Below, one piece after another: positions 1-64,000 of a stretch of 64,000 bases of DNA. The position numbers and the translations under genes were made by a program. Positions within the stretch are counted from its first letter, which is position 1, and the number at the start of each line of letters is the position of its first letter. The notes under the pieces were generated by a model that worked only from the letters and a program-made list of their open reading frames with translations, was not told the origin of the DNA and did not search any database. Origin of the DNA: Flavipsychrobacter stenotrophus (GTDB lineage Bacteria > Bacteroidota > Bacteroidia > Chitinophagales > Chitinophagaceae); assembly GCF_002954265.1 (NCBI RefSeq), contig NZ_PPSL01000009.1:1-64000 (forward strand), written 5' to 3'.

Positions 1-1
1 T

Positions 2-217
2 AGCAGCGATTTTGAGGACTCCCATCCTGTAAATATAATCGGTTACAGACTGTTCGTGTATGATATTTTGAATAATGAGCGAGCCCCGTTCTTCCGGATG
101 TCCGAAGGGCTAGGAAGTCAAAATAAACTCCAAATAAATAAAAAAAATACTTTATTGAACTGGCGTTCGATAGCTCCCTTGCTTACCATGACAACAGTTA
201 TCGAACCGCCAATTTGA
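2..217 (+). CDS. Possible 3' end of a gene entering from the left edge
   Basis: A reading frame is open from the window edge to a TGA at 215-217, about 71 codons, with a plausible residue mix (for example the run GYRLFVYDILNN). I do not recognise the family and no start is visible. It may be the tail of a gene that begins outside the window or only a chance open frame. The following stretch to 416 holds no convincing gene, only the stem-loop at 258-282. Confidence 0.2.
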   Translation, partial: SSDFEDSHPVNIIGYRLFVYDILNNERAPFFRMSEGLGSQNKLQINKKNTLLNWRSIAPLLTMTTVIEPPI

Positions 218-257
218 TTAATACCTTCCCGCCGAAAGCCGCGTCGGTAAAGGAAAT

Positions 258-282
258 GGGGCTACTCGCCACGAGCAGCCCC
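258..282. other. Strong stem-loop in the 1-416 gap
   Basis: GGGGCT and AGCCCC form the outer stem and CTCG/CGAG the inner stem, separated by an A/C mismatch, around a CCA loop. No T-run follows on either strand, so this is not a classic intrinsic terminator. It could be the 3' end signal of the upstream partial gene or part of a mobile-element end. Confidence 0.4.
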
Positions 283-416
283 ATCAATATTCGAGCAATT
301 TCGCTCTAAGTGCCCCAGACGGGAAGTTTATCGAACCAAATGATGGAGGTTTTGACGCGGTTAAGTAAAATACAGCTTTACTGCGTCTGAATGCCGTCGC
401 AAACGGATTTCTATTA

Positions 417-3176
417 TTAGTTCCTGATGCTCGGCGGAACATCTGGAAGAACGGGGTCTACAGGAATATAAATGTCAAATCTTGCTCCTTCGTTCAGTTC
501 ACTTGTTGAAGTTATGATGCCGTTGTGGTTTTCAACGATCCTTTTACAGATCGCCAGGCCTATTCCCGTACCCTTGTATTCCTCAACGCTGTGAAGACGC
601 TGAAATACTTCGAAAATACGGTCTTGATATTCAGCCTCGAAGCCTATGCCATTGTCGGTAAAAATAATGTGACAGTAGTTAATTTCCGGTAACAGTTTTT
701 CATTATTTAAAGTACTCCCTTTTTCTATTTTGCTTGTTATTGTGATATGTGGCGCCGTGTTTTCCTTTGAGAACTTTAGGGAATTGCCAATCAGGTTGTT
801 CAGAAGTTGTCGAAATTGAAAGCGTATGACGACCATATCGCCAAGACCTGTTGCGTCTATAGTTGCTTTCTTTTGTTGTATAATTTCTTCAAAGTCAAAT
901 TTTACTTCATCCAAAAGTAAATTGAGGTCTGTTTTTTCAAATATTTTTTCTGAGTTGCCTGAGCTGGAAAAGGCAAGTAAATCTTTTATTAGCACTTGCA
1001 TACGTTTAGAAGTTTCCCGCAATCTCAGGAAATATTTTTTGCCAAGATCAGATAAATTTTGTTCTTCTTCTGCGAGAATAACGTCAACGAAATTATTTAT
1101 TTTACGCAAAGGCTCCTGTAAATCGTGACTCGAAATATATGCGAAAGCGGTTAAATCCCTGTTCGCATTTTCAAGTTCAACATTTATTTTTTTTAACTCT
1201 TCTGTTCTTTTCTCCACTGCTTTTTCTAATTCTTTTCTCTGTTCTTTCTGCTCATGAATATCTGTGTTGCTGCCCACCCACATCAATATTTTACCTGTTT
1301 CATCTTTAATGGGTACAGCCCTGCTCAAATGCCATCTATACTCGCCTTCCTTATTTTGAATGCGGCACTCCATGTCGAAAACATCACCTGTGGCAATAGA
1401 ATGTTTCCAATTAGCTACTGTTAACTTCAAATCGTCTGTATGGATTGACTTTTCCCAACCCCAATCTTTTAGTTCGTCAAAGGTTAGACCTGTATCATCA
1501 AGCCATTTTTGATTAAAAAAGATCATATTCCCTGCGGCATCAGCGTTTGTTATTTTTTGGGGCATAGAATTTGTCAGCACTCTAAATTGAAGTTCACTTT
1601 CTTCTATTATCAATTTTGCCTTTACAATTTCTGTAACCTCATAGCCAAAACCCAAAATGGAATAGATTTTTCGATTTTCATCAAACATCGGTTGGTAGCT
1701 AAAATTGAAGTAGCCCAACTCAGGTGTATGGCCTTCTTCCCGGGCAAATGTGACTGGAATATCGAAACCAACATAGGTTTCTCCCGTGTTGTAAATGTTA
1801 TCCAAAAGCTTGTCAAAACCTTGGCCTTCCATTTCAGGTAGTGCTTTTATGAAAGGCTTACCTTTTAATATACGGCTCCCAAATAGTTGCTGGTATTGCT
1901 TATTTACTAATGAAAACACATGGTTTGGGCCTTCGAGCGTACATGCCACATATGGGGCATTCATGAGCATCTCTTCATGCATAATAACCTGCGCTTCAAT
2001 TTTTTTACGTGCAACCACCTGTTCGGTTACATCAGTAGCTAAAGACATTACACCTGAAACAGACCTGTCATTTTCGCGGTACGGCTGGTACACAAAATTG
2101 AAATAACGAGTATCTTTTTCTCCGTTTTCGCGCAGGAAGTAAGCAGGCTGCTCGCTGCCGTAATGGGTAGCCCCATTTTCAAGAACATCTAACAACAATG
2201 CCATAAAAGGCTGTTCTTTCATTTCAGGTAAGATTTCCAGTAATGGCTTGCCCAGTACTTCCTTTCCCACATTAAAAATTTTAAGAAGGGGCTCATTCGC
2301 CACTTCCATTTTCAATTCCTTCCCTTTGAAAATACTAATTGGAAAAGGCGATTTCTCCACCAGGCTCCTAAACCGCTGTTCGCTTTCTTCAATCTTCCTT
2401 TTTGCAATCACCTGCTCGGTTACATCATACCCAATAATAGTAATACCCGAAATAGTTTGGTCCGCTTCCCAATAAGGCTGGAAAACAAAATTAAAATACT
2501 CTTCCCTCGCATGCCCGTGCACATTATGTGGGCTCTGCACTTCTCTACCCTGATAAGGAACACCGGTGGCCATCACTTCATCCATCAACGCGGGGAATGG
2601 CGTATCTTTAAGTTCGGGCATAAGGTTAAGCAGCGATTTACCTTCTACGTCATTCCCTTTACCCCAAACTGCTTTAACCCTGTCATTGGCAAAGGCAATC
2701 ACCAAATCTCTGCCTTTTAGCACGGCAAACGTAAATGGCGAATGCATGAGCATCATGTTGTACCGCTTATCGCTTTCTTCTATTTTTTTACAAGCAAGTA
2801 TCATTTCTGTTACATCGTAGGCAATCGTGATGACCCCAGAAATTGTTCCATCGGCATCATGGTCAGGTTGATAAACGATATTAAAATATCGCTCTTTCAT
2901 TTCATCCTTATGCTGTAACCGTGCAAGCATTTCGTTGACGTAAACAGGAATGCCGGTGGTGTAAACGCTATCAAGCATGGCAGGGAATGGCTGGTTTTTC
3001 ATTTCTGGCAACACTTGCATCAAGGTTTTGCCTTCTACATCCATTCCTTTCCCCCAAAATTCTTTTGTCAAATCATTGGCAAGGGTTACTGTCATGTCTT
3101 TTCCCTTCATAACACAAAAAGCAAATGGCGATTCCATGAGCATGGTGTAATAGCGCTTATTGGTTTCTTCCACCAA
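417..3176 (-). CDS. Multi-PAS sensor histidine kinase, C-terminal part (frameshifted gene)
   Basis: This is the C-terminal two thirds of a hybrid-free sensor kinase that senses through PAS domains and autophosphorylates on histidine. Five PAS domains run from about residue 5 to 640. A coiled linker follows, then a HisKA domain around 680-745 (phospho-acceptor His in ISSHDLQEPLRK) and a HATPase domain to the end (N box LLNNLIGNSLKF, G1 box DNGIGF, G2 box GTGIGL). No transmembrane segment or signal peptide is visible, so it is probably cytosolic. The apparent first codon is a TTG inside a PAS linker, not a real start. The preceding PAS domains continue in another frame at 3107-4534, so a single-base indel near 3197-3212 splits one gene of about 1370 codons. 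The partners are probably the single-domain response regulators just upstream at 4908 and 5728. Domain assignment is certain; the signal is unknown. Confidence 0.9.
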   Translation of the reverse strand: MVEETNKRYYTMLMESPFAFCVMKGKDMTVTLANDLTKEFWGKGMDVEGKTLMQVLPEMKNQPFPAMLDSVYTTGIPVYVNEMLARLQHKDEMKERYFNIVYQPDHDADGTISGVITIAYDVTEMILACKKIEESDKRYNMMLMHSPFTFAVLKGRDLVIAFANDRVKAVWGKGNDVEGKSLLNLMPELKDTPFPALMDEVMATGVPYQGREVQSPHNVHGHAREEYFNFVFQPYWEADQTISGITIIGYDVTEQVIAKRKIEESEQRFRSLVEKSPFPISIFKGKELKMEVANEPLLKIFNVGKEVLGKPLLEILPEMKEQPFMALLLDVLENGATHYGSEQPAYFLRENGEKDTRYFNFVYQPYRENDRSVSGVMSLATDVTEQVVARKKIEAQVIMHEEMLMNAPYVACTLEGPNHVFSLVNKQYQQLFGSRILKGKPFIKALPEMEGQGFDKLLDNIYNTGETYVGFDIPVTFAREEGHTPELGYFNFSYQPMFDENRKIYSILGFGYEVTEIVKAKLIIEESELQFRVLTNSMPQKITNADAAGNMIFFNQKWLDDTGLTFDELKDWGWEKSIHTDDLKLTVANWKHSIATGDVFDMECRIQNKEGEYRWHLSRAVPIKDETGKILMWVGSNTDIHEQKEQRKELEKAVEKRTEELKKINVELENANRDLTAFAYISSHDLQEPLRKINNFVDVILAEEEQNLSDLGKKYFLRLRETSKRMQVLIKDLLAFSSSGNSEKIFEKTDLNLLLDEVKFDFEEIIQQKKATIDATGLGDMVVIRFQFRQLLNNLIGNSLKFSKENTAPHITITSKIEKGSTLNNEKLLPEINYCHIIFTDNGIGFEAEYQDRIFEVFQRLHSVEEYKGTGIGLAICKRIVENHNGIITSTSELNEGARFDIYIPVDPVLPDVPPSIRN

Positions 3177-4534
3177 TTTCGATGCTTTTTGCTCCGCCCC
3201 CGCTTTGCTTCTAATGCTTTTTTAACGATCACCGCAGCGGTTACCTCGTAAGCAATAACGGTAACACCCGAAATAGTTTCGTCTGCTTCCAAATAAGGCT
3301 GGTAAACAAAATTGAAATAGACATCTTCCAATTTACCATTGCGAAAAACCGGGGCCAAAAGTTCCTCTCCTGAAAAGGGAACACCGGTGGTGTACACATT
3401 ATCGAGCAAACCCGGAAATTCGGAATCTTTGATCTCAGGCAAAACTTCAAGTAGAGGCTTTCCTTCCAAGTCCTTGCCTTTTCCCCACATTTCTTTTACG
3501 GAATCGTTGGCAAGGGTTATCACCATGTTTCTTCCTTTAAGTACAGCAAAAGCGAATGGCGATTTCATAAGCATCATGTTGTATCGCTTTTCGCTGTCTT
3601 CAATCTCCTTCAACGCTTTTTGCTCCGCCTCATACTGCGCCTCTAATGCTTTTTTTACTATTACAGAGGCGGTTACGTCAAAGGCAATAATGGTAACACC
3701 CGAAATTGTTTCATCTGCTTCACGGTAAGGCTGGTAAACAAAATTATAATATACATCCTCCTTTTGTCCTTCAATGTGCTTCGGGGCCAGGATTTCATTG
3801 GCATGATATGGAATTCCTGTTTTGTAAACTTCATCAATCAGAGTTGGAAATGGGGTGTCTTTTAATTCAGGAAGAACCTCAATCAATGGCTTCCCTTCAA
3901 TGTTGTTTCCTTTTCCCCAGGTTTCTTTCAAACGGTCATTGGCAAATGTGATCACACTGTTTTTACCTTTCAGTACTGCAAAAGCGAATGGCGATTGCAT
4001 GAGCATCGTGTTGTAGCGTTTTTCACTATCTTCAAGCAGTTTCAACGCTTTCTTATCAAATTCAATCTGTGATATCAATAGCTCATTTTCTGTAACATCC
4101 TCCGCCCGCTGAATTATATACTTCACATTGTTTTGCTCATCGAGCACGGGCGAGTTAACCGCCTGCCAATATCTTACGTCAAAACCTCCACCCTCCAGTT
4201 CCGGCTTTGGAATATCATATTTAACCACCCGCAACTTATCACTTACTTTATTTTTTATTACCCGGTTAAACGAAGCTCGTAAAATACTTTCTCCGTTTGA
4301 GGTCATATCACCAGGATTGTCGGGAAATACGTCAAAAATATCACGCCCGACTATGTCTGCTCTAACCGTTCGTGTAGTTATTAAAAATGCGTCAGATGCG
4401 GCCACTATAGCACAGCTGGTATCGATGACGACCAACAATTCAGAAGACTGTTCGAATATATTTATATAATCCTTTACATTCATGGGTTTCGTAAATGTCC
4501 GATAAAAAGATGATTCCTGTGTTTTATTTTCCAC
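3107..4534 (-). CDS. Multi-PAS sensor kinase, N-terminal part (frameshifted gene)
   Basis: This is the N-terminal part of the kinase described at 417-3176. It contains three PAS domains: a divergent first one (about residues 20-150) and two copies of the SPFAFAVLKG type that also recurs in the C-terminal half. After the linker motif VKKALEA the frame runs into unrelated residues (RGRSKKHRNWW...) and stops. Restoring one base after the codons for LEA gives a linker of the form KAGAEQKASKLVEE, which matches the linker between the two preceding PAS domains (QYEAEQKALKEIED). The first possible start is GTG at 4534; the ATG at 4483 (MNVKDYINIF) fits the PAS domain better. The break is either a real pseudogene lesion or a sequencing error in the run of C at 3197-3201. 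Confidence 0.85.
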   Translation of the reverse strand: MENKTQESSFYRTFTKPMNVKDYINIFEQSSELLVVIDTSCAIVAASDAFLITTRTVRADIVGRDIFDVFPDNPGDMTSNGESILRASFNRVIKNKVSDKLRVVKYDIPKPELEGGGFDVRYWQAVNSPVLDEQNNVKYIIQRAEDVTENELLISQIEFDKKALKLLEDSEKRYNTMLMQSPFAFAVLKGKNSVITFANDRLKETWGKGNNIEGKPLIEVLPELKDTPFPTLIDEVYKTGIPYHANEILAPKHIEGQKEDVYYNFVYQPYREADETISGVTIIAFDVTASVIVKKALEAQYEAEQKALKEIEDSEKRYNMMLMKSPFAFAVLKGRNMVITLANDSVKEMWGKGKDLEGKPLLEVLPEIKDSEFPGLLDNVYTTGVPFSGEELLAPVFRNGKLEDVYFNFVYQPYLEADETISGVTVIAYEVTAAVIVKKALEAKRGRSKKHRNWWKKPISAITPCSWNRHLLFVL

Positions 4535-4907
4535 CGATTATAAAAAGCGGAAATGGCGGCCTATTACACCTGATGATTTTATAGATTTCCATGGACTATC
4601 AGCACCAAACTAAAGCAGAAAATGGAATAGACTAACAATCTTCACGCACAATACGTATAAATTTTTGGGAACCAGAAAACCTATTTTTAAAATAACTTTT
4701 TTTCCCATATCCCGCCCGAAAAAGTGTACCTTTATCGCTACAATGCGATATCTGCGTTGCAATACTATTCTTAAACAGAATTTATTTTCCTGCCCCCTTT
4801 TTTTTGAGGGTTGACAGTGCATATGTCCTCTTGGAGAAACAAATCCAAAGCACTTTTTTTACCATCATTTTGTCATTGTTTTTGCGGAGTGATTTAATTA
4901 GTTGCCT
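4535..4907. other. Divergent intergenic region, sensor kinase / response regulator
   Basis: This is a noncoding gap of about 370 bases between the kinase gene (leftwards) and the first response regulator (rightwards), so it should hold both promoters. A TACCTTTA at about 4729 resembles the Bacteroidota -7 motif for the rightward gene but lies far from its start. No repeat or RNA structure stands out. Confidence 0.35.
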
Positions 4908-5369
4908 ATGATACACACACTACAAAATGCATCACTTAATATTCTGCTTGCAGATGATGATGCAGATGACCGCTACTTCTTTGAAAAAGCACTTAATGAG
5001 TTATCAATTGTTACAAAATTTATATCTGTTTCCGACGGAGCGAAGCTCATGGATTATCTTTCTAAAAATTCAGAGAACTTACCTGATATTATTTCCCTTG
5101 ATTTCAATATGCCTCGTAAAAACGGCTTAGAATGTGTTAAAGAAATAAAACGGAATGAAAACCTAAAGCATATTCCCGTAATAATGTGCTCCACTTCATT
5201 AGGAGATCAGATTATTGATGTATTATATTCAATGGGCGCTCACTACTACCTGCACAAATGCAGCTTCCAAGAGCAAATAAAGTGCATTCAAAATATCCTC
5301 AACATGCTGATGGAAAATCCCATGCAGCCTTCAAAAGACAAGTTTATACTCAATTTGCAGGAAGTGTAA
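4908..5369 (+). CDS. Single-domain response regulator (CheY-like)
   Basis: This is a stand-alone receiver domain of about 153 residues with no output domain. It has the acidic pocket (ADDDADD near the N terminus), the phospho-acceptor Asp in SLDFNMPRKNG, the conserved Ser/Thr in MCSTS and the Lys in LHKCS. It resembles the Rcp1/lateral phosphotransfer regulators that usually pair with PAS or phytochrome-type kinases. I chose the ATG at 4908 over a TTG two codons upstream. It is divergently placed from the multi-PAS kinase and is probably its phosphorylation partner (inference). Without an output domain it likely acts by protein binding or as a phosphate sink. Confidence 0.92.
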   Translation: MIHTLQNASLNILLADDDADDRYFFEKALNELSIVTKFISVSDGAKLMDYLSKNSENLPDIISLDFNMPRKNGLECVKEIKRNENLKHIPVIMCSTSLGDQIIDVLYSMGAHYYLHKCSFQEQIKCIQNILNMLMENPMQPSKDKFILNLQEV

Positions 5370-5727
5370 ATTCAAAATTCATTTACCATGATGACAATTA
5401 TAGTTGACATTTCCAGCCTGAGAAAAGGCTAGCCCCTATAAACCCTATCAAGGGTAAAGATACTAAAATATTGAAATTTCACCTCCGGCATTAAACCTGC
5501 CAAAACCTATAAAAAACGCCTTATAAATGTAGTGATTAAATGTCCTGGTTTAGGATATCCGCTTAGTTAAACCTCATATCTGACATACCAATTAATGTAG
5601 GACATAAAACGAACGAGGTATTAAAAGGCATCTTAAGGGAAAGATATCCAATGATGGTTATTCACCTATTTCCATTCGCAAATATAATCTGTGGCATTAT
5701 ATTTATATTATTTTTTGAAATGGAATT
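5370..5727. other. Intergenic gap between two response regulators
   Basis: About 360 bases. No gene or convincing structure was seen apart from a weak AGCC/GGCT hairpin near 5414. It presumably contains the promoter of the 5728 gene, but I see no clear TAnnTTTG motif. Confidence 0.3.
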
Positions 5728-6153
5728 ATGAACAAGCAAGGGCCTATCATTATTATTGAAGACGATGCCGATGACTGCGAGGTATTAAAGTCTATTTTTG
5801 AAGATTTGAACTATGAAAACGAAATTGTCTTTTTTACCGACGGGGAAAAAGCATTGGAGTATCTAAAGGTAACCGAGCTTTTCCCTTTTCTAATATTATC
5901 AGACGTAAATCTGCCTAAATTAGACGGCTTCGAGTTGAGAAGCATGATCTATACAAACAATGAACTCTGTAAGAAATGCATTCCTTACCTGTTCTTTTCA
6001 ACAGGTGTAAGTCAAAAAGCTGTATATGATGCTTATACAATGTCCGTTCAAGGCTTTTTTCTAAAACCATCAAATTATACTGAAGTTACGGACACAATAA
6101 AAGCTATAGTTACCTATTGGCAAAAATGTTATGCACCAAATCATCTTGAATGA
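5728..6153 (+). CDS. Single-domain response regulator, paralogue A
   Basis: A 141-residue receiver domain with acidic residues IIEDDADD, phospho-acceptor Asp in LSDVNLPKLDG, the Ser/Thr position in FFSTG and the Lys in FLKPSN. There is no output domain. The start MNKQGPII is matched by its close relative at 8386-8811 (MNKNGPII), and the two proteins align end to end without gaps, which supports both starts. The pair share the unusual feature of a KCIPYLFF strand before the Ser/Thr. It is probably a second acceptor for the nearby multi-PAS kinase. No Shine-Dalgarno site is visible. Confidence 0.92.
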   Translation: MNKQGPIIIIEDDADDCEVLKSIFEDLNYENEIVFFTDGEKALEYLKVTELFPFLILSDVNLPKLDGFELRSMIYTNNELCKKCIPYLFFSTGVSQKAVYDAYTMSVQGFFLKPSNYTEVTDTIKAIVTYWQKCYAPNHLE

Positions 6154-6296
6154 CAAGGACACTTAGTGTCTTATGTTAAAATTATTCATAGGAACATTCA
6201 ATAACCAATAGTTCTCTGAACGCCAGATTGACCTTTTAATTATAACTGGTTCAGACTAATACATAAAAAATGTAGTAAATAAACTAACTATTTAAA
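6154..6296. other. Short intergenic leader to the 6297 hairpin
   Basis: About 140 bases after the response regulator, with nothing recognisable until the strong hairpin that ends it. Confidence 0.3.
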
Positions 6297-6340
6297 CTTA
6301 CTAATAAAGGCTACATTTTACTGTAGCCTTTATTAGTAAG
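6297..6340. terminator. Perfect 19-bp hairpin, bidirectional terminator
   Basis: Two 19-base arms (6297-6315 and 6322-6340) are exact reverse complements around a six-base TTTTAC loop. It lies between the rightward response regulator and the leftward barrel-protein remnant, whose stop codon is only two bases beyond the right arm. That is where a shared terminator for two convergent genes is expected. Confidence 0.75.
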
Positions 6341-6341
6341 T

Positions 6342-6533
6342 TCACAACCTCCACCCGACTTTAATATCTAGTTGCAACATTAAATCCGTGCCCATTTCCT
6401 TTTCTTCTTGTTTGTTCAGATAAGATGCACCAATACCTATGTCGCTGCCCAAATACAGGTGCTTGGACACTTGTACATTTATAGAGTTATTAATAATAGC
6501 ACCTAGTTGCGTTACGGGTAGAACAATTTCTAA
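6342..6533 (-). pseudogene. C-terminal remnant of an outer-membrane beta-barrel protein
   Basis: Read leftwards, the frame between an upstream TAG (6534-6536) and a TGA (6342-6344) gives about 63 residues with alternating strands. It includes VSKHLYLGSDIGIGASYLN and ends LQLDIKVGWRL. Ending on an aromatic/hydrophobic beta strand is typical of the last strand of an outer-membrane barrel. There is no start codon or signal peptide, and the rest of the gene is missing, so it is a decayed fragment. It abuts the accessory region, which suggests the rest was lost when foreign DNA arrived. The family is not identified more precisely. Confidence 0.55.
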
Positions 6534-6596
6534 CTAATAATGTCCTTTTAGTCAATCTTAGTAACGAAACTAAAATATTCATTTGACAAAAAATGC

Positions 6597-6604
6597 TATG
6601 TTTG
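6597..6604 (+). promoter_or_regulatory. -7 promoter motif of the 6615 gene
   Basis: TATGTTTG is an exact match to the Bacteroidota -7 consensus TAnnTTTG. Transcription would begin only a few bases before the ATG at 6615, so the message would be leaderless or nearly so. No clear TTTG sits at the usual -33 distance. Confidence 0.45.
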
Positions 6605-6614
6605 TTCAAAAGTA

Positions 6615-7715
6615 ATGGCAATCTTTGGTCAAGGATTTACGGATTCGGAAAAATACCTAAACGAGCTATGTAAGAAAACATTTTTATCCTTATGGAGTAA
6701 TGTAAATGTTTTTAGGGAACCAACGAAAGAGTTATGTGACCTGCTAGTCGTTGCTGGAGACGACATTATTATTTTTTCTGTAAAGGATTGTATATTTCCT
6801 AATATAGAAAACATCGAACTTGCTTGGCAACGTTGGTTTCGTAGCGCCGTTTCTGATTCAGCTAAACAACTATGGGGAGCGGAAAAACGTATCATAAAGT
6901 ATCCCAACAAAATTTATACAGATAGTAAGTGTGAACATAAACTTCGAATACCTGTAGAGATCACCGAGAAAACTAAATTCCATTTAGTTTTGGTAGCTCA
7001 TGGAGCATCTTCGGTATGTAGAGAGATGTTTGGCGGTAGTGGTAGTCTAATGTACGACAATCAAATTGTAGGAGTTAATCAACATGTAGTTCCTTTTACC
7101 ATTGGTGATTTGGACGTTGAAAAATCTTTTCTACATGTTCTGGATGATACAACTTTGGATATAATATTGAAAACAAGAGATACGGTAGCGGACTTTACTT
7201 CATATTTATCAAAGAGAAAGAAATTTTTACGATGGGCAATTAGAATTTCTAGCACTGGCGAAGAAGAAATGCTGGCCCACTATCTTAAAGAACTCAATGA
7301 AGATAAGGAACACGATTTTGTAATTCCTAAAAATCATAATTCAGATACTGAAATTTTGTTCGCTGAAGGTGCTTGGGACTCTTTTCAAAAAAATCCCCAA
7401 CGAATTGAACAGCTTAGAGCAGATCAAATCAGCTACCTGTGGGATGAGATAATTGAAGAATTTAGTAGGCATGCAATAGCTGGCACACAATATGAAGTAA
7501 GTGCTGGTGGTTTTCTTGACAGTGAGAGGGCTATAAGATTTCTGTCGTTAGAAACGCGCCTCACAAGGCGGGTATTAGCAAGAGGTCTGAGCGAAATGAT
7601 TACTCAAACTCCTAGTAACCTTCGAAGAATAAGAGTGTTTCCTATGAATCATGACGGTATATTAGACAGAATAAGAAGACAACAACTGCGATCAATAATA
7701 GGCCGCGCGTCTTAG
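6615..7715 (+). CDS. Unknown protein, 366 residues
   Basis: I do not recognise a named family. The protein is soluble with no signal peptide. The N-terminal 110 residues have a pattern that could be a PD-(D/E)XK-type nuclease core: a Glu-Leu-Cys-Asp-Leu-Leu strand (residues about 37-44), then IIIFSVKD, where an Asp/Glu-X-Lys motif would normally sit but Ser-Val-Lys is found. A second part (about 180-366) is rich in charged helices and ends in basic Arg-rich sequence (RRIRVF, RIRRQQLR). It stands alone, has its own -7 motif, and lies at the left edge of the accessory region. A nuclease or defence-associated role is a guess only; the missing acidic residue argues for caution. Confidence 0.75.
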   Translation: MAIFGQGFTDSEKYLNELCKKTFLSLWSNVNVFREPTKELCDLLVVAGDDIIIFSVKDCIFPNIENIELAWQRWFRSAVSDSAKQLWGAEKRIIKYPNKIYTDSKCEHKLRIPVEITEKTKFHLVLVAHGASSVCREMFGGSGSLMYDNQIVGVNQHVVPFTIGDLDVEKSFLHVLDDTTLDIILKTRDTVADFTSYLSKRKKFLRWAIRISSTGEEEMLAHYLKELNEDKEHDFVIPKNHNSDTEILFAEGAWDSFQKNPQRIEQLRADQISYLWDEIIEEFSRHAIAGTQYEVSAGGFLDSERAIRFLSLETRLTRRVLARGLSEMITQTPSNLRRIRVFPMNHDGILDRIRRQQLRSIIGRAS

Positions 7716-7860
7716 CATCTAACTTTATAGGTGTTGATTTATACTTGCTGAGGTCAATTTGTTCCATGTAGATAAAATTATGAATATTTTTTTAACATCA
7801 TTCAATTGAACAAATTTTTTAGAGCGCAAGCCGACAGGTCCTATACGGAGCTTACTCCGT

Positions 7861-7951
7861 TAATGCTCAGCTGGTTTGATGCACCATGTCATTCACTAAT
7901 AAACACTCTACAGCATCATTCTAAGCTCTTTCTGGGGTCAATATTGACCCC
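7861..7951 (+). repeat. tRNA-derived repeat, copy A
   Basis: It begins with a tRNA D-arm-like stretch (GCTCAGCTGGTTTGATGCAC) and ends with the hairpin GGGGTC-AATATT-GACCCC (7934-7951), with about 45 variable bases between. It aligns with copies D (15775) and E (17066). Relative to E the hairpin stem shows two paired compensatory changes (GG/CC here, AA/TT there). Confidence 0.55.
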
Positions 7952-8022
7952 GACTATATAAGCGCTGCATAGTTCAACAAAACTTTAGAATAGCCAATAG
8001 TGCAGCCTATGCAACATCTACT

Positions 8023-8051
8023 GCGACATTTATAGCGACGTTTAGTGCGAC
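8023..8051 (+). repeat. Three GCGAC repeats phased at 12 bp
   Basis: GCGAC occurs at 8023, 8035 and 8047, exactly 12 bases apart. Even spacing close to one helical turn is typical of arm-type sites for a tyrosine recombinase. The set lies just outside the left side of the first tRNA fragment. The same motif recurs at 8321/8333, 14167/14179 and 17212. Confidence 0.45.
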
Positions 8052-8069
8052 AAGTAAATCATAGGGCAT

Positions 8070-8103
8070 AAAAAAGAGCTGTACGACTGTACAACTCTTT
8101 TTT
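8070..8103 (-). terminator. Hairpin downstream of tRNA fragment 1
   Basis: Arms 8070-8084 and 8089-8103 pair with one C/A mismatch around GACT and carry A and T runs on both sides. Read leftwards it follows the tRNA 3' end by 20 bases, so it is probably the original terminator of that tRNA gene. It was copied with the attachment site, since the same hairpin occurs at 17247-17277. Confidence 0.6.
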
Positions 8104-8122
8104 ATTCAATCACTTTATGATT

Positions 8123-8165
8123 GTGGTCCCACTCGGGTTTGAAGCATGCCCCCCCTGATTATGAG
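8123..8165 (-). repeat. Degraded tRNA 3' half (attachment-site copy 1)
   Basis: Read leftwards this resembles the anticodon arm, T arm and acceptor 3' strand of a tRNA with anticodon CAT. The acceptor and T-arm side (8123-8143) match copies 2 and 3 exactly, but the middle is mutated (GCATGCCCCCC in place of CCAAGGACCCC). There is no 5' half, so this is not a functional tRNA gene. It is best read as an old attachment site left by integration into the tRNA 3' end. Confidence 0.6.
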
Positions 8166-8306
8166 CTGGCATAAATTCACCACAATTATTATAAAAAGAT
8201 CCTTTCAAGTTTTGTTCCAGTTCAAGTCTGTCAAGACATGGAGCTTATTTTACAGATAAATATTCTCCTATGACAGCGGTAAAAATGGGAATAAAATAGC
8301 AATTTG

Positions 8307-8340
8307 GAAGCAACTTTATTGCGACTGTCAACGCGACAAA
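8307..8340 (+). repeat. GCGAC pair phased at 12 bp, with shared flank
   Basis: GCGAC at 8321 and 8333 lies within a stretch that begins GAAGCAACTTTATTGCGAC. Nearly the same 34 bases occur at 14152-14185. It sits just inside the right side of tRNA fragment 1, where the left arm sites of an integrated element would be expected. Confidence 0.4.
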
Positions 8341-8385
8341 TTTTAAGACATCAAAAGCAATAGACTAACTAAAAATTGTTCCGGC

Positions 8386-8811
8386 TTAGTCAAATTGATT
8401 AGGTGCGATACACTCTTGCCAGTATTCCACTATTTTTCTTATAGTACTTTCAAGTCCATCTATTGAATTGGGTTTTACAAAAAATCCTTGCACTGATAAA
8501 GCATATGCATCCAAAACAGCTTTCTTCGTAGTTGCAGTTGTAAAAAACAGATAAGGTATGCACTTAGTCTGTAGTTGTTCATTAGTGAAAATCTTACTTC
8601 TTAATTCGAACCCGTTTATCCTTGGCATATTGACATCCGATAAAATCAGAAAGGGATGTATTTCTGTTTTATTTAAAAATTCAAGTGCTGCATTGCCATC
8701 CGTGAAGTAAACAATTTCATTTTTGTATTGCAGTTTGTCAAATATTTCGATGAGCAACTGCTGGTCATCGATGTCATCTTCAATAACGATAATCGGCCCG
8801 TTCTTGTTCAT
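8386..8811 (-). CDS. Single-domain response regulator, paralogue B
   Basis: A 141-residue receiver domain with acidic residues VIEDDIDD, phospho-acceptor Asp in LSDVNMPRING, Thr in FFTTA and Lys in FVKPNS. It has no output domain. It is the closest relative in the window of the 5728-6153 regulator, equal in length and similar throughout. It lies inside the accessory segment bounded by tRNA fragments 1 and 2 and has no adjacent kinase. It could be an element-borne copy of the chromosomal regulator or the product of a local duplication. It probably intercepts phosphate from the same kinases (inference). Confidence 0.92.
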   Translation of the reverse strand: MNKNGPIIVIEDDIDDQQLLIEIFDKLQYKNEIVYFTDGNAALEFLNKTEIHPFLILSDVNMPRINGFELRSKIFTNEQLQTKCIPYLFFTTATTKKAVLDAYALSVQGFFVKPNSIDGLESTIRKIVEYWQECIAPNQFD

Positions 8812-8879
8812 ACAGTAACAGCTATATTATATTTCCAAAGGTAAAGTATTGGTGATTAATATAGCAGTAGTTACAACAT

Positions 8880-10418
8880 CTAATATTCGGTTTTTAAATC
8901 ACCATCTCTTAATTTCAATTCATAAAAATCAGTTCGCCTGTCTTTCAAATTTCTTACGCTTCCATAACTATGCAACTCGTCAAGTAACGATAGGTCGACT
9001 TCCGCAATAAGTATCATTTCAGTGTTGGCGGTTGCCTCACTTTTTATACAGTTTGACGGAAACGCAAAATCGCTGGGTGTGAATACCGCTGCCTGTGAGT
9101 ACTGGATGTCCATGTTTTCCACTTTGGGCAGATTGCCTACACTGCCAGTTATAGCCACATAACATTCATTTTCTATTGCACGCGCCTGTGCACATAGCCT
9201 GACACGCATGTAAGCATTCTGTGTATCCGTGAGGAACGGTACAAATAGTATCTGCATACCCTCGTCGGCAAGCAGCCTTGCCAGTTCGGGAAACTCGACA
9301 TCGTAACATATCAGTATACCCACCCTGCCAGCATCAGTATGGTAAACCTTTAGCTTATTGCCGCCTTGTATACCCCAGTGCTTTGCCTCGTCGGGAGTAA
9401 TGTGTATTTTTTCGTATTCATCGACGGCGCCGCTGCGGTGACATAGAAAACCTACATTTTTCAAGGAGTCTTTCTCGATACTTGGCAAGCTGCCAGTGAT
9501 GATATTGACATTGTAACGAATAGCCATTTCCCTAAACCTATCCTTTATTTCTGGAGTGAATTTAGCCAATTCGCGCATTGCTTCAGCCTCTGATAAATGG
9601 TTAAATCCTGCCAGCAAAGGCCCGTTGAATAATTCAGGCAGTACTGCGAAGTCACTTTTGTAAGCCGATACGGAATCGACAAAATATTCCAGTTGGCTAA
9701 ACATTTCATCCATGTCCTTGTAAAGGCGCATCTGCCATTGTATCAATCCCACCCTCACATAAGTTTTTACATTGAACAGGTTTTTACGATCTGCCTCGTA
9801 ATACACGTTTACCCATTGCAGTAAAGTTGCAAATTCTTTGCTCTGCTCGTCTTCGGGCATATAGTTATTGAGTACCCTGATAACATGAAAATCGTTAGAA
9901 AGCTGGAAGGTGAGCACCTGGTCGTATATTTCCTTGTTCTTTACCTTCTGTATATATTCTTTAGGTGACAACTGACCGGCATATTCATGATAATTAGGCA
10001 GTCTCCCGCCAAAAATCACCGCTCTCAAATTCAGGTTTTCGCAAAGGTCTTTCCTGGCATCATAAAGCCTTCTTCCCAATCTCAGCCCCCTGTAATCAGG
10101 ATGTATGAACACTTCAATGCCATATAGCACATCACCCTTACGCGTATGGGTATTGAAGGTGTAGTTACCCGTTATTTGTTTGTAAGTATGGACATCACCA
10201 AATTTTTTATAGTCAACGATAAGCGAGAGGGCGCAGCCGATAACTACGCCGCCAGACTTAATTACGATCTGACCCTCCGGGAATTTACTTATCAGGCTTT
10301 GTATTGCGTCGGCACTCCAATAACCGCCCTGCCACCCTTGATAGGAAGCTTTCATCGCCGAAAGCAATTCCTTGTAATCATCGAAATGTAATGCTCCTAT
10401 TTCTACTTGTTCTATCAT
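8880..10418 (-). CDS. GNAT acetyltransferase-nitrilase fusion protein
   Basis: This is a two-domain enzyme. Residues about 1-205 form a GCN5-type N-acetyltransferase (acetyl-CoA loop near YRGLRLGRRLYDARK). Residues about 220-505 form a carbon-nitrogen hydrolase of the nitrilase superfamily with the full catalytic triad: Glu262 in LPELFNG, Lys337 in YEKIHIT and Cys371 in LICYDVEFPE. The fusion is a known arrangement in Bacteroidota and Proteobacteria; its physiological substrate is an amide that I cannot specify. It is cytosolic with no signal peptide. The gene stands alone, 68 bases from the response regulator, and starts at an ATG preceded by an A/T-rich leader. It is intact with the expected length (512 residues). 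Confidence 0.93.
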   Translation of the reverse strand: MIEQVEIGALHFDDYKELLSAMKASYQGWQGGYWSADAIQSLISKFPEGQIVIKSGGVVIGCALSLIVDYKKFGDVHTYKQITGNYTFNTHTRKGDVLYGIEVFIHPDYRGLRLGRRLYDARKDLCENLNLRAVIFGGRLPNYHEYAGQLSPKEYIQKVKNKEIYDQVLTFQLSNDFHVIRVLNNYMPEDEQSKEFATLLQWVNVYYEADRKNLFNVKTYVRVGLIQWQMRLYKDMDEMFSQLEYFVDSVSAYKSDFAVLPELFNGPLLAGFNHLSEAEAMRELAKFTPEIKDRFREMAIRYNVNIITGSLPSIEKDSLKNVGFLCHRSGAVDEYEKIHITPDEAKHWGIQGGNKLKVYHTDAGRVGILICYDVEFPELARLLADEGMQILFVPFLTDTQNAYMRVRLCAQARAIENECYVAITGSVGNLPKVENMDIQYSQAAVFTPSDFAFPSNCIKSEATANTEMILIAEVDLSLLDELHSYGSVRNLKDRRTDFYELKLRDGDLKTEY

Positions 10419-10622
10419 AAAACGGTTCGGTATTAAAATTTGATAATAAAATTTAAGGTCAAATAATATGGCAAATGTAGCCGTGTGTAGGGAATACCTA
10501 AGGTTGGTAAATACATTACTACCAAAGTAGCTTATAGTGTTTTGGCTATGGGTTTATCAATGTCAATCTCTTAAGATATTAAACGCTCAAAAAATATAAT
10601 TTTTATAGATAAATTAAATACG

Positions 10623-10630
10623 TATCTTTA
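10623..10630 (+). promoter_or_regulatory. -7-like motif of the cold-shock gene
   Basis: TATCTTTA differs from the TAnnTTTG consensus only at the last base and lies 29 bases before the ATG, a plausible promoter position. Confidence 0.35.
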
Positions 10631-10658
10631 CCCTTTATTAATAGTTTAAATTTTAAGA

Positions 10659-10850
10659 ATGCAACAAGGTACAGTAAAGTTTTTCAATGAAACTAAAGGA
10701 TTTGGTTTCATATCACCATCAGCAGGCGGCGCAGATGTTTTCGTTCATGTTTCGGGCCTTGCTGGTGAGATTCGTGAAAATGACAGCGTGTCTTATGAGG
10801 TAGAAAATGGTAAGAAAGGTTTAAATGCAGTTAACGTCTCCGTTATCTAA
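10659..10850 (+). CDS. Cold-shock domain protein (CspA family)
   Basis: A 63-residue single cold-shock domain that binds single-stranded RNA or DNA and acts as an RNA chaperone. RNP1 is visible as KGFGFIS and RNP2 as VFVHVS. The typical opening is present (GTVKFFNETKGFGF). The length is a little under the usual 65-70 residues. It is monocistronic, with a -7-like motif upstream and a strong intrinsic terminator 20 bases after the stop. It could be regulated by temperature or growth phase, as is common for the family, but nothing in the leader shows this directly. Confidence 0.95.
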   Translation: MQQGTVKFFNETKGFGFISPSAGGADVFVHVSGLAGEIRENDSVSYEVENGKKGLNAVNVSVI

Positions 10851-10870
10851 TATTTTATATTTATCATTTA

Positions 10871-10900
10871 AAAGAAGCTGCTCAAATGGGCAGCTTCTTT
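10871..10900 (+). terminator. Intrinsic terminator of the cold-shock gene
   Basis: AAAGAAGCTGC and GCAGCTTCTTT pair perfectly over 11 bases around an eight-base loop and are followed by GTTTTAT. It also faces the convergent desaturase gene, whose stop is 22 bases away, and may serve both. Confidence 0.8.
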
Positions 10901-10921
10901 GTTTTATAGCTTCCCTGTTTT

Positions 10922-12016
10922 CTAATAAGAAGTCTTCGTTTCCATCTTTAGGCCGACACCCAAGGAGCGCATATGCCGGTAATGTGAAGCTATCGCACTA
11001 CCCATTGTAGGTATAGAGTTATACTGGATACCGAACTCTACACATTTTGCCTGTATTATTTTGCTCAGTGCCGGGTAATGAACATGGCTTATCCGAGGGA
11101 AAAGATGATGCTCGATCTGATAGTTGAGCCCGCCTACAAACCAGGTTATAAACAAATTTCCAGGAGCGAAATTTGCAGTCGTTCTAAGCTGGTGGATTGC
11201 CCATTCATTTTCGATTACCACATCGTCATCCCCGCAAAACTCGAATTCTGTTTCTTCAACAACATGGGCCAGCTGGAATACTACAGCGAGTGACAAACCT
11301 AATGTAATGTGCATACAAATAAAACCAACAAGCCACCGCTGTGATCCTACTATTGCTATAGGAATAATGATGTAAAAAAATATGTAAAGCGCCTTACTAA
11401 ACCAAAAGATAAAATGCTCTTTGAAAGTCATGTTTTTCAGCTCAGTGGTATATATCTTCCGGGTGCCATATTTTACGAAGTCAGTAACGAATATCCATAA
11501 TATAGAACTCAGGGCATAAATAACCCATAGATAGATGTGTTGGATACGGTGAAGCGGTTTCCATACCTGAGTGCTACTCTGCCTAATCAAAGGGCTCTTT
11601 GCAATGTCGTCATCTATCCCATCGACATTAGTATATGTATGGTGGATGATATTGTGTTTCTGTTTCCATATGAACGCATTACTACCCAATGCATTAAGTG
11701 TAAGCCCCATTAGGTCGTTTACCCACTTTTTACTTGAATAACTGCCATGATTTGCGTCATGCATAATGTTAAACCCAATACCGGATAGAACGAATCCTAA
11801 CACCGAAGATAAAATCATCCCGATTGGTAGAGAGTAACTATATGTCAGGAGATAAAAATACAGCGCCAAAGCAGATAATATCAAAATCAGAGACTTAATA
11901 TATAGCCTCCAATCACCAGTTTTCTGTATTCTTCCTTCAGCGAAGTAACCTTCCACATCTCCTTTAAGGGACTTAAAGAACACGGCTTTTTTGTTATTGT
12001 AGACGAGCTTTCCCAT
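10922..12016 (-). CDS. Membrane fatty acid (acyl) desaturase
   Basis: A 364-residue integral membrane desaturase of the front-end type that lacks the cytochrome b5 domain. The three diiron His boxes are present: HDANHGS (about residue 85), HNIIHH (about 120) and QIEHH near the C terminus, plus an extra His in HVVEETEF. Four or more hydrophobic segments surround them, as expected for the family. It introduces a double bond into acyl chains of membrane lipids, often in response to cold. The convergent cold-shock gene next door fits a cold-adaptation theme (inference). The start MGKLVYNNKKAVFF is a plausible ATG, and the length is normal. Confidence 0.93.
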   Translation of the reverse strand: MGKLVYNNKKAVFFKSLKGDVEGYFAEGRIQKTGDWRLYIKSLILILSALALYFYLLTYSYSLPIGMILSSVLGFVLSGIGFNIMHDANHGSYSSKKWVNDLMGLTLNALGSNAFIWKQKHNIIHHTYTNVDGIDDDIAKSPLIRQSSTQVWKPLHRIQHIYLWVIYALSSILWIFVTDFVKYGTRKIYTTELKNMTFKEHFIFWFSKALYIFFYIIIPIAIVGSQRWLVGFICMHITLGLSLAVVFQLAHVVEETEFEFCGDDDVVIENEWAIHQLRTTANFAPGNLFITWFVGGLNYQIEHHLFPRISHVHYPALSKIIQAKCVEFGIQYNSIPTMGSAIASHYRHMRSLGVGLKMETKTSY

Positions 12017-12157
12017 GTCACAAAAATGAATAAATTTGTAAAAAAAAGCAAAAAAAATTAGAGAGAAATTTTGTGCTTTTATATTACGCCGAAAGAGCTT
12101 GTATTTCTATATTTTTGCTTTTGTCTCATGATAAGAAAAAGAGCTTCATAACACTTT

Positions 12158-12355
12158 ATGCTGATATATAAGGTAACCTTCATTAAGAACAAAATCGATT
12201 CATGCAGACTATCAGTAAATACTATAATGGAAGGTAGTTATACCTGTGAGCAACATAACGGGTTTCTCATCTATGCGTTAATCAAGGCAGAGAATGAAGC
12301 AAAGGCAAGAGGGAAAGCATTGGAACTTATTGAACAAGTTTCATCAGCAAGGTAA
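12158..12355 (+). CDS. Small hypothetical protein, 65 residues
   Basis: A short ORF from an ATG with no recognised family. The second half (EAKARGKALELIEQ) is an amphipathic helix, and the first half has alternating beta-like residues. Residue composition is protein-like, but there is no Shine-Dalgarno or clear -7 motif. It lies divergently 140 bases from the desaturase. It may be a real small protein or noise. Confidence 0.4.
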   Translation: MLIYKVTFIKNKIDSCRLSVNTIMEGSYTCEQHNGFLIYALIKAENEAKARGKALELIEQVSSAR

Positions 12356-12842
12356 ATCAACAAGATATTCTTGTATCTGGTAACGTTAGGATACAAATAC
12401 CGAGTTGACTTTTCAATGGGCACCTGATTTCTAATCGGGTTTACTTCCTACTTTGTGTGGAGGGCGAAAGGCAAGGCTTTCGGGCTGCTGTAAGTGGGTG
12501 TCAATATTGACCCCGGACTAAATGCTCTCTTTTGTTCCTCTTTTGGAGTTGTTTTAATGACTTCATATCATGTTTGTCATGTCTAAGGAACACAATCAAT
12601 TCGTGCAAAATAAAGCTGAAACAAAACCCAGTGCTTTTTTAATGGGATTTAGTAAGCAGAACGTTGTTATTTTTTGAATTGACAAGGCTGGAAATTGTCT
12701 GAACATGCAAAGACGTTATGATGAGACGATTTGAGAAAAACAAAACATCATACTGAGGATAAAATATTTACTAAGTAATTATTCATGGACATAAATGTAT
12801 CCAAGGGCATAATTATTACAGTACAATATTAAATCATACTAT
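12356..12842. other. Intergenic region with tRNA-derived repeat B
   Basis: About 490 bases. The recognisable content is repeat copy B (12415-12514). The remainder up to the cheB-like gene is AT-rich with no ORF or structure I can support. Confidence 0.4.
12415..12514 (+). repeat. tRNA-derived repeat, copy B
   Basis: It starts with a tRNA anticodon-arm-like hairpin (CACCTGATTTCTAATCGGG), contains GAAAGGCAAGGC in the middle and ends with the palindrome GTCAATATTGAC flanked by G and C runs (12497-12514). Copy C at 14008 shares all three parts in the same order. Confidence 0.5.
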
Positions 12843-13874
12843 ATGAAACCAGTAAAATCCCCAAATACAAGTCATAAAAGCAAACAAATTGTTGTGATCG
12901 GTACTTCCGCGGGTGGACTGAAAGCATTGATAAGTTTAATTAGCCAATTACCTTCTGATTTCCCGGCGCCTTTGCTTATTGTTCAACATATTTCTTCAGA
13001 TGCAACAGGAGATGTGTTGATGGATGCCCTGAACAAAAATGGAAAACTCTGTAGTCGTCACGCAGTCCAAGGCGACATTGTCCAAGCAGGCAACATTTAT
13101 TTAGCGCCATCAGATCATCATTTGATGATTGAAAAAGGTGGCACCTTGTTGGTCACAAAAGGGGCGCAAGAAAACCGTTACCGCCCTGCCATCGATCCAT
13201 TGTTTCGTTCTGCGGCAGTAGCGTTTGGGAACAGGGTAACTGGAATACTTCTCACTGGTTATTTAGATGACGGAACCGCAGGATTGATTGCTGTACAGAG
13301 ATGCGGAGGTATCTGCATTGTTCAAGACCCCAAGGATGCAGACTATCCCGACATGCCGGCGAATGCCTTAAACCAGCTCAAAGTAAATTATTGTCTGCCG
13401 ATTGCACAAATGGGTGGAGTGCTGTTAAATCTAATGCAGCGGAAACTTAAAACCCAGAAGAATATTCCAAAAGATATTGAAATTGAATCTACCATAGCCG
13501 AAAGAGTGTTAAGCGATTTGCCTTCCGTCAACTCATTAGGTGAACAGGTCCCATTTAATTGTCCTGGTTGTGGTGGTGTATTATGGCGTATTGATAAAGG
13601 GACTTTAATGCGTTATCGCTGTCATACAGGCCATGCCTACACTGCAGCGGCACTGCTTGCTGAACAAACAAAACAAATTGAAGAGACGATGTGGACGGCA
13701 TTGCGCATGTTTGAAGAACGGAGGAACCTGCTGACAACGATGTCTAAAAATCTGAAAGGTGGTGCATCGAAATCTGCAATTGAACGAGCTAAACAATCGC
13801 AGGTACATATTGAACGTATCAAAGCTATCCTTTTAGCAGATGACAAGGTAACGCAAAGCGATACGCCAAAGTAA
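12843..13874 (+). CDS. Stand-alone CheB-type methylesterase domain protein
   Basis: This protein carries a CheB methylesterase/glutaminase domain (residues about 14-195) with the catalytic Ser22 in GTSAGG, His49 in VQHIS and Asp143 in LDDGTAG. The N-terminal receiver domain of classical CheB is absent. Residues about 235-265 have a CPGCG ... RCHTGH pattern that may bind zinc, followed by a helical C-terminal tail (to 343). This domain order is common in Bacteroidota proteins annotated as chemotaxis protein CheB. No chemoreceptor, CheR or CheA gene is nearby, so a link to chemotaxis is doubtful. The gene is alone between repeat copies B and C. It starts at ATG 12843 with an A-rich leader. Confidence 0.9.
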   Translation: MKPVKSPNTSHKSKQIVVIGTSAGGLKALISLISQLPSDFPAPLLIVQHISSDATGDVLMDALNKNGKLCSRHAVQGDIVQAGNIYLAPSDHHLMIEKGGTLLVTKGAQENRYRPAIDPLFRSAAVAFGNRVTGILLTGYLDDGTAGLIAVQRCGGICIVQDPKDADYPDMPANALNQLKVNYCLPIAQMGGVLLNLMQRKLKTQKNIPKDIEIESTIAERVLSDLPSVNSLGEQVPFNCPGCGGVLWRIDKGTLMRYRCHTGHAYTAAALLAEQTKQIEETMWTALRMFEERRNLLTTMSKNLKGGASKSAIERAKQSQVHIERIKAILLADDKVTQSDTPK

Positions 13875-14007
13875 CATTTAATAGACTATACTTACAGAAA
13901 CAACAAAGTTCAGGGACTGAAGTGTTTAGCTTAAAAAATGGACGTTATGTTTATAATGGAAAATATACCAGCACACAAACTGTCTTACGCTTTTTACACT
14001 TTCATAC

Positions 14008-14113
14008 AGGACACCTGATTCATAATCAGGCGAGTGAACAAATTTGTTGATGAATGAAAGGCAATGCAGACAAGACAATTGTCACGTCACACTCGGGGTC
14101 AATTTTGACCCCG
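14008..14113 (+). repeat. tRNA-derived repeat, copy C
   Basis: It starts with an intact tRNA anticodon arm carrying CAT (CACCTGATTCATAATCAGG, a 5-bp stem with a seven-base loop), contains GAAAGGCAATGC and ends with the hairpin CGGGGTC-AATTTT-GACCCCG (14094-14113). Confidence 0.55.
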
Positions 14114-14151
14114 CATTAAAACATGCAGTTAGTTAACTTTTTAAATATCCT

Positions 14152-14185
14152 GAAAGCAACTTTATTGCGACAATCAGCGCGACAA
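14152..14185 (+). repeat. GCGAC pair phased at 12 bp, second copy
   Basis: GCGAC at 14167 and 14179 within a stretch nearly identical to 8307-8340. It is a candidate recombinase arm site or other protein-binding iteron located inside the accessory segment. Confidence 0.4.
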
Positions 14186-14296
14186 TTTATTATTAACGGA
14201 TGGCTATAACGGTAGCTCATTAGAACAACATATTAAACGACAGTCCCTTTTCTCAATGGTAAAAACTAAAATACAATTTAAGTGCTGCTTATTTTT

Positions 14297-14791
14297 CTAC
14301 TTATTGACCATACTTTCAGCGATAGAGCCAATAATCCATGGTGCAGTTGCACTCTGTCCTTCTGGACTGTTACCACTATGAGTATAATTCCATTCTCCAT
14401 TTGTGATCCAATCTACAGCGTGTACAGTTTCATGTATAAGAGTGTTGGTAATGGATGAATGACTTCTGCGTAATTTAGCACTGTTAATTTTTATTTTGGT
14501 TACAGTTTTTGCATTAGCCCAAGCAATTGGACGCCAATAGTCAGTAACTTCAATCACACGGCCTAATTTTTGAAATTCATTCACTATTCGATGTCCACTA
14601 TATTCAGAATTATCAAATCTCGCAATTGTATCGATTCTGTTATAGAATGATGGGTCTCGTAATATCTTATTAGCGGCTTCTACAGCAAATGCTATCTTTT
14701 TATTATTCCCAGAATAATGTAATTGCGTCACTTGACCGTTACAAAACTGGCTTACGCAAAGAGCTAATAGAACTAATATTTTATGGCGCAT
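14297..14791 (-). CDS. Secreted HExxH-motif protein
   Basis: A 164-residue protein with a clean N-terminal signal peptide (MRHKILVLLALCVSQFCNG, cleavage before QV), so it is exported. Residues about 120-130 read LIHETVHAVDW, an HExxH zinc-metallopeptidase motif with a following Asp that could be the third ligand. The rest of the protein is too short for a classical peptidase family and I do not recognise it. It may be a minimal metallopeptidase or a structural relative. It lies between repeat copies C and D with the glycosylase-like gene upstream, 179 bases away, on the same strand. Confidence 0.75.
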   Translation of the reverse strand: MRHKILVLLALCVSQFCNGQVTQLHYSGNNKKIAFAVEAANKILRDPSFYNRIDTIARFDNSEYSGHRIVNEFQKLGRVIEVTDYWRPIAWANAKTVTKIKINSAKLRRSHSSITNTLIHETVHAVDWITNGEWNYTHSGNSPEGQSATAPWIIGSIAESMVNK

Positions 14792-14970
14792 GTTTTGATT
14801 TTAAATGTAATTTATTTAATAAATCTATCTGATCGCTATATTTTGATAATAATAAACGTGTAGAAAATCATTTCCTTTTCCACACATTACCTCCATTTTG
14901 AAGTTAATTATCAGGCGTCAGCCTTTATGCATTAACGATCGAACTTAAACTATGAACATTATATTTGGAT

Positions 14971-15717
14971 TTAGTATATCATAGGATTAACGCCAGACTG
15001 GATAAGCCATTCGTGATTCATTTGATGAAAGGTAGCGTTCATAACAACACCATTCGGTGACGCTGGGTCATTTACCCAAACCCAATATCGTGCAATTTTC
15101 TGTACTGCACTAACTTGATTTGGAATTGCAGGTATATTACCTCGACCTGATGGTGTTAAAATCTTTCTGAAAGTCACATTGCCTCGCGAATGTTGAACGA
15201 TATACTCCCATAAGCCATTTAAATGTGGATAACCTTGTAATGCTGTGGTCAGATAAACATCCTCTATCGAAGGCGTGTCATTGATAAATTTGGCAATATT
15301 TTCATGATTGTTTGTAGTTTGCCCTGCGCCCACAGCTTGATTAAGATACGTGTCATCATGGTTCGGCAGTGGTATCAAAACGTCCTGAATCAAATCGGCA
15401 AAGGTCAGTTTAAACTGACTGCATAAAATAAGAATCCTTTGAAGTGTTGGTGGATTTGCATTAGCAATACCTTGCTGGTTCGCGGCAAATCTTCTCTGTG
15501 ATAATGCTCTATTGTTTTGCGAGAAGTTTTCGAAAATTGGCCAAAAGTAATTCCTGCCATAGAAGAAGTCTGCCTGATTATTCGCATTACCTCCATCATT
15601 GTATGTGCCTATCATAAGCACCTTTGGGGCATACGGTGTTAGAGTCAGAATGGCGTTACGAGTTTGGAAGCCAGTATTTTCATTAAAGTGGTCTTTCTTT
15701 AAAAACAGATGCGGCAC
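14971..15717 (-). CDS. Uracil-DNA glycosylase superfamily-like protein
   Basis: A 248-residue cytosolic protein. Residues about 30-65 (VLMIGTYNDGG ... FFYGRNYFWPIFEN) match the shape of the UDG-superfamily active-site region, in which a hydrophobic strand and IG-x-x-N loop precede a (Y/F)-Y-x-x-x-N-x-F-W segment. This is as in hypoxanthine-DNA glycosylase-type proteins. The C-terminal H-x-x-N-H-E (QMNHEW) could supply the second motif. Repair of deaminated bases is therefore likely but not proven. The start is GTG at 15717; no ATG lies upstream in frame. It is carried in the accessory segment, directly before repeat D. Confidence 0.6.
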   Translation of the reverse strand: MPHLFLKKDHFNENTGFQTRNAILTLTPYAPKVLMIGTYNDGGNANNQADFFYGRNYFWPIFENFSQNNRALSQRRFAANQQGIANANPPTLQRILILCSQFKLTFADLIQDVLIPLPNHDDTYLNQAVGAGQTTNNHENIAKFINDTPSIEDVYLTTALQGYPHLNGLWEYIVQHSRGNVTFRKILTPSGRGNIPAIPNQVSAVQKIARYWVWVNDPASPNGVVMNATFHQMNHEWLIQSGVNPMIY

Positions 15718-15774
15718 AAGCTAAAGTTTGATGCCAATATATGAGGTTTTGCCAATATTCTCAATTAAAAGTTT

Positions 15775-15861
15775 GGGCCTATAGCTTAGCTGGATTGACA
15801 CACCATGTCAACCTTACTACGACGCCATTAGAAGCTGTCTGTAGGGTCAATTTTAACTACA
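15775..15861 (+). repeat. tRNA-derived repeat, copy D
   Basis: It opens with GGGCCTATAGCTTAGCTGG, which looks like the 5' acceptor strand and D arm of a tRNA, then diverges. It ends with a weaker hairpin (TGTAG/CTACA). It aligns with copies A and E through the block containing ACACCATGTCA. Confidence 0.5.
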
Positions 15862-15981
15862 ATCAATTATAACAGCACAACTACAAGATATTAAGTTAGC
15901 GCAAGATAGTGGTCAGGTTTCTTCTACTATGATAAAAGCAGAAAAGAGCCCATAGTAGACTCCTTTCTGATTCCATACTCA

Positions 15982-16173
15982 CTACCTATTTTCAAATCGA
16001 TCTGCTATCGATTTTAATTCGGTAGCGTTCAATGTGTCACAGGATGCAAGCTCTCCGAGATCGACATACAACCATCCGTTAGAAACAGTTATACCTCTCT
16101 TGCCAGGATTGTGATAGTCTCCGGCGCTTCCAGTCAATAGTGCACCAGACAAATTTATTTCTCCTACATGGTA
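15982..16173 (-). pseudogene. Orphan coding fragment, about 63 residues
   Basis: A leftward frame is open between a TGA at 16174-16176 and a TAG at 15982-15984. It reads as convincing protein (for example GSAGDYHNPGKRG and NGWLYVDLGEL), but it has no ATG at its beginning. It directly follows the 16181 gene in a different frame. It may be the remaining 3' end of a broken gene. The family was not recognised. Confidence 0.35.
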
Positions 16174-16180
16174 TCAGTTA

Positions 16181-16993
16181 TTATTTGTCGTCAAGTAATA
16201 TTATTTTGCTTTTGGAATGGTTTAGCACGAACTTGAATCTAAATCCACTTTTTAAAGTTCCAAAACCGCCTTTGGGATATTCAAATCCGCTCGGAAAGAA
16301 AATAATATTTAAATGTCGATAACCAAGATCAAAACTATTTGCGCTACGCTTCAAAAAAATTCCAGAACCAATTTTAATCTTAGCATGCCTGTCTTTATAT
16401 ATAGCATAATAAATTGGATATTCTGTTTCATTTTTTAAAAAGATGGGCTCTTCTTTTTCTTTAATTGCAGATGTAGAGGGCGAAGTTGAAAATGACGGTT
16501 GTGTCAGAATATTTTGGTTTCCTGAGCTCAAGTCATCTATAAGAGATATTTTTCTTAGTCTCAACTGCCTATAAAATGAATCAGTTTTTTTCAATTCGAA
16601 ATCATATATAATATTATTGTAATCAATCAACAAATCGACTAATTCTCCCATTTTCTCAATTTTTTTAAAATGGAAATCTTTGAATGTATCCATATTATAA
16701 GAAGTAACCAATGTCTTTCCATCCAATGATTGCATTTTGGATTTATTCCTATTAATATAGTTTGCTATAATGTTTAACTCTGAAACAGAAAAAGACAAGT
16801 ACGTTAATCGTATAACCAAATTTTCAGTTTCTTTCAAAAGGTCTTTAAAATCGCGAATAGAACGTTCGCACACCTCAATCTCTCTGTCATTCCTAAAAAA
16901 TATTCGATTATTTTCCTTGTTAATTATGATTCGCATGTGGTTAATATACCAAATACACTCATTTTTGTTTTGTAGTAGGACATCTGATAGCAT
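16181..16993 (-). CDS. Unknown protein, 270 residues
   Basis: A soluble, Lys- and Asn-rich protein with no recognised family. Residues 1-165 are mainly helical with heptad-like hydrophobic spacing (coiled coil likely). A Ser/Thr-rich linker (STSPSTSA) leads to a C-terminal beta-rich domain (about 190-265) with several aromatic residues. Codon use is more AT-rich than that of the neighbouring chromosomal genes, which fits acquired DNA. It is the only gene between repeat copies D and E. No function is proposed. Confidence 0.65.
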   Translation of the reverse strand: MLSDVLLQNKNECIWYINHMRIIINKENNRIFFRNDREIEVCERSIRDFKDLLKETENLVIRLTYLSFSVSELNIIANYINRNKSKMQSLDGKTLVTSYNMDTFKDFHFKKIEKMGELVDLLIDYNNIIYDFELKKTDSFYRQLRLRKISLIDDLSSGNQNILTQPSFSTSPSTSAIKEKEEPIFLKNETEYPIYYAIYKDRHAKIKIGSGIFLKRSANSFDLGYRHLNIIFFPSGFEYPKGGFGTLKSGFRFKFVLNHSKSKIILLDDK

Positions 16994-17065
16994 AGGAGAG
17001 AATTTGCCTATTAAAGATACGAGGATTGCGTGTAATAAATAACCCCTATCAGGAGGTCAAATCCG

Positions 17066-17148
17066 CTAATGCTCAGCTGGGTTGATGCACCATTCACGTC
17101 CTACTCACAAACTCATTTGGGACTCTTTACAAGGTCATTCTGGACCTT
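17066..17148 (+). repeat. tRNA-derived repeat, copy E
   Basis: It opens with GCTCAGCTGGGTTGATGCAC and ends with the hairpin AAGGTC-ATTCTG-GACCTT (17131-17148). Loop length (6) and stem length (6) equal those of copy A although two base pairs differ, which indicates selection for pairing. Confidence 0.55.
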
Positions 17149-17211
17149 CAATCTATGATAGCTTACAACATACTATCAAAAGCCAATAGTGCAGCCTATG
17201 CAACTGTTATT

Positions 17212-17228
17212 GCGACATTTAGTGCAAG
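17212..17228 (+). repeat. GCGAC site with degenerate 12-bp partner
   Basis: GCGAC at 17212 and GCAAG at 17224 hold the same phase as the triplet at 8023-8051, in the same position relative to the tRNA fragment. Confidence 0.35.
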
Positions 17229-17246
17229 TCATTTTAAAAAGGGCAT

Positions 17247-17277
17247 AAAAAAGAGCTGTACGACTGTACAACTCTTT
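17247..17277 (-). terminator. Hairpin downstream of tRNA fragment 2
   Basis: Same hairpin as 8070-8103 (AAAAAAGAGCTGTAC paired with GTACAACTCTTT, one mismatch). Read leftwards it would terminate transcription of the tRNA gene from which the fragment derives. Confidence 0.55.
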
Positions 17278-17299
17278 AATATTCAATCACTTTATGATT

Positions 17300-17346
17300 G
17301 TGGTCCCACTCGGGTTTGAACCAAGGACCCCCTGATTATGAGTCAG
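17300..17346 (-). repeat. tRNA 3' half, attachment-site copy 2 (left end of element)
   Basis: A 47-bp match to copy 3. Read leftwards it covers the anticodon loop with CAT, the variable region, the T arm (CTTGG/CCGAG stem) and the acceptor strand TGGGACC plus AC. The sequence to the right is not tRNA. Confidence 0.75.
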
Positions 17347-17403
17347 TTCTGAAATCTCTTATAATGCAGTAATACCAATGCTTTCAGCCTATTTGTACTT
17401 AGT

Positions 17404-17424
17404 TTGTCTAACAGTTGTAAAACA
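17404..17424 (+). promoter_or_regulatory. Left arm-type sites of the element
   Basis: TTGTCTAACA at 17404 and TTGTAAAACA at 17415, 11 bases apart. The right end has TTGTAAAACA twice at 25052 and 25063, also 11 apart. This symmetry at both ends of the element is what recombinase arm sites look like. Confidence 0.5.
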
Positions 17425-17450
17425 TTGTGCTTGCTGGTTAAAAAAGTATG

Positions 17451-18134
17451 TCATGCCTCTCTGTTAGAGGGTCTAAATTTTGATGTTTTTTCCTCGCCCA
17501 ACTTTTGGATTGCTTCCATCACGTCAATTTTAATCCATTGTTTTGTTTCAGGCACATAATAAACATAATCTTCTATTTGATGTTTGAGTTTGGGTTGTTG
17601 TTGCTTGATGAAGTCGAGCATTTTATCAAGTGACTCTGCAATTACCTCTTGAGATACGTCACCCTTTAATTCAAAATCAAAGGTTGTATTTGCATCTAGC
17701 TTTACTTTAACTCCAAACGTCATTTCTCTGCTTTCTACATTTCCTCGAGTTACCTTAAAGAAACTTTTACCTATAGATATTCTCCAAAGCATTACCGTTG
17801 CAATTTTTATCGCATCCCAAATAGCGTTCGGACCTACTCCCTTTAGGATTTCAATTAGTAACGGTTGAGAAATGACTATTTGAGAAATGATTTTATACAG
17901 TTCGAGATTTGCTGTAATAATCCCATTTTTATTGTAGCTGCTAAGCCTAAGCCCTGCACCTACTAAATGTTGATTTACCTCAGTTAGTTCGTTATCGTCA
18001 AATTCACCCATATATACCAAGTGAACAACATCGTCCCCCTGTTTTACACTTTTCATTCTTTCTTGTATCAGCTTTTCTTGTGCTTCTATTGCACTCTGAT
18101 ACTTCTCGTCATCAAAACGCTTATTTTCCTGCAT
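17451..18134 (-). CDS. Unknown element-borne protein, 227 residues
   Basis: No family recognised. The N-terminal 35 residues are a charged helix. Residues about 80-125 contain hydrophobic helices (LYKIISQIVISQPLLIEILK and AIWDAIKIATVMLW) that could be membrane-associated or a packed core. Residues about 135-185 form a beta-beta-alpha unit (VKVKLDANTTFDFELKGD followed by a helix). The same ordering of hydrophobic helix then beta-beta-alpha occurs in the 22526-23014 protein. It is the outermost gene at the left end of the element. It starts at an ATG. Confidence 0.65.
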   Translation of the reverse strand: MQENKRFDDEKYQSAIEAQEKLIQERMKSVKQGDDVVHLVYMGEFDDNELTEVNQHLVGAGLRLSSYNKNGIITANLELYKIISQIVISQPLLIEILKGVGPNAIWDAIKIATVMLWRISIGKSFFKVTRGNVESREMTFGVKVKLDANTTFDFELKGDVSQEVIAESLDKMLDFIKQQQPKLKHQIEDYVYYVPETKQWIKIDVMEAIQKLGEEKTSKFRPSNREA

Positions 18135-18196
18135 TAGGTTTATTTTCTCAAATTTAAACAGAAATGAGGACTAATTGGCAGGCATATCAAGACGAT

Positions 18197-18451
18197 TTAA
18201 GTGCCATTTCTAGCTTCTGTAAACAAAACCAGCATCAAGTACATAAAATTTTTGTTCTGCTTACTACAGATATCAAAACAGCTATCCATTAATTGGCCTC
18301 TTATTGCAGCTTCTTCAATAGAGTACATGCTACATGACCTTGCCAGTCTATCATATGTGAATTCCTGAAAAGGGTTTAATTCTTTAACTTCCTTCGCAAT
18401 TATGTCAATGAAGGTTATTACGTCGTGCATGTTATTGATTTCTTTTACCAT
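18197..18451 (-). CDS. Unknown small element-borne protein, 84 residues
   Basis: A helical, soluble, Cys-containing small protein with no recognised family. It lies 62 bases upstream of the 17451 gene on the same strand, so the two may be co-transcribed. Starts: ATG at 18451 or the internal MHDVITF. Confidence 0.55.
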   Translation of the reverse strand: MVKEINNMHDVITFIDIIAKEVKELNPFQEFTYDRLARSCSMYSIEEAAIRGQLMDSCFDICSKQNKNFMYLMLVLFTEARNGT

Positions 18452-18479
18452 AAAATTGATTTAATTGTGAACTTATATG

Positions 18480-19075
18480 AGGTAACACGCAATGACACTG
18501 AATGGGGTTTATTATGGCAGGTTTAAAGCCCTTCATTGGCAGTGCGGAAGTTGTTAAGTAACTATGTTGTAGTCAGTAAAAGCTGCCACCAGTGCGGTTA
18601 GCAAGGGCGGTGGGCTATGTGTGTAGGTTGTGCGGTGGCTGCCATGCCAACTGCCCGCAAAAGATGGAAATGCAACCTTATTGTTTAGCCTTGTGTGTAG
18701 CCTATAAGGTTGCATGAAATCTATTGCAGAACGCTTTACGGCCTTAGCCCCGCAGGGAGACATAATAATAAGGGCAGATTGGCAAGCGTGGTGGCATCGA
18801 AAATTGAGGAAGCCCCGCAGATTTATTAATGCTATTATAGCCTTGTGTGTTGGCTATAGCTTTAATAAAGGTGCATAGGGGGCTGGAGTGGTGGGCTGTG
18901 AAGCGTTGGCAAACTATGACAGATACTGTAGGGCTGGCTTTGTGCGGAGTGGAGTAACTGCCATTTTTCATGGCTGTTATGCAACGGTGCTATCTGGCGT
19001 AGTTTTAGTGAGTAGGCACAGCAACACCATACCTTTTTACCTCGGATATAATGAGTGCTTAGATTGCACTTAACA
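18480..19075. ncRNA. Candidate structured noncoding region
   Basis: About 600 bases, more GC-rich than the flanks, with only implausible short ORFs on both strands. It contains a 12-bp perfect hairpin (ATGCAACCTTAT/ATAAGGTTGCAT, 18670-18715) and a two-part hairpin (TTTATTAA/TTAATAAA and TATAGCC/GGCTATA, 18822-18869). Both loops carry the same 13-mer TAGCCTTGTGTGT or its core. Repeated G/C-rich words with GTGTG and GGCTG recur through the region. This suggests an RNA with repeated stem-loops or an element-specific origin/transfer region. The class was not recognised and direction is unknown. Confidence 0.35.
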
Positions 19076-19091
19076 CAGTGAGATGAGGAAA

Positions 19092-19448
19092 TTATAGGCC
19101 CAAATACTCTCTTATAGCTCCTTTAAATTTCTCTGATGTAGGAGTAGCCGTTTCACTCAAGGTAATGTCAAAATCCTTGCATAATTGCAATATTCTATCA
19201 TCTATAGCAGCTACCCGTTCATTGTACTCAAATATTGAATCAGCGAGAGGTCTGTTCACTCCATTTAAGAAAGGACTATTGATATAAGACCAAGCATTGT
19301 GAATTTGTTGATGAAGCAACGCATGATTTTTTTTTTCTTCTTCTGACAGCAGCCCATAAGCTTTTAGATACTCTTCCTGCTCTGTAGCCACTTTTATCAG
19401 TTGATAGCAGGTTAATTCTAGGAATAGTACTTTTTCAAATTGGTTCAT
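19092..19448 (-). CDS. Unknown element-borne protein, 118 residues
   Basis: A helical soluble protein with no recognised family. The internal ATG giving MNQFEKVLFLELTCY at 19448 is a better start than the one 17 codons upstream, whose extension is not protein-like. Acidic and Gln/Glu-rich helices dominate. It stands next to the noncoding region at 18480-19075. Confidence 0.6.
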   Translation of the reverse strand: MNQFEKVLFLELTCYQLIKVATEQEEYLKAYGLLSEEEKKNHALLHQQIHNAWSYINSPFLNGVNRPLADSIFEYNERVAAIDDRILQLCKDFDITLSETATPTSEKFKGAIREYLGL

Positions 19449-19499
19449 TTTCCTGGGTATTTGGTAAGCAAATATAAGGAAACAATGGCGGGGTAACAC

Positions 19500-19908
19500 C
19501 CATCCCCAATGAAAGGACTGGGGTTGTTATAGGACTGGTACAATTTCTCTTATACAGGTCAAATTTTTTGGCGAAAAAAAAATATGATATTAATTTGAGC
19601 TTAAAAATGGGGGTCACAAACTAGTGTAGGGGGATTTGAATAGATTGGGGCTAGAATCTAAAGAAAGAAGCAACACTGTTTGGTTAAAACTCGACTTTTA
19701 ACGACATATATACTACGTGTATCCTCCTACATCAGCCTCTCTGAAAAGTACCTGAAAATAGCTTGCGGCACGTACCCTTTCTTTCTCCTTCATTCTAATC
19801 TGTCAAGTTATAAATAACATTTTTGTCTTTTAATTAACTGTCAATTCGATTAACTTTGCATTATAGATTTATGTATATTAAAATTATGTTAAAGGCTGTT
19901 TAGGTTAC
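19500..19908. other. Intergenic part upstream of the structured RNA
   Basis: About 400 bases of AT-rich DNA between divergently transcribed element genes, with no ORF or repeat I can support. Confidence 0.3.
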
Positions 19909-20027
19909 GGACTGAAAATGAAAAGTCCAAAGTGCCAATATGATTTCAAAGCATGTAACGAGTTACACCCGTGCTTTGTTCTTATCGAAGAGCGTAACTC
20001 CCAATGGAAATGAAGACCTATTGGCAT
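19909..20027 (+). ncRNA. Candidate pseudoknotted RNA upstream of the HNH gene
   Basis: The outer stem pairs TGCCAATA (19933-19940) with TATTGGCA (20019-20026). Inside it AAAGCATG (19948-19955) pairs with CGTGCTTT (19970-19977). The loop GAGTTAC (19960-19966) is exactly complementary to GTAACTC (19994-20000), giving an H-type pseudoknot. A small GGACT/AGTCC hairpin precedes it (19909-19928). It ends 37 bases before the HNH start codon. Three nested or interlocked helices in 95 bases are unlikely by chance. It could be a cis-regulatory element, a self-cleaving RNA or an endonuclease-associated RNA; I do not recognise the class. Confidence 0.45.
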
Positions 20028-20064
20028 CATAAATTTTCAAAATCAAGTATAATATGAAATACAA

Positions 20065-20646
20065 ATGCAGTTCACTCGTTGGGAACCTATTGCTGAGTTC
20101 AATGGTTTCTATAAAATAAGCGATGATGGTAGTGTTGATAGCGTTGAACGTATAATTACATTGCCAAATCAAAAAAAGCGCCTACTAAAGGCAAAAGCAT
20201 TAAAAGTTCGTCGTAATAATTACGGCTATTCAGAAGTAAGGTTAAGTAAAGATGGGAAAACCTATACCCGCTTTATACATCGGTTAGTTGCAGAGGCTTT
20301 TTTACCTAATCCCGATAATTTACCTGAAGTAAATCACATATCAGGCGACAAATCAGATAATACGTCTGCCAATCTTGAGTGGACAACTCATGCTCTAAAT
20401 GTCCAACATTCATACGATACGGGTTTGAACACCAATCAGAAAGGAAATCACACATTTGCAGTTGGGGTTATAGATAACCAACTTGGCAAACGGTTTTCCA
20501 ATATAAAAGAGTGGTGCAGTGCAAGAGGAATTAATTATTCCACTGGCCGTAACATTTTATCTGGCCACAATAAATCGAAGAAGATAGACCGTACGTTAAT
20601 TATCAAATTAAACAACAAACATTATGAAAGAATCAATGATTTTTAA
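20065..20646 (+). CDS. HNH endonuclease with NUMOD4 domain
   Basis: A 193-residue homing-type endonuclease. Residues about 5-45 are a NUMOD4 DNA-binding motif (FTRWEPIAEFNGFYKISDDG). Residues about 72-110 are the HNH core (FIHRLVAEAF, then VNHISGDKSDN and NLEWTT) with the metal and catalytic His visible. The C-terminal part (130-193) is a further DNA-binding module of the NUMOD type (SNIKEWCSARGINYSTGRNIL). Such enzymes cut specific DNA sites and often ride on mobile DNA. The gene overlaps the ATPase start by 23 bases, so the two are translationally coupled. The structured RNA just upstream may control it. Confidence 0.9.
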   Translation: MQFTRWEPIAEFNGFYKISDDGSVDSVERIITLPNQKKRLLKAKALKVRRNNYGYSEVRLSKDGKTYTRFIHRLVAEAFLPNPDNLPEVNHISGDKSDNTSANLEWTTHALNVQHSYDTGLNTNQKGNHTFAVGVIDNQLGKRFSNIKEWCSARGINYSTGRNILSGHNKSKKIDRTLIIKLNNKHYERINDF

Positions 20647-21778
20647 TTGGGGTGGGCTAAAATATAGTCTGCTAAAAAAAGAAGACCAATACTTTAACCA
20701 CCTTATCGGTTATTGTTTTAAAAGTGCCGTTTTAAAAATCAAAAATAAACTCACTAAAAATAAGGTTGCTTCAAAATACACTGCCAGTTTAGGCGATATG
20801 ATAAAACGCACCGCATCAGAACCCAAACCTAAAATGATATACTCTGGAATTAAAGAAAATTCTATCGGTATTATTTTCGGACCAAGCAAATCTGGTAAAA
20901 CCATGTTTTGTGAGAACTTAGGCATGTGTATCGCATCTGGCGAGACTCAATACTTGGGGTTGCCTATTGATATTGAAAACAGAAAAGTGTTATTTATTTC
21001 CCTAGAAGAATTTTACACTGGCAGAACCGAAAGGAATAGCAAGCAAATTACAAAATTGACATCTGCTCATGGCACTGATTGGCTGGAAAATTATATTGTT
21101 ATTAATGAACGGATGCCACGCTATCTAATTAGTGATGCTGACTGGAAAATTGTAGAAGATACAATATATGAAGTGCACCCTAGCGTCGTCTTTTTGGACT
21201 CTTTAACCCATATGTATGCTGGTCAAATTGAAGAGAGCAATAAAGCAAAAGAGGTCATGCGTAAAATTAAGGAGCTATCTGAAAACACAAAAACTACTAT
21301 TGTTGTGATACATCATACTACAAAACTCTATGACAGACCTTTGAGCATTGACGTAGTTGCAGGTAGCAGAGTTATTGCCCAAGAGTGTGATTTCATGATT
21401 GGTTTAAACAAAGCAATGGATGGCAAGCGTTATATCAAAGATGTTGCATTCAGATATGCAGCTACAGACAATGATAAAGTGAAGACTTTTACGATTGACA
21501 ATGACCTTTGGCTTAATATCTCTGGTGAAGCGGATGAAATAAAACTGCTTTCTGTAGCTGATGGTCGTAGGGATGATGCCAATAAGGAAAAGCTGTTAGA
21601 TTTCATCGTTGGGCAAGACGAAAGGGGTGCTAAGATTATTCCATTTTCCTTAATCGAAGATAGATTTGCAGATAGCCGTGAAATGTCGAAACCAACAATA
21701 TCTTCTAATCTCAAAAAACTCATTGAAGAAAAGAAGATTATTAAACTAGAGAAGGGTCAATATAAACTGGCATCTTAA
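20624..21778 (+). CDS. RepA/RecA-like AAA ATPase (replication helicase type)
   Basis: A 384-residue P-loop ATPase of the AAA_25/RepA helicase class. Walker A is at residues 86-93 (GPSKSGKT), Walker B near 187-195 (VVFLDSLTHMY), a sensor-like VVIHHT near 230, and a C-terminal winged-helix region (about 320-384, IPFSLIEDRFADSREMSKPTIS). In small integrative elements and plasmids such proteins unwind the origin or act as primase-helicase partners. No primase is next to it. The frame begins inside the HNH gene; the internal MIKRTASEPKPKM is an alternative start. It is probably required for element replication after excision (inference). Confidence 0.85.
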   Translation: MKESMIFNWGGLKYSLLKKEDQYFNHLIGYCFKSAVLKIKNKLTKNKVASKYTASLGDMIKRTASEPKPKMIYSGIKENSIGIIFGPSKSGKTMFCENLGMCIASGETQYLGLPIDIENRKVLFISLEEFYTGRTERNSKQITKLTSAHGTDWLENYIVINERMPRYLISDADWKIVEDTIYEVHPSVVFLDSLTHMYAGQIEESNKAKEVMRKIKELSENTKTTIVVIHHTTKLYDRPLSIDVVAGSRVIAQECDFMIGLNKAMDGKRYIKDVAFRYAATDNDKVKTFTIDNDLWLNISGEADEIKLLSVADGRRDDANKEKLLDFIVGQDERGAKIIPFSLIEDRFADSREMSKPTISSNLKKLIEEKKIIKLEKGQYKLAS

Positions 21779-21851
21779 ATAGCTTAACTAGCTTAACTGT
21801 TCGACTTAACAGTAAGGGATAGTGTTTTTACATTCTCCCTTACTTTTTTGT

Positions 21852-22529
21852 TTAGTTAATTTCTGTTATTTCTCTGTGAGTGAAAATATCCAGTTTTTTG
21901 CCCTCTTCACCAGAAAAGGAAAGTATTCTACACAACTTATCGGCAGGATTGTCAACTAAAGATATCTCTTCAATTTCAATTATTTCATGGATAATCTCAC
22001 TGCATATTTTACCCATGTATGCATAGCCTTTTAGGTGGTCACAATCTGCAAAATTTTGATTGCAAATCGAACATTCAGTAATACCTACAATGCACCCCCT
22101 GCTAGCGAATTTCATACTAGGAAACAGTAACGTTTCATAACCTTGTAGTTTATTGCCATACCCCATTAAATTCTGCCCGTGGAACGGCTGTATTCTTACG
22201 GCTGTTTCTATCAGCTGTTGAGCATTAACCAAGCAAACCCAAGCAGCATCGGTGTTATCTTCTTTAAGGCTAATTATTAACTTCAGTTCTTCTTTTATTG
22301 CAATCGCTGCAAATATCAGGCTAAGTAAGAAATTGGCTTTTTTTTCGTTGAGCAATTCTATGCTTTCAAGCTTTGCTTTCTCCAATTTGTCAACAAGCTT
22401 TTCAACCTCAAGTACTTGAGCTTTTTGTAATTCTATACCTCTTACAAATATCGCCTTTGATTGTGCTGTCGAAAGTGTTTTGTTATATTCGTCTAAAAGT
22501 TCAACCAACTCAGGAAATGGAAATTTCAT
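21852..22529 (-). CDS. Unknown element-borne protein with Cys/His cluster, 225 residues
   Basis: No named family. Residues about 15-80 are coiled-coil helices. Residues about 155-180 hold a zinc-site-like cluster, CSICNQNFADCDH followed by KGYAYMGKIC (Cys-x2-Cys, Cys-x-His, Cys). The start overlaps the stop of the 162-residue gene upstream by ATGA, so the two are one translational unit. The pair is accessory cargo of unknown role. A toxin, defence or regulatory function is possible but not shown. Confidence 0.7.
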   Translation of the reverse strand: MKFPFPELVELLDEYNKTLSTAQSKAIFVRGIELQKAQVLEVEKLVDKLEKAKLESIELLNEKKANFLLSLIFAAIAIKEELKLIISLKEDNTDAAWVCLVNAQQLIETAVRIQPFHGQNLMGYGNKLQGYETLLFPSMKFASRGCIVGITECSICNQNFADCDHLKGYAYMGKICSEIIHEIIEIEEISLVDNPADKLCRILSFSGEEGKKLDIFTHREITEIN

Positions 22530-23014
22530 TTAGTCATTTTTTTTATTAAATCTTCTATATTTTTTAATCCTTGGGCATCTCCTTCATAGGTGAGTTTCTT
22601 GTAAATTTTCTTTGGCGTTGTCTCTATGACTATTTCTAATTTAATTTTCTTTTCCCCAAATGAGCCTTTAAAAAAATCCGTAACATAGTTTGCTATTACG
22701 CTTAAGCCTATCGAAACCATATTAGGATTTTGGGTCCATAGACTGTATCCTATAAATAAAGTGGGACCATACCAATCTGCTGACCGCCTTTGCCTAGTTT
22801 TACTAATATTATCGTGTAGTCTTTCCTCAGGCAAATTATTCGCTTTAAATAATTTCCGTAATACTAGTGCATTATCAGTGTAGATGAATTCATCCATCGA
22901 TTTTGCATCTTCTATATTTTCAGGGAGAAAGCAAAATGTTGAAGGCTCTATGCAATTAAGGTCTTTAAAACGATTGTCTAAATTGATATAATTGATTGCT
23001 TCTTTCTGTTCCAT
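22526..23014 (-). CDS. Unknown element-borne protein, 162 residues (first gene of a coupled pair)
   Basis: No named family. The N-terminal half contains Cys and Phe-rich sequence (CIEPSTFCFLPENI). Residues about 80-120 have hydrophobic segments (GPTLFIGYSLW and IGLSVIANYVTDFFKG), and the C terminus is a beta-beta-alpha unit (KLEIVIETTPKKIYKKLTYEGD then a helix). The layout parallels the 17451-18134 protein, which suggests a shared small domain. It is translationally coupled to the downstream 225-residue gene. Confidence 0.7.
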   Translation of the reverse strand: MEQKEAINYINLDNRFKDLNCIEPSTFCFLPENIEDAKSMDEFIYTDNALVLRKLFKANNLPEERLHDNISKTRQRRSADWYGPTLFIGYSLWTQNPNMVSIGLSVIANYVTDFFKGSFGEKKIKLEIVIETTPKKIYKKLTYEGDAQGLKNIEDLIKKMTK

Positions 23015-23139
23015 GTTTGTAATAATTGCATTTAAGTTTTGGCTATTATAATTACCCTTATGAATTTACTAATAAATTGGCAATTACATTCTTGTTTTAT
23101 GTAGAATTACAAAAAGAAGGGGGCAGATATCTGCGCCCC

Positions 23140-23535
23140 CTATCTTGTATCCTTCATTGAGTAACAAATCCAACCTCCCTTAATACCCTCATAATCAAAT
23201 ATAATTCCCGCCTCAGATGTGCCATTAAATAGCATCAATTTGATATTTACCTTGACATTGCTATCGTCTACCCCTATCATATTCATTTCTGTTCCTTCTG
23301 CTTTATCAATAGTTTGTAGGTACTTAATTATATCCACATGCATCGCATTATCGCCTATATAAGCTACTATTTTATTTTCGTTAAAATCAACTGAAATAAG
23401 TGTGCTTACCTTTGTAATCTCTTTTGAGCCGCTCGGCTCATATATTGTTCTTTCAAAGGCCCTAAATTTATACACTTGGCTATACCCTGATATAGTGGTA
23501 AGCATCACAACAATGATAATCGTTAGTCTTCTCAT
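23140..23535 (-). CDS. Secreted unknown protein, 131 residues
   Basis: It has an N-terminal signal peptide (MRRLTIIIVVMLTTISGYSQ), so the mature protein of about 111 residues is exported, probably to the periplasm. The rest is beta-strand-rich, with no recognised family. It lies between the coupled pair and the integrase. Confidence 0.6.
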   Translation of the reverse strand: MRRLTIIIVVMLTTISGYSQVYKFRAFERTIYEPSGSKEITKVSTLISVDFNENKIVAYIGDNAMHVDIIKYLQTIDKAEGTEMNMIGVDDSNVKVNIKLMLFNGTSEAGIIFDYEGIKGGWICYSMKDTR

Positions 23536-23584
23536 TTGATTTTTTTATCGGGTTAAAATAAAATACCTGAACATTGACATTCAC

Positions 23585-23699
23585 TTGTTCTTGAGGGGGT
23601 CGAAGCCCTATCGTACAAAGTGAAGCAACGCCCAGGCATAACCCGAGCATTTGCTAAACTTCCTCTGTACGATTTGAATTTTCGACCTTTCAAGAACAA
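23585..23699. ncRNA. Long imperfect palindrome, candidate folded RNA or DNA site
   Basis: Nested arms pair over 115 bases: TTGTTCTTGA/TCAAGAACAA (outermost), GGTCGAA/TTCGACC, then ATCGTACA/TGTACGAT, with further partial pairing inside and asymmetric bulges. It lies in the 270-base gap upstream of the 23140 gene and downstream of the integrase. The bulged single-hairpin shape recalls folded recombination sites or small RNAs, but integron core-site consensus sequences are not present. Confidence 0.4.
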
Positions 23700-23806
23700 A
23701 GACAGTTGTGCTAAATGCAAACTCTTATATGAAATGCTGTTGTTTTCTTATGTGCTTATTTTTTGTTTGAATTCAAAAGTAAGAAAATGATGGAGTTTAA
23801 GCAGGA

Positions 23807-25018
23807 CTATTTTATCACTGCGGCAATTACTTTTTCATTGGCTGCATCAATTATCTCATTGCCATAGTTATCTAAGTAGATACCTGTTACTGCAAGCCCG
23901 TAACTATGCCCCAAAGCCTCCGAGATAATATCTTTTGAGTAGCCTAATGATTTGGCGATATTAGCCCAACTGTACCTAGCGTAGTAGGTGGTTACCTCTT
24001 TTTCGATTTTGCATTGCTCTGCAATCTTGCTTAGGTATTCGTTTGTTGTTTTTATCGCCTGCTTTACCTTCTTCTTTGCAATATCAGGGTTGTCACCAAT
24101 GCTTAATACTGGTAAAAGATAATGGCTGGCAAGGCTAGTTTTATAAATACTCAAAATACCTGCTGCACTAGAGTTCAATTTGATACTATATACCTTATGG
24201 GTCTTGCTACGATTAAAGATTACTCTCCCATCTACATGGCTGCTACAAGTTAATTTGAACAAATCGGAGAAATTGGTGCCAATCAGATAGAAAGAGAGCA
24301 AAAAATAGTTTCTACTGTGCCATATAGGCGTATTAGGCTCTAATCCCAGCTTCACGATAGCTTTCATCTCCTTGGCTGTTAAAGCCCTAGAAATAGTCTT
24401 TTCCGTCTTTATTTTATACTTGCTGAACGGGTAATATTTCTGCTCGACTATATCTGCCTTAATAGCTTTGTTGTAAAGTGCTCTTATTTCCCTCATGTAG
24501 ATAGCAACCGTATTTACCTTAATATTGTCTGACAACATAGATTGAGTGAACTGTTCCAGAAATTTGTAGTCGATGTTCTCAAATCTGATAGGCTTATTAC
24601 TTGCAAATCTTATCAGTTTATTTGATGCATCTCTATAAGCATTTGCATTCCCAACTCTTCCTGCGTTCATAAGGCTGGCAATCTCGTTTTCGGCAAATGC
24701 GTTAAAGGTAGTTAAGGTATTAGGGTTGTTCGTGCAAGATAGGTCATCCACTGTGTACACTTTTTCCAGTGTTTCATATTTCAATGCCTTCTCTTGTATT
24801 TCATTCAAAGTCTGATTTACTTTAATGTTAATCAATTTGGCATTAGGGTGAGATGGTTTGACCTTCTGGGTTGTAGAGTTCCAGTCTTCTTTTTGCAAAA
24901 TAACGTTTAGGGGTACAACCTTGTGTTTTCGATTATACGTTACCCTTAGCTTTAGGGAGTATTGTCCATTGCCCTTTGCTGTTCTTTCGTCAAGAAATAG
25001 TTTAAAACTAATTGCCAT
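23807..25018 (-). CDS. Tyrosine recombinase/integrase of the element
   Basis: A phage-integrase-family recombinase of about 403 residues (Bacteroidota type). The N-terminal arm-binding domain begins AISFKLFLDERTAKGNGQY, a core-binding SAM-like domain lies at about 105-195, and the catalytic domain runs from 215 to the end. Visible active-site residues are Arg in HSRNYFLLSFY, Lys in SKTHKVYS, the second Arg in YYARYSWAN (the usual His two positions before it is Tyr), His in ALGHS and the nucleophilic Tyr in GIYLDNYG. I chose the ATG at 25018 over 25042 because the family starts with this strand. It faces away from the attachment site, 160 bases from it, and presumably excises and integrates the 17.3-25.2 kb element. 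Confidence 0.93.
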   Translation of the reverse strand: MAISFKLFLDERTAKGNGQYSLKLRVTYNRKHKVVPLNVILQKEDWNSTTQKVKPSHPNAKLINIKVNQTLNEIQEKALKYETLEKVYTVDDLSCTNNPNTLTTFNAFAENEIASLMNAGRVGNANAYRDASNKLIRFASNKPIRFENIDYKFLEQFTQSMLSDNIKVNTVAIYMREIRALYNKAIKADIVEQKYYPFSKYKIKTEKTISRALTAKEMKAIVKLGLEPNTPIWHSRNYFLLSFYLIGTNFSDLFKLTCSSHVDGRVIFNRSKTHKVYSIKLNSSAAGILSIYKTSLASHYLLPVLSIGDNPDIAKKKVKQAIKTTNEYLSKIAEQCKIEKEVTTYYARYSWANIAKSLGYSKDIISEALGHSYGLAVTGIYLDNYGNEIIDAANEKVIAAVIK

Positions 25019-25051
25019 GCTTGTGGATTTGTAGCAAGGCACCTGTTTTTC

Positions 25052-25072
25052 TTGTAAAACATTTGTAAAACA
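25052..25072 (+). promoter_or_regulatory. Right arm-type sites of the element
   Basis: TTGTAAAACA occurs at 25052-25061 and 25063-25072, 11 bases apart, just upstream of the integrase gene. It matches the pair at 17404-17424. It could also act as an autoregulatory operator. Confidence 0.5.
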
Positions 25073-25127
25073 AATAGGGTAATAAAGCTGATTTCTACCT
25101 TCTTCATCAGAGTACTCCTAAAAAGGA

Positions 25128-25171
25128 AAAATCCCCTAAAAAGCTTTATAGTATTGCTTTCTAAGGGATTT
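25128..25171 (-). terminator. Hairpin left of tRNA fragment 3
   Basis: AAATCCC and GGGATTT form the base of a long stem (with AAAGC/GCTTT inside) that ends a few bases before the tRNA 3' end. Read leftwards it occupies the same position as the terminators after fragments 1 and 2 but has a different sequence. Confidence 0.5.
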
Positions 25172-25177
25172 CATTCT

Positions 25178-25224
25178 GTGGTCCCACTCGGGTTTGAACC
25201 AAGGACCCCCTGATTATGAGTCAG
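25178..25224 (-). repeat. tRNA 3' half, attachment-site copy 3 (right end of element)
   Basis: Identical to copy 2 over 47 bases. Pairing continues for three more tRNA bases (GTG to 25227), then the sequence departs from any tRNA D arm or 5' acceptor strand. Not a functional tRNA gene. Confidence 0.75.
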
Positions 25225-25283
25225 GTGAACTATGTAAGTGGGTAGTAACTTTCTCTGAAGAGTTCAAGAGGGGGCATAATATT

Positions 25284-25302
25284 TGTTACTTCACTGTTAC
25301 TT
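25284..25302 (+). repeat. TGTTACTT pair phased at 11 bp
   Basis: TGTTACTT at 25284 and 25295, directly right of tRNA fragment 3, where the left arm sites of a further element would sit. The sequence differs from the GCGAC and TTGTAAAACA sets. Confidence 0.35.
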
Positions 25303-25314
25303 TTAAACAAACAA

Positions 25315-25346
25315 AAAAGCCCACAAGCTAATACTAGTGGGCTTTT
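25315..25346. terminator. Bidirectional intrinsic terminator
   Basis: AAAAGCCCAC and GTGGGCTTTT form a perfect 10-bp stem around a 12-base loop, with A-rich sequence before and T-rich after. Read leftwards it lies about 180 bases beyond the 25530 gene. The rest of 25225-25529 holds no gene. Confidence 0.7.
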
Positions 25347-25529
25347 CAGCTGATTAAAAATGTAGGCTCGACAGGGGAAATGTCGAACCAAATATGGGAT
25401 GATTTGATTGAAATTTATAAGGTTGCGAAGAGACTTGGATTATAGAATATTTGTGCGGTGCCCTACGATGCAAAAATCCGGTTATAGAAGCCACAGAAAA
25501 CAGAAACAGAAAAATTAACCTGATCTTTT

Positions 25530-25943
25530 TCATTTTGCTGCGTCTCGTTTTTGAATTACACCTATTAACGTTTTAATGATAAACAATTCAGCAACTAAAA
25601 ACACCAATGGCATTAAAATCATTGCTGAAATATTTCCGGTTACCATCATTGTAATTATTGTTTGAATCTCAATCAAAGCTCTAATGATAGTAACAATGGT
25701 AATGCTTTCTGGAACTCCTTTTGCAGCCACAATAGCAAGGCCTAAACCAATGGCAAGATTTCTTGCAGCAAATTCAAAACTTGCGATTTTCAAAATGGCG
25801 TTAGTGAGGTCAAGTCCGGTACCATCTTTAAAAAGGATAGACATGTCAAAATAGCCCATAACGCCAAACAAAATATTTAGTAACGCTAAAATGCCAACTA
25901 CAATTCTCAACCATTTTGGAACTATATCAATGTGTTTGCTCAT
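25530..25943 (-). CDS. Small integral membrane protein, 137 residues
   Basis: Four hydrophobic segments (about residues 12-30, 55-75, 80-100 and 105-125) and a basic C-terminal tail. The protein family is not identified with confidence. It follows the SnoaL-like gene with a 4-base gap on the same strand and belongs to the AraC-regulated cluster. A role in the inner membrane is certain from composition; the substrate or partner is unknown. Confidence 0.75.
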   Translation of the reverse strand: MSKHIDIVPKWLRIVVGILALLNILFGVMGYFDMSILFKDGTGLDLTNAILKIASFEFAARNLAIGLGLAIVAAKGVPESITIVTIIRALIEIQTIITMMVTGNISAMILMPLVFLVAELFIIKTLIGVIQKRDAAK

Positions 25944-25947
25944 AGGA

Positions 25948-26358
25948 TTAAGATTTTAATTGTTTCATTGCCGTTCCCCAATCTTCTAAATGATGTACAG
26001 AAGTCAATTTGCCATCAATAACAGTGTGAAAATCAATCGACATAATTTTAAATGATTTTGTACCGTCTGTTGGTGTTCCCATAAAGTCGCCATTGGGTGT
26101 TCCACTAACCAAGCTGCGAACTACATATTTATTGCCATCATTGGCAATGTCTTGCGGTTCCCATTTTAGGTCCGGAATTAATTTCCAAAAGAATTCAACT
26201 TGTCCTATTAATGCAGGTTTTCCTTTGCTCTCTACCGAACCGCTTGAAATAAAATCATCGGCTAAAACTTCTGTCAATACAGCCGTTGGTGTTGTTTCTG
26301 TGTTTACGGTCAGTGCTTTTTTGTAAAATGCTGTTATAGCGTCCCTGTTCTTGTCCAT
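25948..26358 (-). CDS. SnoaL-like (NTF2-fold) protein, polyketide-cyclase type
   Basis: About 136 residues with the SnoaL/ester-cyclase pattern: an N-terminal helix with AFYKKAL, the ADDFISSGS strand, FWKLIPDLKWE, a VVRSLVSGTPNGDFMGTPTDG core and a final VHHLEDWG strand containing the family's His and Asp. It is a cytosolic small-molecule-binding or isomerase-like fold whose substrate cannot be read from sequence. The ATG giving MDKNRDAITAFY at 26358 is preferred to an upstream ATG whose 23-codon extension is unlike the family. It is probably co-transcribed with the 25530 gene. Confidence 0.85.
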   Translation of the reverse strand: MDKNRDAITAFYKKALTVNTETTPTAVLTEVLADDFISSGSVESKGKPALIGQVEFFWKLIPDLKWEPQDIANDGNKYVVRSLVSGTPNGDFMGTPTDGTKSFKIMSIDFHTVIDGKLTSVHHLEDWGTAMKQLKS

Positions 26359-26457
26359 TTTAAAACGATTGATGTGATTAATTATGATGCAAAGATGAGT
26401 GGGTTTCAAACTTTGCACAATGGACAAATCAGCCTTTGTATGGCACTTTTAGAACAA

Positions 26458-27333
26458 CTACTTTTTGAGGTGACTTTCTTTGAATTCTACGGGCGTGGCT
26501 TCTGTATTCTTTTTGAAATAACGAACAAAATATGCCGGATCTTCAAATCCCAATTCTTGCCCTATTTCTTTAACAGATAAATTAGAATGTACTAAAAGGC
26601 GTTTTGCTTCTAATAGGATTCTATCATTTATTATTTCTTTTGGCGACTTGCCTAAAATCTTCGAAGTCGCTTGCCCCAACCGCTTTTCAGATATACAAAT
26701 AATTTTAGAATAGTCGTTTACACTCTTTAATTTAGTGTATTTATTTTCCAATAAATCCCTAAACAGCAACGTATAATCCAGATCAGCTCCTTTTTTCAAT
26801 TCCAAGAACCCTTGCTTTCGTTTTTCCCTTTCTGCAAGAAGCAAAAAGTTCTGAAGTAAGTTCTTTAATAGCGTATGCTTTGAGTCGTCGTCTGGCAAAC
26901 CTAATTCTTCAGTGATGCTTTGACAAATATTAGTATATTTTTCAAAACTAGCCTTATTAAGTACTATTGTTGGTGAGCCTGCAAAGTCGTTGAATAAGAT
27001 ACTACTTCTTAAAAACCTGGTATCGTTGTCTGTTATACAATAAAAGTCATCGGTAAAAATTAAGACACGGCCTTCATATTTCAGCAGTTGGTCAAACTGA
27101 TGTACTCTATCTTTGTCGATAAACAAAAAAGAGTAAGGTTCTATACTTATAGGTTCAAAATCGACAAAATGAGTTGGCTGACAATTTTCAAATAGAAAGA
27201 TATGATAGAAATTTGTTCGATGCGGGGTTAGAAGATGTTCTTTATTTACCGTTATCAACGTGTGCAACGGCACAACTTCAATCTGAAGCGAGGCATTCTG
27301 TTTAAATTTAAGCTTCTTTATTTGCTTGGCCAT
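26458..27333 (-). CDS. AraC-family transcriptional regulator
   Basis: A 291-residue protein with an N-terminal sensor region (cupin-like, residues about 20-150) and a C-terminal double helix-turn-helix domain (about 190-288). The signature KRLLVHSNLSVKEIGQELGFEDPAYFVRYFKK is split over the second helix-turn-helix and is typical of AraC/XylS. It precedes the SnoaL and membrane-protein genes by 100 bases on the same strand and is the obvious regulator for them. Ligand unknown. Confidence 0.93.
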   Translation of the reverse strand: MAKQIKKLKFKQNASLQIEVVPLHTLITVNKEHLLTPHRTNFYHIFLFENCQPTHFVDFEPISIEPYSFLFIDKDRVHQFDQLLKYEGRVLIFTDDFYCITDNDTRFLRSSILFNDFAGSPTIVLNKASFEKYTNICQSITEELGLPDDDSKHTLLKNLLQNFLLLAEREKRKQGFLELKKGADLDYTLLFRDLLENKYTKLKSVNDYSKIICISEKRLGQATSKILGKSPKEIINDRILLEAKRLLVHSNLSVKEIGQELGFEDPAYFVRYFKKNTEATPVEFKESHLKK

Positions 27334-27499
27334 CGTTTAATTGAGATCACAAAGATAGTTTTTTGACTATTGGAAGGTCTTAAATTTCCTTCTTTGTAGT
27401 CTAAAAAATTACATTAAATGCGATTTTGCATAGTACTTCGACTGCCAACTATTGAAGAATTGGAACGTTAATATTCACTAACAGATTTTTTCCCTCATT

Positions 27500-27620
27500 T
27501 ACAGGGATCGGGTCTTGTTCTTCATCAATCCATTCCGACAGGCAATAGTATTTTCCCTTAACCCATTTAGTTTAAAAGGAATTTACCTGCGATGTTGCAA
27601 TTTCTACAAAATTGGCCGAA
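27500..27620 (-). pseudogene. Decayed copy of the 3' end of the 46138 gene
   Basis: Read leftwards the frame gives NFVEIATSQVNSF, a stop, then TKWVKGKYYCLSEWIDEE. This parallels the C terminus of the 155-residue protein at 46138-46605 (FLNMAMQHG... then GVRGNYYCLPEWVDEE). At DNA level the run around CAGGCAATAGTA is shared. An internal stop and the missing N terminus make it a remnant. Confidence 0.6.
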
Positions 27621-27688
27621 AGTTTAATTGATCTATAAAGCTAAAAAATACATCGCTATCTTTTTTTGTCATTTTTAACACTTTGACA

Positions 27689-27701
27689 ATAGTATTACTA
27701 T
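27689..27701. promoter_or_regulatory. Operator candidate at the exporter operon
   Basis: ATAGTA-T-TACTAT is a perfect inverted repeat containing TATTACTAT. It lies 20 bases upstream of the -7 motif, over the expected -33 region, so binding would block RNA polymerase. The same core occurs upstream of icd and of the TetR gene. Confidence 0.55.
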
Positions 27702-27721
27702 CTAAAAAAGCAGTATTTATG

Positions 27722-27729
27722 TATCTTTG
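27722..27729 (+). promoter_or_regulatory. -7 motif of the exporter operon
   Basis: TATCTTTG exactly fits TAnnTTTG and lies 16 bases before the ATG at 27746, giving a leader of roughly 10 bases. Confidence 0.55.
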
Positions 27730-27745
27730 CTAAAATTACAACTAT

Positions 27746-29422
27746 ATGGCAGAGAAGCGAATGAGCACATTAGTGAAACTTCTTGAGGTATTAAAATTTG
27801 AAAAATCTGAAATTTCATCCATATATTTCTATGCGATAATAGCAGGAGTAGTGCAATTATCATTACCGTTGGGAATACAGTCAATTATAAGTTTTGTACT
27901 TGGTGGCACTATTTCCACGTCAATGATATTACTCATAGCACTAGTGATAATAGGTGTTTTGGTGGCGGGGTTGCTTCAGGTTAATCAAATGAAGTTGATT
28001 GAAAAAATACAACAACAACTCTTTGTAAGGTACGCATTCAAATATGCAGATACAATTCCTAAATTAAACCTGCAAGATGTTGACAACTATTACCTGCCGG
28101 AGCTGGTCAATCGTTTTTTCGACACCGTATCGTTACAAAAAGGCATATCAAAAATCTTGCTTGACATTCCAGCCGCGTCAATTCAAATAATTTTCGGTCT
28201 AGTGCTGCTCTCGTTCTATCATCCGGTATTTATTTTTTTCGGATTACTGCTGCTGGCTGTACTGTATCTCATTTTAGTAACAACCGGAAATAAAGGCTTA
28301 CAAACAAGTCTGGAAGAAAGTAACTACAAATATAAAGTTGCGGGGTATTTACAGGAGATTGCAAGAGTCATTACCACTTTCAAATTCTCACGAGATAGTT
28401 CTTTGCATATCAATAAGACTGACGATTATGTCTCGGGATACCTCGAATCAAGAACATCGCACTTCAAAATACTGCTTTTTCAATATTGGACATTAATCGT
28501 TTTTAAGCTGTTGATCATTTCAGCGATGCTGATTGTTGGCGCTATTCTACTTGTAGATCAGCAAATAAATGTTGGACAATTTATCGCATCCGAGATAGTT
28601 ATTCTCATGATCATAAGCTCGGTGGAAAAAATGATAGTTAGCCTTGATAATATATATGATGTGCTTACTTCTGTAGAGAAGATCAACAAATTATTAGAGA
28701 AACCTAAAGAAAAAGTGGGTAATCACCAATTAACAAATGGCAACGCCGGGTTCGCCATCGAGGTCAAGGACGTATGTTTTGGATACAGTAGTGATAGACT
28801 GATATTGAAAAATTTATCGTTTAATATACCTGCGGGTAGTAAGGTATGTATAGTGGGTGCTCACAGTGCAGGCAAATCAACTCTTATAAGATTGTTAAGC
28901 GGGGCTTATCAAAACTTCGACGGAAGTATATTGATCAATAAGATTCCGATTGACACCTATGATATTCGTTCCATACGGGCAAACGTTGGTGTGCTATTGA
29001 GTATACAGGAGATATTTCAGGGAACAATAAAGGAAAACATTTGCATTGGTAACGATAGTATCACTTATGAGCAGATGAATCATTTGGCTGAAATAACCGG
29101 TTTGAAACAATTTGTGAATAGCCATAAAGAGGGTTATGAATTTGAAATAAAACCCATTGGCAACCACCTACCCGATAAAATAGTAAAGAAGGTTTTGCTT
29201 GTAAGAGCACTTATACATAACCCACAGTTGTTGCTGCTTGAAGAGCCGTGGTTGGGCCTTGAAGAGCAATATGCTAAGAAAATACAGACGCACATTTTGG
29301 AGCAATTGAATGATAAGACAATTATTGTCGTCACAAATGATGCAGCCTTCGCTGAAAAATGCAATTTGATAATCGAGATGGATAAAGGCGCTGTTAAATC
29401 AATAAAAACAAACAATCTATGA
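27746..29422 (+). CDS. ABC exporter, fused membrane and ATPase domains
   Basis: A 558-residue half-transporter of the HlyB/type I secretion class without a peptidase domain. Six hydrophobic segments span residues about 25-310. The nucleotide-binding domain starts near 335. Walker A is intact (GAHSAGKST, 371-379) and a Q-loop Gln is present in SIQEIF. The family signature LSGGQ is replaced by LPDKI, the Walker B Asp by Glu (LLLLEEP, 495-501) and the H-loop His by Asn (VVTND). ATP turnover may therefore be altered. It should form a homodimer in the inner membrane with the HlyD adaptor (4-base overlap) and the TolC protein downstream to export a substrate that cannot be inferred. The TATTACTAT operator at its promoter suggests TetR control. 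Confidence 0.9.
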   Translation: MAEKRMSTLVKLLEVLKFEKSEISSIYFYAIIAGVVQLSLPLGIQSIISFVLGGTISTSMILLIALVIIGVLVAGLLQVNQMKLIEKIQQQLFVRYAFKYADTIPKLNLQDVDNYYLPELVNRFFDTVSLQKGISKILLDIPAASIQIIFGLVLLSFYHPVFIFFGLLLLAVLYLILVTTGNKGLQTSLEESNYKYKVAGYLQEIARVITTFKFSRDSSLHINKTDDYVSGYLESRTSHFKILLFQYWTLIVFKLLIISAMLIVGAILLVDQQINVGQFIASEIVILMIISSVEKMIVSLDNIYDVLTSVEKINKLLEKPKEKVGNHQLTNGNAGFAIEVKDVCFGYSSDRLILKNLSFNIPAGSKVCIVGAHSAGKSTLIRLLSGAYQNFDGSILINKIPIDTYDIRSIRANVGVLLSIQEIFQGTIKENICIGNDSITYEQMNHLAEITGLKQFVNSHKEGYEFEIKPIGNHLPDKIVKKVLLVRALIHNPQLLLLEEPWLGLEEQYAKKIQTHILEQLNDKTIIVVTNDAAFAEKCNLIIEMDKGAVKSIKTNNL

Positions 29423-30726
29423 GAGAGATAAAAGAAACTATAGAGCGGGAAGTAACAAACACTAAGTTTCGGTCATTTGATCTTGTTTATAGGATTGGTG
29501 TGAAAAATCATGTGCGATACTGGTTGATAGCTGCCTTGGTATCACTTATTATCATACTCTTCTTACCATGGACTCAAAACATACGAGCGAAAGGTGCGAT
29601 CACTACATTGAGGCAGGAGCAACGCCCGCAGGAATTAAATTCGATCATTCCCGGTCGCATTATTAAATGGTACGTTAAGGAGGGGGATATAGTGCAGGCA
29701 GGAGATACAATAGCCCAGCTTGCAGAAATAAAAGATAATTACCTTGATCCAGAACTATTGAACAGAACAAAAGAGCAGATCAATGCAAAAAAATCGAGCG
29801 TAGGTTTTTATGGAGATAAGGTAGCTGCTACTGATGCGCAGATAACAGCGATGCAGCAAGTATTGATATTAAAATTGAAGCAATTATCGCTAAAAGTGGT
29901 AGCCGACAGTTTTGAGGCGGTATCCGCCGCTAATGATATGAGAATTGCTGAAGTGCAATTTCGCCGGCAAAAAATAATGAGGGATAGCGGCTTGTCGTCT
30001 CTTGTGCAACTGGAGCAGCGTAACCAATATTATCAGAGTGCTGTGGCTAAGAAAACGAGTGCTGAAATGAAATTCTTCAATACTAAAACTGAACTGATTC
30101 AGGCTCAGGCGGAGTTTCTGGAAAAAAAATCAAAAGCCCAGGGCGAAAAAGCAGCAGCACAAAGTGAAATATCTAATAGCACAGCAGATGTTGCTAAACT
30201 GAGTAATCAGTACGAAAACTACAGGATAAGGAACGGTATGTACTACCTAATTGCCCCACAAAGTGGGCAAATAGTGCAAGCCAATAAATCGGGACTGAAT
30301 GAAATACTGAAGGAAGGAGAAAAAATAGCAGAGATCGTTCCGTTACAAATAGACCATGCGGTTGAAATTTATGTACGACCTGTGGATCTTCCCTTGTTAT
30401 CAAAAGGTCAAAAGGTGCGCTTCCTTTTCGACGGATACCCCGCTATCGTATTTAGCGGCTGGCCTAAGGCTTCTTATGGTATTTTTAGTGGTGAAATTGC
30501 AGTAATTGAAAGCTCTGTTAGCAGCAATGGAAAATTCAGGATACTTGTGGGAGAAGATAAATCTTATAGACCGTGGCCAAAGACGCTAATGCTTGGCACC
30601 GGTGCATCTGCCATAGCACTTCTCAAAGATGTACCCGTTTGGTATGAATTGTGGCGAAATATTAATGGGTTCCCTCCTGAATATTACCAAACAAAAGAAA
30701 AAAGCAATGATAAAGGAAAGAAGTAA
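29419..30726 (+). CDS. HlyD-family periplasmic adaptor
   Basis: A 435-residue membrane fusion protein. It has a short cytosolic N terminus, one transmembrane segment (about residues 34-52, YWLIAALVSLIIILFLPW), a lipoyl-like half motif (IIPGRIIKWYVKEGDIVQAGD, about 72-92, broken here at 20 residues), a long coiled-coil hairpin (about 115-265), the second lipoyl half (YLIAPQSGQIVQAN) and a C-terminal beta domain. It links the ABC exporter to the outer-membrane TolC channel. Its start overlaps the exporter stop by ATGA and its end overlaps the next gene, so the three genes are translationally coupled. Confidence 0.92.
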   Translation: MREIKETIEREVTNTKFRSFDLVYRIGVKNHVRYWLIAALVSLIIILFLPWTQNIRAKGAITTLRQEQRPQELNSIIPGRIIKWYVKEGDIVQAGDTIAQLAEIKDNYLDPELLNRTKEQINAKKSSVGFYGDKVAATDAQITAMQQVLILKLKQLSLKVVADSFEAVSAANDMRIAEVQFRRQKIMRDSGLSSLVQLEQRNQYYQSAVAKKTSAEMKFFNTKTELIQAQAEFLEKKSKAQGEKAAAQSEISNSTADVAKLSNQYENYRIRNGMYYLIAPQSGQIVQANKSGLNEILKEGEKIAEIVPLQIDHAVEIYVRPVDLPLLSKGQKVRFLFDGYPAIVFSGWPKASYGIFSGEIAVIESSVSSNGKFRILVGEDKSYRPWPKTLMLGTGASAIALLKDVPVWYELWRNINGFPPEYYQTKEKSNDKGKK

Positions 30727-32113
30727 ATATTTGCTTGTTTTGGTATCTGTTTTGCTTTCTGTTACCTGCATGGCCGGCGATAGTACGCATCATGTGTTAA
30801 CCAAAGACGATTTTATCAATATTGTAAAGCAGTACCATCCTATTGCTAAACAAGCCGATTTGCAAGTAGAGCGGGCAACGGCTAACGTACAGCAATCTCG
30901 TGGTGTGTTTGATCCCGAAATAGGCACTACGCTTGACAGAAAGACATTCGATGGCAAACTATATTATAGTTATTTTAAACCGGAACTGACAATACCTACC
31001 TGGTACGGAATAGATTTAAAAGCGGGGGTAGAAGAAATTGTTGGGAGCAGAGTTTCTCCGGAATCTACTTTGGGGCAAACAAGTTATATAGGTGTGAAGG
31101 TGCCTGCTAATCAATTGTTATTTGATAAACGCAGGGCAACGCTCAGGCAGGCACAGGCGTTGCAACAACAAACTGCCGAGGAAAGAAAACTTGCAGTTAA
31201 TAACCTTTTGTATGATGGACTTGCCGCTTATTGGAACTGGGTCGAAAAATACTGTAGCTATAGAATAATTTCAAGTGCTGTAGCTGTTGGGGAAGAAAGG
31301 GTACGATTCGTCAAGTTAGAATTTGAGCAGGGTCTGCGCCCCGCTATTGACACTGTAGAGGCGATAACTCAGCTGCAGACATTCTCCTTTCAGGAAAGTG
31401 TTATGCAGCTAGCGTTCCGTAACGCAGGAATGGAATTGTCGAACTATCTGTGGCTGGAAAATAATTCGCCTGCTGAATGGTCAGATATGATTTTACCGGA
31501 CACAACCGATTTTGATAAAGCCGCTACTAGTATACCCGACCTTAATGCACTGCTTTCTGCTTTAGACATGCATCCTAAATTGCGGTCTATCAACTACAAA
31601 ATGGACATACTCGAAATCGATAAGAGGTTGAAAGCACAGTCGTTGATGCCAAAGCTCAGTTTGAGTGGAAATATTCTGAGTAAAGGTTACAACTACCCGC
31701 AAGAATTAAATTTGCCTTTACTGGAAAATAATCATAAAGTAGGCTTTAGTTTTGCAATGCCATTATTCTTAAGAGACGCCAGGGGGGCATACAGTGCGGC
31801 TAAACTAAAAATATTTGAGACGGATCTTGATAGAAACAACACAAGACTACAAATTGAAAACAAGACAAGAAGTTATTACAACGAGCTACTGGCTGTAAGG
31901 CAGCAACTCAATATAATGACCAGCACAAACACTAATTTTATTAAGCTATACCAGGGCGAACGGCTAAAATTCGAAACCGGAGAAAGTTCTCTGTTCTTGC
32001 TTAATGCACGGCAAAGTAAGGTGCTGGAGACTGCACAAAAACTAATTGAGTTGAAAGCTAAGTGGCAAAAAGCATATGTTAGTCTACTTTGGGCTTCGGC
32101 TACGCTTTATTAA
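30707..32113 (+). CDS. TolC-family outer membrane efflux protein
   Basis: About 468 residues, starting at ATG 30707 inside the end of the HlyD gene. Earlier in-frame codons belong to the HlyD gene, and only this start gives a proper signal peptide (MIKERSKYLLVLVSVLLSVT, cleavage near MAG). Two internally repeated helical hairpins (about 30-240 and 265-468) follow the TolC pattern, with many Gln/Ala-rich heptads. It forms the trimeric outer-membrane exit duct of the exporter. The gene ends 2 bases before the convergent tetR stop codon. Confidence 0.9.
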   Translation: MIKERSKYLLVLVSVLLSVTCMAGDSTHHVLTKDDFINIVKQYHPIAKQADLQVERATANVQQSRGVFDPEIGTTLDRKTFDGKLYYSYFKPELTIPTWYGIDLKAGVEEIVGSRVSPESTLGQTSYIGVKVPANQLLFDKRRATLRQAQALQQQTAEERKLAVNNLLYDGLAAYWNWVEKYCSYRIISSAVAVGEERVRFVKLEFEQGLRPAIDTVEAITQLQTFSFQESVMQLAFRNAGMELSNYLWLENNSPAEWSDMILPDTTDFDKAATSIPDLNALLSALDMHPKLRSINYKMDILEIDKRLKAQSLMPKLSLSGNILSKGYNYPQELNLPLLENNHKVGFSFAMPLFLRDARGAYSAAKLKIFETDLDRNNTRLQIENKTRSYYNELLAVRQQLNIMTSTNTNFIKLYQGERLKFETGESSLFLLNARQSKVLETAQKLIELKAKWQKAYVSLLWASATLY

Positions 32114-32115
32114 AA

Positions 32116-32802
32116 TTACTTCTTTTTTACGGCGTCCAGCATACTATATATCATGTGACTAAGATAGTGTACTACGATATTAGTGTCTTTAACATTTCCA
32201 AAATCAGTTAGGCGTGGCAGGTGATCCTTGAAATATATCTGTCTGTGAGCTGTTTCTATTAGTGTGCTGGCTAAAGAGTGAGGATAAGGGTATCCGGGCT
32301 TATACTCTAGAAATATTTCCGCTATTCTATGACATAGATCTTTATATGGTTTAAACAACATGGCCTTATTATCTTCAGTTACATGTTTAGTAAGATAAGA
32401 TTTATCTCCCTCAGATATAATGATCTTTTGCAGCACATTTTTATTAATATGCTCTAATGCAAATTCGTCCTTTTCCTGAGACGTGAGTAATTTTATAACA
32501 GCATCAATTTTTTGTTTGCTGTTGCTTATATTGTTGGTGCTAAATACAAGCTGGTATTCCAACCACGTCCAAAACCATGTAGTTATGTAGGTGAGTAGTC
32601 TATGTTTATTTTCAAAATACCTATAAATGCTGGCTTCAGTTGTGCCTACCCTTACAGCAAGTTTCTTGAATGTGAAATCTTCGAAGCCCAACTCATAGAT
32701 CATTTCAATACCATGCCTTATAATGCCTTTACCCAATTCTGATGTCTCAGGATCCCGTAAATATAACTTGTGATTCATCTTTATTTGAAGTTGCACTTCC
32801 AT
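32116..32802 (-). CDS. TetR-family transcriptional regulator
   Basis: About 229 residues. The N-terminal helix-turn-helix reads FTFKKLAVRVGTTEASIYRY after GKGIIRHGIEMIYELGFEDF, a standard TetR DNA-binding domain. The C-terminal ligand/dimer domain has no recognisable specificity. I chose the ATG at 32802 (MEVQLQIKM) or the one at 32778 (MNHKLYL), because the longer frame to 32907 would run across a -7 motif (32826-32833) and two operator-like sites. It is the last gene of the icd-sbtA run and also has its own promoter. TATTACTAT-type sites at its own promoter, at icd and at the exporter operon suggest that it represses all three (inference). Confidence 0.88.
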   Translation of the reverse strand: MEVQLQIKMNHKLYLRDPETSELGKGIIRHGIEMIYELGFEDFTFKKLAVRVGTTEASIYRYFENKHRLLTYITTWFWTWLEYQLVFSTNNISNSKQKIDAVIKLLTSQEKDEFALEHINKNVLQKIIISEGDKSYLTKHVTEDNKAMLFKPYKDLCHRIAEIFLEYKPGYPYPHSLASTLIETAHRQIYFKDHLPRLTDFGNVKDTNIVVHYLSHMIYSMLDAVKKK

Positions 32803-32815
32803 AATAGTAATAGTA
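32801..32815. promoter_or_regulatory. Operator candidate a at tetR
   Basis: ATAATAGTAATAGTA contains ATAGTAATA (the reverse of TATTACTAT) and lies between the predicted transcription start and the ATG at 32802. That position allows autorepression. Confidence 0.45.
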
Positions 32816-32825
32816 TTTGCTGAAG

Positions 32826-32833
32826 CAAAGTTA
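32826..32833 (-). promoter_or_regulatory. -7 motif of tetR
   Basis: Read leftwards, TAACTTTG exactly fits TAnnTTTG, 24 bases before the ATG at 32802. Confidence 0.5.
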
Positions 32834-32883
32834 GCATTTAAGATTGATTCAGTTTTATGAATAATATTTTTTTGCAGGTTGAC

Positions 32884-32894
32884 GATAGTAATAC
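32884..32894. promoter_or_regulatory. Operator candidate b at tetR
   Basis: GATAGTAATAC (reverse GTATTACTATC) matches 11 bases of the exporter-operon site. It lies about 50 bases upstream of the tetR -7 motif, between sbtA and tetR. Confidence 0.45.
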
Positions 32895-32911
32895 AATCAT
32901 TTTGCAATTAA

Positions 32912-33874
32912 TTAAAACGATTGGATGACCATCCAATATAATGGCAGGCCAATAGTAATATTTAAGGGGAAAGTTAGCCCTAATGCCATTGGAATATATA
33001 GACCGGGGTCTGCGTCCGGAGCTGCTTGCTTCATGGCTGCCGGAACGGCAATGTAAGATGCGCTAGCGGCCAGAATTGCCAATAACAGCCTATTACCGGG
33101 ATGGATACCTAAAAAGTGAGTTATTATGATGGACATTAAACCGTTAACTATGGGAATTACTATTGCAAAAAGTGTTACAAACCAGCCGTAATTTTTGAAG
33201 GCAGAGAACCGTCTGGCAGCTACCATCCCCATTTCTAAAAGAAAGATGGCCAAAAAGCCTTTAAATATATCTGTGGTAAATGGTTTGATGCCTTCAGCTC
33301 CTTTCACATCTGAAATGATTCCTATTACTAAACTACCAACGATCATAAAAACAGACCCGTTGGTAAGGGATTCGTGAACTATTCGGCCCATGCTATGATT
33401 GTTGCCTGTGTGCGCCCCATATTTTCGCATTAACATGACACCTATTATTATTGCCGGTGCTTCCATTAATGCCATTGAAGCAACCATGTGTCCTCCATAG
33501 TTCACCTTCAAACTATCTAAGAACAGTGTAGCTGTTACGAAAGTTACAGCACTCACAGAGCCATATGTAGCAGCTATTGCACCAGCATTTTCTATGCTTA
33601 ATTTTTTCTTTAGCATAAAGAAAGTATACAAAGGAACTACGGTGGCAAGTGATATCGACAATAGTAATGTAACAACAATTTCTCTATTTAAACCGCTATG
33701 AGCTAGTTCCTGGCCACCTTTAAAGCCAATTGAAAATAAAAGATATAAGGATATAAATTTCGAAGTAGATGCCGGTATTTCAAGGTCACTTTTCACTAGA
33801 GAAGCTAATACACCGAGGGCGAAAAATAACAATGTAGGATTGGTAAGGTTGTTGATCAATAGGTTATAATTCAT
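32912..33874 (-). CDS. sbtA: Sodium-dependent bicarbonate transporter (SbtA/DUF897 family)
   Basis: A 320-residue inner-membrane permease with about ten transmembrane segments and the conserved family stretches LYLLFSIGFKGG (near residue 45) and LAASASYIAVPAAMKQAAPD (about 265-285). Known SbtA proteins import bicarbonate with sodium at high affinity. Length is close to the non-cyanobacterial members. Its start overlaps the pyrC stop by ATGA, so it is translated as part of the same operon as purK, tsaC and pyrC, which depend directly or indirectly on bicarbonate. No SbtB (PII-like) gene is next to it. Confidence 0.9.
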   Translation of the reverse strand: MNYNLLINNLTNPTLLFFALGVLASLVKSDLEIPASTSKFISLYLLFSIGFKGGQELAHSGLNREIVVTLLLSISLATVVPLYTFFMLKKKLSIENAGAIAATYGSVSAVTFVTATLFLDSLKVNYGGHMVASMALMEAPAIIIGVMLMRKYGAHTGNNHSMGRIVHESLTNGSVFMIVGSLVIGIISDVKGAEGIKPFTTDIFKGFLAIFLLEMGMVAARRFSAFKNYGWFVTLFAIVIPIVNGLMSIIITHFLGIHPGNRLLLAILAASASYIAVPAAMKQAAPDADPGLYIPMALGLTFPLNITIGLPLYWMVIQSF

Positions 33875-35241
33875 ATTTGCGATTTTTTAGCGTTTTGCTT
33901 CAATGACTTAAATGTTAGTTGCTTTCCCATTATTGACTCATCAAAGATTTCCTGGTGATACACGATATGCCCGTTTACAATAGTCGTACAAACTGCAGAG
34001 CTGAAAGTGTACCCCATAAATGGCGACCAGCCACATTTGTACAAAATATTAGCGCTGTCAACTTTCCATTTTTGATTCATGTCCACTATTACCAAGTCTG
34101 CGTAGTAACCTTTTCGTATAAACCCTCGTTTTTCTATGCCAAATAGTATTGCCGGGTTGTGGCACATCTTTTCCACTACTTTCTCTATAGATGTTGCCTT
34201 TTGTTTTACCAGCTCTAGCATAGCAACGAGAGCATGTTGCACCATTGGTCCGCCGCTAGGTGAGCTTATATAATTTTGTTGTTTTTCTGTTTGCGAATGA
34301 GGCGCATGATCTGTGCTAACTATGTCGATTCTGTCATCATTTAGGGCTCGCATCAATTCATTTCTGTCCTCCTTCCTTTTTATTGAAGGATTCCACTTAA
34401 TATTTACTCCCAATGTTTTATAGTCATCATCACAAAACCACAAATGATGTATACATACCTCAGAGGTCACCCTCTTCTTACTTATATGCACATCATTACT
34501 AAATAACATGGCTTCTTTAGCCGTTGATAAATGGAGTACGTGTAAACGTGTGTTGAACTTTATTGCCATCCCCAATACCCGAAAGGTAGCCTGGTAGCAA
34601 GCATCTTCACTTCTTATACGGGAATGTTCTTCTATAGGTATGTTGTCGCCATATCGCTCACGCGCAATCGTCAAATTGTCCTCAACTATCGATTCGTCTT
34701 CACAATGCAAAGAAATAATACTATCTGTGGACGCAAATAATTTTTGCATATAATCAGAATTGTTGGACAGCATATTGCCAGTTCCTGAAAAATATAGTCC
34801 GTCATCAGTTATTGCACCCACGGTGCCATTGTCCACATTCATCAGCTCATTATAATTCCCGGTATTAATGCCTAGATAGAACGAATAGTTGGCCAATGAT
34901 TTTTCAGATGCAATTCTTTCTTTTTCTTTTATCAGTTCACTAGTCAGCGTGTTTGGTATTGTGTTGGGCATTTCTATGAAAGAAGTAATGCCGCCAGCCA
35001 CTGCTGCTTTTGCCTCTGTGTAAATATCTCCTTTATGAGTAAGCCCCGGTTCCCTGAAATGAACATGAGTATCAATTAAGCCTGGTAGAATGTATTTACC
35101 TGCACCGTCTATTACAATACTATCTACCGCTCCATCAAGTTGGCCTATATCTTGTATAATACCATTTTGGATTAATATATCCGCTACGAAAACTTCACCT
35201 TCATTGACAATGTTAGCTTGTTTTATAACTATTGACTTCAT
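33871..35241 (-). CDS. pyrC: Dihydroorotase
   Basis: A 456-residue metal-dependent amidohydrolase that interconverts N-carbamoyl-aspartate and dihydroorotate in pyrimidine synthesis. Metal-site residues are visible: HVHFREPG (about residue 60-67), Asp in ITDDGLYFSG, His in SLHCEDE and in RLHVLHLST, and the catalytic Asp in STDHAPHS (about 308). The Asp in the DDG loop in place of a carboxylated Lys points to the class I type. It begins one base after the tsaC/sua5 stop. It is unusual to find it away from other pyrimidine genes and inside a purine/carbon-transport run. Confidence 0.92.
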   Translation of the reverse strand: MKSIVIKQANIVNEGEVFVADILIQNGIIQDIGQLDGAVDSIVIDGAGKYILPGLIDTHVHFREPGLTHKGDIYTEAKAAVAGGITSFIEMPNTIPNTLTSELIKEKERIASEKSLANYSFYLGINTGNYNELMNVDNGTVGAITDDGLYFSGTGNMLSNNSDYMQKLFASTDSIISLHCEDESIVEDNLTIARERYGDNIPIEEHSRIRSEDACYQATFRVLGMAIKFNTRLHVLHLSTAKEAMLFSNDVHISKKRVTSEVCIHHLWFCDDDYKTLGVNIKWNPSIKRKEDRNELMRALNDDRIDIVSTDHAPHSQTEKQQNYISSPSGGPMVQHALVAMLELVKQKATSIEKVVEKMCHNPAILFGIEKRGFIRKGYYADLVIVDMNQKWKVDSANILYKCGWSPFMGYTFSSAVCTTIVNGHIVYHQEIFDESIMGKQLTFKSLKQNAKKSQI

Positions 35242-35242
35242 G

Positions 35243-36208
35243 TTATACGGTTGATGCTCGGTTTAACCGATCGTTTATTGATTTTCCAATTCCCTCATCT
35301 GGCAACTTGTTCACTATGATTAAGTCATAACCAGCATTGTCCATTGTATGCATTGCCGAGTATAAATTATAGGCAATCACGCTCATGTTAGTTGTTTTTC
35401 CCAAAACTATCTGATGTTGTTCCTGAAGTTGTGGACTATAAGAGTTATAGGTTAAGAGTCCAATTTTTTTGCCCGCATATATATTCAGTGCCTGCTCTAC
35501 GTTTTGGGTTAGCAGTAGCGGCGTACGTGGCGAGTAGTGTTTTTTAAGCATTCCTGGTGCTAAGGTTTTCGTTGTGTCTGAATTGATGGTTACCGGCCCC
35601 ACAACATCCTCTATCTCGGAAATAGTTATAGATCCCAACCTGTATATCACAGGCATCTCGTTTTTTAAGCCAATTATTGTTGATTCTATTCCTGCTGTGC
35701 ATTTTCCTCCGTCAAGTATAAAGGGAATTTTACCGCTCATTTGGCTATATACATGTTTTGCAGTTGTGGGGCTGATAAAGCCGAAAGGGTTAGCACTTGG
35801 AGCCGCCAATGGATAGTCAAGTAGCTCTAATAATTTATTTGCGACAGGGTGGGCGGGAAATCTGATCGCTACATTAGGTAGTCCCGATGTAACTATATCC
35901 GGAACAAACTTCTTTTTGGGAAGTAAAAGTGTTAGCGGGCCGGGCATGAATTTTTCAATAAGCAACTCTGCTTTTTCGTTTATTTCATTTGCTACTTCAT
36001 ATATCCAATTCTTGCTGGCAACATGTATGATCAGTGGGTTAGTAGTCGGCCTGCCTTTCGCATGGTAAACCTTATTGATTGCTTTTTCGCTAAATGCATT
36101 GGCTGCGAGGCCATAAACTGTTTCCGTAGGAATTGCTACTATTTCTTCTTTGTCCAGCAATTGCTTTGCACGTAAAATATCAGTTCCTATTTCAGTTTCA
36201 AATATCAT
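35243..36208 (-). CDS. tsaC: Threonylcarbamoyl-AMP synthase (TsaC/Sua5)
   Basis: A 321-residue protein with a YrdC/TsaC domain (about 10-200) and a C-terminal Sua5 domain. The nucleotide/bicarbonate site motifs are PTETVYGLAANA, KGRPTTNPL and SANPFGFISPTTA, and the Sua5 linker is PGMLKKHYSPRTPLLL. The enzyme makes threonylcarbamoyl-AMP from threonine, ATP and bicarbonate, the first step of the tRNA t6A modification. It is essential in most bacteria, so this may be either the only copy or a condition-specific paralogue. It is embedded in the operon, 15 bases after the upstream gene. Confidence 0.93.
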   Translation of the reverse strand: MIFETEIGTDILRAKQLLDKEEIVAIPTETVYGLAANAFSEKAINKVYHAKGRPTTNPLIIHVASKNWIYEVANEINEKAELLIEKFMPGPLTLLLPKKKFVPDIVTSGLPNVAIRFPAHPVANKLLELLDYPLAAPSANPFGFISPTTAKHVYSQMSGKIPFILDGGKCTAGIESTIIGLKNEMPVIYRLGSITISEIEDVVGPVTINSDTTKTLAPGMLKKHYSPRTPLLLTQNVEQALNIYAGKKIGLLTYNSYSPQLQEQHQIVLGKTTNMSVIAYNLYSAMHTMDNAGYDLIIVNKLPDEGIGKSINDRLNRASTV

Positions 36209-36223
36209 ATCTGGAATTTTCTA

Positions 36224-37081
36224 TCAAGGGTTGCAGTAATCACAATACATAGGTTCCTCGGATTCTTTGCCATTAGGGTATTTTATCTCGGCTCTATGTT
36301 CACATTTCTGACACTCGTATACAAACGAGTAAGTACTTCTAGTTGGTGATGTGCATAAGCTACAGGGCAATCCTGCTCTGACAAGCTTTACGTCAAAGCC
36401 CGGCAACGAACAATTCGGGCATGTGTTTATAATTGTTTTAACTAGTTTATTGGTAGCCTCCTGTATTACTTTTTGTCGGGTTGGGTTATGCATTGCCCTC
36501 ATATCAGTCTCTATAAATACAGCTCCATATTTCCCAAAAAACTTTGCGAATTTTTCCTGAAGATCGTTCCATGAGGATATACCCTTTGCTATATCTTCAT
36601 TATTGTTTTTTGATTTGCGGATGATTAGGCTGTGAGACGGGAAAAGCGACGCCTCAGCAAATTTTTTAGCACTATCCCAATCTGTAAAGACGTCACCTCC
36701 AAAGTTTGTATTAGTGCTAATTAACCTGGCCTTAATTTCAACATTATTTTTCAAATCAAGCAGTACAAGTATTTCATCGTCTGCGGGAGCAAAAAACATT
36801 GACGGGTGAGGTCCAAATGAGCCTTCACTTGCAATTGCGAGATCGCTTCCGGTCAATTCACAGGCGGCAGTACATTTTATTCTTCCGGCTTCCACCGGGT
36901 CTACATTTCTCTCTATTTCCCCACTAAAGGTTCCATAAGCATCTGTGTCAAAATTTGCTGGAACAACAATCTCTAGTCCCAATTCACTTTTCAGAATAGG
37001 GCCAATGATGGCTTCTTTACCATGCATCGTGGCAATAACAATTTTTCGCCCGGCGAAGTATTGCCTGATAATATCGTTCAT
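36224..37081 (-). CDS. Conserved protein of unknown function (DUF6671-like)
   Basis: A 285-residue cytosolic protein. The N-terminal 200 residues resemble what I recall as the DUF6671 family (FAGRKIVIATMHGKE, then ASEGSFGPHPSMFFAPADDE). The function is unknown. The C terminus has two Cys pairs, CPNC/CSLC (about 225-250) and CQKC/CDYC (about 260-283), that probably form zinc ribbons. It is tightly packed between the 87-residue gene (1-base gap) and tsaC, so it is co-expressed with bicarbonate-using enzymes. The family name is from memory and should be treated as tentative. Confidence 0.8.
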   Translation of the reverse strand: MNDIIRQYFAGRKIVIATMHGKEAIIGPILKSELGLEIVVPANFDTDAYGTFSGEIERNVDPVEAGRIKCTAACELTGSDLAIASEGSFGPHPSMFFAPADDEILVLLDLKNNVEIKARLISTNTNFGGDVFTDWDSAKKFAEASLFPSHSLIIRKSKNNNEDIAKGISSWNDLQEKFAKFFGKYGAVFIETDMRAMHNPTRQKVIQEATNKLVKTIINTCPNCSLPGFDVKLVRAGLPCSLCTSPTRSTYSFVYECQKCEHRAEIKYPNGKESEEPMYCDYCNP

Positions 37082-37082
37082 A

Positions 37083-37346
37083 CTAATCCAGCAATGGTTC
37101 TACAACAATTATAGCATGAAGATTTACTCTCTTGTCGCCGATCTTATCCAGCGCTTTTTTCAGCTCTTCTTCTACTATAGTTCTCCTTTCTTCATCGTAT
37201 TGCAAATAGTCTTCGCTGATGGTGTCCCCTTTGAAACTTTTTAGCTCTATCTGAATTTTATCTTTTATCAAATTCATGATCAAGCCTTTCGCGTGTTCCG
37301 ACTGAAAGCATCCCTGTATCATTACAATCTCGCTTTGTTGTACCAT
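37083..37346 (-). CDS. Unknown small operon protein, 87 residues
   Basis: A soluble alpha/beta small protein (IELKSFKGD, then a helix RRTIVEEELKKALDKIG and a final beta strand NLHAIIVVEPLL) with no recognised family. It is flanked by purE (32 bases) and the DUF6671-like gene (1 base) on the same strand, so it is almost certainly translated. No motif allows a functional call. Confidence 0.65.
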   Translation of the reverse strand: MVQQSEIVMIQGCFQSEHAKGLIMNLIKDKIQIELKSFKGDTISEDYLQYDEERRTIVEEELKKALDKIGDKRVNLHAIIVVEPLLD

Positions 37347-37378
37347 ATATTGCGTTTGTTGGGTAAAGTGAATTGTTG

Positions 37379-37876
37379 CTATGCTTTTAGACTAACATCT
37401 GTTTGCTGGCTTTTAACCTTCTCGACATTTTTTAATTTTGCTTCCTTTAGCATTGCCATAAGCCGGCCATCATGTGTAGCCAGTATTTGTACTGCAAGTA
37501 GGCCTGCATTATGAGCTCCATTAACTGCAACAGTTGCCACAGGGATATCATTAGGCATCTGTACAATGGACAACAACGAATCCCAACCGTCCAATGAATT
37601 ACTTGATTTTACCGGCACACCTATCACAGGTATAGTGGTAATAGCGGCCACCATCCCTGGCAGATGTGCTGAGCCGCCTGCCCCTGCTATAATTACCTTA
37701 AGGCCTCTGTCAAGCGCTGTGCTGGCATAGTCAAACATAATTTGCGGACTACGATGTGCAGAGATAACTGTGAACTCATAAGGGATCTTATATTGATCCA
37801 AAATGTCTGCCGCTGGTTTCATGATAGCAGCGTCAGAGCTACTACCCATTATTATTCCTATCATCGGTGTTTCCAT
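37379..37876 (-). CDS. purE: N5-carboxyaminoimidazole ribonucleotide mutase
   Basis: A 165-residue class I PurE that moves the carboxylate of N5-CAIR to give CAIR in purine synthesis. Motifs: [12 protein letters not shown] (10-21), the ISAHRSP loop (about 41-47) with the catalytic His, and [13 protein letters not shown] (about 68-80). It acts directly after PurK and lies 4 bases downstream of it. The normal length and all active-site motifs suggest a functional enzyme. Confidence 0.95.
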
Positions 37877-37880
37877 TTTT

Positions 37881-38990
37881 TTAGTTTAGAATGTTTTTAA
37901 TAGCGGCTATTTGCGCATGTACCCCATCAATATTTTCTTCGGTAATCGTTATGTGTCCTATCTTCCTTCCAATCTTACTATTGGCTTTCCCGTAATAATG
38001 AAGGTGCATAGTAGGCTTACTTACTATAGCTGACAGGTCGAGCTGTTTGCCGGTTTCAATCAGGTTAACAAGTCCTGCCTTGTAGTTTAGCCGGGTATCG
38101 CCAAGTGGGAAACCCGTTATTGCCCTTATCAGCTGTTCGTATTGTGACGTAGGGCATGCTTCTATTGTGTGGTGACCGCTGTTATGAGGTCTTGGTGCTA
38201 TTTCATTAACGAGCAATATGTCATTATCTGTGATAAACATTTCTATAGCTATAATACCTACCAAAGACATCTCTGCAGCAATTTTTATGGCAATTTCATA
38301 TGCTTGATTAGAGATCTCTGATTCCAGATTGGCAGGGCAAATCTGATAATCAAGTAGGTGCTTTTCGGGATCAAACACCATCAGAGTTGGCTCATAGCAT
38401 TCAATCGCGCCATCTTCGCCTCTTGCTACTATCAACGATATTTCCTGTTTTATATTCATCTTTTCCTCCAGAATTGCCGGCCCATCGAAAGCGTTTTCTA
38501 TGTCTGTCTCAGAATATAACATCATTACACCCTTACCATCATAGCCATTGCGCCTCATCTTCAAACATGCCGGTAGTTTTGAGGCATTATTGTACAATTC
38601 CTCCTTATTCGTAATTGATACGTACGGTACAACAGGAATATTATGGTGTTTCAGGAATTCCTTCTGATCTTGTTTATCCTGAATGGTAGCTATCAACTCA
38701 GGAGAGGGATGAATTTTAACTCCTTTATCTCGCAAGTATCTTAACGCTTCAGTATTGACAGCTTCTTTTTCTATTGTAACAATATCGCATTGTTTTCCGA
38801 ATGCCACTACATCCTCATAGTTATTAGGGTCTCCGCAAACAAAAGAGTTTGTGTACCTGGCGGCTGGGGCATTAGTATCTTTGTCTAAAACCGAAATATC
38901 TAATCCATAGTCTATTGCTGATCGTATAAGCATAGCACCAAGTTGTCCGCCGCCCAGTATGCCTATACGCACTTTCTCGTTATGTATCAT
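37881..38990 (-). CDS. purK: N5-carboxyaminoimidazole ribonucleotide synthase
   Basis: A 369-residue ATP-grasp enzyme that joins AIR with bicarbonate using ATP. The N-terminal GGGQLGAML and the ATP-grasp motifs [12 protein letters not shown] (about 142-153) and [15 protein letters not shown] (about 260-274) are present. Its dependence on bicarbonate fits the presence of sbtA in the same operon. It starts 6 bases after icd ends. Confidence 0.95.
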
Positions 38991-38996
38991 AGTTAA

Positions 38997-40448
38997 TTAT
39001 TGTCCTTGAGCTAAAGAATATGATTTAACACCTCCATACATCATCAGCCACTCAATGGAGCATATTTTTATTGACCTTGATATCTCCTTTGCGAAATCTA
39101 AAATTTCATCTGCAGTTAAAGACGGCGCACCGGGTTCCCTTTCTATTCTTACTCTGAATTGATCTACACAGTCAGTAAGCAGTGAACCATCCGGATATAC
39201 TTGCGTTCCTCTATTGCTGATCATGATAAGTGACATGCTCTCCGGCAACTTGTCTTTGAATTTGTGTGCTATAACCTTTGGTTGTTCGGTACTTTCTACA
39301 AAAAAGTCCGCTCCATTCACTATAGCCTCACCCTTGGTAGGTGTATGAAGAATCTGATAGACTTCCCTTTTTTCCTGAGCTTTTGTTAGGCTAAGATTAT
39401 TTATGTCTGTCCTATTAGTGATTTGAAGGTTCTTTATTATCTGTTGAGAAAATTCGGTTGTATTCAGTTGTTTATCTTTGCCAATGCCAAAATCTATAGT
39501 GTGGTAACCCTGTTGTAAAGTATTGTATAGCGAGTTTTCAATTGCTATGGCTTCATGTGTCATTCCAAGGTGGCGAAGCATCATACAACTACTTATCAAT
39601 AAAGCGGTTGGGTTGGCAATGTTTTTACCTGCAATATCTGGGGCTGACCCGTGAACTGCCTCGAAAATGCATACGTTATCGCCGATATTAGCAGACGGAG
39701 CAAACCCCAACCCACCTACAAGACCCGCACAAAGGTCTGAAAGTATATCACCCTGTAGGTTAGGAAGAACGATAACCTCAAAATCATTTGGTCTGGATAC
39801 CAGTTTCATTGCAAGATCATCGACTATTATGTCCGAGGCCTTTATTTCAGGATAGTCTTTTGCTACTTCGTAAAAGCATTCCAGAAAAAGCCCGTCCGTG
39901 ATCTTCATGATGTTTGCCTTGTGCCCGCAGGTGACTTTTTTAGCACCCTTCTTGCGGGCCATTTCAAATGTGTACTTATGTACTTGTATAGATCCGGGTC
40001 GGGTGATAAATCTGCGGCAAAGTGCTACATCTTCTGTTAGCATATGCTCTATTCCCCCGTAAGTATCTTCGATATTTTCCCTTACCATAGTAATATCGAT
40101 TGGGATGCCGGCCTTGGAGAAAACTGTTTCCACGCCATTAAGCGATTTGAAAACACGTTTGTTGGCATATGTACTCCACATTTTTCGTGCGGTTACATTA
40201 ATACTTTTCATGCCTTTTCCTTTGGGCGTTTCCATCGGGCCTTTGAGCAATACTCCTAACTGCTCAATTGTATTCTTTGCCTCAGGAGTCATTCCTGATG
40301 AATGGCCTTTTTCGTACCAGGTTTTGCCCATGTCTACCACTTCGAAATCTAGCGGAGCACCAGTAGCTCCAATAATCGATAGGGTTGCGTCCATTATTTC
40401 AGGACCTATTCCATCTCCTTTGGCAACAGCTATTCTTATTTTTTGCAT
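38997..40448 (-). CDS. icd: NADP-type isocitrate dehydrogenase with C-terminal extension
   Basis: A 483-residue decarboxylating dehydrogenase. The N-terminal 335 residues carry the isopropylmalate/isocitrate dehydrogenase fold (KGDGIGPEIM, the substrate Arg/Ser loop near VRENIEDTYGG and the cofactor region EAVHGSAPDIAGK). The extra 140 C-terminal residues are as in the long Thermus-type enzymes. It converts isocitrate to 2-oxoglutarate and CO2 and can run in the carboxylating direction. It is the first gene of the operon, with a -7 motif (40493-40500) and an operator-like inverted repeat (40513-40534) upstream. Being grouped with bicarbonate users rather than TCA genes is unusual. Confidence 0.93.
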   Translation of the reverse strand: MQKIRIAVAKGDGIGPEIMDATLSIIGATGAPLDFEVVDMGKTWYEKGHSSGMTPEAKNTIEQLGVLLKGPMETPKGKGMKSINVTARKMWSTYANKRVFKSLNGVETVFSKAGIPIDITMVRENIEDTYGGIEHMLTEDVALCRRFITRPGSIQVHKYTFEMARKKGAKKVTCGHKANIMKITDGLFLECFYEVAKDYPEIKASDIIVDDLAMKLVSRPNDFEVIVLPNLQGDILSDLCAGLVGGLGFAPSANIGDNVCIFEAVHGSAPDIAGKNIANPTALLISSCMMLRHLGMTHEAIAIENSLYNTLQQGYHTIDFGIGKDKQLNTTEFSQQIIKNLQITNRTDINNLSLTKAQEKREVYQILHTPTKGEAIVNGADFFVESTEQPKVIAHKFKDKLPESMSLIMISNRGTQVYPDGSLLTDCVDQFRVRIEREPGAPSLTADEILDFAKEISRSIKICSIEWLMMYGGVKSYSLAQGQ

Positions 40449-40492
40449 AATGGCTTTGATGTGTTTTACAACCTTATGTGCACATCACACTG

Positions 40493-40534
40493 CAAAAGTA
40501 ATAAAACTATTTGTAATAGTAGTATTACTATTAC
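40493..40534 (-). promoter_or_regulatory. icd operon promoter with operator
   Basis: Read leftwards, TACTTTTG (40493-40500) fits the -7 consensus, 45 bases before the icd ATG. GTAATAGTA-gtat-TACTATTAC (40513-40534) is a perfect 9-bp inverted repeat that includes TATTACTAT and sits over the -33 region. Confidence 0.55.
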
Positions 40535-40735
40535 AGATTGCAAATAATATTTTACAATGATTGTATAGCAACTTTCTATTTTAGCAATACAATATTTGGA
40601 GCAGCTTCTGATTGTCATAGCCATAGACCTATACCTGTGGAAATCGTGCATTTAATAAATGGAATGCCTGTGCCTTTTGACAATTTTTAATCGGAGCTTT
40701 GATTTCTGTAGTTAAAAAACATATAAACACATCTA

Positions 40736-41275
40736 GTGGCAAGGAAAGCAAATTCTCAGGGAAGAATCAGTTTAGTTTTTTCAATCATCATTTTTATGTC
40801 AGTAAATACGTTGAGATCTCAAACACTACATACTGTTATCAGTGTAGATGTAGAAAAGTATTCGGGTAAATGGTATGAAATTGCGTCATATCCGCAACGT
40901 TTTCAAAAAGGCTGTCATTGCACAACTGCTGAATATACTTTAAGCCCGGATGGTTATCTGATAGTAGAAAACAGATGTAACAAAGGCAGTGTGAATGGCA
41001 AGCAATCTTACATAAAAGGGAAGGCATTTGTTGAAAAGAACTCCGGCAATGCGAAGCTGAAAGTTCAGTTTTTCTGGCCTTTTAGGGCAAAGTATTGGAT
41101 AATCGATTTAGCTGGCGACTATAACTATGCAGTTGTCAGCCATCCTAACAAGAAATATTTATGGATACTATCCAGAACACCTAAAATGAATGATGCAATT
41201 TACCAGCAGATTCTCTCAAGATTGAAAGAGATGGGATTTGATTTAAGTAAACTACAGGTTACCGAGCAAATATAG
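40736..41275 (+). CDS. blc: Lipocalin family protein (Blc-like)
   Basis: A 179-residue exported lipocalin. From the GTG at 40736 there is a signal-peptide-like segment (SLVFSIIIFMSVNTLRSQ). The mature part has the first lipocalin motif YSGKWYEIASYP and the third motif region WILSRTP, typical of bacterial Blc/apolipoprotein D-like proteins that bind lipids in the envelope. The lipobox Cys of E. coli Blc is not seen, so it may be soluble. An internal ATG at 40797 is a less likely start, as it would remove the signal peptide. It is divergent from icd, so it may share the operator at 40513-40534. Confidence 0.9.
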   Translation: MARKANSQGRISLVFSIIIFMSVNTLRSQTLHTVISVDVEKYSGKWYEIASYPQRFQKGCHCTTAEYTLSPDGYLIVENRCNKGSVNGKQSYIKGKAFVEKNSGNAKLKVQFFWPFRAKYWIIDLAGDYNYAVVSHPNKKYLWILSRTPKMNDAIYQQILSRLKEMGFDLSKLQVTEQI

Positions 41276-41382
41276 ATAGAGTACTTGACACTTTACTTAC
41301 CAGTTCTTTTATAACGATTGTAAACAAATGCTCTCAATAACACACTAATTTCACATGTGGAATTTACTTCAAATTACACAAA

Positions 41383-41419
41383 AGCGTTAAAGCCTGTAGC
41401 TTCTCCAGACTTTAACGCT
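41383..41419. terminator. Hairpin between convergent lipocalin and dabA genes
   Basis: AGCGTTAAAG and CTTTAACGCT pair perfectly over 10 bases around a 17-base loop. T-runs are weak on both sides, so its strength as a terminator is uncertain. Confidence 0.5.
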
Positions 41420-41465
41420 AACCGACTGTGTTTACTTATAGGCTAACTTAAAATTTCAGATTTTC

Positions 41466-43700
41466 CTACCAATTGGTATGATCCCAAGTAAGATCACGAT
41501 TCAGTTGGTATTTCAGATTTTCTTTGGGGTCGTGGCATATCATATGCACCCATCCATTTCCAAATAGCTTTTGCAGAATCTGTTGTTGCATAATTATCTC
41601 ACCGATCTTTGTTTTAGGTGCATAAACCACCACTGTTAGCCTAATTGGATTGTGATATGGTTCGTCATCAGATTTAAAGACCGACTGTAAAGGAAGTCCG
41701 TTCATAAGGTCACTGGCGTTGCCCTGCATGATGCCTATTTTTCCTGTAATATTCTTAGTTACCTTACTTCCTCCGCCGAATGCAACATTGTCAAGAGTTG
41801 AGAAGAAATACTGAGCGTTTATCCATTGAGCCACCACCATAGGTGCTGTTAATATGGTGGTGAGCGATGAACTATCAATGTCTTTTTCCCACTCATAAGA
41901 GTGCAGAAATGATCTGCCTTCAAGGTTGATAGCCTTGGTAAGCCACCTGGGCCCTACAATAAATGATGCATTTCTGGCCAGGCCCCATTCAGGTCGCACC
42001 TGGGCCCAGTCTTTGGCACGCAATGCGGTAGCCTTACTTGCTTCCCGCTCATTTGTCATAACACCCATTTGCCTGCTTCGCCATAAACTATTTTCATTTC
42101 TGGTAAATTCAAGGCTTTGTTTAAGCGCCTGTACTTGTGCTGCAAAACTATCTGACATCTCCTCATTATATATCTCTACTTCATCGGTAGTTGTATTGTG
42201 TTCAGCAGCCAGGAAAATTGTATCATCAGGAATAGCTATTCCCAACTTGCTAATCTCACTTCGTACCTCGTGGTCATTCAGTATGCTGGCAAGAATTCGG
42301 GCGTTAGGCGCTCCATGCCGCCCACCGCATGCCCCGCAATCGAGGGCTGTTGCATACGCATTATTCTCCGTTGTACTGCCATGACCGCAGAAAACAACCA
42401 GCGGTGCAAAATTTTCTGTAAGTCCCATCATTTTTAAAGCGCCTATACCAAAGGATACCTGCTGCCGATGTGGTATGCTGCTAATATCTGGTGTTACTGA
42501 ATAATCTGGTGCTAAAGATTTCCGGATTGCAGATTGTATTGATGCAGCATTATCAGGTAGCAAACTCCTTACGCTCATCCAGACACCACTAGCCAGTCCC
42601 AGGGTTTCTACAAGGGCAAAGGGGGTAGAAAAATTATATTTAAGTGACTGATAAAGCTTTTTTATCCCCTTAAGTCTTTTATATCCATCATCACAGGATT
42701 GATGTGAGCAGTTGGGTTTTTCTTCGACCGTATAGGCAGGCTTTAGCAGAACCGGGCAAGACGCATACGATGCTCCAGTCACACTATTACCTATGGAAAC
42801 AGGTAGCCCAAAGAAACCAGCAAAGCCAAAAGTCTCGTAGTTGCCTTGAGACTCTAAAGCACGCCTGAAAGGCTCCGAACGAACATCGATACAAAATACC
42901 AGCTGCGCCTCCGCTCTTGTCTCTTTTCGTACCTGTTGTTTAGCTTCAAGTTGTTTTAGTAAGGCTTGTCTGTATGTGGTTTCATTGTCGACAACGTTAT
43001 TATATATGCTTGAAATATCAGTAATCTCTACAGCTCTTCTGTGCCAAATGAGCAACTCCTTAGCGTTTGGCCATATCAGGTAGGTTAATACTATCCTGAA
43101 TGCTAGGTATTCAGTTTGCGTAACTGGGTGTGGATGTTTAGCATCCTGTGCATCAGCCCAATTGGCACGGTATTGAATATGAGCGGCCCATCCCGATAGG
43201 GTTGTCAGCATCAGTGTGAGAAATTGCTGCTGATCCGTATACTGAATACCGAGCAATGACAGTGTTTCTGAAACAATAGCTTCAGGATTATCGGGCAGCG
43301 TCTTAAGCCAATGTATTTTCTGTTTATCATTTCCGATAATTTGTTGATCAAACTGTAGCAGCATTAACGTACTCCGTAAGAATCCCTTTTCCCTGAGCGG
43401 CATTGGGATAGTTGCTTGCCCGTCATCAAAGAAAGCTTGCAACCATTTTATACTTTCCCGATTTACATGCAGCAGATCAACAGGCATTTCCCGCTGTTGA
43501 AAGTATGCATTTGCATTTGTTAATCCGTCTTCGAACGTTAAATCCTCAAAGCCGGAAATGGGGTTCACTGCTATCAGGTTTTTAAGAGGCCAGAATGGTG
43601 CAATTTTTGACCAGCTCTTTGCTATGGCAGCATCAATTTGTTGACGGTCATTCACCGTTACACTCTTAGTTGGCATTTCCATGAATTCTGTTGTTTCCAT
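41466..43700 (-). CDS. dabA: DabA, inorganic-carbon pump subunit (DUF2309/UPF0753)
   Basis: A 744-residue cytosolic protein with a beta-carbonic-anhydrase-like zinc site that hydrates CO2 to bicarbonate in the DAB system. Expected ligand positions are visible: Cys270 and Asp272 in FCIDVR, His440 in CGHGST and Cys455 in DCGACGG. Length is slightly below the roughly 800 residues common in the family, but the termini look natural. It lies 20 bases downstream of dabB on the same strand, forming the two-gene dab operon. Together with SbtA in the neighbouring operon it indicates a dedicated carbon-uptake locus. Confidence 0.95.
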   Translation of the reverse strand: METTEFMEMPTKSVTVNDRQQIDAAIAKSWSKIAPFWPLKNLIAVNPISGFEDLTFEDGLTNANAYFQQREMPVDLLHVNRESIKWLQAFFDDGQATIPMPLREKGFLRSTLMLLQFDQQIIGNDKQKIHWLKTLPDNPEAIVSETLSLLGIQYTDQQQFLTLMLTTLSGWAAHIQYRANWADAQDAKHPHPVTQTEYLAFRIVLTYLIWPNAKELLIWHRRAVEITDISSIYNNVVDNETTYRQALLKQLEAKQQVRKETRAEAQLVFCIDVRSEPFRRALESQGNYETFGFAGFFGLPVSIGNSVTGASYASCPVLLKPAYTVEEKPNCSHQSCDDGYKRLKGIKKLYQSLKYNFSTPFALVETLGLASGVWMSVRSLLPDNAASIQSAIRKSLAPDYSVTPDISSIPHRQQVSFGIGALKMMGLTENFAPLVVFCGHGSTTENNAYATALDCGACGGRHGAPNARILASILNDHEVRSEISKLGIAIPDDTIFLAAEHNTTTDEVEIYNEEMSDSFAAQVQALKQSLEFTRNENSLWRSRQMGVMTNEREASKATALRAKDWAQVRPEWGLARNASFIVGPRWLTKAINLEGRSFLHSYEWEKDIDSSSLTTILTAPMVVAQWINAQYFFSTLDNVAFGGGSKVTKNITGKIGIMQGNASDLMNGLPLQSVFKSDDEPYHNPIRLTVVVYAPKTKIGEIIMQQQILQKLFGNGWVHMICHDPKENLKYQLNRDLTWDHTNW

Positions 43701-43720
43701 TACTTATGTTTTTAACCTCT

Positions 43721-45064
43721 TTAGAATTGATATTTATTGCGGTGAGCTGTAATTGTGCTTGGATGTGGTTGGCTTGCATTAAGCATTTGCACGTATTTTT
43801 TTAGCAACCACTCCGGATTGGCTGTTTGTTTGGAAGGGCGCGCGAACATCATGGCCAACCAGGAAACTGTCAATAGTGCAGCAGCGAAGAAGTGAAATAC
43901 ATTGAGTTGTTGTGGCATTGAAATTCCAAGTGGTTCAAGTACACTTTCAACAAGACGCACACTAAATCCATAAAAAGATCCCGCAACTATCGCACCGAGT
44001 AAAGCGAGCAGTAATTTGCCTTTTGCATTACCACGTATTATAGGCAGCGCGAATTGGACACCAGCAATCATGGCAAGGAATTTCAGGAATAAAGTTGTAT
44101 CCATTACTAATATTTGTTTCCCGGTAGAAAGTGAGAACATACAAGCAGCTATGATTCCATAGATTAAAGCCAGAGAAAAATCTTTGACTGACGGCGGATA
44201 GTCAAGATCGATGCGTTTTTCTTTTGCAGCAGACCCCGAAGAGAGGAATAAATATGATTTAAACAGTCCGTGCCAGCACAAATGGGCAACTGCCGCAGGG
44301 AATAATCCTAGGCCGCATTGGGCAATCATGAATCCCATTTGGCTCATTGTGGAACAAGCAAGCATTCGCTTGATATCGCTTTGCATAAGTTTCCATAATG
44401 TTCCTAAAAGGGCAGTGATGATCCCGACAATGAATATCACATTCAATATAGCGGGTTGACCGGTTAAAATAGGCGCAAAGCGGGCGAGTAAGAAACCTCC
44501 GCCATTTACCAGACCGGCGTGCATTATTGCAGATACTGGCGTAGGAGAGTTTAATGAGCTCGTTAACCAGCGGTGAAAAGGCCATAGTGCTGATTGTGTC
44601 ATAGCAGCCAGTAACAAAAATATGCTGGCGGCAATCAGCCATTTTGATTCTATGCTTTTTGCCAGCATAGCCTGTATGGAGGTTTCCCCGGTAACATTAT
44701 ATAAAATAGCCAGTGCAGCACCCAGAAAAACAAAACCTAAAGCAAAATTCTTTATAGCCAGAATGGATGACTGTCTTGCAGCCTCCCACTCGCGTTTATG
44801 TAACATTAACCTTGCCAGTAAGGTATTACTGACTGCCCAAGACAGCAAAAGGATTAGAATGTGGTCTGCGCAGACCATCATAAAAACGGTTGTAACCAGA
44901 GCGAGCAAATTGACAAAAAATGTCTTCTGCCTCCTGTCTCCTTTCAGATAGCGGATAGAGAATGATGCGATGGATATTGCCACAAATGCAACCAGCCCCA
45001 TTAGGAGCAAACTGAGCCTGTCAACATGAAATAAATTTGTAAAATCTGTCAAAATTTGCCTCAT
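43721..45064 (-). CDS. dabB: DabB, proton-conducting membrane subunit (NuoL-like)
   Basis: A 447-residue polytopic protein of the NADH dehydrogenase subunit 5/Mrp antiporter family with about 12 transmembrane segments. Core residues of the proton channel are present, including Lys/His in WPFHRWL and the loop PTPVSAIMHAGLVNGGG. In the DAB complex it couples ion flow to the vectorial hydration by DabA. Being paired with dabA and not with other nuo or mrp genes supports this assignment. The ATG at 45064 follows a -7 motif at 45091-45098 by 26 bases. Confidence 0.93.
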   Translation of the reverse strand: MRQILTDFTNLFHVDRLSLLLMGLVAFVAISIASFSIRYLKGDRRQKTFFVNLLALVTTVFMMVCADHILILLLSWAVSNTLLARLMLHKREWEAARQSSILAIKNFALGFVFLGAALAILYNVTGETSIQAMLAKSIESKWLIAASIFLLLAAMTQSALWPFHRWLTSSLNSPTPVSAIMHAGLVNGGGFLLARFAPILTGQPAILNVIFIVGIITALLGTLWKLMQSDIKRMLACSTMSQMGFMIAQCGLGLFPAAVAHLCWHGLFKSYLFLSSGSAAKEKRIDLDYPPSVKDFSLALIYGIIAACMFSLSTGKQILVMDTTLFLKFLAMIAGVQFALPIIRGNAKGKLLLALLGAIVAGSFYGFSVRLVESVLEPLGISMPQQLNVFHFFAAALLTVSWLAMMFARPSKQTANPEWLLKKYVQMLNASQPHPSTITAHRNKYQF

Positions 45065-45090
45065 TTTTTAAAATTTGGTTTAGAATGACA

Positions 45091-45109
45091 CAAAAGTATT
45101 TTATGTTTG
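45091..45109. promoter_or_regulatory. Back-to-back promoters of dabBA and lysR
   Basis: CAAAAGTA (45091-45098, read leftwards TACTTTTG) and TATGTTTG (45102-45109, rightwards) both match TAnnTTTG and are only 3 bases apart. The two operons cannot be transcribed independently, and one LysR-type protein could control both. Confidence 0.5.
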
Positions 45110-45159
45110 CGTATAAGAAAAACGACTAATTCTAATGATTACAATAAGAAAATCTAATA

Positions 45160-46011
45160 ATGCTTTTTGATGCGCTAACTCTTGAATGTTTTATAGCTGT
45201 TGCGGACACAGCCAGTTTTACGAGTGCCGCAGGCAAAGTTGCCCGCACCCAGTCAGCAGTAAGTCAGCAAATAAGCAAGCTTGAATCTTTGGTTGGAAAG
45301 CCATTGTTTTTAAGAGGTAGACATCTTTCACTCACTTCTGAGGGTGAAATACTGCTTACCTATGCTAAAAAGATCGTACAGCTAAATCGCGATGCAATGG
45401 ATCGTTTCAAGCATCCTGAACTTCAGGGGGAAGTCAGATTTGGATTACCCGAAGATTTCGCAAGTGTTTTTCTATCTGATGTACTTACTGAATACGCATC
45501 CCTTCATCCTCGAATCATGCTTAATGTTGAATGTGATCTTACACTTAATTTGTTTGCCCGTTTTAAGAAGAAGGAATTTGATCTTGTTCTTGTAAAAATG
45601 AATAAGCCTGAAGATTTTCCCAACGGCATGGAAGTGTGGTCGGAAGCATTAGAATGGGTAGGTAATAGTAATATCACCCGATTTGAAGATGATGACCCTG
45701 TGCAACTTGTTTTGTCACCACAGCCATGCGTATATCGCGCAAGGGCCATACACTCTCTTGAAAAGTTGAATAAAAAATGGCGTATAGTTTTTTCAAGTCA
45801 TAGTTATGCAGGCACAATTGCCGCAGTCAAAGCGGGGATGGGTATTACTGTATTGCCTCGTAATATGGTGCCTGATGAACTTAAAATAATCAGAGCAAAT
45901 AAATACTTACCTAAATTAGATGACACACACATATCATTACTGAAGCATAATAGCACTAATTATGCCGTAAATTCATTTGAAGAGTTTGTCGTGGAACGAT
46001 TGAAGCCATAG
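45160..46011 (+). CDS. LysR-family transcriptional regulator of dabBA
   Basis: A 283-residue LysR regulator. The helix-turn-helix lies at about 18-40 (ASFTSAAGKVARTQSAVSQQ) and the co-inducer domain at about 90-280 (GEVRFGLPEDFAS at its start). LysR proteins such as CbbR and CcmR control carbon-fixation and carbon-uptake genes in other bacteria. The divergent placement with overlapping promoters makes dabBA its obvious target. The AT-rich spacer has TTCTAATGATTAC-type dyad pieces but no clear T-N11-A box that I can single out. Confidence 0.92.
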   Translation: MLFDALTLECFIAVADTASFTSAAGKVARTQSAVSQQISKLESLVGKPLFLRGRHLSLTSEGEILLTYAKKIVQLNRDAMDRFKHPELQGEVRFGLPEDFASVFLSDVLTEYASLHPRIMLNVECDLTLNLFARFKKKEFDLVLVKMNKPEDFPNGMEVWSEALEWVGNSNITRFEDDDPVQLVLSPQPCVYRARAIHSLEKLNKKWRIVFSSHSYAGTIAAVKAGMGITVLPRNMVPDELKIIRANKYLPKLDDTHISLLKHNSTNYAVNSFEEFVVERLKP

Positions 46012-46137
46012 CATAGATAGCGGTCTCAATGTGTCTCAAATTCGAGCCTTAATAGCTATTAATAAACAGGCTCTATCATTAATTCTTATACAAAAGGAAC
46101 AATAAACAAACATGATGTTCCCCTTATGATTACTCAA

Positions 46138-46605
46138 TCAATAAATCTTCCTCCTCATCTCCGGCTTTAGTTTCCCTTCCTCATCCACCCATTCCGGCAG
46201 GCAATAGTAATTTCCCCTAACCCCTTTCAATTTATAAGGAATTAGCCTGCCATGTTGCATAGCCATATTCAGAAATGCCGACAAAAACTTCTCCTTGCTG
46301 ACCTTTTCATGCAATATCAGCTCTTTCTTTTGTAGTACCTCAATGATTTCGGCAGAACGGAGCGGTTTGTTAGCCAGTGTAACTAAAAAAACGATCTTGC
46401 TGATCCATGACCAGCTATAATCGTAATGTTCAGCAGGCGTTTCATGCTTTTTCAGCTTCCTTTTCAGCTTTTCATTTTCTGTAGAGAGGTCTTTTACCTG
46501 ATTCAGGGCATCATTCAGCGCATTTTGCTTTTCTACGACCTGTTTATTGAGGTTTTTGACCTTTATTTCCAGCCGTGCAATGGTAAATTCAGCATTATTT
46601 GACAT
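46138..46605 (-). CDS. Unknown coiled-coil protein, 155 residues
   Basis: Residues about 5-55 are a heptad coiled coil (LNKQVVEKQNALNDALNQVK). Residues about 65-155 form a small globular domain with winged-helix-like helices (RSAEIIEVLQKKELI, then SKEKFLSAFLNMAMQHG) and a beta hairpin (VRGNYYCLPEWV). It looks like a DNA-binding or partner-binding protein, but no family name is recognised. A decayed copy of its C terminus lies at 27500-27620, so it belongs to an interspersed family in this genome. It stands alone between lysR and the RND operon. Confidence 0.75.
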   Translation of the reverse strand: MSNNAEFTIARLEIKVKNLNKQVVEKQNALNDALNQVKDLSTENEKLKRKLKKHETPAEHYDYSWSWISKIVFLVTLANKPLRSAEIIEVLQKKELILHEKVSKEKFLSAFLNMAMQHGRLIPYKLKGVRGNYYCLPEWVDEEGKLKPEMRRKIY

Positions 46606-46811
46606 AACAGCAATGATTTTCCGTATAAAATCCGAATGTTCTTAATCCAAATCTAAGGGTGTTCTAATGTTCGGGCAAACATCGTGAAAGATTTTCCGAA
46701 TTCTGGGCAAATCGGAGCCGATTACTATTAAATCCGCAAATGTTTTTGATGATCTATCATCTACTAATCCTAAATTTAGCTGACGCATATTGCTGTCGGT
46801 TAATTTGTAAC

Positions 46812-49800
46812 TTATACTTCGGTTATTATACTTTTTCTAAACAATATTCTTAACATAGAGGGCAATACAATTAGCAATAGTGGCAATGCAATTACAAATC
46901 CTCCTATTACTGATATTGCCAATGGTTGATGTAACTGTGCTCCGCTCCCAATACCCAAAGCTAATGGCATCAAAGCTATTATTGCTCCTAGAGCAGTCAT
47001 TAGTTTTGGTCTCAGCCGTGTGGATATGGAGTATATCACAGCTTCATCTACACCTTTTTCATTTAGTGCGTCTCGGAACTGCAAAAAGGTGAAAATTGCG
47101 TTCTCTCCTATGATACCCACAATCATTATAAGGCCGGTATAGCTGCCTACATTCAACGGTGTGTGTGTAATAAATAATGCAATATAGCTGCCAGATATAC
47201 CCAGTACCGCGAGCAGCACTATCAGTACCGCAACTCGGAAATCTCGGAAGAGAAAAAGTATCACTCCGAATACCAATAGACTGGACGAGATCAATATTAT
47301 CAACAGTTCTTTAAAGGATTGCTGTTGCTCTGCATAAGATCCGCCATATTCTATATGATAGCCCTGTGGCAGTCTAATCTTTGATGCTACAGTTTGTTGA
47401 ATATCATTTATTACACTGCCAAGGTCTCTGTTTTCCAGTCGGGCGGTAATTACCCCCTGCGACTGGATATTCTCCCGCTGTATTTCAGCATCACCTGAAT
47501 CTACTATAATTTGAGCGAGTGAGCTTATAGGCGTCAGATTACCGTTTGGCAGAAATACCTGCAATTTGCCGATGTCTGCTGCACTTATTTTCCTGTTGCC
47601 CGGATAAACGGCTCTAATATTTGTTTGTTGTTCTTTCTCAAGTATTGTCCCCATTACGTTCCCCTCCATAGAAGTCTGTAACTGGTATTGCAGGCTTGCT
47701 GGACTAATACCCAAAAGAGCTAGTCGTTCATAAGTCGGTACAATGCGAACAGATGGGCCAGCGATCACTATTCCATTGAAAACATCAGCGGTGCCCTTAA
47801 CTCCTGAGACAATAGCAGCTACTTGTGCAGACAACTCCTGTAGCTTTTGCTGGTTATCACCAAAAATTTTAACTTCTATCGGCTGTACTGATGACATTAG
47901 GTCGCCCAGCATATCTCCAATCACCTGGCCGAAGTCAATTCTCAGGGCTGGCTGGCTAGATTCAATTTTCTTTCTGAGGCCATTGATTACTTCATCCGTA
48001 CGCTGGTTTCTCTTTTTCTTAAGCTGTATCAGGTAATCCCCACGGTTAGGTTCTGTAATAAAAAAAACCATTTGCGTTCCTGTTCTGCGGGAGTAGGCAT
48101 CTATTTCCGGTGTAGCAATAATTATTTTCTCCACTTCATGAAGCATCCTGTCTGTTTCTTCCAGCGATGTACCGGGAGGTGAGCTATAATCCAGTACGAT
48201 ACTTCCTTCATCCATCTCCGGCAAAAAACCTGTCGTTAGTCTTGGCAATATCAGTACAATCGAAACGATAAGCCCGGCGACAAAAATGATGCTTATCAAG
48301 GGTTTGTGAATAAAGAAAGATACCCATGGCTGGGGTTTTACATTATGTACCACTTCTTCTTTCTTGACTACTGCTGCTTTTTTCTTGCGGGTAAGGAATA
48401 GATAAACAACCGGCAAACATATCCATGTAACAAAGAAGGAGCATACAAGCGTAATGATCATGGTGTTGGTCATGACTTTAAAATAAGCACCCGCCACACC
48501 GCTCATTAAAGCAAACGGAAGGAATATAACGATGGTACTTATAGAAGATCCGACCATAGCGGGCAATAAATAATTGATCGCTTTTTGGATCAGGTCATTT
48601 GTATGCTCATCCGGATGTTCCTCGTGGGTTCGGTGTATCTGTTCTACCACCACAATAGCATCGTCAATGATCAGGCCAATAGCTGCTGCCACAGCGCCAA
48701 GCGTCATGATGTTAAATGTGTACCCGACTGCATAGAGAACGATCAGGGTGAGCCCAAGCGTAACAGGTATCGTAATGAGAATGCTGGCGCTTGCCTTCAG
48801 TGACCGCAAAAAGATAATGGCCACAATTATAGCCAGTGCCAGCCCAATCCATAAACTATCCTTAACACTTTTCACAGATTCGTTTACAAAGTCGGCCTGT
48901 ATGTAATAAGGTTTTACAGCAACATCTTTGGGCAGTATCTTCCTCAACTCCTTTATTTTCGCTTCAATGTCCCTTGAAATATTTACCAGGTTCGAATTAG
49001 GTTGTTTTATCACGGCTATCAGCAACCCGTCTTTTCCATTGGCATTGATCTTTATGTATTCAGTTCCCTCATGTATCTGCACGGCAGAAATTTCTTTGAG
49101 CAGCACCACACGCTTACCATCATTCTTAACAACAATATTAGAAAGTTCTTCCGTGGTTCGAACGGTAGCATCGGTAACCGTAAGATATAAATAACGGTAG
49201 TCAGAAAGATAGCCATTCGATTTAATAAAATTTGTTTGCGCCAGTGCAGCATTTATGGAGTCAGGCGTTATGGATAACGAGGTCATTTTCGCTTGGTCCA
49301 GCATAAGCCAGTATTCCTTTTGCCGACCACCTATTATCCGTATCTCCGAAATGCCTGCCACCTGCGATAAAAATGGCTTTATGGTATAAGTTGCAAGTTG
49401 CTTAAGTTCAATAGGAGAGCGTTTATTGCTTTCCAGTGTATAGCCCATTACCGGCAGTATGGACGGATTCATTTTCTCCACCGTGATCTGCACATCAGGT
49501 GGCAATGCGTTTTTTATTTGATTTATTTTAGATTCTATGCGCTGCTTACTGAGGTCTATATTAGCATCCCAGTTCATAAATGCAGATATTTCGCAGCTGC
49601 CCCTGCTGGTAGTACTACGTATTGTTTTAAGATCAGGCACCTGCTTTATAGCATTCTCCAGCGGCTTGGTCACCGTTATCATCATTTTGTTCACGGGCTG
49701 TAACCCCGCATCCGCAATGATCTTGATTTTCGGAAAAGTGATCTCCGGGAATAGTGCTGTTTGCATTTTACTATAAGCAAACATACCCCCCATGATGAGG

Positions 49801-49853
49801 AATACAATGACGACCGTTAGCGGGTTTTTATATGATACGAAGAAACTTTTCAT
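46812..49853 (-). CDS. RND efflux pump permease
   Basis: A 1013-residue proton-driven exporter of the AcrB/CusA superfamily. The twelve-segment layout is visible, with the N-terminal helix at about 12-28, two groups near 340-500 and 850-1000, and two large periplasmic loops between. The proton-relay acidic pair lies in IIDDAIVVVE (about 395-405). The short first residue block and the sequence PPGTSLEETDRMLHEVE resemble the Bacteroidota hydrophobe/drug pumps rather than metal-specific CusA, as the methionine ladder of CusA is not apparent. Its ATG overlaps the adaptor stop by 4 bases. Substrate unknown. Confidence 0.93.
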   Translation of the reverse strand: MKSFFVSYKNPLTVVIVFLIMGGMFAYSKMQTALFPEITFPKIKIIADAGLQPVNKMMITVTKPLENAIKQVPDLKTIRSTTSRGSCEISAFMNWDANIDLSKQRIESKINQIKNALPPDVQITVEKMNPSILPVMGYTLESNKRSPIELKQLATYTIKPFLSQVAGISEIRIIGGRQKEYWLMLDQAKMTSLSITPDSINAALAQTNFIKSNGYLSDYRYLYLTVTDATVRTTEELSNIVVKNDGKRVVLLKEISAVQIHEGTEYIKINANGKDGLLIAVIKQPNSNLVNISRDIEAKIKELRKILPKDVAVKPYYIQADFVNESVKSVKDSLWIGLALAIIVAIIFLRSLKASASILITIPVTLGLTLIVLYAVGYTFNIMTLGAVAAAIGLIIDDAIVVVEQIHRTHEEHPDEHTNDLIQKAINYLLPAMVGSSISTIVIFLPFALMSGVAGAYFKVMTNTMIITLVCSFFVTWICLPVVYLFLTRKKKAAVVKKEEVVHNVKPQPWVSFFIHKPLISIIFVAGLIVSIVLILPRLTTGFLPEMDEGSIVLDYSSPPGTSLEETDRMLHEVEKIIIATPEIDAYSRRTGTQMVFFITEPNRGDYLIQLKKKRNQRTDEVINGLRKKIESSQPALRIDFGQVIGDMLGDLMSSVQPIEVKIFGDNQQKLQELSAQVAAIVSGVKGTADVFNGIVIAGPSVRIVPTYERLALLGISPASLQYQLQTSMEGNVMGTILEKEQQTNIRAVYPGNRKISAADIGKLQVFLPNGNLTPISSLAQIIVDSGDAEIQRENIQSQGVITARLENRDLGSVINDIQQTVASKIRLPQGYHIEYGGSYAEQQQSFKELLIILISSSLLVFGVILFLFRDFRVAVLIVLLAVLGISGSYIALFITHTPLNVGSYTGLIMIVGIIGENAIFTFLQFRDALNEKGVDEAVIYSISTRLRPKLMTALGAIIALMPLALGIGSGAQLHQPLAISVIGGFVIALPLLLIVLPSMLRILFRKSIITEV

Positions 49854-50797
49854 TCTGGTTTTTGTACAATCGTGACTTTTGCTGTATCGGGTAATCCGTA
49901 ATTTCCGGTTAGGAGTATCTTGGCGCTGGTGTCAAATTTTGGCTCCAGTATTTCCACGTTATCCCTTGTCTCAATTCCTCTTCTGACAGGTACTTTAACC
50001 GCTGTGTTTGAATCTATCATCATCATCACCCAGAAGCTGCTTTGCACGTCATTGGTGAGAACCGCAGCTTTAGGTAATGAAGGGGCATTAACCTTATTTG
50101 TTTTTATTATCCTCACTTTGGCAATTAAGTTCTCAGGGATGTTCCGGCTATTCGGCACTTTAATTACAATACTTTGTGTCTGCGAGCCAGGATCTACCGT
50201 AGGCATGGATTCTGTTACAACACCTTTTAGCTTTGTGCCATCGGGTAAGGAAAGCTCCACCGTATTGTTATTGGGAAGGTATCGCTTCAATTCAAAAGGA
50301 AGGCTCAACAGAAATGCAAAACTGCTTTCGTCACTGATCACCGCCAGTTGCTCACCATCCTGCACATAATCTCCTAACTGGTGGCTAAGTAACGTGATAT
50401 ACCCACCTGTACTGCTTTTTATGTTGTTGATACCTGAAAATCGGAAACCGGGGTCGAGCTTGTTTACTGAATTACCGATACTTTGCGCCTCTTTGGTTTT
50501 AAGGATAAATAATGTTTGCCTGGCAGCTACATGCTTCCCAAGTGCAGCATTCACTGACTGTACATAACCATTTACATTTGCTTTTACGTAGCTTTTCTGA
50601 AGAAATACAGACGTGGCACTGAGATCTACGAATTCTGTAAGCGTATCGATACTAACTTTCGTAACGGTGACAGGAGTACCTTGTAATGGCTGCTTTTCGC
50701 CAGAAGTTTCCTCTTTCGAAGAACCGGTATGACAAGAGGCAGTGCCTATTGTGAATAAGTATAGTAGCCAACAATATTTAATATTCAATACTCGCAT
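49850..50797 (-). CDS. RND periplasmic adaptor subunit
   Basis: A 315-residue membrane fusion protein with a lipoprotein-like N terminus (LLYLFTIGTASCHTG, lipobox Cys near residue 22). It has a split lipoyl domain (about 70-150, KANVNGYVQSVNAALGKHV), a short hairpin (the usual long coiled coil is nearly absent) and beta-barrel domains (about 165-300). It connects the RND pump to TolC. The gene lies between the tolC and pump genes, with 10- and 4-base junctions. Confidence 0.9.
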   Translation of the reverse strand: MRVLNIKYCWLLYLFTIGTASCHTGSSKEETSGEKQPLQGTPVTVTKVSIDTLTEFVDLSATSVFLQKSYVKANVNGYVQSVNAALGKHVAARQTLFILKTKEAQSIGNSVNKLDPGFRFSGINNIKSSTGGYITLLSHQLGDYVQDGEQLAVISDESSFAFLLSLPFELKRYLPNNNTVELSLPDGTKLKGVVTESMPTVDPGSQTQSIVIKVPNSRNIPENLIAKVRIIKTNKVNAPSLPKAAVLTNDVQSSFWVMMMIDSNTAVKVPVRRGIETRDNVEILEPKFDTSAKILLTGNYGLPDTAKVTIVQKPE

Positions 50798-50807
50798 CTC
50801 GTTTAAT

Positions 50808-52058
50808 TTATTGGTTCCAATAGTTCAATTGATTGATGATTTGTAATCGGCTAACGTTGTTTTGCGTCAATAAATTTTTTGCAGTCAGGAAGTTATTTAT
50901 TGCAATTACAAAATCTACAATTCTCACATCTCCCGTTTCCAACAATTTTTCGTTTACATTTATCAACCCTTCGGAAAATTTAATTTGCTCATTTATATCA
51001 GCGGTCAGTAAGTCAGTAGCCGCTAACTGCCGTTTCAGCATACTTGTTTGTTGAGCATATTGTAGTGTGAAAAAATCTTTATAGTGCTGGTTTGTGCTGC
51101 CTAATAGTTGTATCTTCTTTTCCTGAAATGAACGCTGGTGTCCATCATAAATTGGAACTGTCAGGTTTATGCCTATACCCGTACCAAAGTTTTTGTAAGC
51201 TTGATAAAGCAAAGTAGAGCTATATCCCGCGTTAACGAATGCAGTTAACTTAGGGCGATAGCTATACTTAAGTACTGAAATATCATTTGCAAGTCTTATA
51301 CTATCTATTTTATAACGAAGGAAAAAAGCTGAAGAAGAGGGATCATTCAGGTACTGTAGCTTAATGTCGGGAGCATCAATGTTAACGGCTGTAGTATCAA
51401 ATATGCCACATAAGTAGTTAAGCGTAGCATAGTCGCTATTGTATTGGATTTGCAATTGTTTCATCTGCAACTCCTGTTGCTTCATTGTAACTAAAAAAGT
51501 CAGGTAATCTGTTTGTCTATAAATATTGCTTTGGGTTAGCTTTTTTAAGATTACCTCTTGGTTTCTTAAAATGTAATTTACTTCAATATTAAAGTTCAAT
51601 TGTTGCAAGTCGCCATACGCTGTAATGTACTGAGATGTAATACTTCTTTTTAAATCTTGTTCAATTAGTTTCTTTCCGTTCCTGACAGAATCATTTGCAT
51701 AGCGAATACTTTTATACTGTGAGTTAAGATTATTTTTCCCGATTATGGCTTGGTTTACATTTATCAGCTCATTAAATGATTGCTGATTGCTCAAAGCTGC
51801 ATCGTACCCATAGCCACCTATGATTGGTGAAATGGAATTGTTGGACGTTGCAGTTATCTGCGGTCTAAAAGTTGCCCTTAGCCGCTGGCTATCAATCAAA
51901 CCTCCTGTAACCTGATTTTGATAATCCTTTATTAAGGGGCTATTTGCCAGCCCTAATTCAAGATAATAGTCCAGATTTCTATTTTGAGCGACAACAGTAT
52001 CATTAAAAATGAAGAGCAGTATTATCGCAAGTTTAAGTTTATACAAATTTGCAAACAT
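50808..52058 (-). CDS. TolC-family outer membrane efflux protein of the RND operon
   Basis: About 416 residues from ATG 52058 with signal peptide MFANLYKLKLAIILLFIF and cleavage after VVAQ. A 12-codon longer frame lacks a better start. The protein shows the two TolC repeats with long helices. It is the first gene of the tolC-adaptor-pump operon and starts 40 bases after the end of the histidine-kinase remnant. Confidence 0.9.
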   Translation of the reverse strand: MFANLYKLKLAIILLFIFNDTVVAQNRNLDYYLELGLANSPLIKDYQNQVTGGLIDSQRLRATFRPQITATSNNSISPIIGGYGYDAALSNQQSFNELINVNQAIIGKNNLNSQYKSIRYANDSVRNGKKLIEQDLKRSITSQYITAYGDLQQLNFNIEVNYILRNQEVILKKLTQSNIYRQTDYLTFLVTMKQQELQMKQLQIQYNSDYATLNYLCGIFDTTAVNIDAPDIKLQYLNDPSSSAFFLRYKIDSIRLANDISVLKYSYRPKLTAFVNAGYSSTLLYQAYKNFGTGIGINLTVPIYDGHQRSFQEKKIQLLGSTNQHYKDFFTLQYAQQTSMLKRQLAATDLLTADINEQIKFSEGLINVNEKLLETGDVRIVDFVIAINNFLTAKNLLTQNNVSRLQIINQLNYWNQ

Positions 52059-52097
52059 AGTACTGCGTTTTATTTTGTTACAGATAATTGGCAATTT

Positions 52098-52361
52098 CTA
52101 ATGAAAATCAGTTTTAGTGATTTGTTTTAAAGTAATCGTAAAATCATGCCTGTCATTGACATATTGATATTTAATTGAGTAGCCCGCCATATCGCAGACT
52201 TGTTTTACAATAGATAATCCCAGTCCGTTTCCATCTTCTGAATGTGCGCCCCTATAAAAGCGTTTGAATAATTTATTGTAATCTAGTTCCGGGTATGGTG
52301 AAGAATTGGATATAGTTAGGTTGAGGTCTTTTAAAGTTATTTCAACATCACCTCCATCTAC
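52098..52361 (-). pseudogene. Truncated sensor histidine kinase, 3' end only
   Basis: The leftward frame from about 52361 to the TAG at 52098-52100 reads VDGGDVEITLKDL, then FKRFYRGAHSEDGNGLGLSIV and a final GYSIKYQYVNDRH strand. This is the F and G2 boxes and the last strands of a HATPase domain. The N-terminal sensor, HisKA domain and N and G1 boxes are missing. The sequence stops being kinase-like exactly where the serine recombinase similarity begins in the other direction. Kinase-tolC-adaptor-pump order is common in Bacteroidota, so this was probably the regulator of the RND operon. Confidence 0.85.
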
Positions 52362-53292
52362 TCAGGGGCTTAAAATAACTAATCAGAGAATCTCAGCCTT
52401 CTTCCGCAATCCTTTTTATTGTGGCCTTATGGTGCATACGGCTTTGGAAGGACAGGTAATAGAAGGTAATCACGAGAAGATGATCTCTAAAGAGCTATTC
52501 CTCGAAGCGAATGACGTTCTATCTGAAAACAAGCAAGGTTATCGCACCAACCCTGAGAATGACGAAATACCGCTTAAACGGTTTTATAAGTGCGATGAGT
52601 GTGGGCAGTTTCTTAGGGCATACAAAGCATACAAGAATCAGAAGTACTACTACAAGTGCAACACAAAGGGATGCAACTGCAATATGAGGGCAGATACACT
52701 TCATGAACGTTTTGCTCAAACGTTGTCAGAATACTGCCTTGAATTTGACGATGCGATGCAGTACCTGATAAAAGAGCAAATGATTGTGGAATATAATAAG
52801 TCGAATGAGCAGAAAGAAGAGAACATTCAGAATATCGAAAAGCAATTAACTGAGGTAGATAAGAAGTTGGAACGCCTAGAAGAACGATATGTTTTGGAGG
52901 AAATAACCAAGGATATGTTCGATAAATTCAAGGCGAAATTCATTGACGAAAAGAAGGATATTGAAAAGGAACGGGCAAAATTTGGGAATAGGGTGTCGAA
53001 CCTTGATTTATACATAGACGCTGCCTTTAGAACGTCCTCGAAACTCGCTCCAGAATGGGCTTCCGCTGATTACAACGACAGACAGGAACTTCAGTATATG
53101 GTCTTTCCTGATGGAATATACTACAATCGGAAAAAAGACGAGTGTCGAACCCCAAAAGTAAATGTGGCATTCCGCTACTTTGCAAGACTGGAAAGGCTTT
53201 CAGGGGAAAAGGAAAAGAGGGAACTGCAATTTGAATTGCATGTTCCCTCTTTGGTAGCATGTACGGGAGTCGAACCCGTCATTCCTCCGTGA
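52352..53292 (+). pseudogene. Large serine recombinase, C-terminal half only
   Basis: Coding similarity begins near 52352 and reads ITNQRISAFFRNPFYCGLMV (recombinase domain), a zinc ribbon with CDECG and CNTKGCNC, a long coiled coil (about 150-230 of the fragment) and a C-terminal tail. The catalytic resolvase domain with its active-site Ser is absent, so it cannot recombine DNA. The apparent ATG at 52306 lies in the kinase remnant. The reading frame ends at 53292, overlapping the 3' end of the tRNA-Glu gene on the other strand by 38 bases. That overlap is typical for recombinases whose attachment site is that tRNA. It is the remnant of an integrated element after a large deletion. Confidence 0.85.
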
Positions 53293-53326
53293 AAGGGAGG
53301 CGTCTTAACCGATTGACCAACACGCC
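53255..53326 (-). tRNA. tRNA-Glu (anticodon TTC)
   Basis: A 72-base cloverleaf. The acceptor stem is GGCGTGT/ACATGCT with G-T pairs and A as discriminator, the anticodon arm is CCTCC-CTTTCAC-GGAGG with TTC, and the T arm contains GGTTCGACTCC. CCA is not encoded. The gene is intact. The recombinase remnant reads into its 3' end from the other strand, so this gene is the likely attachment site of that element. Confidence 0.93.
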
Positions 53327-53436
53327 ATTTCCCGCTTTTGGGAGTGCGAAGATAAGAAACTTTTATTAAAAAATACAACCTAAAAAAGAATTGCAAGCAA
53401 AAAATAGTCGAAGTTGAACTTAAATAAAAGCAAAAA

Positions 53437-53460
53437 AAGGAGGTTCTAATGAACCTCCTT
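53437..53460 (-). terminator. Intrinsic terminator of the 53489 gene
   Basis: AAGGAGGTTC and GAACCTCCTT pair perfectly around a TAAT loop. Read leftwards a run of T follows (the A-run at 53432-53438). It lies 29 bases after the stop codon. Confidence 0.85.
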
Positions 53461-53488
53461 AATGTAATAAACTATGGAAATAAAATAC

Positions 53489-55492
53489 TTATTTAGTAAC
53501 AACTACCCTTGCTGTAGACTTACCATCTATTGTAAATGCACTAACCATGTAGATGCCTGCCGGCTGAGACAAAGTGATATCTGCAGGTGTGTTTGTAGGC
53601 ACCTTAATTTCGCTCACAACTTCTCCAACCATATTCGTTACAATAACATTTGCTACTTCATTTGATTCAGAAGAAATGTTGATAGTGAACGAACCATTAT
53701 TAGGATTAGGGAAAATAGACACCGCACCGGCATTATTAACTACATTATTAACGCCAGCAGTATGACCCTGAATACCAACAGTAAATGTATCAATAGTAGT
53801 ACCGCAAGTATTAGATGCTGTATAAATAAGATCTACAAAACCTCTGCGCGTTAGTATAAATGTATGTCCGCTGATGAAGGTAGCAATAGAATCAACTGTG
53901 CTTACCCAAGTACCCGTAGAAGGGGTATCAGCAAGTGTGTAAGGAGTACCCAATACATATGTAGCAGGGAAGCCAACATGAATAACAGGAGGCTGATTGA
54001 CATAAATAGATTTCTTTACAACTGTGCTACCAAAACCATCTGTAACAGTGTACACAACAGTATCACGACGACCGCCAATAAGGCCGGTAACAACACCAGT
54101 TGCAGATACAGATGCACTTGGATTAGTGACAGTCCATACACCACCGGCAACTGTAGGCACCACAGTTATAGTACTACCTACACATACACTATCAGCAGCA
54201 GTCAATGTACCGGCAGCGCCAGGAATACCAATGTGCATTACTATGAAATTAGAAGAAACACCACAAATATTAGTTGCAGTATAAACGATGTTGGTAGTAC
54301 CTGTAGCAACACCAGTAACATAGCCTGTTGTTGGATTAACGGTAGCGATCAATGTATCATTTGATGTCCACATGCCACCAATTACGCTATCAGATAGCGT
54401 TGTATGCATGCCCACACCAACACTGTCATCACCAGTGATCACTGATACGGTGCGATCAACCTGTAATGTATCCATTGCAGTAAATGAGCCACAAGAATTA
54501 CTGAAAAGGTAAGAGATGATTGCAATACCCTGACCTCTTCCGGTAACCATACCAAACAGATCAACCGTAGCTACAGCAGCATCATTGCTTAACCAAACAC
54601 CACCAGAAACAGTAGCAGTAAACGGCGCCAGAGAACCGGCACAAACAGCTGCGGGACCGGAAATTGCACCTGCAGTTATCGGTGTTTCAACGGTAACTAC
54701 CATTGTCGCCACGTCTGTACCGCATGCATTAGTATAAGTATTTGTAATAGTGTCCATTCCTGCAGCAACACCTGAAACAATACCAGTGGAGGATACAGTA
54801 GCATTACCATTTGAAGCAGACCATACACCACCAACGTGACCGCCGGTAAGATTAATATAAGATGCTACGCACAAAGTTGTAGGACCTGAAAGAGGCATAT
54901 GAGTAATAGTTCCGTCTACAGTAACCATAAAGTAAGCAACCGCAGTACCACAACCGTTAGTAACTGTGTACAAAATGCTAGCCATACCAAGAGCAACCGG
55001 CACTACATTACCTGAAGCGGAAATAGTAGCAATTGAAGGATCTGTACTACTCCATGTACCACCGCCAGCAGAGTTAGTAAGTGTTGTTGATGAAGTGAGA
55101 CAAACATTAGCTGCACCGGAAATCGTTCCTGCCACAGGCAATGGATTTACAGTAAGCATAGCCATTGCAGAATTATTAGCACCGGCAGCCTTATACGCAA
55201 TAACCCTGTACATCAGACCATTAACTGCTGCAGAACCTGCAACAGACAATGTATCAGTTGTAACTCCGGCATAAGCACCACCGTTTGTCAATGTATCCCA
55301 GCTAATACCATCAATCGATTTCTGCCAAACAAACGAAGGCGTATCAGAAGCCGCAACTGTGAACTGTGCAATAGATCCGCTACAAACAGTCTGATTTGTA
55401 GGGTTGGTAGTAATTGTCTGTGCCTTTAATGACATTGACGATAAGATCAAACAAAGGGTAAATAGGTTTGAAAAGTAAAATAGTTTCCTCAT
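53489..55492 (-). CDS. Secreted Ig-like repeat protein with T9SS sorting domain
   Basis: A 667-residue exported protein. Signal peptide MRKLFYFSNLFTLCLILSSM (mature from QTITT). Residues about 25-110 are an Ig-like domain, then about six repeats of a BIG2-like unit of roughly 75 residues (patterns GGTWSSTDPSIATISASG and NGNATVSSTGIVSG). The last 75 residues carry a type A T9SS C-terminal signal (VSIFPNPNNGSFTIN ... GIYMVSA ... ARVVVTK). It should cross the outer membrane by T9SS and remain at the surface or be released. The likely role is adhesion or a matrix/surface layer. The two-base-level similarity of repeats suggests expansion by duplication. Confidence 0.92.
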   Translation of the reverse strand: MRKLFYFSNLFTLCLILSSMSLKAQTITTNPTNQTVCSGSIAQFTVAASDTPSFVWQKSIDGISWDTLTNGGAYAGVTTDTLSVAGSAAVNGLMYRVIAYKAAGANNSAMAMLTVNPLPVAGTISGAANVCLTSSTTLTNSAGGGTWSSTDPSIATISASGNVVPVALGMASILYTVTNGCGTAVAYFMVTVDGTITHMPLSGPTTLCVASYINLTGGHVGGVWSASNGNATVSSTGIVSGVAAGMDTITNTYTNACGTDVATMVVTVETPITAGAISGPAAVCAGSLAPFTATVSGGVWLSNDAAVATVDLFGMVTGRGQGIAIISYLFSNSCGSFTAMDTLQVDRTVSVITGDDSVGVGMHTTLSDSVIGGMWTSNDTLIATVNPTTGYVTGVATGTTNIVYTATNICGVSSNFIVMHIGIPGAAGTLTAADSVCVGSTITVVPTVAGGVWTVTNPSASVSATGVVTGLIGGRRDTVVYTVTDGFGSTVVKKSIYVNQPPVIHVGFPATYVLGTPYTLADTPSTGTWVSTVDSIATFISGHTFILTRRGFVDLIYTASNTCGTTIDTFTVGIQGHTAGVNNVVNNAGAVSIFPNPNNGSFTINISSESNEVANVIVTNMVGEVVSEIKVPTNTPADITLSQPAGIYMVSAFTIDGKSTARVVVTK

Positions 55493-55651
55493 CTTTTATT
55501 AATTTAATTATAATTTAATACAACGGTAAATGGCTGTTCTTCCAAACAGGGCATAAAAATACAAAAATAATCAATGGAATCAGCTTTTACAAGCTTCTAT
55601 TGAACAATGTAAGGCATTATTTATCAATATACTATTTCTTATCAACAAAAT

Positions 55652-55692
55652 ATCAACAAAAATGCAGGGAGTGCCCCTGCATTTTTGTTGAT
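55652..55692 (-). terminator. Strong intrinsic terminator of the 55709 gene
   Basis: Arms of 18 bases (55652-55669 and 55675-55692, with core ATGCAGGG/CCCTGCAT) are exactly complementary around a 5-base loop, and the pairing includes A/T-rich tails. It lies 17 bases after the stop codon of the giant adhesin gene. Confidence 0.85.
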
Positions 55693-55708
55693 ATGAAACA
55701 ATTGTTTT

Positions 55709-58700
55709 CTATTCCTTCACTAGTCTCTGTGTTACTTTTTGTTCACCCTGCGTCAACTCTACCATATATATACCCGCAGCAAAGGTATTCAACGGGACAC
55801 TAATCGTGCCATTTTGCTGTTCGCCAAGGTCCTTGTTGTAGATACTTGCACCGGTAATGTCCACTACACGAATCGTTACCTTTTCGTTCTTGCCCGATGT
55901 GAAGCGAACCTTAACATCATCGGTTGTTGGATTAGGAGACATAGTTACCGCAAGGGCTTTAACAGGTGCAGGCATATTGGATTTCAGAGCTAACTCAAAA
56001 CGATTTCCCTGAGTAGCCTCGTCTTTACCAATAGTAAACGCATATTCAGTACCCTGGTTAATATCAACATACTTTCCGAGTAACTTGTCATGAAGTACCA
56101 GTTTACCTCCTGCAGGTACAAATACGTTGTCGGCACGAATAACGAATTGCTGTTGGTATCCGCTCGTTAGACCCAGAGGAATCACCTTCTCCGCTACGAA
56201 CGGACGACTATCAACAGCAAGTTTCTGATCGTCGGCTGATTGACTATAAAAGTTAAAATCAGCTATACCCATTGGCTTTACCGCATCCAGCATTTTATCC
56301 TCATCATCAGTTGCGTTATCATTAAAGTCAAATTGCAACATATCCCACATGTGGTTGTTTACATCATAAACGCTCAGCCTGGTATATTGAACAGGAGTCT
56401 TAAAGAGGTAGTTAGAGGTGTTTGCACATTTATTCGATTCCGTAAAGTCTATATGAGCCCCATCATGGTCGGCTCGCACCTGTATGCAAGTATTGGCCTG
56501 CACATAGTAAGGTACCGCGGATCCACCTAAGTTCACTGAAACGAACTGACCACCGGCTCCCATTGCCGGATCAAATACATAGAATGCTCCACCGGTCACC
56601 TGGCCGGCAGCACGTGCATTCCATATAACTGTACCCATATCTACAGGCGACGGATAAGGGTTACCGACCATATTGAAGCTTTGTAATGTTGCCGATACAC
56701 CCTGAGCCAATGGTATAGAAACACTACCCTGATTCACATTCCCTGTCATCTTGAAGATAGTAGAAGAAGGTGAATAGCTACCTAAGTATCCGGCATAGCC
56801 TAAACCTTCACCTTTAGCGCCTCTGAAGAACACACGTATACCCTGACCCGGATGCACTTTATTGGTGTCAGCGGCGGCGGAATTGATCTTTGTAAAAGGT
56901 TTCCAACCCGGATCATAACCGGCAAGGTAATTACTTGTGTAAGGGTCTAATCTGAACGCTGATGGCGCATTGGACGCTGTATATCTGAACCCGTTGGCAG
57001 TGCCGCCCGGCCCTGTTATGTCGATATATGTCTGCAACTGGCCGAGAGAAATAGTGTCGGTGAAAGGATGCGCGAAGAAACGATATCTGCGATATCCACC
57101 CATTACAAATTGGTCTACTCTTACCTTCCCCGATATTGCTGCTCCGGAAGAAGGAAGTTCAGCAATACGGCCGGTAAAATTGGTATCCGCAGATGCCAAC
57201 TCCAGGCTATCATTTGTGATAAATGTACCTGAAGTTACTGTAAGTGATCGGCCTAAAATAAGTCGTGAACCAGCTGTTATTGCTGCGCCGGCACTATTAT
57301 TCAATTCCAGATTCGATATAGCACCGATACCAGTAATTGACTGGGCTGAAGTGCCGTTCAATACAATCTTTCCATTACCTGTAATCTCATTACTATTATT
57401 TAATGAACCCTTGACGTCCAGTTCGCCAGAACCATCTACTACCAGCACCGCGCCACTGTTAATTGTAAGGTTTCTTGCAGTTGCAGTAAAGGAGCCAGGA
57501 ACAACAGGGTTAAATGTAGCCGCAGAGATCTGAATGTCGTCTGAAACTGTGGGCACAAAACCGCAACTCCAGTTGGTTACTCTGTTCCATTCAGACTCAT
57601 GACCTGTACCTCCTGTACCACCAACCCATGCCATAGGCGTAGGGGTGATAGTGATGGTAGTTCCAATAACAGGATCTGTTGTTGTTGTACAAACAGCATT
57701 ATGTATATCTACTACAAGATAGTTATGCGCAGAGGTTATTACACCTGTCGACAAGCTATGTGAAGTACCGGTGAAAATAAAATTGGCTGCAGATCCACCG
57801 TCAACCCTATATGATACTGTTGCACTATCGGTTCCAGTAAAATCAATACTTCCTGCATAACCCACACAAGGGACATTGACCGCAGAAACCGCAACATGTG
57901 GTTCAGCATGCACAATTGTATGTACCGGATATAGCGCACTCGTACATAACCCATTAGACAAAGAAAGTGACCCATCAAATGAACCAGCACCACCAAGGGG
58001 ATTATAAATTAATGTAACTGAAGAACCCGATAAGGTAGCACCGGAAATATTACTAAACCCTCCATCGCCTAAGGCAGTTGCATTCCATACAACATTGTAT
58101 GTATTGGGCGAACCTGCAATACTACTTAATCCGATAGACGCAGATGTAGTAGGCTGACAAATGTTAGGCATAGCAGCACTTACTGAAGCAGACGGTGTGG
58201 TGTTAACCACAGCAGTTCCGTTCATATCGGCCTGGCAGCCACCGGGACCAACAGCGACTACTGAATAAGTACCTGCAACAGAAACCGCAGAGTAAGTCAG
58301 TGTTGTAGAAGTACCACTCAGTGTAGCTACTACTGTTCCACCTCTTTTAAGATCATAAGTATAGCCCGAAGACTGAGAACCATCTAAACCAACTGTAAGG
58401 CCGGTAGCGGTGCAACCTGAGCCACCGGTAACATTAAATGCGGTAGGATAAGAACCAACTGTTATTGTGCCGGTAGTAACGGGCGCACTTACACATCCCG
58501 AACCAGGGTAAGTAACTGTGAGGCTGTATACCCCACTCGCGGCGGTAGATGTAGGTGTTAAAATTACAGATGGAGTTGCACTGGTAGAGGAATATCCACC
58601 TGGTCCGCTCCAGTTATAAGATGTAAGCGCTCCTGAACCGGATGCCCCAACACCTGTCAATGTAATAGATCCGGAGCCTACACAAAGCGATGAGGGTGCA

Positions 58701-61700
58701 GATATTGACGAAATGGTTGGCACAGCATTTACTGTAATTGTAGAAGTAGCCGGGATAAGTGATGAACAGCCATTAGTACTTACACCGCTTAAGCTATAAG
58801 TTCTGGTAACAGTAGGGCTGGCACTAACCGAAGTACCCGTTGTAGTACTGAGTGCAGTGGCAGGTGACCAGGAATATGTTACAGCACCGGCAGCAGTGAG
58901 GGTTGAAGACCCACCAATGCAAAACGTATTGCTGGTAGGAGTAACAGACACCACTGGAGCAGGATAAGCGGTGATGGTATTTGTACCAACACAACCCGCG
59001 GCTGTAGTACCTGTAACAGTATAGGTAGTAGATGCGGTAACACTAGCCAAAGGGGTTGCTGTAGCTCCTGTATAGACATCCAACCCTGAAGCAGGTGTCC
59101 ATGAATAGGTTGCACTCGTTCCCGTAGCAGTCATCGCAACTCCTGCACAACCGTTTGCCGGAAGGGAAACAACCGGGAGAGGATTAACGGTAAGTGTTGT
59201 TGTGTTACTTCCACCCAATGTGCAACCGCTGTAAGCATCTATAACAGTACCAACATAACCGGTAGTAGATGTAAGCCCCGAAGATATAACTGATGTACCT
59301 ATGGTGGCACTTAATCCAGTAGACGGAGACCAGTAGTATGCATATGACGGCCTCTCAAAACGATATCCGGTTCCGGTCTGTCCATTCAACTGGTACGACG
59401 AAGTAAAGTTTCTTCCAGGCACTGCGTAACCGATACTACCGGTAAGATTTTGAATACCGCAGCTTGGTGTATGCGTTGAACCAAAGTTGGCCCTTGTGAT
59501 GTATATTTCAACAATATTAGACCCCTCATACAAAACTACCTGGCCATTGTTGTAGTTACTTGTGTACGTAGACACATCGTAACCCGCAACGTTATTATAA
59601 CTAATAACAAACTTTCGGTTAGGAGCGGTACCAACTGTAGTGTATTTGATATTCCCACCGTATCCGGTATTTAAGTCAGCCCAGAACAACGCGATCATGG
59701 CAGCCGGTACTGATGCGCTCGACGTAGTTGGTATGGTCACAGTGGTATAGTCACCCGAAGTGAGGTGTGTACCAAAATTTACATATCCATTGTTACTGAG
59801 ATAAACTGTGGTATAATTTGTTCCAAAGAAGTTAAATGAGAATGGAATTGTAGCTGCGGTAGAGCCATCATCGCCTGAAGGAATGGCTGTACCGGTAGTA
59901 TCGAACAACTGATAATTGACAGCATGAACAACATAAGCACTTGTGCCGGTAGCAGGCAAGACGGATTCAGACAGCATAGCAGATCCGCCGGAACATATAG
60001 ACGACGGACTGGCTGTAGCCGTAACCGATGGTGTAGCATCAACTGATACGAACATATACTTGGTCACTGCACCACAAGCTCCTACTGTACCCGTAAACGT
60101 ATATATACCAGATGCGGCAGTGGTCACAGAACTAATTGTTACATTCTGACTAGCACTTGAAAAACTATTAGGGCCAGTCCATGAATAGGTGCCACCCGAT
60201 GAGGTACCTGAAGTAAGTGATAATGTCCCCCCGCTGCACACAGGACCAGTAAGCCCACCACTACTATAGGCCAGATTTACGGCAGTACCAGTTGTGGTCC
60301 AGGCCTTTGTAGCGGCAGTTCCGCAACCATTATTATAGGTGATAGTTGCTGCTCCATTACCTATACCGACTACTACGCCCGTAGTAGCGTTAACAGATGC
60401 TACTGAAGTATTGCTGCTACTCCAAAGCCCCCCTGTGATAGCATCCGCAAGTGTAGCGCTTGCTCCGGCACAGGCACTTGCAGTACCTGTAATGGTTGTT
60501 GGCGACGAGCTTCCAATTGACATTGGAAACGTTACAGAACAAGAACCGATAGTATATACTATATTAAAGTATCCCACTGTTGACTGAGCACGAACGATAC
60601 CGGTAGACGATGTTACGGTTGCAAGACTGGTGTTAGAACTTGTCCAAGTACCCCCACCTGCAGTATTAGAAAGCGTTGTAGAAAGTGTTATACAAAGTGA
60701 TGAACTTCCTGTAACGGCAGCTGGTTGAGTATTAACAGTTACTGATCTGGTAACCGGTGTGCCGCAGCCCGTGCTATATGAGATGTTGACAGAACCCACA
60801 CCTACACCGGTAACAATGCCAGACGCATCTACCGTAGCTAATGCATTATTTGCCGATGACCAGGTTCCTCCTCCTACAGTATTGGAAAGGGAGGCAGTTG
60901 CTCCGTTACAGATAGAAACAGTAGCAGGCGTTATGGTAGCAGGATTCAATACATTGAGTAAACTATACGTTTGCGTACACCCCGTAGTTGCATACGAAAG
61001 CGTGGCGGTGCCTGCGGTAGTACCACCTGTTGCCACACCTGTAGCACTTATGGTTACGATTGCACTGTTGCTTGATGACCATGTGCCACCGCCGGCTGCG
61101 TTTGATAAAGTAACTGAAGTTCCCTGGCAAATAGATGTAGGACTACCTGTAGCCGTAATTACCGGTGTAGCCGTAAGAGTAACAGCTGTGCTGTTAGCAC
61201 TGGAGCCAAAATAGCATGATACTGTACACCTGTAACTTTCAGTCAGCCCGGAAACTGTTGCAGCGTAAGTAGCGTTTGTGGCACCCGAAATTGCATTAAA
61301 CCCGCTACCGGTATTTTTATACCATTGGCAAGATATACCCGATGCAGCTATAGGAGATGACATAGACAGAATGCTGCTATATGGTGCACAGCCCGATGCA
61401 ACCGATGCAACAGTACTACCTGGTGAAGGAGTACCGGAACAAGGTGAAGGTGTAGTGCAAACAACACTGGCGCTCCAGCCCGAAGCAGTAATTGATCCAT
61501 CTGAATGAAACTGAAAAGTTAGCGAACCATCAGCAGCAGTTGAAGTAATTACACCCGATGTGCCGGGCAATGTATTGTAATAGGTACCAACCAAGGTAGC
61601 ACCTGTGCTGTTGCCATTAAATACACTCAGGTAATCGCAGCAAGACTCTGTGGCAAAACTATTAAAAGTAACTTTTACCTTATTTCCCGGAGTAGACGGA

Positions 61701-64000
61701 TATATTGTATAGATATAATCCTCAGAATTTGAATAACCGCCTCCTGATCCACCACTGGAATAAAAGACAGCATTACATGTAGACATTGATCCGTTAGACA
61801 TGGTTATACAAGTAGGTGCTTCACAATATGCAGGGAAAGAAGTACCGGTAAACCCGGTTGCAGAGCAGGTAACTACACATCTGAAGTATGTAGAAGAAGT
61901 ACCGGTTGCAGCATAAAAAGCATTTGTTGCGCCGGATACTGACGACCAGATAGCATTATCAGGTGAAGACTGCCATTGATATGTTAAGCCACCTGAAACT
62001 GTAAGCCCGGACAATGATAGAGTCGACGAGAATGAGCCACAGCCTCCCCCACCCGATGACACAGTAACACCCGCTGTAGGCGTACCCGTGCAGATTAATG
62101 CGCCAGTACCGGTAACCGTTATAGAAGATGGAGATGCCAAACCACCACCTGAAATTGTTATGCTTCCTGAATAGGAAATAGATGATGATGGATTAAATCG
62201 AACAGGGATAGTATAGGACGAGATAGTAGAACCAGAGTAAGTATAACCATACGATGACACCCACGTAGTTCCATTATTAACCTCAAAATTAGAGGGCGCG
62301 GATATCGTAATTGTGCCGCTGGCTGTTAGGTTATAGCCGGTAATAGTAATATTCTGGGCAGATGACGATGAACCGGTAGTAATAGTACCAAATGGTATTG
62401 AAGTAGGCGTTGGATTTACTTGGGGAGGACCAGCTATACATACCACAGTAGCTGTCCAGCCGGAATTCACAATTGATCCATCTGAAGTGAACTTAAAAGT
62501 TAATGACCCATCTGCTGCACTTGATGTTATTACCGTTGGTGCAGTAGCGTCGTACGTCCCTATCAATGTTGCACCGACACTATTACCATTATACGCATAA
62601 AGGTGATCACAGCAGGTTTCAACTGAGAAAGAGCTAAAAGTTACCCTCACAAGACTACCTGGTGTACCGGGATAGAAAGTATACACACCCGTTTCACTGT
62701 TTGAATAAGTTCCGGAGCCACCATTACTTGAATAAAATGTAGCACCGCAAGTAGACAATGTGGTTGTACCGGAAACCGGCATATTAACACAAGGACCTAC
62801 TGTAACCGTACTTGTGGTAGTAGCTGTACATCCCGAAGATGCAGTGCCTGTAAGCGTGTAAACAGACGTGACAAGTGGTGTGGTTGTCACAGTCGCCCCA
62901 GTTGATGGTGATACTGCAGTGCTTCCCGCCCAACTATAAGACACCGCACCACTTCCGGTCAATGTAACTAATGTACCAGAACAAACTATGGAACCGGACG
63001 GTGTTATCACCGGTGAAGGGAAAAGATTGATAAATGAATAGGAGGCCGTGTTAGTGCAGGTATTGGATGCCGTAACTGTTACAGAATAGGTAGCCGTTGT
63101 TGACGGAGGTACTGTAAGAGTAGAAGTCGATGACCCTGATGTACCCGCTGTAGGTGACCAGGCATATGATGAAATGGAACCAGAACCTATTGCGCTCGAA
63201 CATATTAATTTGGGCGTAGTACATGATGCGGAATAACTGATTAAAGCAGTTGGTGTTGCTGACACAGTAAATACTGCCCGGCTGGAACATCCTGTAGAGG
63301 TAGTTCCGGTTACTGAATATGCAGTTGTAACCGACGGAGTTGCCGTTACCGTGGCCCCCGCGCCTGATGACAAACCTGTAGTTGGCGTCCAGGCATAAGT
63401 ACCGCCCACGCCCGCACCTGAAGCTGTTATAGACCTCCCACAGAAAGCACCTGTGGAAGATGTAGTAATAGTAGGATTAGATTGCACTGTAACTGATGAC
63501 GTTACTGTACACCCGCTCACAACATAGGTTACTGTGGCTGTCCCGGCTGTAACACCCGAAGTCACAACCCCACCTGACACTGAAGTTCCACTTAAACCTG
63601 AAATTGACCACGTACCGCCAGTTCCGGATCCAATATAAGTAACGCTGGCCGAAGAACTTGGACAAAGTGTCAATGGGTTGGGCGTAAGACTATTTATTGT
63701 AACGAGTATTGTTGATGAAGTAACAGACCCCGCTGAAATGCAACCTGCACCACCCCAACTGAGCACACAAAACAAGTAGTGCGTTCCAGATGCCCACCCT
63801 GTAGTTGCCGGCGTGTACGGAGACGGTGTTGCATTGGCCGCATTTACATAGTTAACCGACGTTGTTTGCCGAACAGTTGCAGTACCAATAGTAGTAGAAT
63901 TAGTAGCATTGTCATACCATGTAACAGTAACTGCAATTGTGTTGTTGGTACCACACGAGGTGCCCATTGTCGACGCAGCAGTTAAAGATGTACCGGACGT
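55709..64000 (-). CDS. Giant secreted adhesin-like protein with CUB modules and T9SS signal (5' end outside window)
   Basis: At least 2760 codons are open to the right edge, and the frame continues past the first internal ATG (63967), so the true start lies outside. Two CUB-like modules (about residues 396-505 and 722-840 counted from 63967, each with ETCCDHLYAYNG/ESCCDYLSVFNG) sit among many Ig-like/PKD-like repeats (YSWSP, SVTVTP and TSVCSG patterns). A distinct domain near 1380-1540 contains FNFFGTNYTTVYLSNNGYV. A C-terminal beta-helix-like part is followed by the T9SS sorting domain (VTMSPNPTTDDVKVRF ... GIYMVELTQGEQKV). It is exported to the cell surface. Function: adhesion, gliding or matrix binding is likely but not shown. 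Codon composition is more GC- and Thr/Ser-rich than the neighbouring genes. Confidence 0.93.
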   Translation of the reverse strand, partial: TSGTSLTAASTMGTSCGTNNTIAVTVTWYDNATNSTTIGTATVRQTTSVNYVNAANATPSPYTPATTGWASGTHYLFCVLSWGGAGCISAGSVTSSTILVTINSLTPNPLTLCPSSSASVTYIGSGTGGTWSISGLSGTSVSGGVVTSGVTAGTATVTYVVSGCTVTSSVTVQSNPTITTSSTGAFCGRSITASGAGVGGTYAWTPTTGLSSGAGATVTATPSVTTAYSVTGTTSTGCSSRAVFTVSATPTALISYSASCTTPKLICSSAIGSGSISSYAWSPTAGTSGSSTSTLTVPPSTTATYSVTVTASNTCTNTASYSFINLFPSPVITPSGSIVCSGTLVTLTGSGAVSYSWAGSTAVSPSTGATVTTTPLVTSVYTLTGTASSGCTATTTSTVTVGPCVNMPVSGTTTLSTCGATFYSSNGGSGTYSNSETGVYTFYPGTPGSLVRVTFSSFSVETCCDHLYAYNGNSVGATLIGTYDATAPTVITSSAADGSLTFKFTSDGSIVNSGWTATVVCIAGPPQVNPTPTSIPFGTITTGSSSSAQNITITGYNLTASGTITISAPSNFEVNNGTTWVSSYGYTYSGSTISSYTIPVRFNPSSSISYSGSITISGGGLASPSSITVTGTGALICTGTPTAGVTVSSGGGGCGSFSSTLSLSGLTVSGGLTYQWQSSPDNAIWSSVSGATNAFYAATGTSSTYFRCVVTCSATGFTGTSFPAYCEAPTCITMSNGSMSTCNAVFYSSGGSGGGYSNSEDYIYTIYPSTPGNKVKVTFNSFATESCCDYLSVFNGNSTGATLVGTYYNTLPGTSGVITSTAADGSLTFQFHSDGSITASGWSASVVCTTPSPCSGTPSPGSTVASVASGCAPYSSILSMSSPIAASGISCQWYKNTGSGFNAISGATNATYAATVSGLTESYRCTVSCYFGSSANSTAVTLTATPVITATGSPTSICQGTSVTLSNAAGGGTWSSSNSAIVTISATGVATGGTTAGTATLSYATTGCTQTYSLLNVLNPATITPATVSICNGATASLSNTVGGGTWSSANNALATVDASGIVTGVGVGSVNISYSTGCGTPVTRSVTVNTQPAAVTGSSSLCITLSTTLSNTAGGGTWTSSNTSLATVTSSTGIVRAQSTVGYFNIVYTIGSCSVTFPMSIGSSSPTTITGTASACAGASATLADAITGGLWSSSNTSVASVNATTGVVVGIGNGAATITYNNGCGTAATKAWTTTGTAVNLAYSSGGLTGPVCSGGTLSLTSGTSSGGTYSWTGPNSFSSASQNVTISSVTTAASGIYTFTGTVGACGAVTKYMFVSVDATPSVTATASPSSICSGGSAMLSESVLPATGTSAYVVHAVNYQLFDTTGTAIPSGDDGSTAATIPFSFNFFGTNYTTVYLSNNGYVNFGTHLTSGDYTTVTIPTTSSASVPAAMIALFWADLNTGYGGNIKYTTVGTAPNRKFVISYNNVAGYDVSTYTSNYNNGQVVLYEGSNIVEIYITRANFGSTHTPSCGIQNLTGSIGYAVPGRNFTSSYQLNGQTGTGYRFERPSYAYYWSPSTGLSATIGTSVISSGLTSTTGYVGTVIDAYSGCTLGGSNTTTLTVNPLPVVSLPANGCAGVAMTATGTSATYSWTPASGLDVYTGATATPLASVTASTTYTVTGTTAAGCVGTNTITAYPAPVVSVTPTSNTFCIGGSSTLTAAGAVTYSWSPATALSTTTGTSVSASPTVTRTYSLSGVSTNGCSSLIPATSTITVNAVPTISSISAPSSLCVGSGSITLTGVGASGSGALTSYNWSGPGGYSSTSATPSVILTPTSTAASGVYSLTVTYPGSGCVSAPVTTGTITVGSYPTAFNVTGGSGCTATGLTVGLDGSQSSGYTYDLKRGGTVVATLSGTSTTLTYSAVSVAGTYSVVAVGPGGCQADMNGTAVVNTTPSASVSAAMPNICQPTTSASIGLSSIAGSPNTYNVVWNATALGDGGFSNISGATLSGSSVTLIYNPLGGAGSFDGSLSLSNGLCTSALYPVHTIVHAEPHVAVSAVNVPCVGYAGSIDFTGTDSATVSYRVDGGSAANFIFTGTSHSLSTGVITSAHNYLVVDIHNAVCTTTTDPVIGTTITITPTPMAWVGGTGGTGHESEWNRVTNWSCGFVPTVSDDIQISAATFNPVVPGSFTATARNLTINSGAVLVVDGSGELDVKGSLNNSNEITGNGKIVLNGTSAQSITGIGAISNLELNNSAGAAITAGSRLILGRSLTVTSGTFITNDSLELASADTNFTGRIAELPSSGAAISGKVRVDQFVMGGYRRYRFFAHPFTDTISLGQLQTYIDITGPGGTANGFRYTASNAPSAFRLDPYTSNYLAGYDPGWKPFTKINSAAADTNKVHPGQGIRVFFRGAKGEGLGYAGYLGSYSPSSTIFKMTGNVNQGSVSIPLAQGVSATLQSFNMVGNPYPSPVDMGTVIWNARAAGQVTGGAFYVFDPAMGAGGQFVSVNLGGSAVPYYVQANTCIQVRADHDGAHIDFTESNKCANTSNYLFKTPVQYTRLSVYDVNNHMWDMLQFDFNDNATDDEDKMLDAVKPMGIADFNFYSQSADDQKLAVDSRPFVAEKVIPLGLTSGYQQQFVIRADNVFVPAGGKLVLHDKLLGKYVDINQGTEYAFTIGKDEATQGNRFELALKSNMPAPVKALAVTMSPNPTTDDVKVRFTSGKNEKVTIRVVDITGASIYNKDLGEQQNGTISVPLNTFAAGIYMVELTQGEQKVTQRLVKE

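Follow-up and report, generated by a model that had tools for sequence, protein, structure and literature searches.

A candidate low-inorganic-carbon operon combining bicarbonate uptake with extra biosynthetic enzymes in Flavipsychrobacter stenotrophus

Several described systems resemble the locus reported here in part. The CcmR/CmpR low-CO2 regulon of cyanobacteria shares with it an SbtA-type transporter, and a similar LysR protein occurs in many related loci, but the present operon adds isozymes for purine, pyrimidine and t6A synthesis, and the window (the whole 64,000-nucleotide stretch of DNA analysed) carries a TetR regulator. DabAB (DAC), whose genes neighbour our operon, and the bicarbonate uptake system MpsAB differ in that they are known only for supply and are not accompanied by isozymes. 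Zur-type regulons answer scarcity of a small cofactor with paralogues that do without that cofactor; here too scarcity would switch on paralogues, but the scarce item would be CO2 or bicarbonate. Type I dihydroorotases (Bacillus anthracis 3MPG, Aquifex) carry a DDG motif with an Asp that aligns to the operon PyrC, although the latter is nearer overall to the PRK09236/2GWN family (2e-129 vs 5e-54). To our knowledge, CO2 is usually regarded as never limiting for heterotrophs, of which the host bacterium is probably one. It is a relative of lake Bacteroidota.

The genes lie on the minus strand in the order icd-purK-purE-87aa-DUF6671-tsaC-pyrC-sbtA-tetR, adjoined by dabAB. Identities were taken from the open reading frame list and family matches (Pfam, NCBIfam); they agree with the initial annotation, which had described a compact operon with a TetR regulator and two unknown proteins beside dabAB. 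The eight same-strand genes from icd to sbtA are separated by gaps of at most 32 bases (ORF coordinates) and form one operon as judged from this arrangement. The features of the region are:

27688..27702, operator-like site upstream of the exporter trio
27746..32113, plus strand, exporter trio (ABC transporter, HlyD-type and OEP genes) with a putative operator in common with the operon
32116..32802, minus strand, TetR regulator, start corrected from relatives
32803..32817, operator-like site directly before tetR
32912..33874, minus strand, SbtA-family sodium/bicarbonate symporter (Sbt_1, E=7e-118)
33871..35241, minus strand, PyrC dihydroorotase, DDG motif replacing the carboxylated-Lys motif (PRK09236, 612 bits, cut-off 535)
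35243..36208, minus strand, TsaC/Sua5, threonylcarbamoyl-AMP synthase, bicarbonate as substrate (YrdC plus Sua5 C-domain)
36224..37081, minus strand, DUF6671 protein, bait used to find related loci (family match)
37083..37346, minus strand, 87-aa protein, conserved unnamed small family beside DUF6671
37379..37876, minus strand, PurE, class I-like N5-CAIR mutase (family match)
37881..38990, minus strand, PurK, N5-CAIR synthase using ATP and bicarbonate (family match)
38997..40448, minus strand, isocitrate dehydrogenase (IDH), operon gene 1, third IDH type of the genome (family match)
40493..40500, minus strand, TACTTTTG, matching the -7 element and conserved in aligned relatives
40512..40535, palindrome TGTAATAGTA-N4-TACTATTACA, probable TetR operator of the operon
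41466..45064, minus strand, dabB-dabA, inorganic carbon uptake complex adjoining the operon (DabA, PF10070, E=6e-219; DabB-like antiporter subunit)
45160..46011, plus strand, LysR, divergently oriented to dabBA; among solved proteins nearest to LrhA, not to CcmR

SbtA is likely a bicarbonate importer, and with SbtA in the unit and DabA beside it the locus has the high-affinity transporter families of a low-inorganic-carbon regulon of the CCM type. The operon IDH contains an Iso_dh domain and a bacterial IDH C-terminal domain; it scores below the NCBIfam cut-off for the NADP-IDH family PRK09222 (499.4 vs 509 bits), and its homologue at locus L039 reaches 791 bits. The listed tetR reading frame begins at an upstream TTG, but the six relatives compared begin at MEVQLQIKMN, which corresponds to 32802; the corrected start leaves a 109-base gap after sbtA with its own promoter-like sequence. 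The 87-aa protein has no Pfam match and no Foldseek match under E 0.1.

Second copies of icd, purK/E, pyrC and tsaC, a point raised by the initial annotation, are present in the host genome (G000). It encodes three PurE proteins, two PurK proteins, four PF00180 genes (two of these in operon copies), three genes with a YrdC/Sua5 domain, two of them encoding short TsaC proteins, and a second full-length PyrC; purK occurs only inside two operon copies. The second of these, on contig 16 (L081), is shorter and consists of IDH, PurK, PurE, 87-aa, DUF6671, SbtA and TetR; TsaC and PyrC were not found in it. Judged by sequence, the operon genes are additional versions, distinct in kind from their housekeeping counterparts. 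The genome also has two beta-carbonic anhydrase genes away from the operon, so the operon does not simply replace a missing carbonic anhydrase. A search of this genome for Amidase gave no match.

The DUF6671 bait identified 84 related loci, at most 83 of them distinct, since L001 and L088 have equal lengths and very probably represent one contig. Among same-strand genes up to 6 kb from DUF6671, IDH is present in 29 of the 84, SbtA in 29, TsaC in 21 and PyrC in 14, while many loci are without TsaC, PyrC, IDH or SbtA. Such neighbours were not seen at DUF6671 loci from outside Bacteroidota. Within the phylum, where a survey of gene order had been proposed, the arrangement is conserved in relatives and much of the gene set recurs far outside the genus. 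Across 296 Bacteroidia genomes SbtA is found in 37 of 54 with DUF6671 (no match in the other 17) vs 43 of 242 without; a survey of the phylum (DUF6671 7/148, SbtA 44/148) was too thin and was replaced by this class survey. DabAB also adjoins loci L022, L038 and L043, and at L026 a beta-carbonic anhydrase gene lies immediately 5' of DUF6671. Carriers in culture include Flavobacterium cyanobacteriorum (L005), Lacihabitans LS3-19 (L009) and Cloacibacterium rupense (L034). Of 82 unlabelled run neighbours with 100 aa or more, 61 were put through bulk Pfam searches, and no recurrent carboxylase appears among the 25 of 97 Pfam families listed for such neighbours.

Two kinds of regulator accompany these operons. 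In the window the palindrome occurs at three promoters, those of the operon, tetR and the exporter trio (3 sites with at most one mismatch vs 0.01 expected), and relatives have operator-like sites at matching places; TetR would be expected to bind them. Allowing two mismatches adds two window sites without a known role, at 14766 and 63887, and two in L083. TetR control of dabBA finds no support, since no operator-like site lies there at one mismatch or fewer. The Bacteroidota -7 element has the consensus TAnnTTTG, and its match to TACTTTTG makes the latter a putative -7 element. A CcmR/CmpR-like LysR is encoded in 32 of the 84 loci, and 32 of 34 neighbouring LysR proteins are CcmR-like, judged by similarity to those of L034 or L084, whose best solved relatives are CcmR (3.5e-56, 4.7e-55) and CmpR (about 5e-30). 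The window has TetR instead, and its LysR is LrhA-like. The co-repressors of CcmR are given as 2-oxoglutarate and NADP+ (PMC3401165).

A single operon of extra copies, conserved together with SbtA and in 32 of 84 loci with a CcmR/CmpR-like LysR, is best read as a response to scarce inorganic carbon, and we consider it probable that the locus combines bicarbonate uptake with CO2-sparing spare enzymes. When CO2 and bicarbonate fall, as in high-pH algal blooms, the operon would be derepressed, likely through TetR at the promoter palindrome in this lineage and through the CcmR/CmpR-like LysR in many relatives. SbtA, together with the adjoining DabAB, would raise bicarbonate uptake, and the spare enzymes would relieve housekeeping versions that need much CO2. 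PurK and PurE would make CAIR from bicarbonate and ATP in place of direct CO2 addition, the Asp-motif dihydroorotase would sustain pyrimidine synthesis without a CO2-carboxylated Lys, and the Sua5-type enzyme, presumably with a better affinity for bicarbonate, would make threonylcarbamoyl-AMP when bicarbonate is low. For YRDC, a Km for bicarbonate of 13-31 mM is reported (PMC5951830). IDH gives off CO2 and should therefore not be limited when CO2 is low; its role may be to balance 2-oxoglutarate and NADP+, sensed by CcmR, or to release CO2 locally. The bicarbonate response proposed in the initial annotation is retained in this form, with IDH, DUF6671, the 87-aa protein and the operator-sharing exporter left unexplained by it. 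Its further idea, that the capacity of bicarbonate-limited steps is raised, is modified: the change from Lys to Asp in PyrC and the added PurK route suggest replacement of CO2-needing versions, not capacity alone.

The palindrome common to exporter, tetR and operon could also belong to a resistance or self-protection cluster, in which a toxic compound is sensed by TetR and pumped out by the ABC/HlyD/OEP exporter, and the extra enzymes are versions of its targets that it does not affect. The operon enzymes do duplicate essential ones, and two or more exporter genes of the trio lie near related operons in 15 loci. However, the exporter was not found at the remaining loci read, whose flanks are of unequal length; the duplicated enzymes have CO2 chemistry in common, not one inhibitor class; and SbtA, DabAB, the carbonic anhydrase of L026 and the CcmR-like LysR would be left unexplained. 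We regard this reading as unlikely. In the low-carbon model the exporter trio has no part.

The purine enzymes bear on the need for CO2. The operon PurE shares 39% identity with its housekeeping counterpart on contig 14. All 27 genomes with a PurE scoring over 200 bits also have PurK (25 above the PurK cut-off of 318 bits; G020 and G035 slightly below it, at 310-315 bits), and PurK is absent from eight of nine with only a lower-scoring PurE. In the ninth, G008, PurK adjoins PurE and IDH in a related operon. The housekeeping type, which lacks a PurK partner in eight of the nine relatives having only that type, should therefore need free CO2. Occurrence without PurK would fit class II, but by sequence this PurE looks class I (A. 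aceti PurE 5e-40 vs T. denticola 2e-8), and class II was rejected. PurK absence has been linked to high CO2 (PMC3261824; PMC10880623).

In many dihydroorotases a Lys is carboxylated by CO2, and type I enzymes have Asp where E. coli and CAD carry the carboxylated Lys (PMC3880350); for the Lys of housekeeping PyrC in Bacteroidota, we found no published statement of carboxylation. The window PyrC has the Asp motif and keeps HxH and the other metal ligands, a type I-like metal site in sequence, and may be CO2-independent. Because it belongs by overall similarity with PRK09236/2GWN, the motif changed inside that family. The tree gave no support for a single origin of DDG, since two changes are required in it and the branch to the outgroup is very long. 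Only the window PyrC keeps the first His of HxH; Gln replaces it in the remaining 41 copies counted, whether Lys or DDG, which makes the family's metal site unusual. With repeat-gene loci removed beforehand, DUF6671 loci contain 17 of the 18 DDG copies and none of the 25 Lys copies (24 plus L103, which the motif pattern missed). A DDG PyrC is encoded by at least 17 of the 296 Bacteroidia genomes in the class survey (24 matched the motif pattern, 7 being excluded as non-PyrC). DUF6671 is matched in 14 of these 17 (13 full length) vs 40 of 279 others (Fisher, 4e-9; 4e-8 for full-length matches only, leaving out the fragments in G177, G430 and G380).

Blooms combine high pH and low CO2 (PMC4840274), and the operon might respond to alkaline pH and not to carbon scarcity as such, with SbtA using sodium and the isozymes working at high pH. 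The confinement of PurK and the Lys-to-Asp difference indicate CO2, not pH, and make this distinctly unlikely. Zur-controlled PyrC paralogues exist, and a metal-scarcity set comparable to Zur-type paralogues would require that the DDG PyrC need one zinc and not two. The Aquifex type I enzyme is described as mononuclear (PMC3880350) and two zinc ions are listed for 2GWN (PMC12524618), but the B. anthracis enzyme, with the same motif, holds two zinc ions (PMC3880350). Bicarbonate transporters, PurK, TsaC and a zinc carbonic anhydrase fit such a set poorly, DUF6671 keeps eight invariant Cys, and we find the proposal quite improbable. Chance grouping of housekeeping genes, each common by itself, is very unlikely indeed given the extra copies, the conserved same-strand linkage and co-occurrence, and the 25 Lys PyrC copies, around which (up to ~9 kb each side, shorter near contig ends) no DUF6671, SbtA, IDH, TsaC, PurE/K, Dab, CcmR-like or carbonic anhydrase genes were found.

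Beyond this locus, the low-carbon reading leads us to favour, with some reserve, a dedicated CO2-scarcity regulon in Bacteroidota, controlled by a CcmR-like LysR or TetR, which would exchange housekeeping enzymes that depend on CO2 for isozymes that spare it, in the synthesis of purines, pyrimidines and tRNA t6A, and have DUF6671 as a new core enzyme. If so, aquatic Bacteroidota starve for CO2 often enough to maintain spare enzymes, the operon names the CO2-limited steps of ordinary metabolism, and a post-translational need for CO2 (Lys carboxylation) is seen evolving away. DUF6671 would also gain a context. Its predicted fold gives consistent Foldseek matches to the YjjX/ITPase/Maf/HcgB superfamily, which are weak (none under E 0.001), and we therefore claim no function for it. 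The C-terminal part of the protein is Cys-rich, and the 87-aa family lies beside it in 25 of the 84 loci.

The operon is a minus-strand run of icd, purK, purE, an 87-residue protein gene, DUF6671, tsaC, pyrC and sbtA, with no gap longer than 32 bases, followed by tetR. ORF and family matches bear out the composition given in the initial annotation. A divergent lipocalin gene separates the operon from dabBA.

27746–32113, plus strand: exporter trio (ABC transporter, HlyD-type and OEP genes)
32116–40448, minus strand: operon with tetR, whose start was set at 32802 by comparing six relatives
37083–37346, minus strand: 87-residue protein, without a Pfam match
40512–40535: palindrome
41466–45064, minus strand: dabBA, inorganic carbon uptake genes
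45160–46011, divergent from dabBA: LrhA-like LysR gene
55709–63967, minus strand: 2752-residue ORF, near an RND/HlyD/OEP efflux set at 46812–52094

The nearest named relative, a MAG labelled Flavipsychrobacter stenotrophus (L001), shares 83–94% identity over the eight operon proteins found there. A wider comparison used DUF6671 as bait: a scan of 84,980 species genomes confirmed 100 matches, and the 80 best, together with four loci from the genus, made up the 84 neighbourhoods read. Within 6 kb of DUF6671 we found IDH (29 loci), SbtA (29), the 87-residue family (25), TsaC (21), PyrC (14), PurK (6) and PurE (5), counts that are minima, several contigs being short. All of these neighbours lie on the strand of DUF6671, and the order DUF6671–TsaC–PyrC–SbtA recurs in L027, so that the gene order survey proposed earlier finds conservation; at many loci only one or two genes of the set are present. 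Fifteen loci come from outside Bacteroidota (14 from cyanobacteria, and L066, labelled Bacillus), and none of these neighbours was seen there. A survey of 296 genomes from the class Bacteroidia found SbtA in 37 of the 54 that match DUF6671 and in 43 of the 242 that do not (Fisher 1e-12, kinship ignored).

The operon PyrC differs from housekeeping copies at a defined position. An alignment of copies from 26 genomes plus the neighbourhood loci splits cleanly into two types: the housekeeping (Lys) motif is (G/A)xK(I/V/L)FxGSSTG(N/D)(M/L)L, as in the P. gingivalis 2GWN family, and the motif beside DUF6671 is (G/A)x(S/T)DDG(L/I)Y. Among solved structures, 2GWN itself is the closest to the window PyrC (2e-129); it is listed with two zinc ions in the excerpt of PMC12524618. 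The equivalent Lys is carboxylated in the E. coli and CAD dihydroorotases, which the excerpt of PMC3880350 covers rather than 2GWN; the same excerpt places Asp153 of type I dihydroorotases at this position, and the FTDDG of the B. anthracis type I enzyme aligns with the operon DDG. With duplicates removed, 17 DDG copies share a locus with DUF6671 and one (L094) does not, versus no linked and 24 unlinked Lys copies (Fisher 7e-11, leaving out a further unlinked copy, L103, missed by the motif script), although related sequences share ancestry and these are not independent events. Among the 17, L054 is cut by a contig end and L022 lies on the other strand beside DabAB, more than 6 kb away. Because the flanks in these loci were short, stretches of up to ~9 kb either side were taken for the 25 Lys copies and L094, and no other gene of the operon set was found there (two of the contigs, L240 and L242, are short). 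When 296 Bacteroidia genomes were searched with a DNA pattern for the DDG motif, 24 matched, 17 of them through PyrC, a minimum since the pattern is strict; DUF6671 is matched in 14 of these 17 versus 40 of the 279 others. The first His of HxH is retained only in the window copy among 42, being Gln in the other 41, Lys and DDG alike; the remaining tested ligands are identical in every copy read whole.

For second copies of the operon genes, a check raised in the initial annotation, the outcome is divided: icd, purE, pyrC and tsaC have paralogues elsewhere, and purK is confined to two operon copies, one gene in each. Contig 16 (L081) carries the second, shorter copy, lacking tsaC and pyrC, with proteins 82–94% identical. 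Of the paralogues, PurE (39% identical) is on contig 14 and PyrC (48%) on contig 11; the two TsaC-type proteins, both short, come from contigs 12 and 21 (22–29% across the shared part), and the further NADP-IDH types, again two, from contigs 11 and 13.

Across 39 genomes (own, genus, family and order), PurK accompanies PurE scoring above 200 bits in 27 of 27, with PurK itself above its model cut-off in 25 and at 310–315 bits in two. Nine genomes have only a lower-scoring, housekeeping PurE, closer in sequence to class I than class II, and eight of these lack PurK (G002, G011, G015, G016, G021, G024, G028 and G033; completeness is 70% for G002 and 80% for G028). Their best PurK-model matches reach at most 187 bits, and those in G011 and G028 are probably the relative PurT. 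In the ninth, G008, PurK adjoins PurE and IDH in an operon like the window's (L222). No PurE was found in G029, G032 and G037. Within the genus, IDH adjoins PurK at 10 of 11 loci, the exception (L090) being a 4-kb contig. According to one excerpt, abundant carbon allows PurE to carboxylate AIR with CO2, and purK mutants of cyanobacteria require high CO2 (PMC10880623); another applies the same reasoning to CO2-rich archaea with class I-like PurE and no PurK (PMC3261824). Taken with this distribution, these excerpts suggest that the housekeeping purine route should be CO2-dependent, the operon supplying an added route using ATP and bicarbonate.

The Km of human YRDC for bicarbonate is 13 mM, and 31 mM when the reaction is taken as a whole (PMC5951830, excerpt), so the TsaC step is plausibly limited by bicarbonate; we infer a Sua5 form with a lower bicarbonate Km. 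The IDH reaction gives off CO2, and its role may be CO2 supply inside the cell or the setting of 2-oxoglutarate and NADP+.

At least one beta-carbonic anhydrase occurs in 24 of 25 genomes searched (two in the own genome; none found in G039, Flavobacterium cyanobacteriorum), and most of these cells can, judging by gene content, interconvert CO2 and bicarbonate. If so, the trigger of the operon must then be scarcity of total carbon. Microcystis blooms, with CO2 depletion and pH 10 according to the excerpt of PMC4840274, are a setting that would fit such an operon. Literature searches covering few subscription journals, on SbtA with dihydroorotase or bicarbonate, on Bacteroidetes bicarbonate transporters and SbtA in flavobacteria, and on purK/pyrC paralogues at low CO2, found no such operon among the papers listed.

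Of the 84 loci, 34 have a LysR gene near DUF6671, in 33 cases on the opposite strand; 32 of these genes (L034's own included) are >50% identical to that of L034 over nearly full length, 31 of them upstream. The best solved matches of the LysR proteins of L034 and of L084, a congener of the window's organism, are CcmR, the Rubisco operon regulator (5y2v), and CmpR; for L084 the best NCBIfam model is CbbR, under its cut-off. CcmR binds 2-oxoglutarate and NADP+ (PMC3401165, excerpt), product and cofactor of IDH, which might suggest a tie to the operon IDH. The window lineage has TetR in place of LysR. The palindrome at 40512–40535 has no second match in the window even at three mismatches; its 15-base core, at ≤1 mismatch, gives three window sites (0.01 expected), before the operon, tetR and the exporter trio, and none at dabBA. 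At ≤2 mismatches the core recurs at the corresponding place ahead of each of the three units in L001/L088 (very probably one contig), L083 and L086; in L002 it precedes only the exporter and in L089 the operon. L081 has it ahead of both operon and tetR, its exporter place falling outside the stretch. From these sites we predict that TetR controls three transcripts, its own among them. In 15 loci, including L022, L029, L032 and L040–L069 from other families, such operons have two or more of the three exporter genes nearby.

DUF6671 was not found in the literature searched, which took in few subscription journals. The protein has many invariant polar residues and eight invariant Cys, and its confident predicted model (pLDDT 95.8) weakly resembles nucleotide pyrophosphatase-like proteins, with no stronger fold matches; house-cleaning of stalled purine intermediates is our guess. 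L016, L047 and L063 each carry two adjacent members of the 87-residue family. In Microcystis (L056, L058, L059, L061, L067 and L070), DUF6671 has a different neighbourhood, common to these loci.
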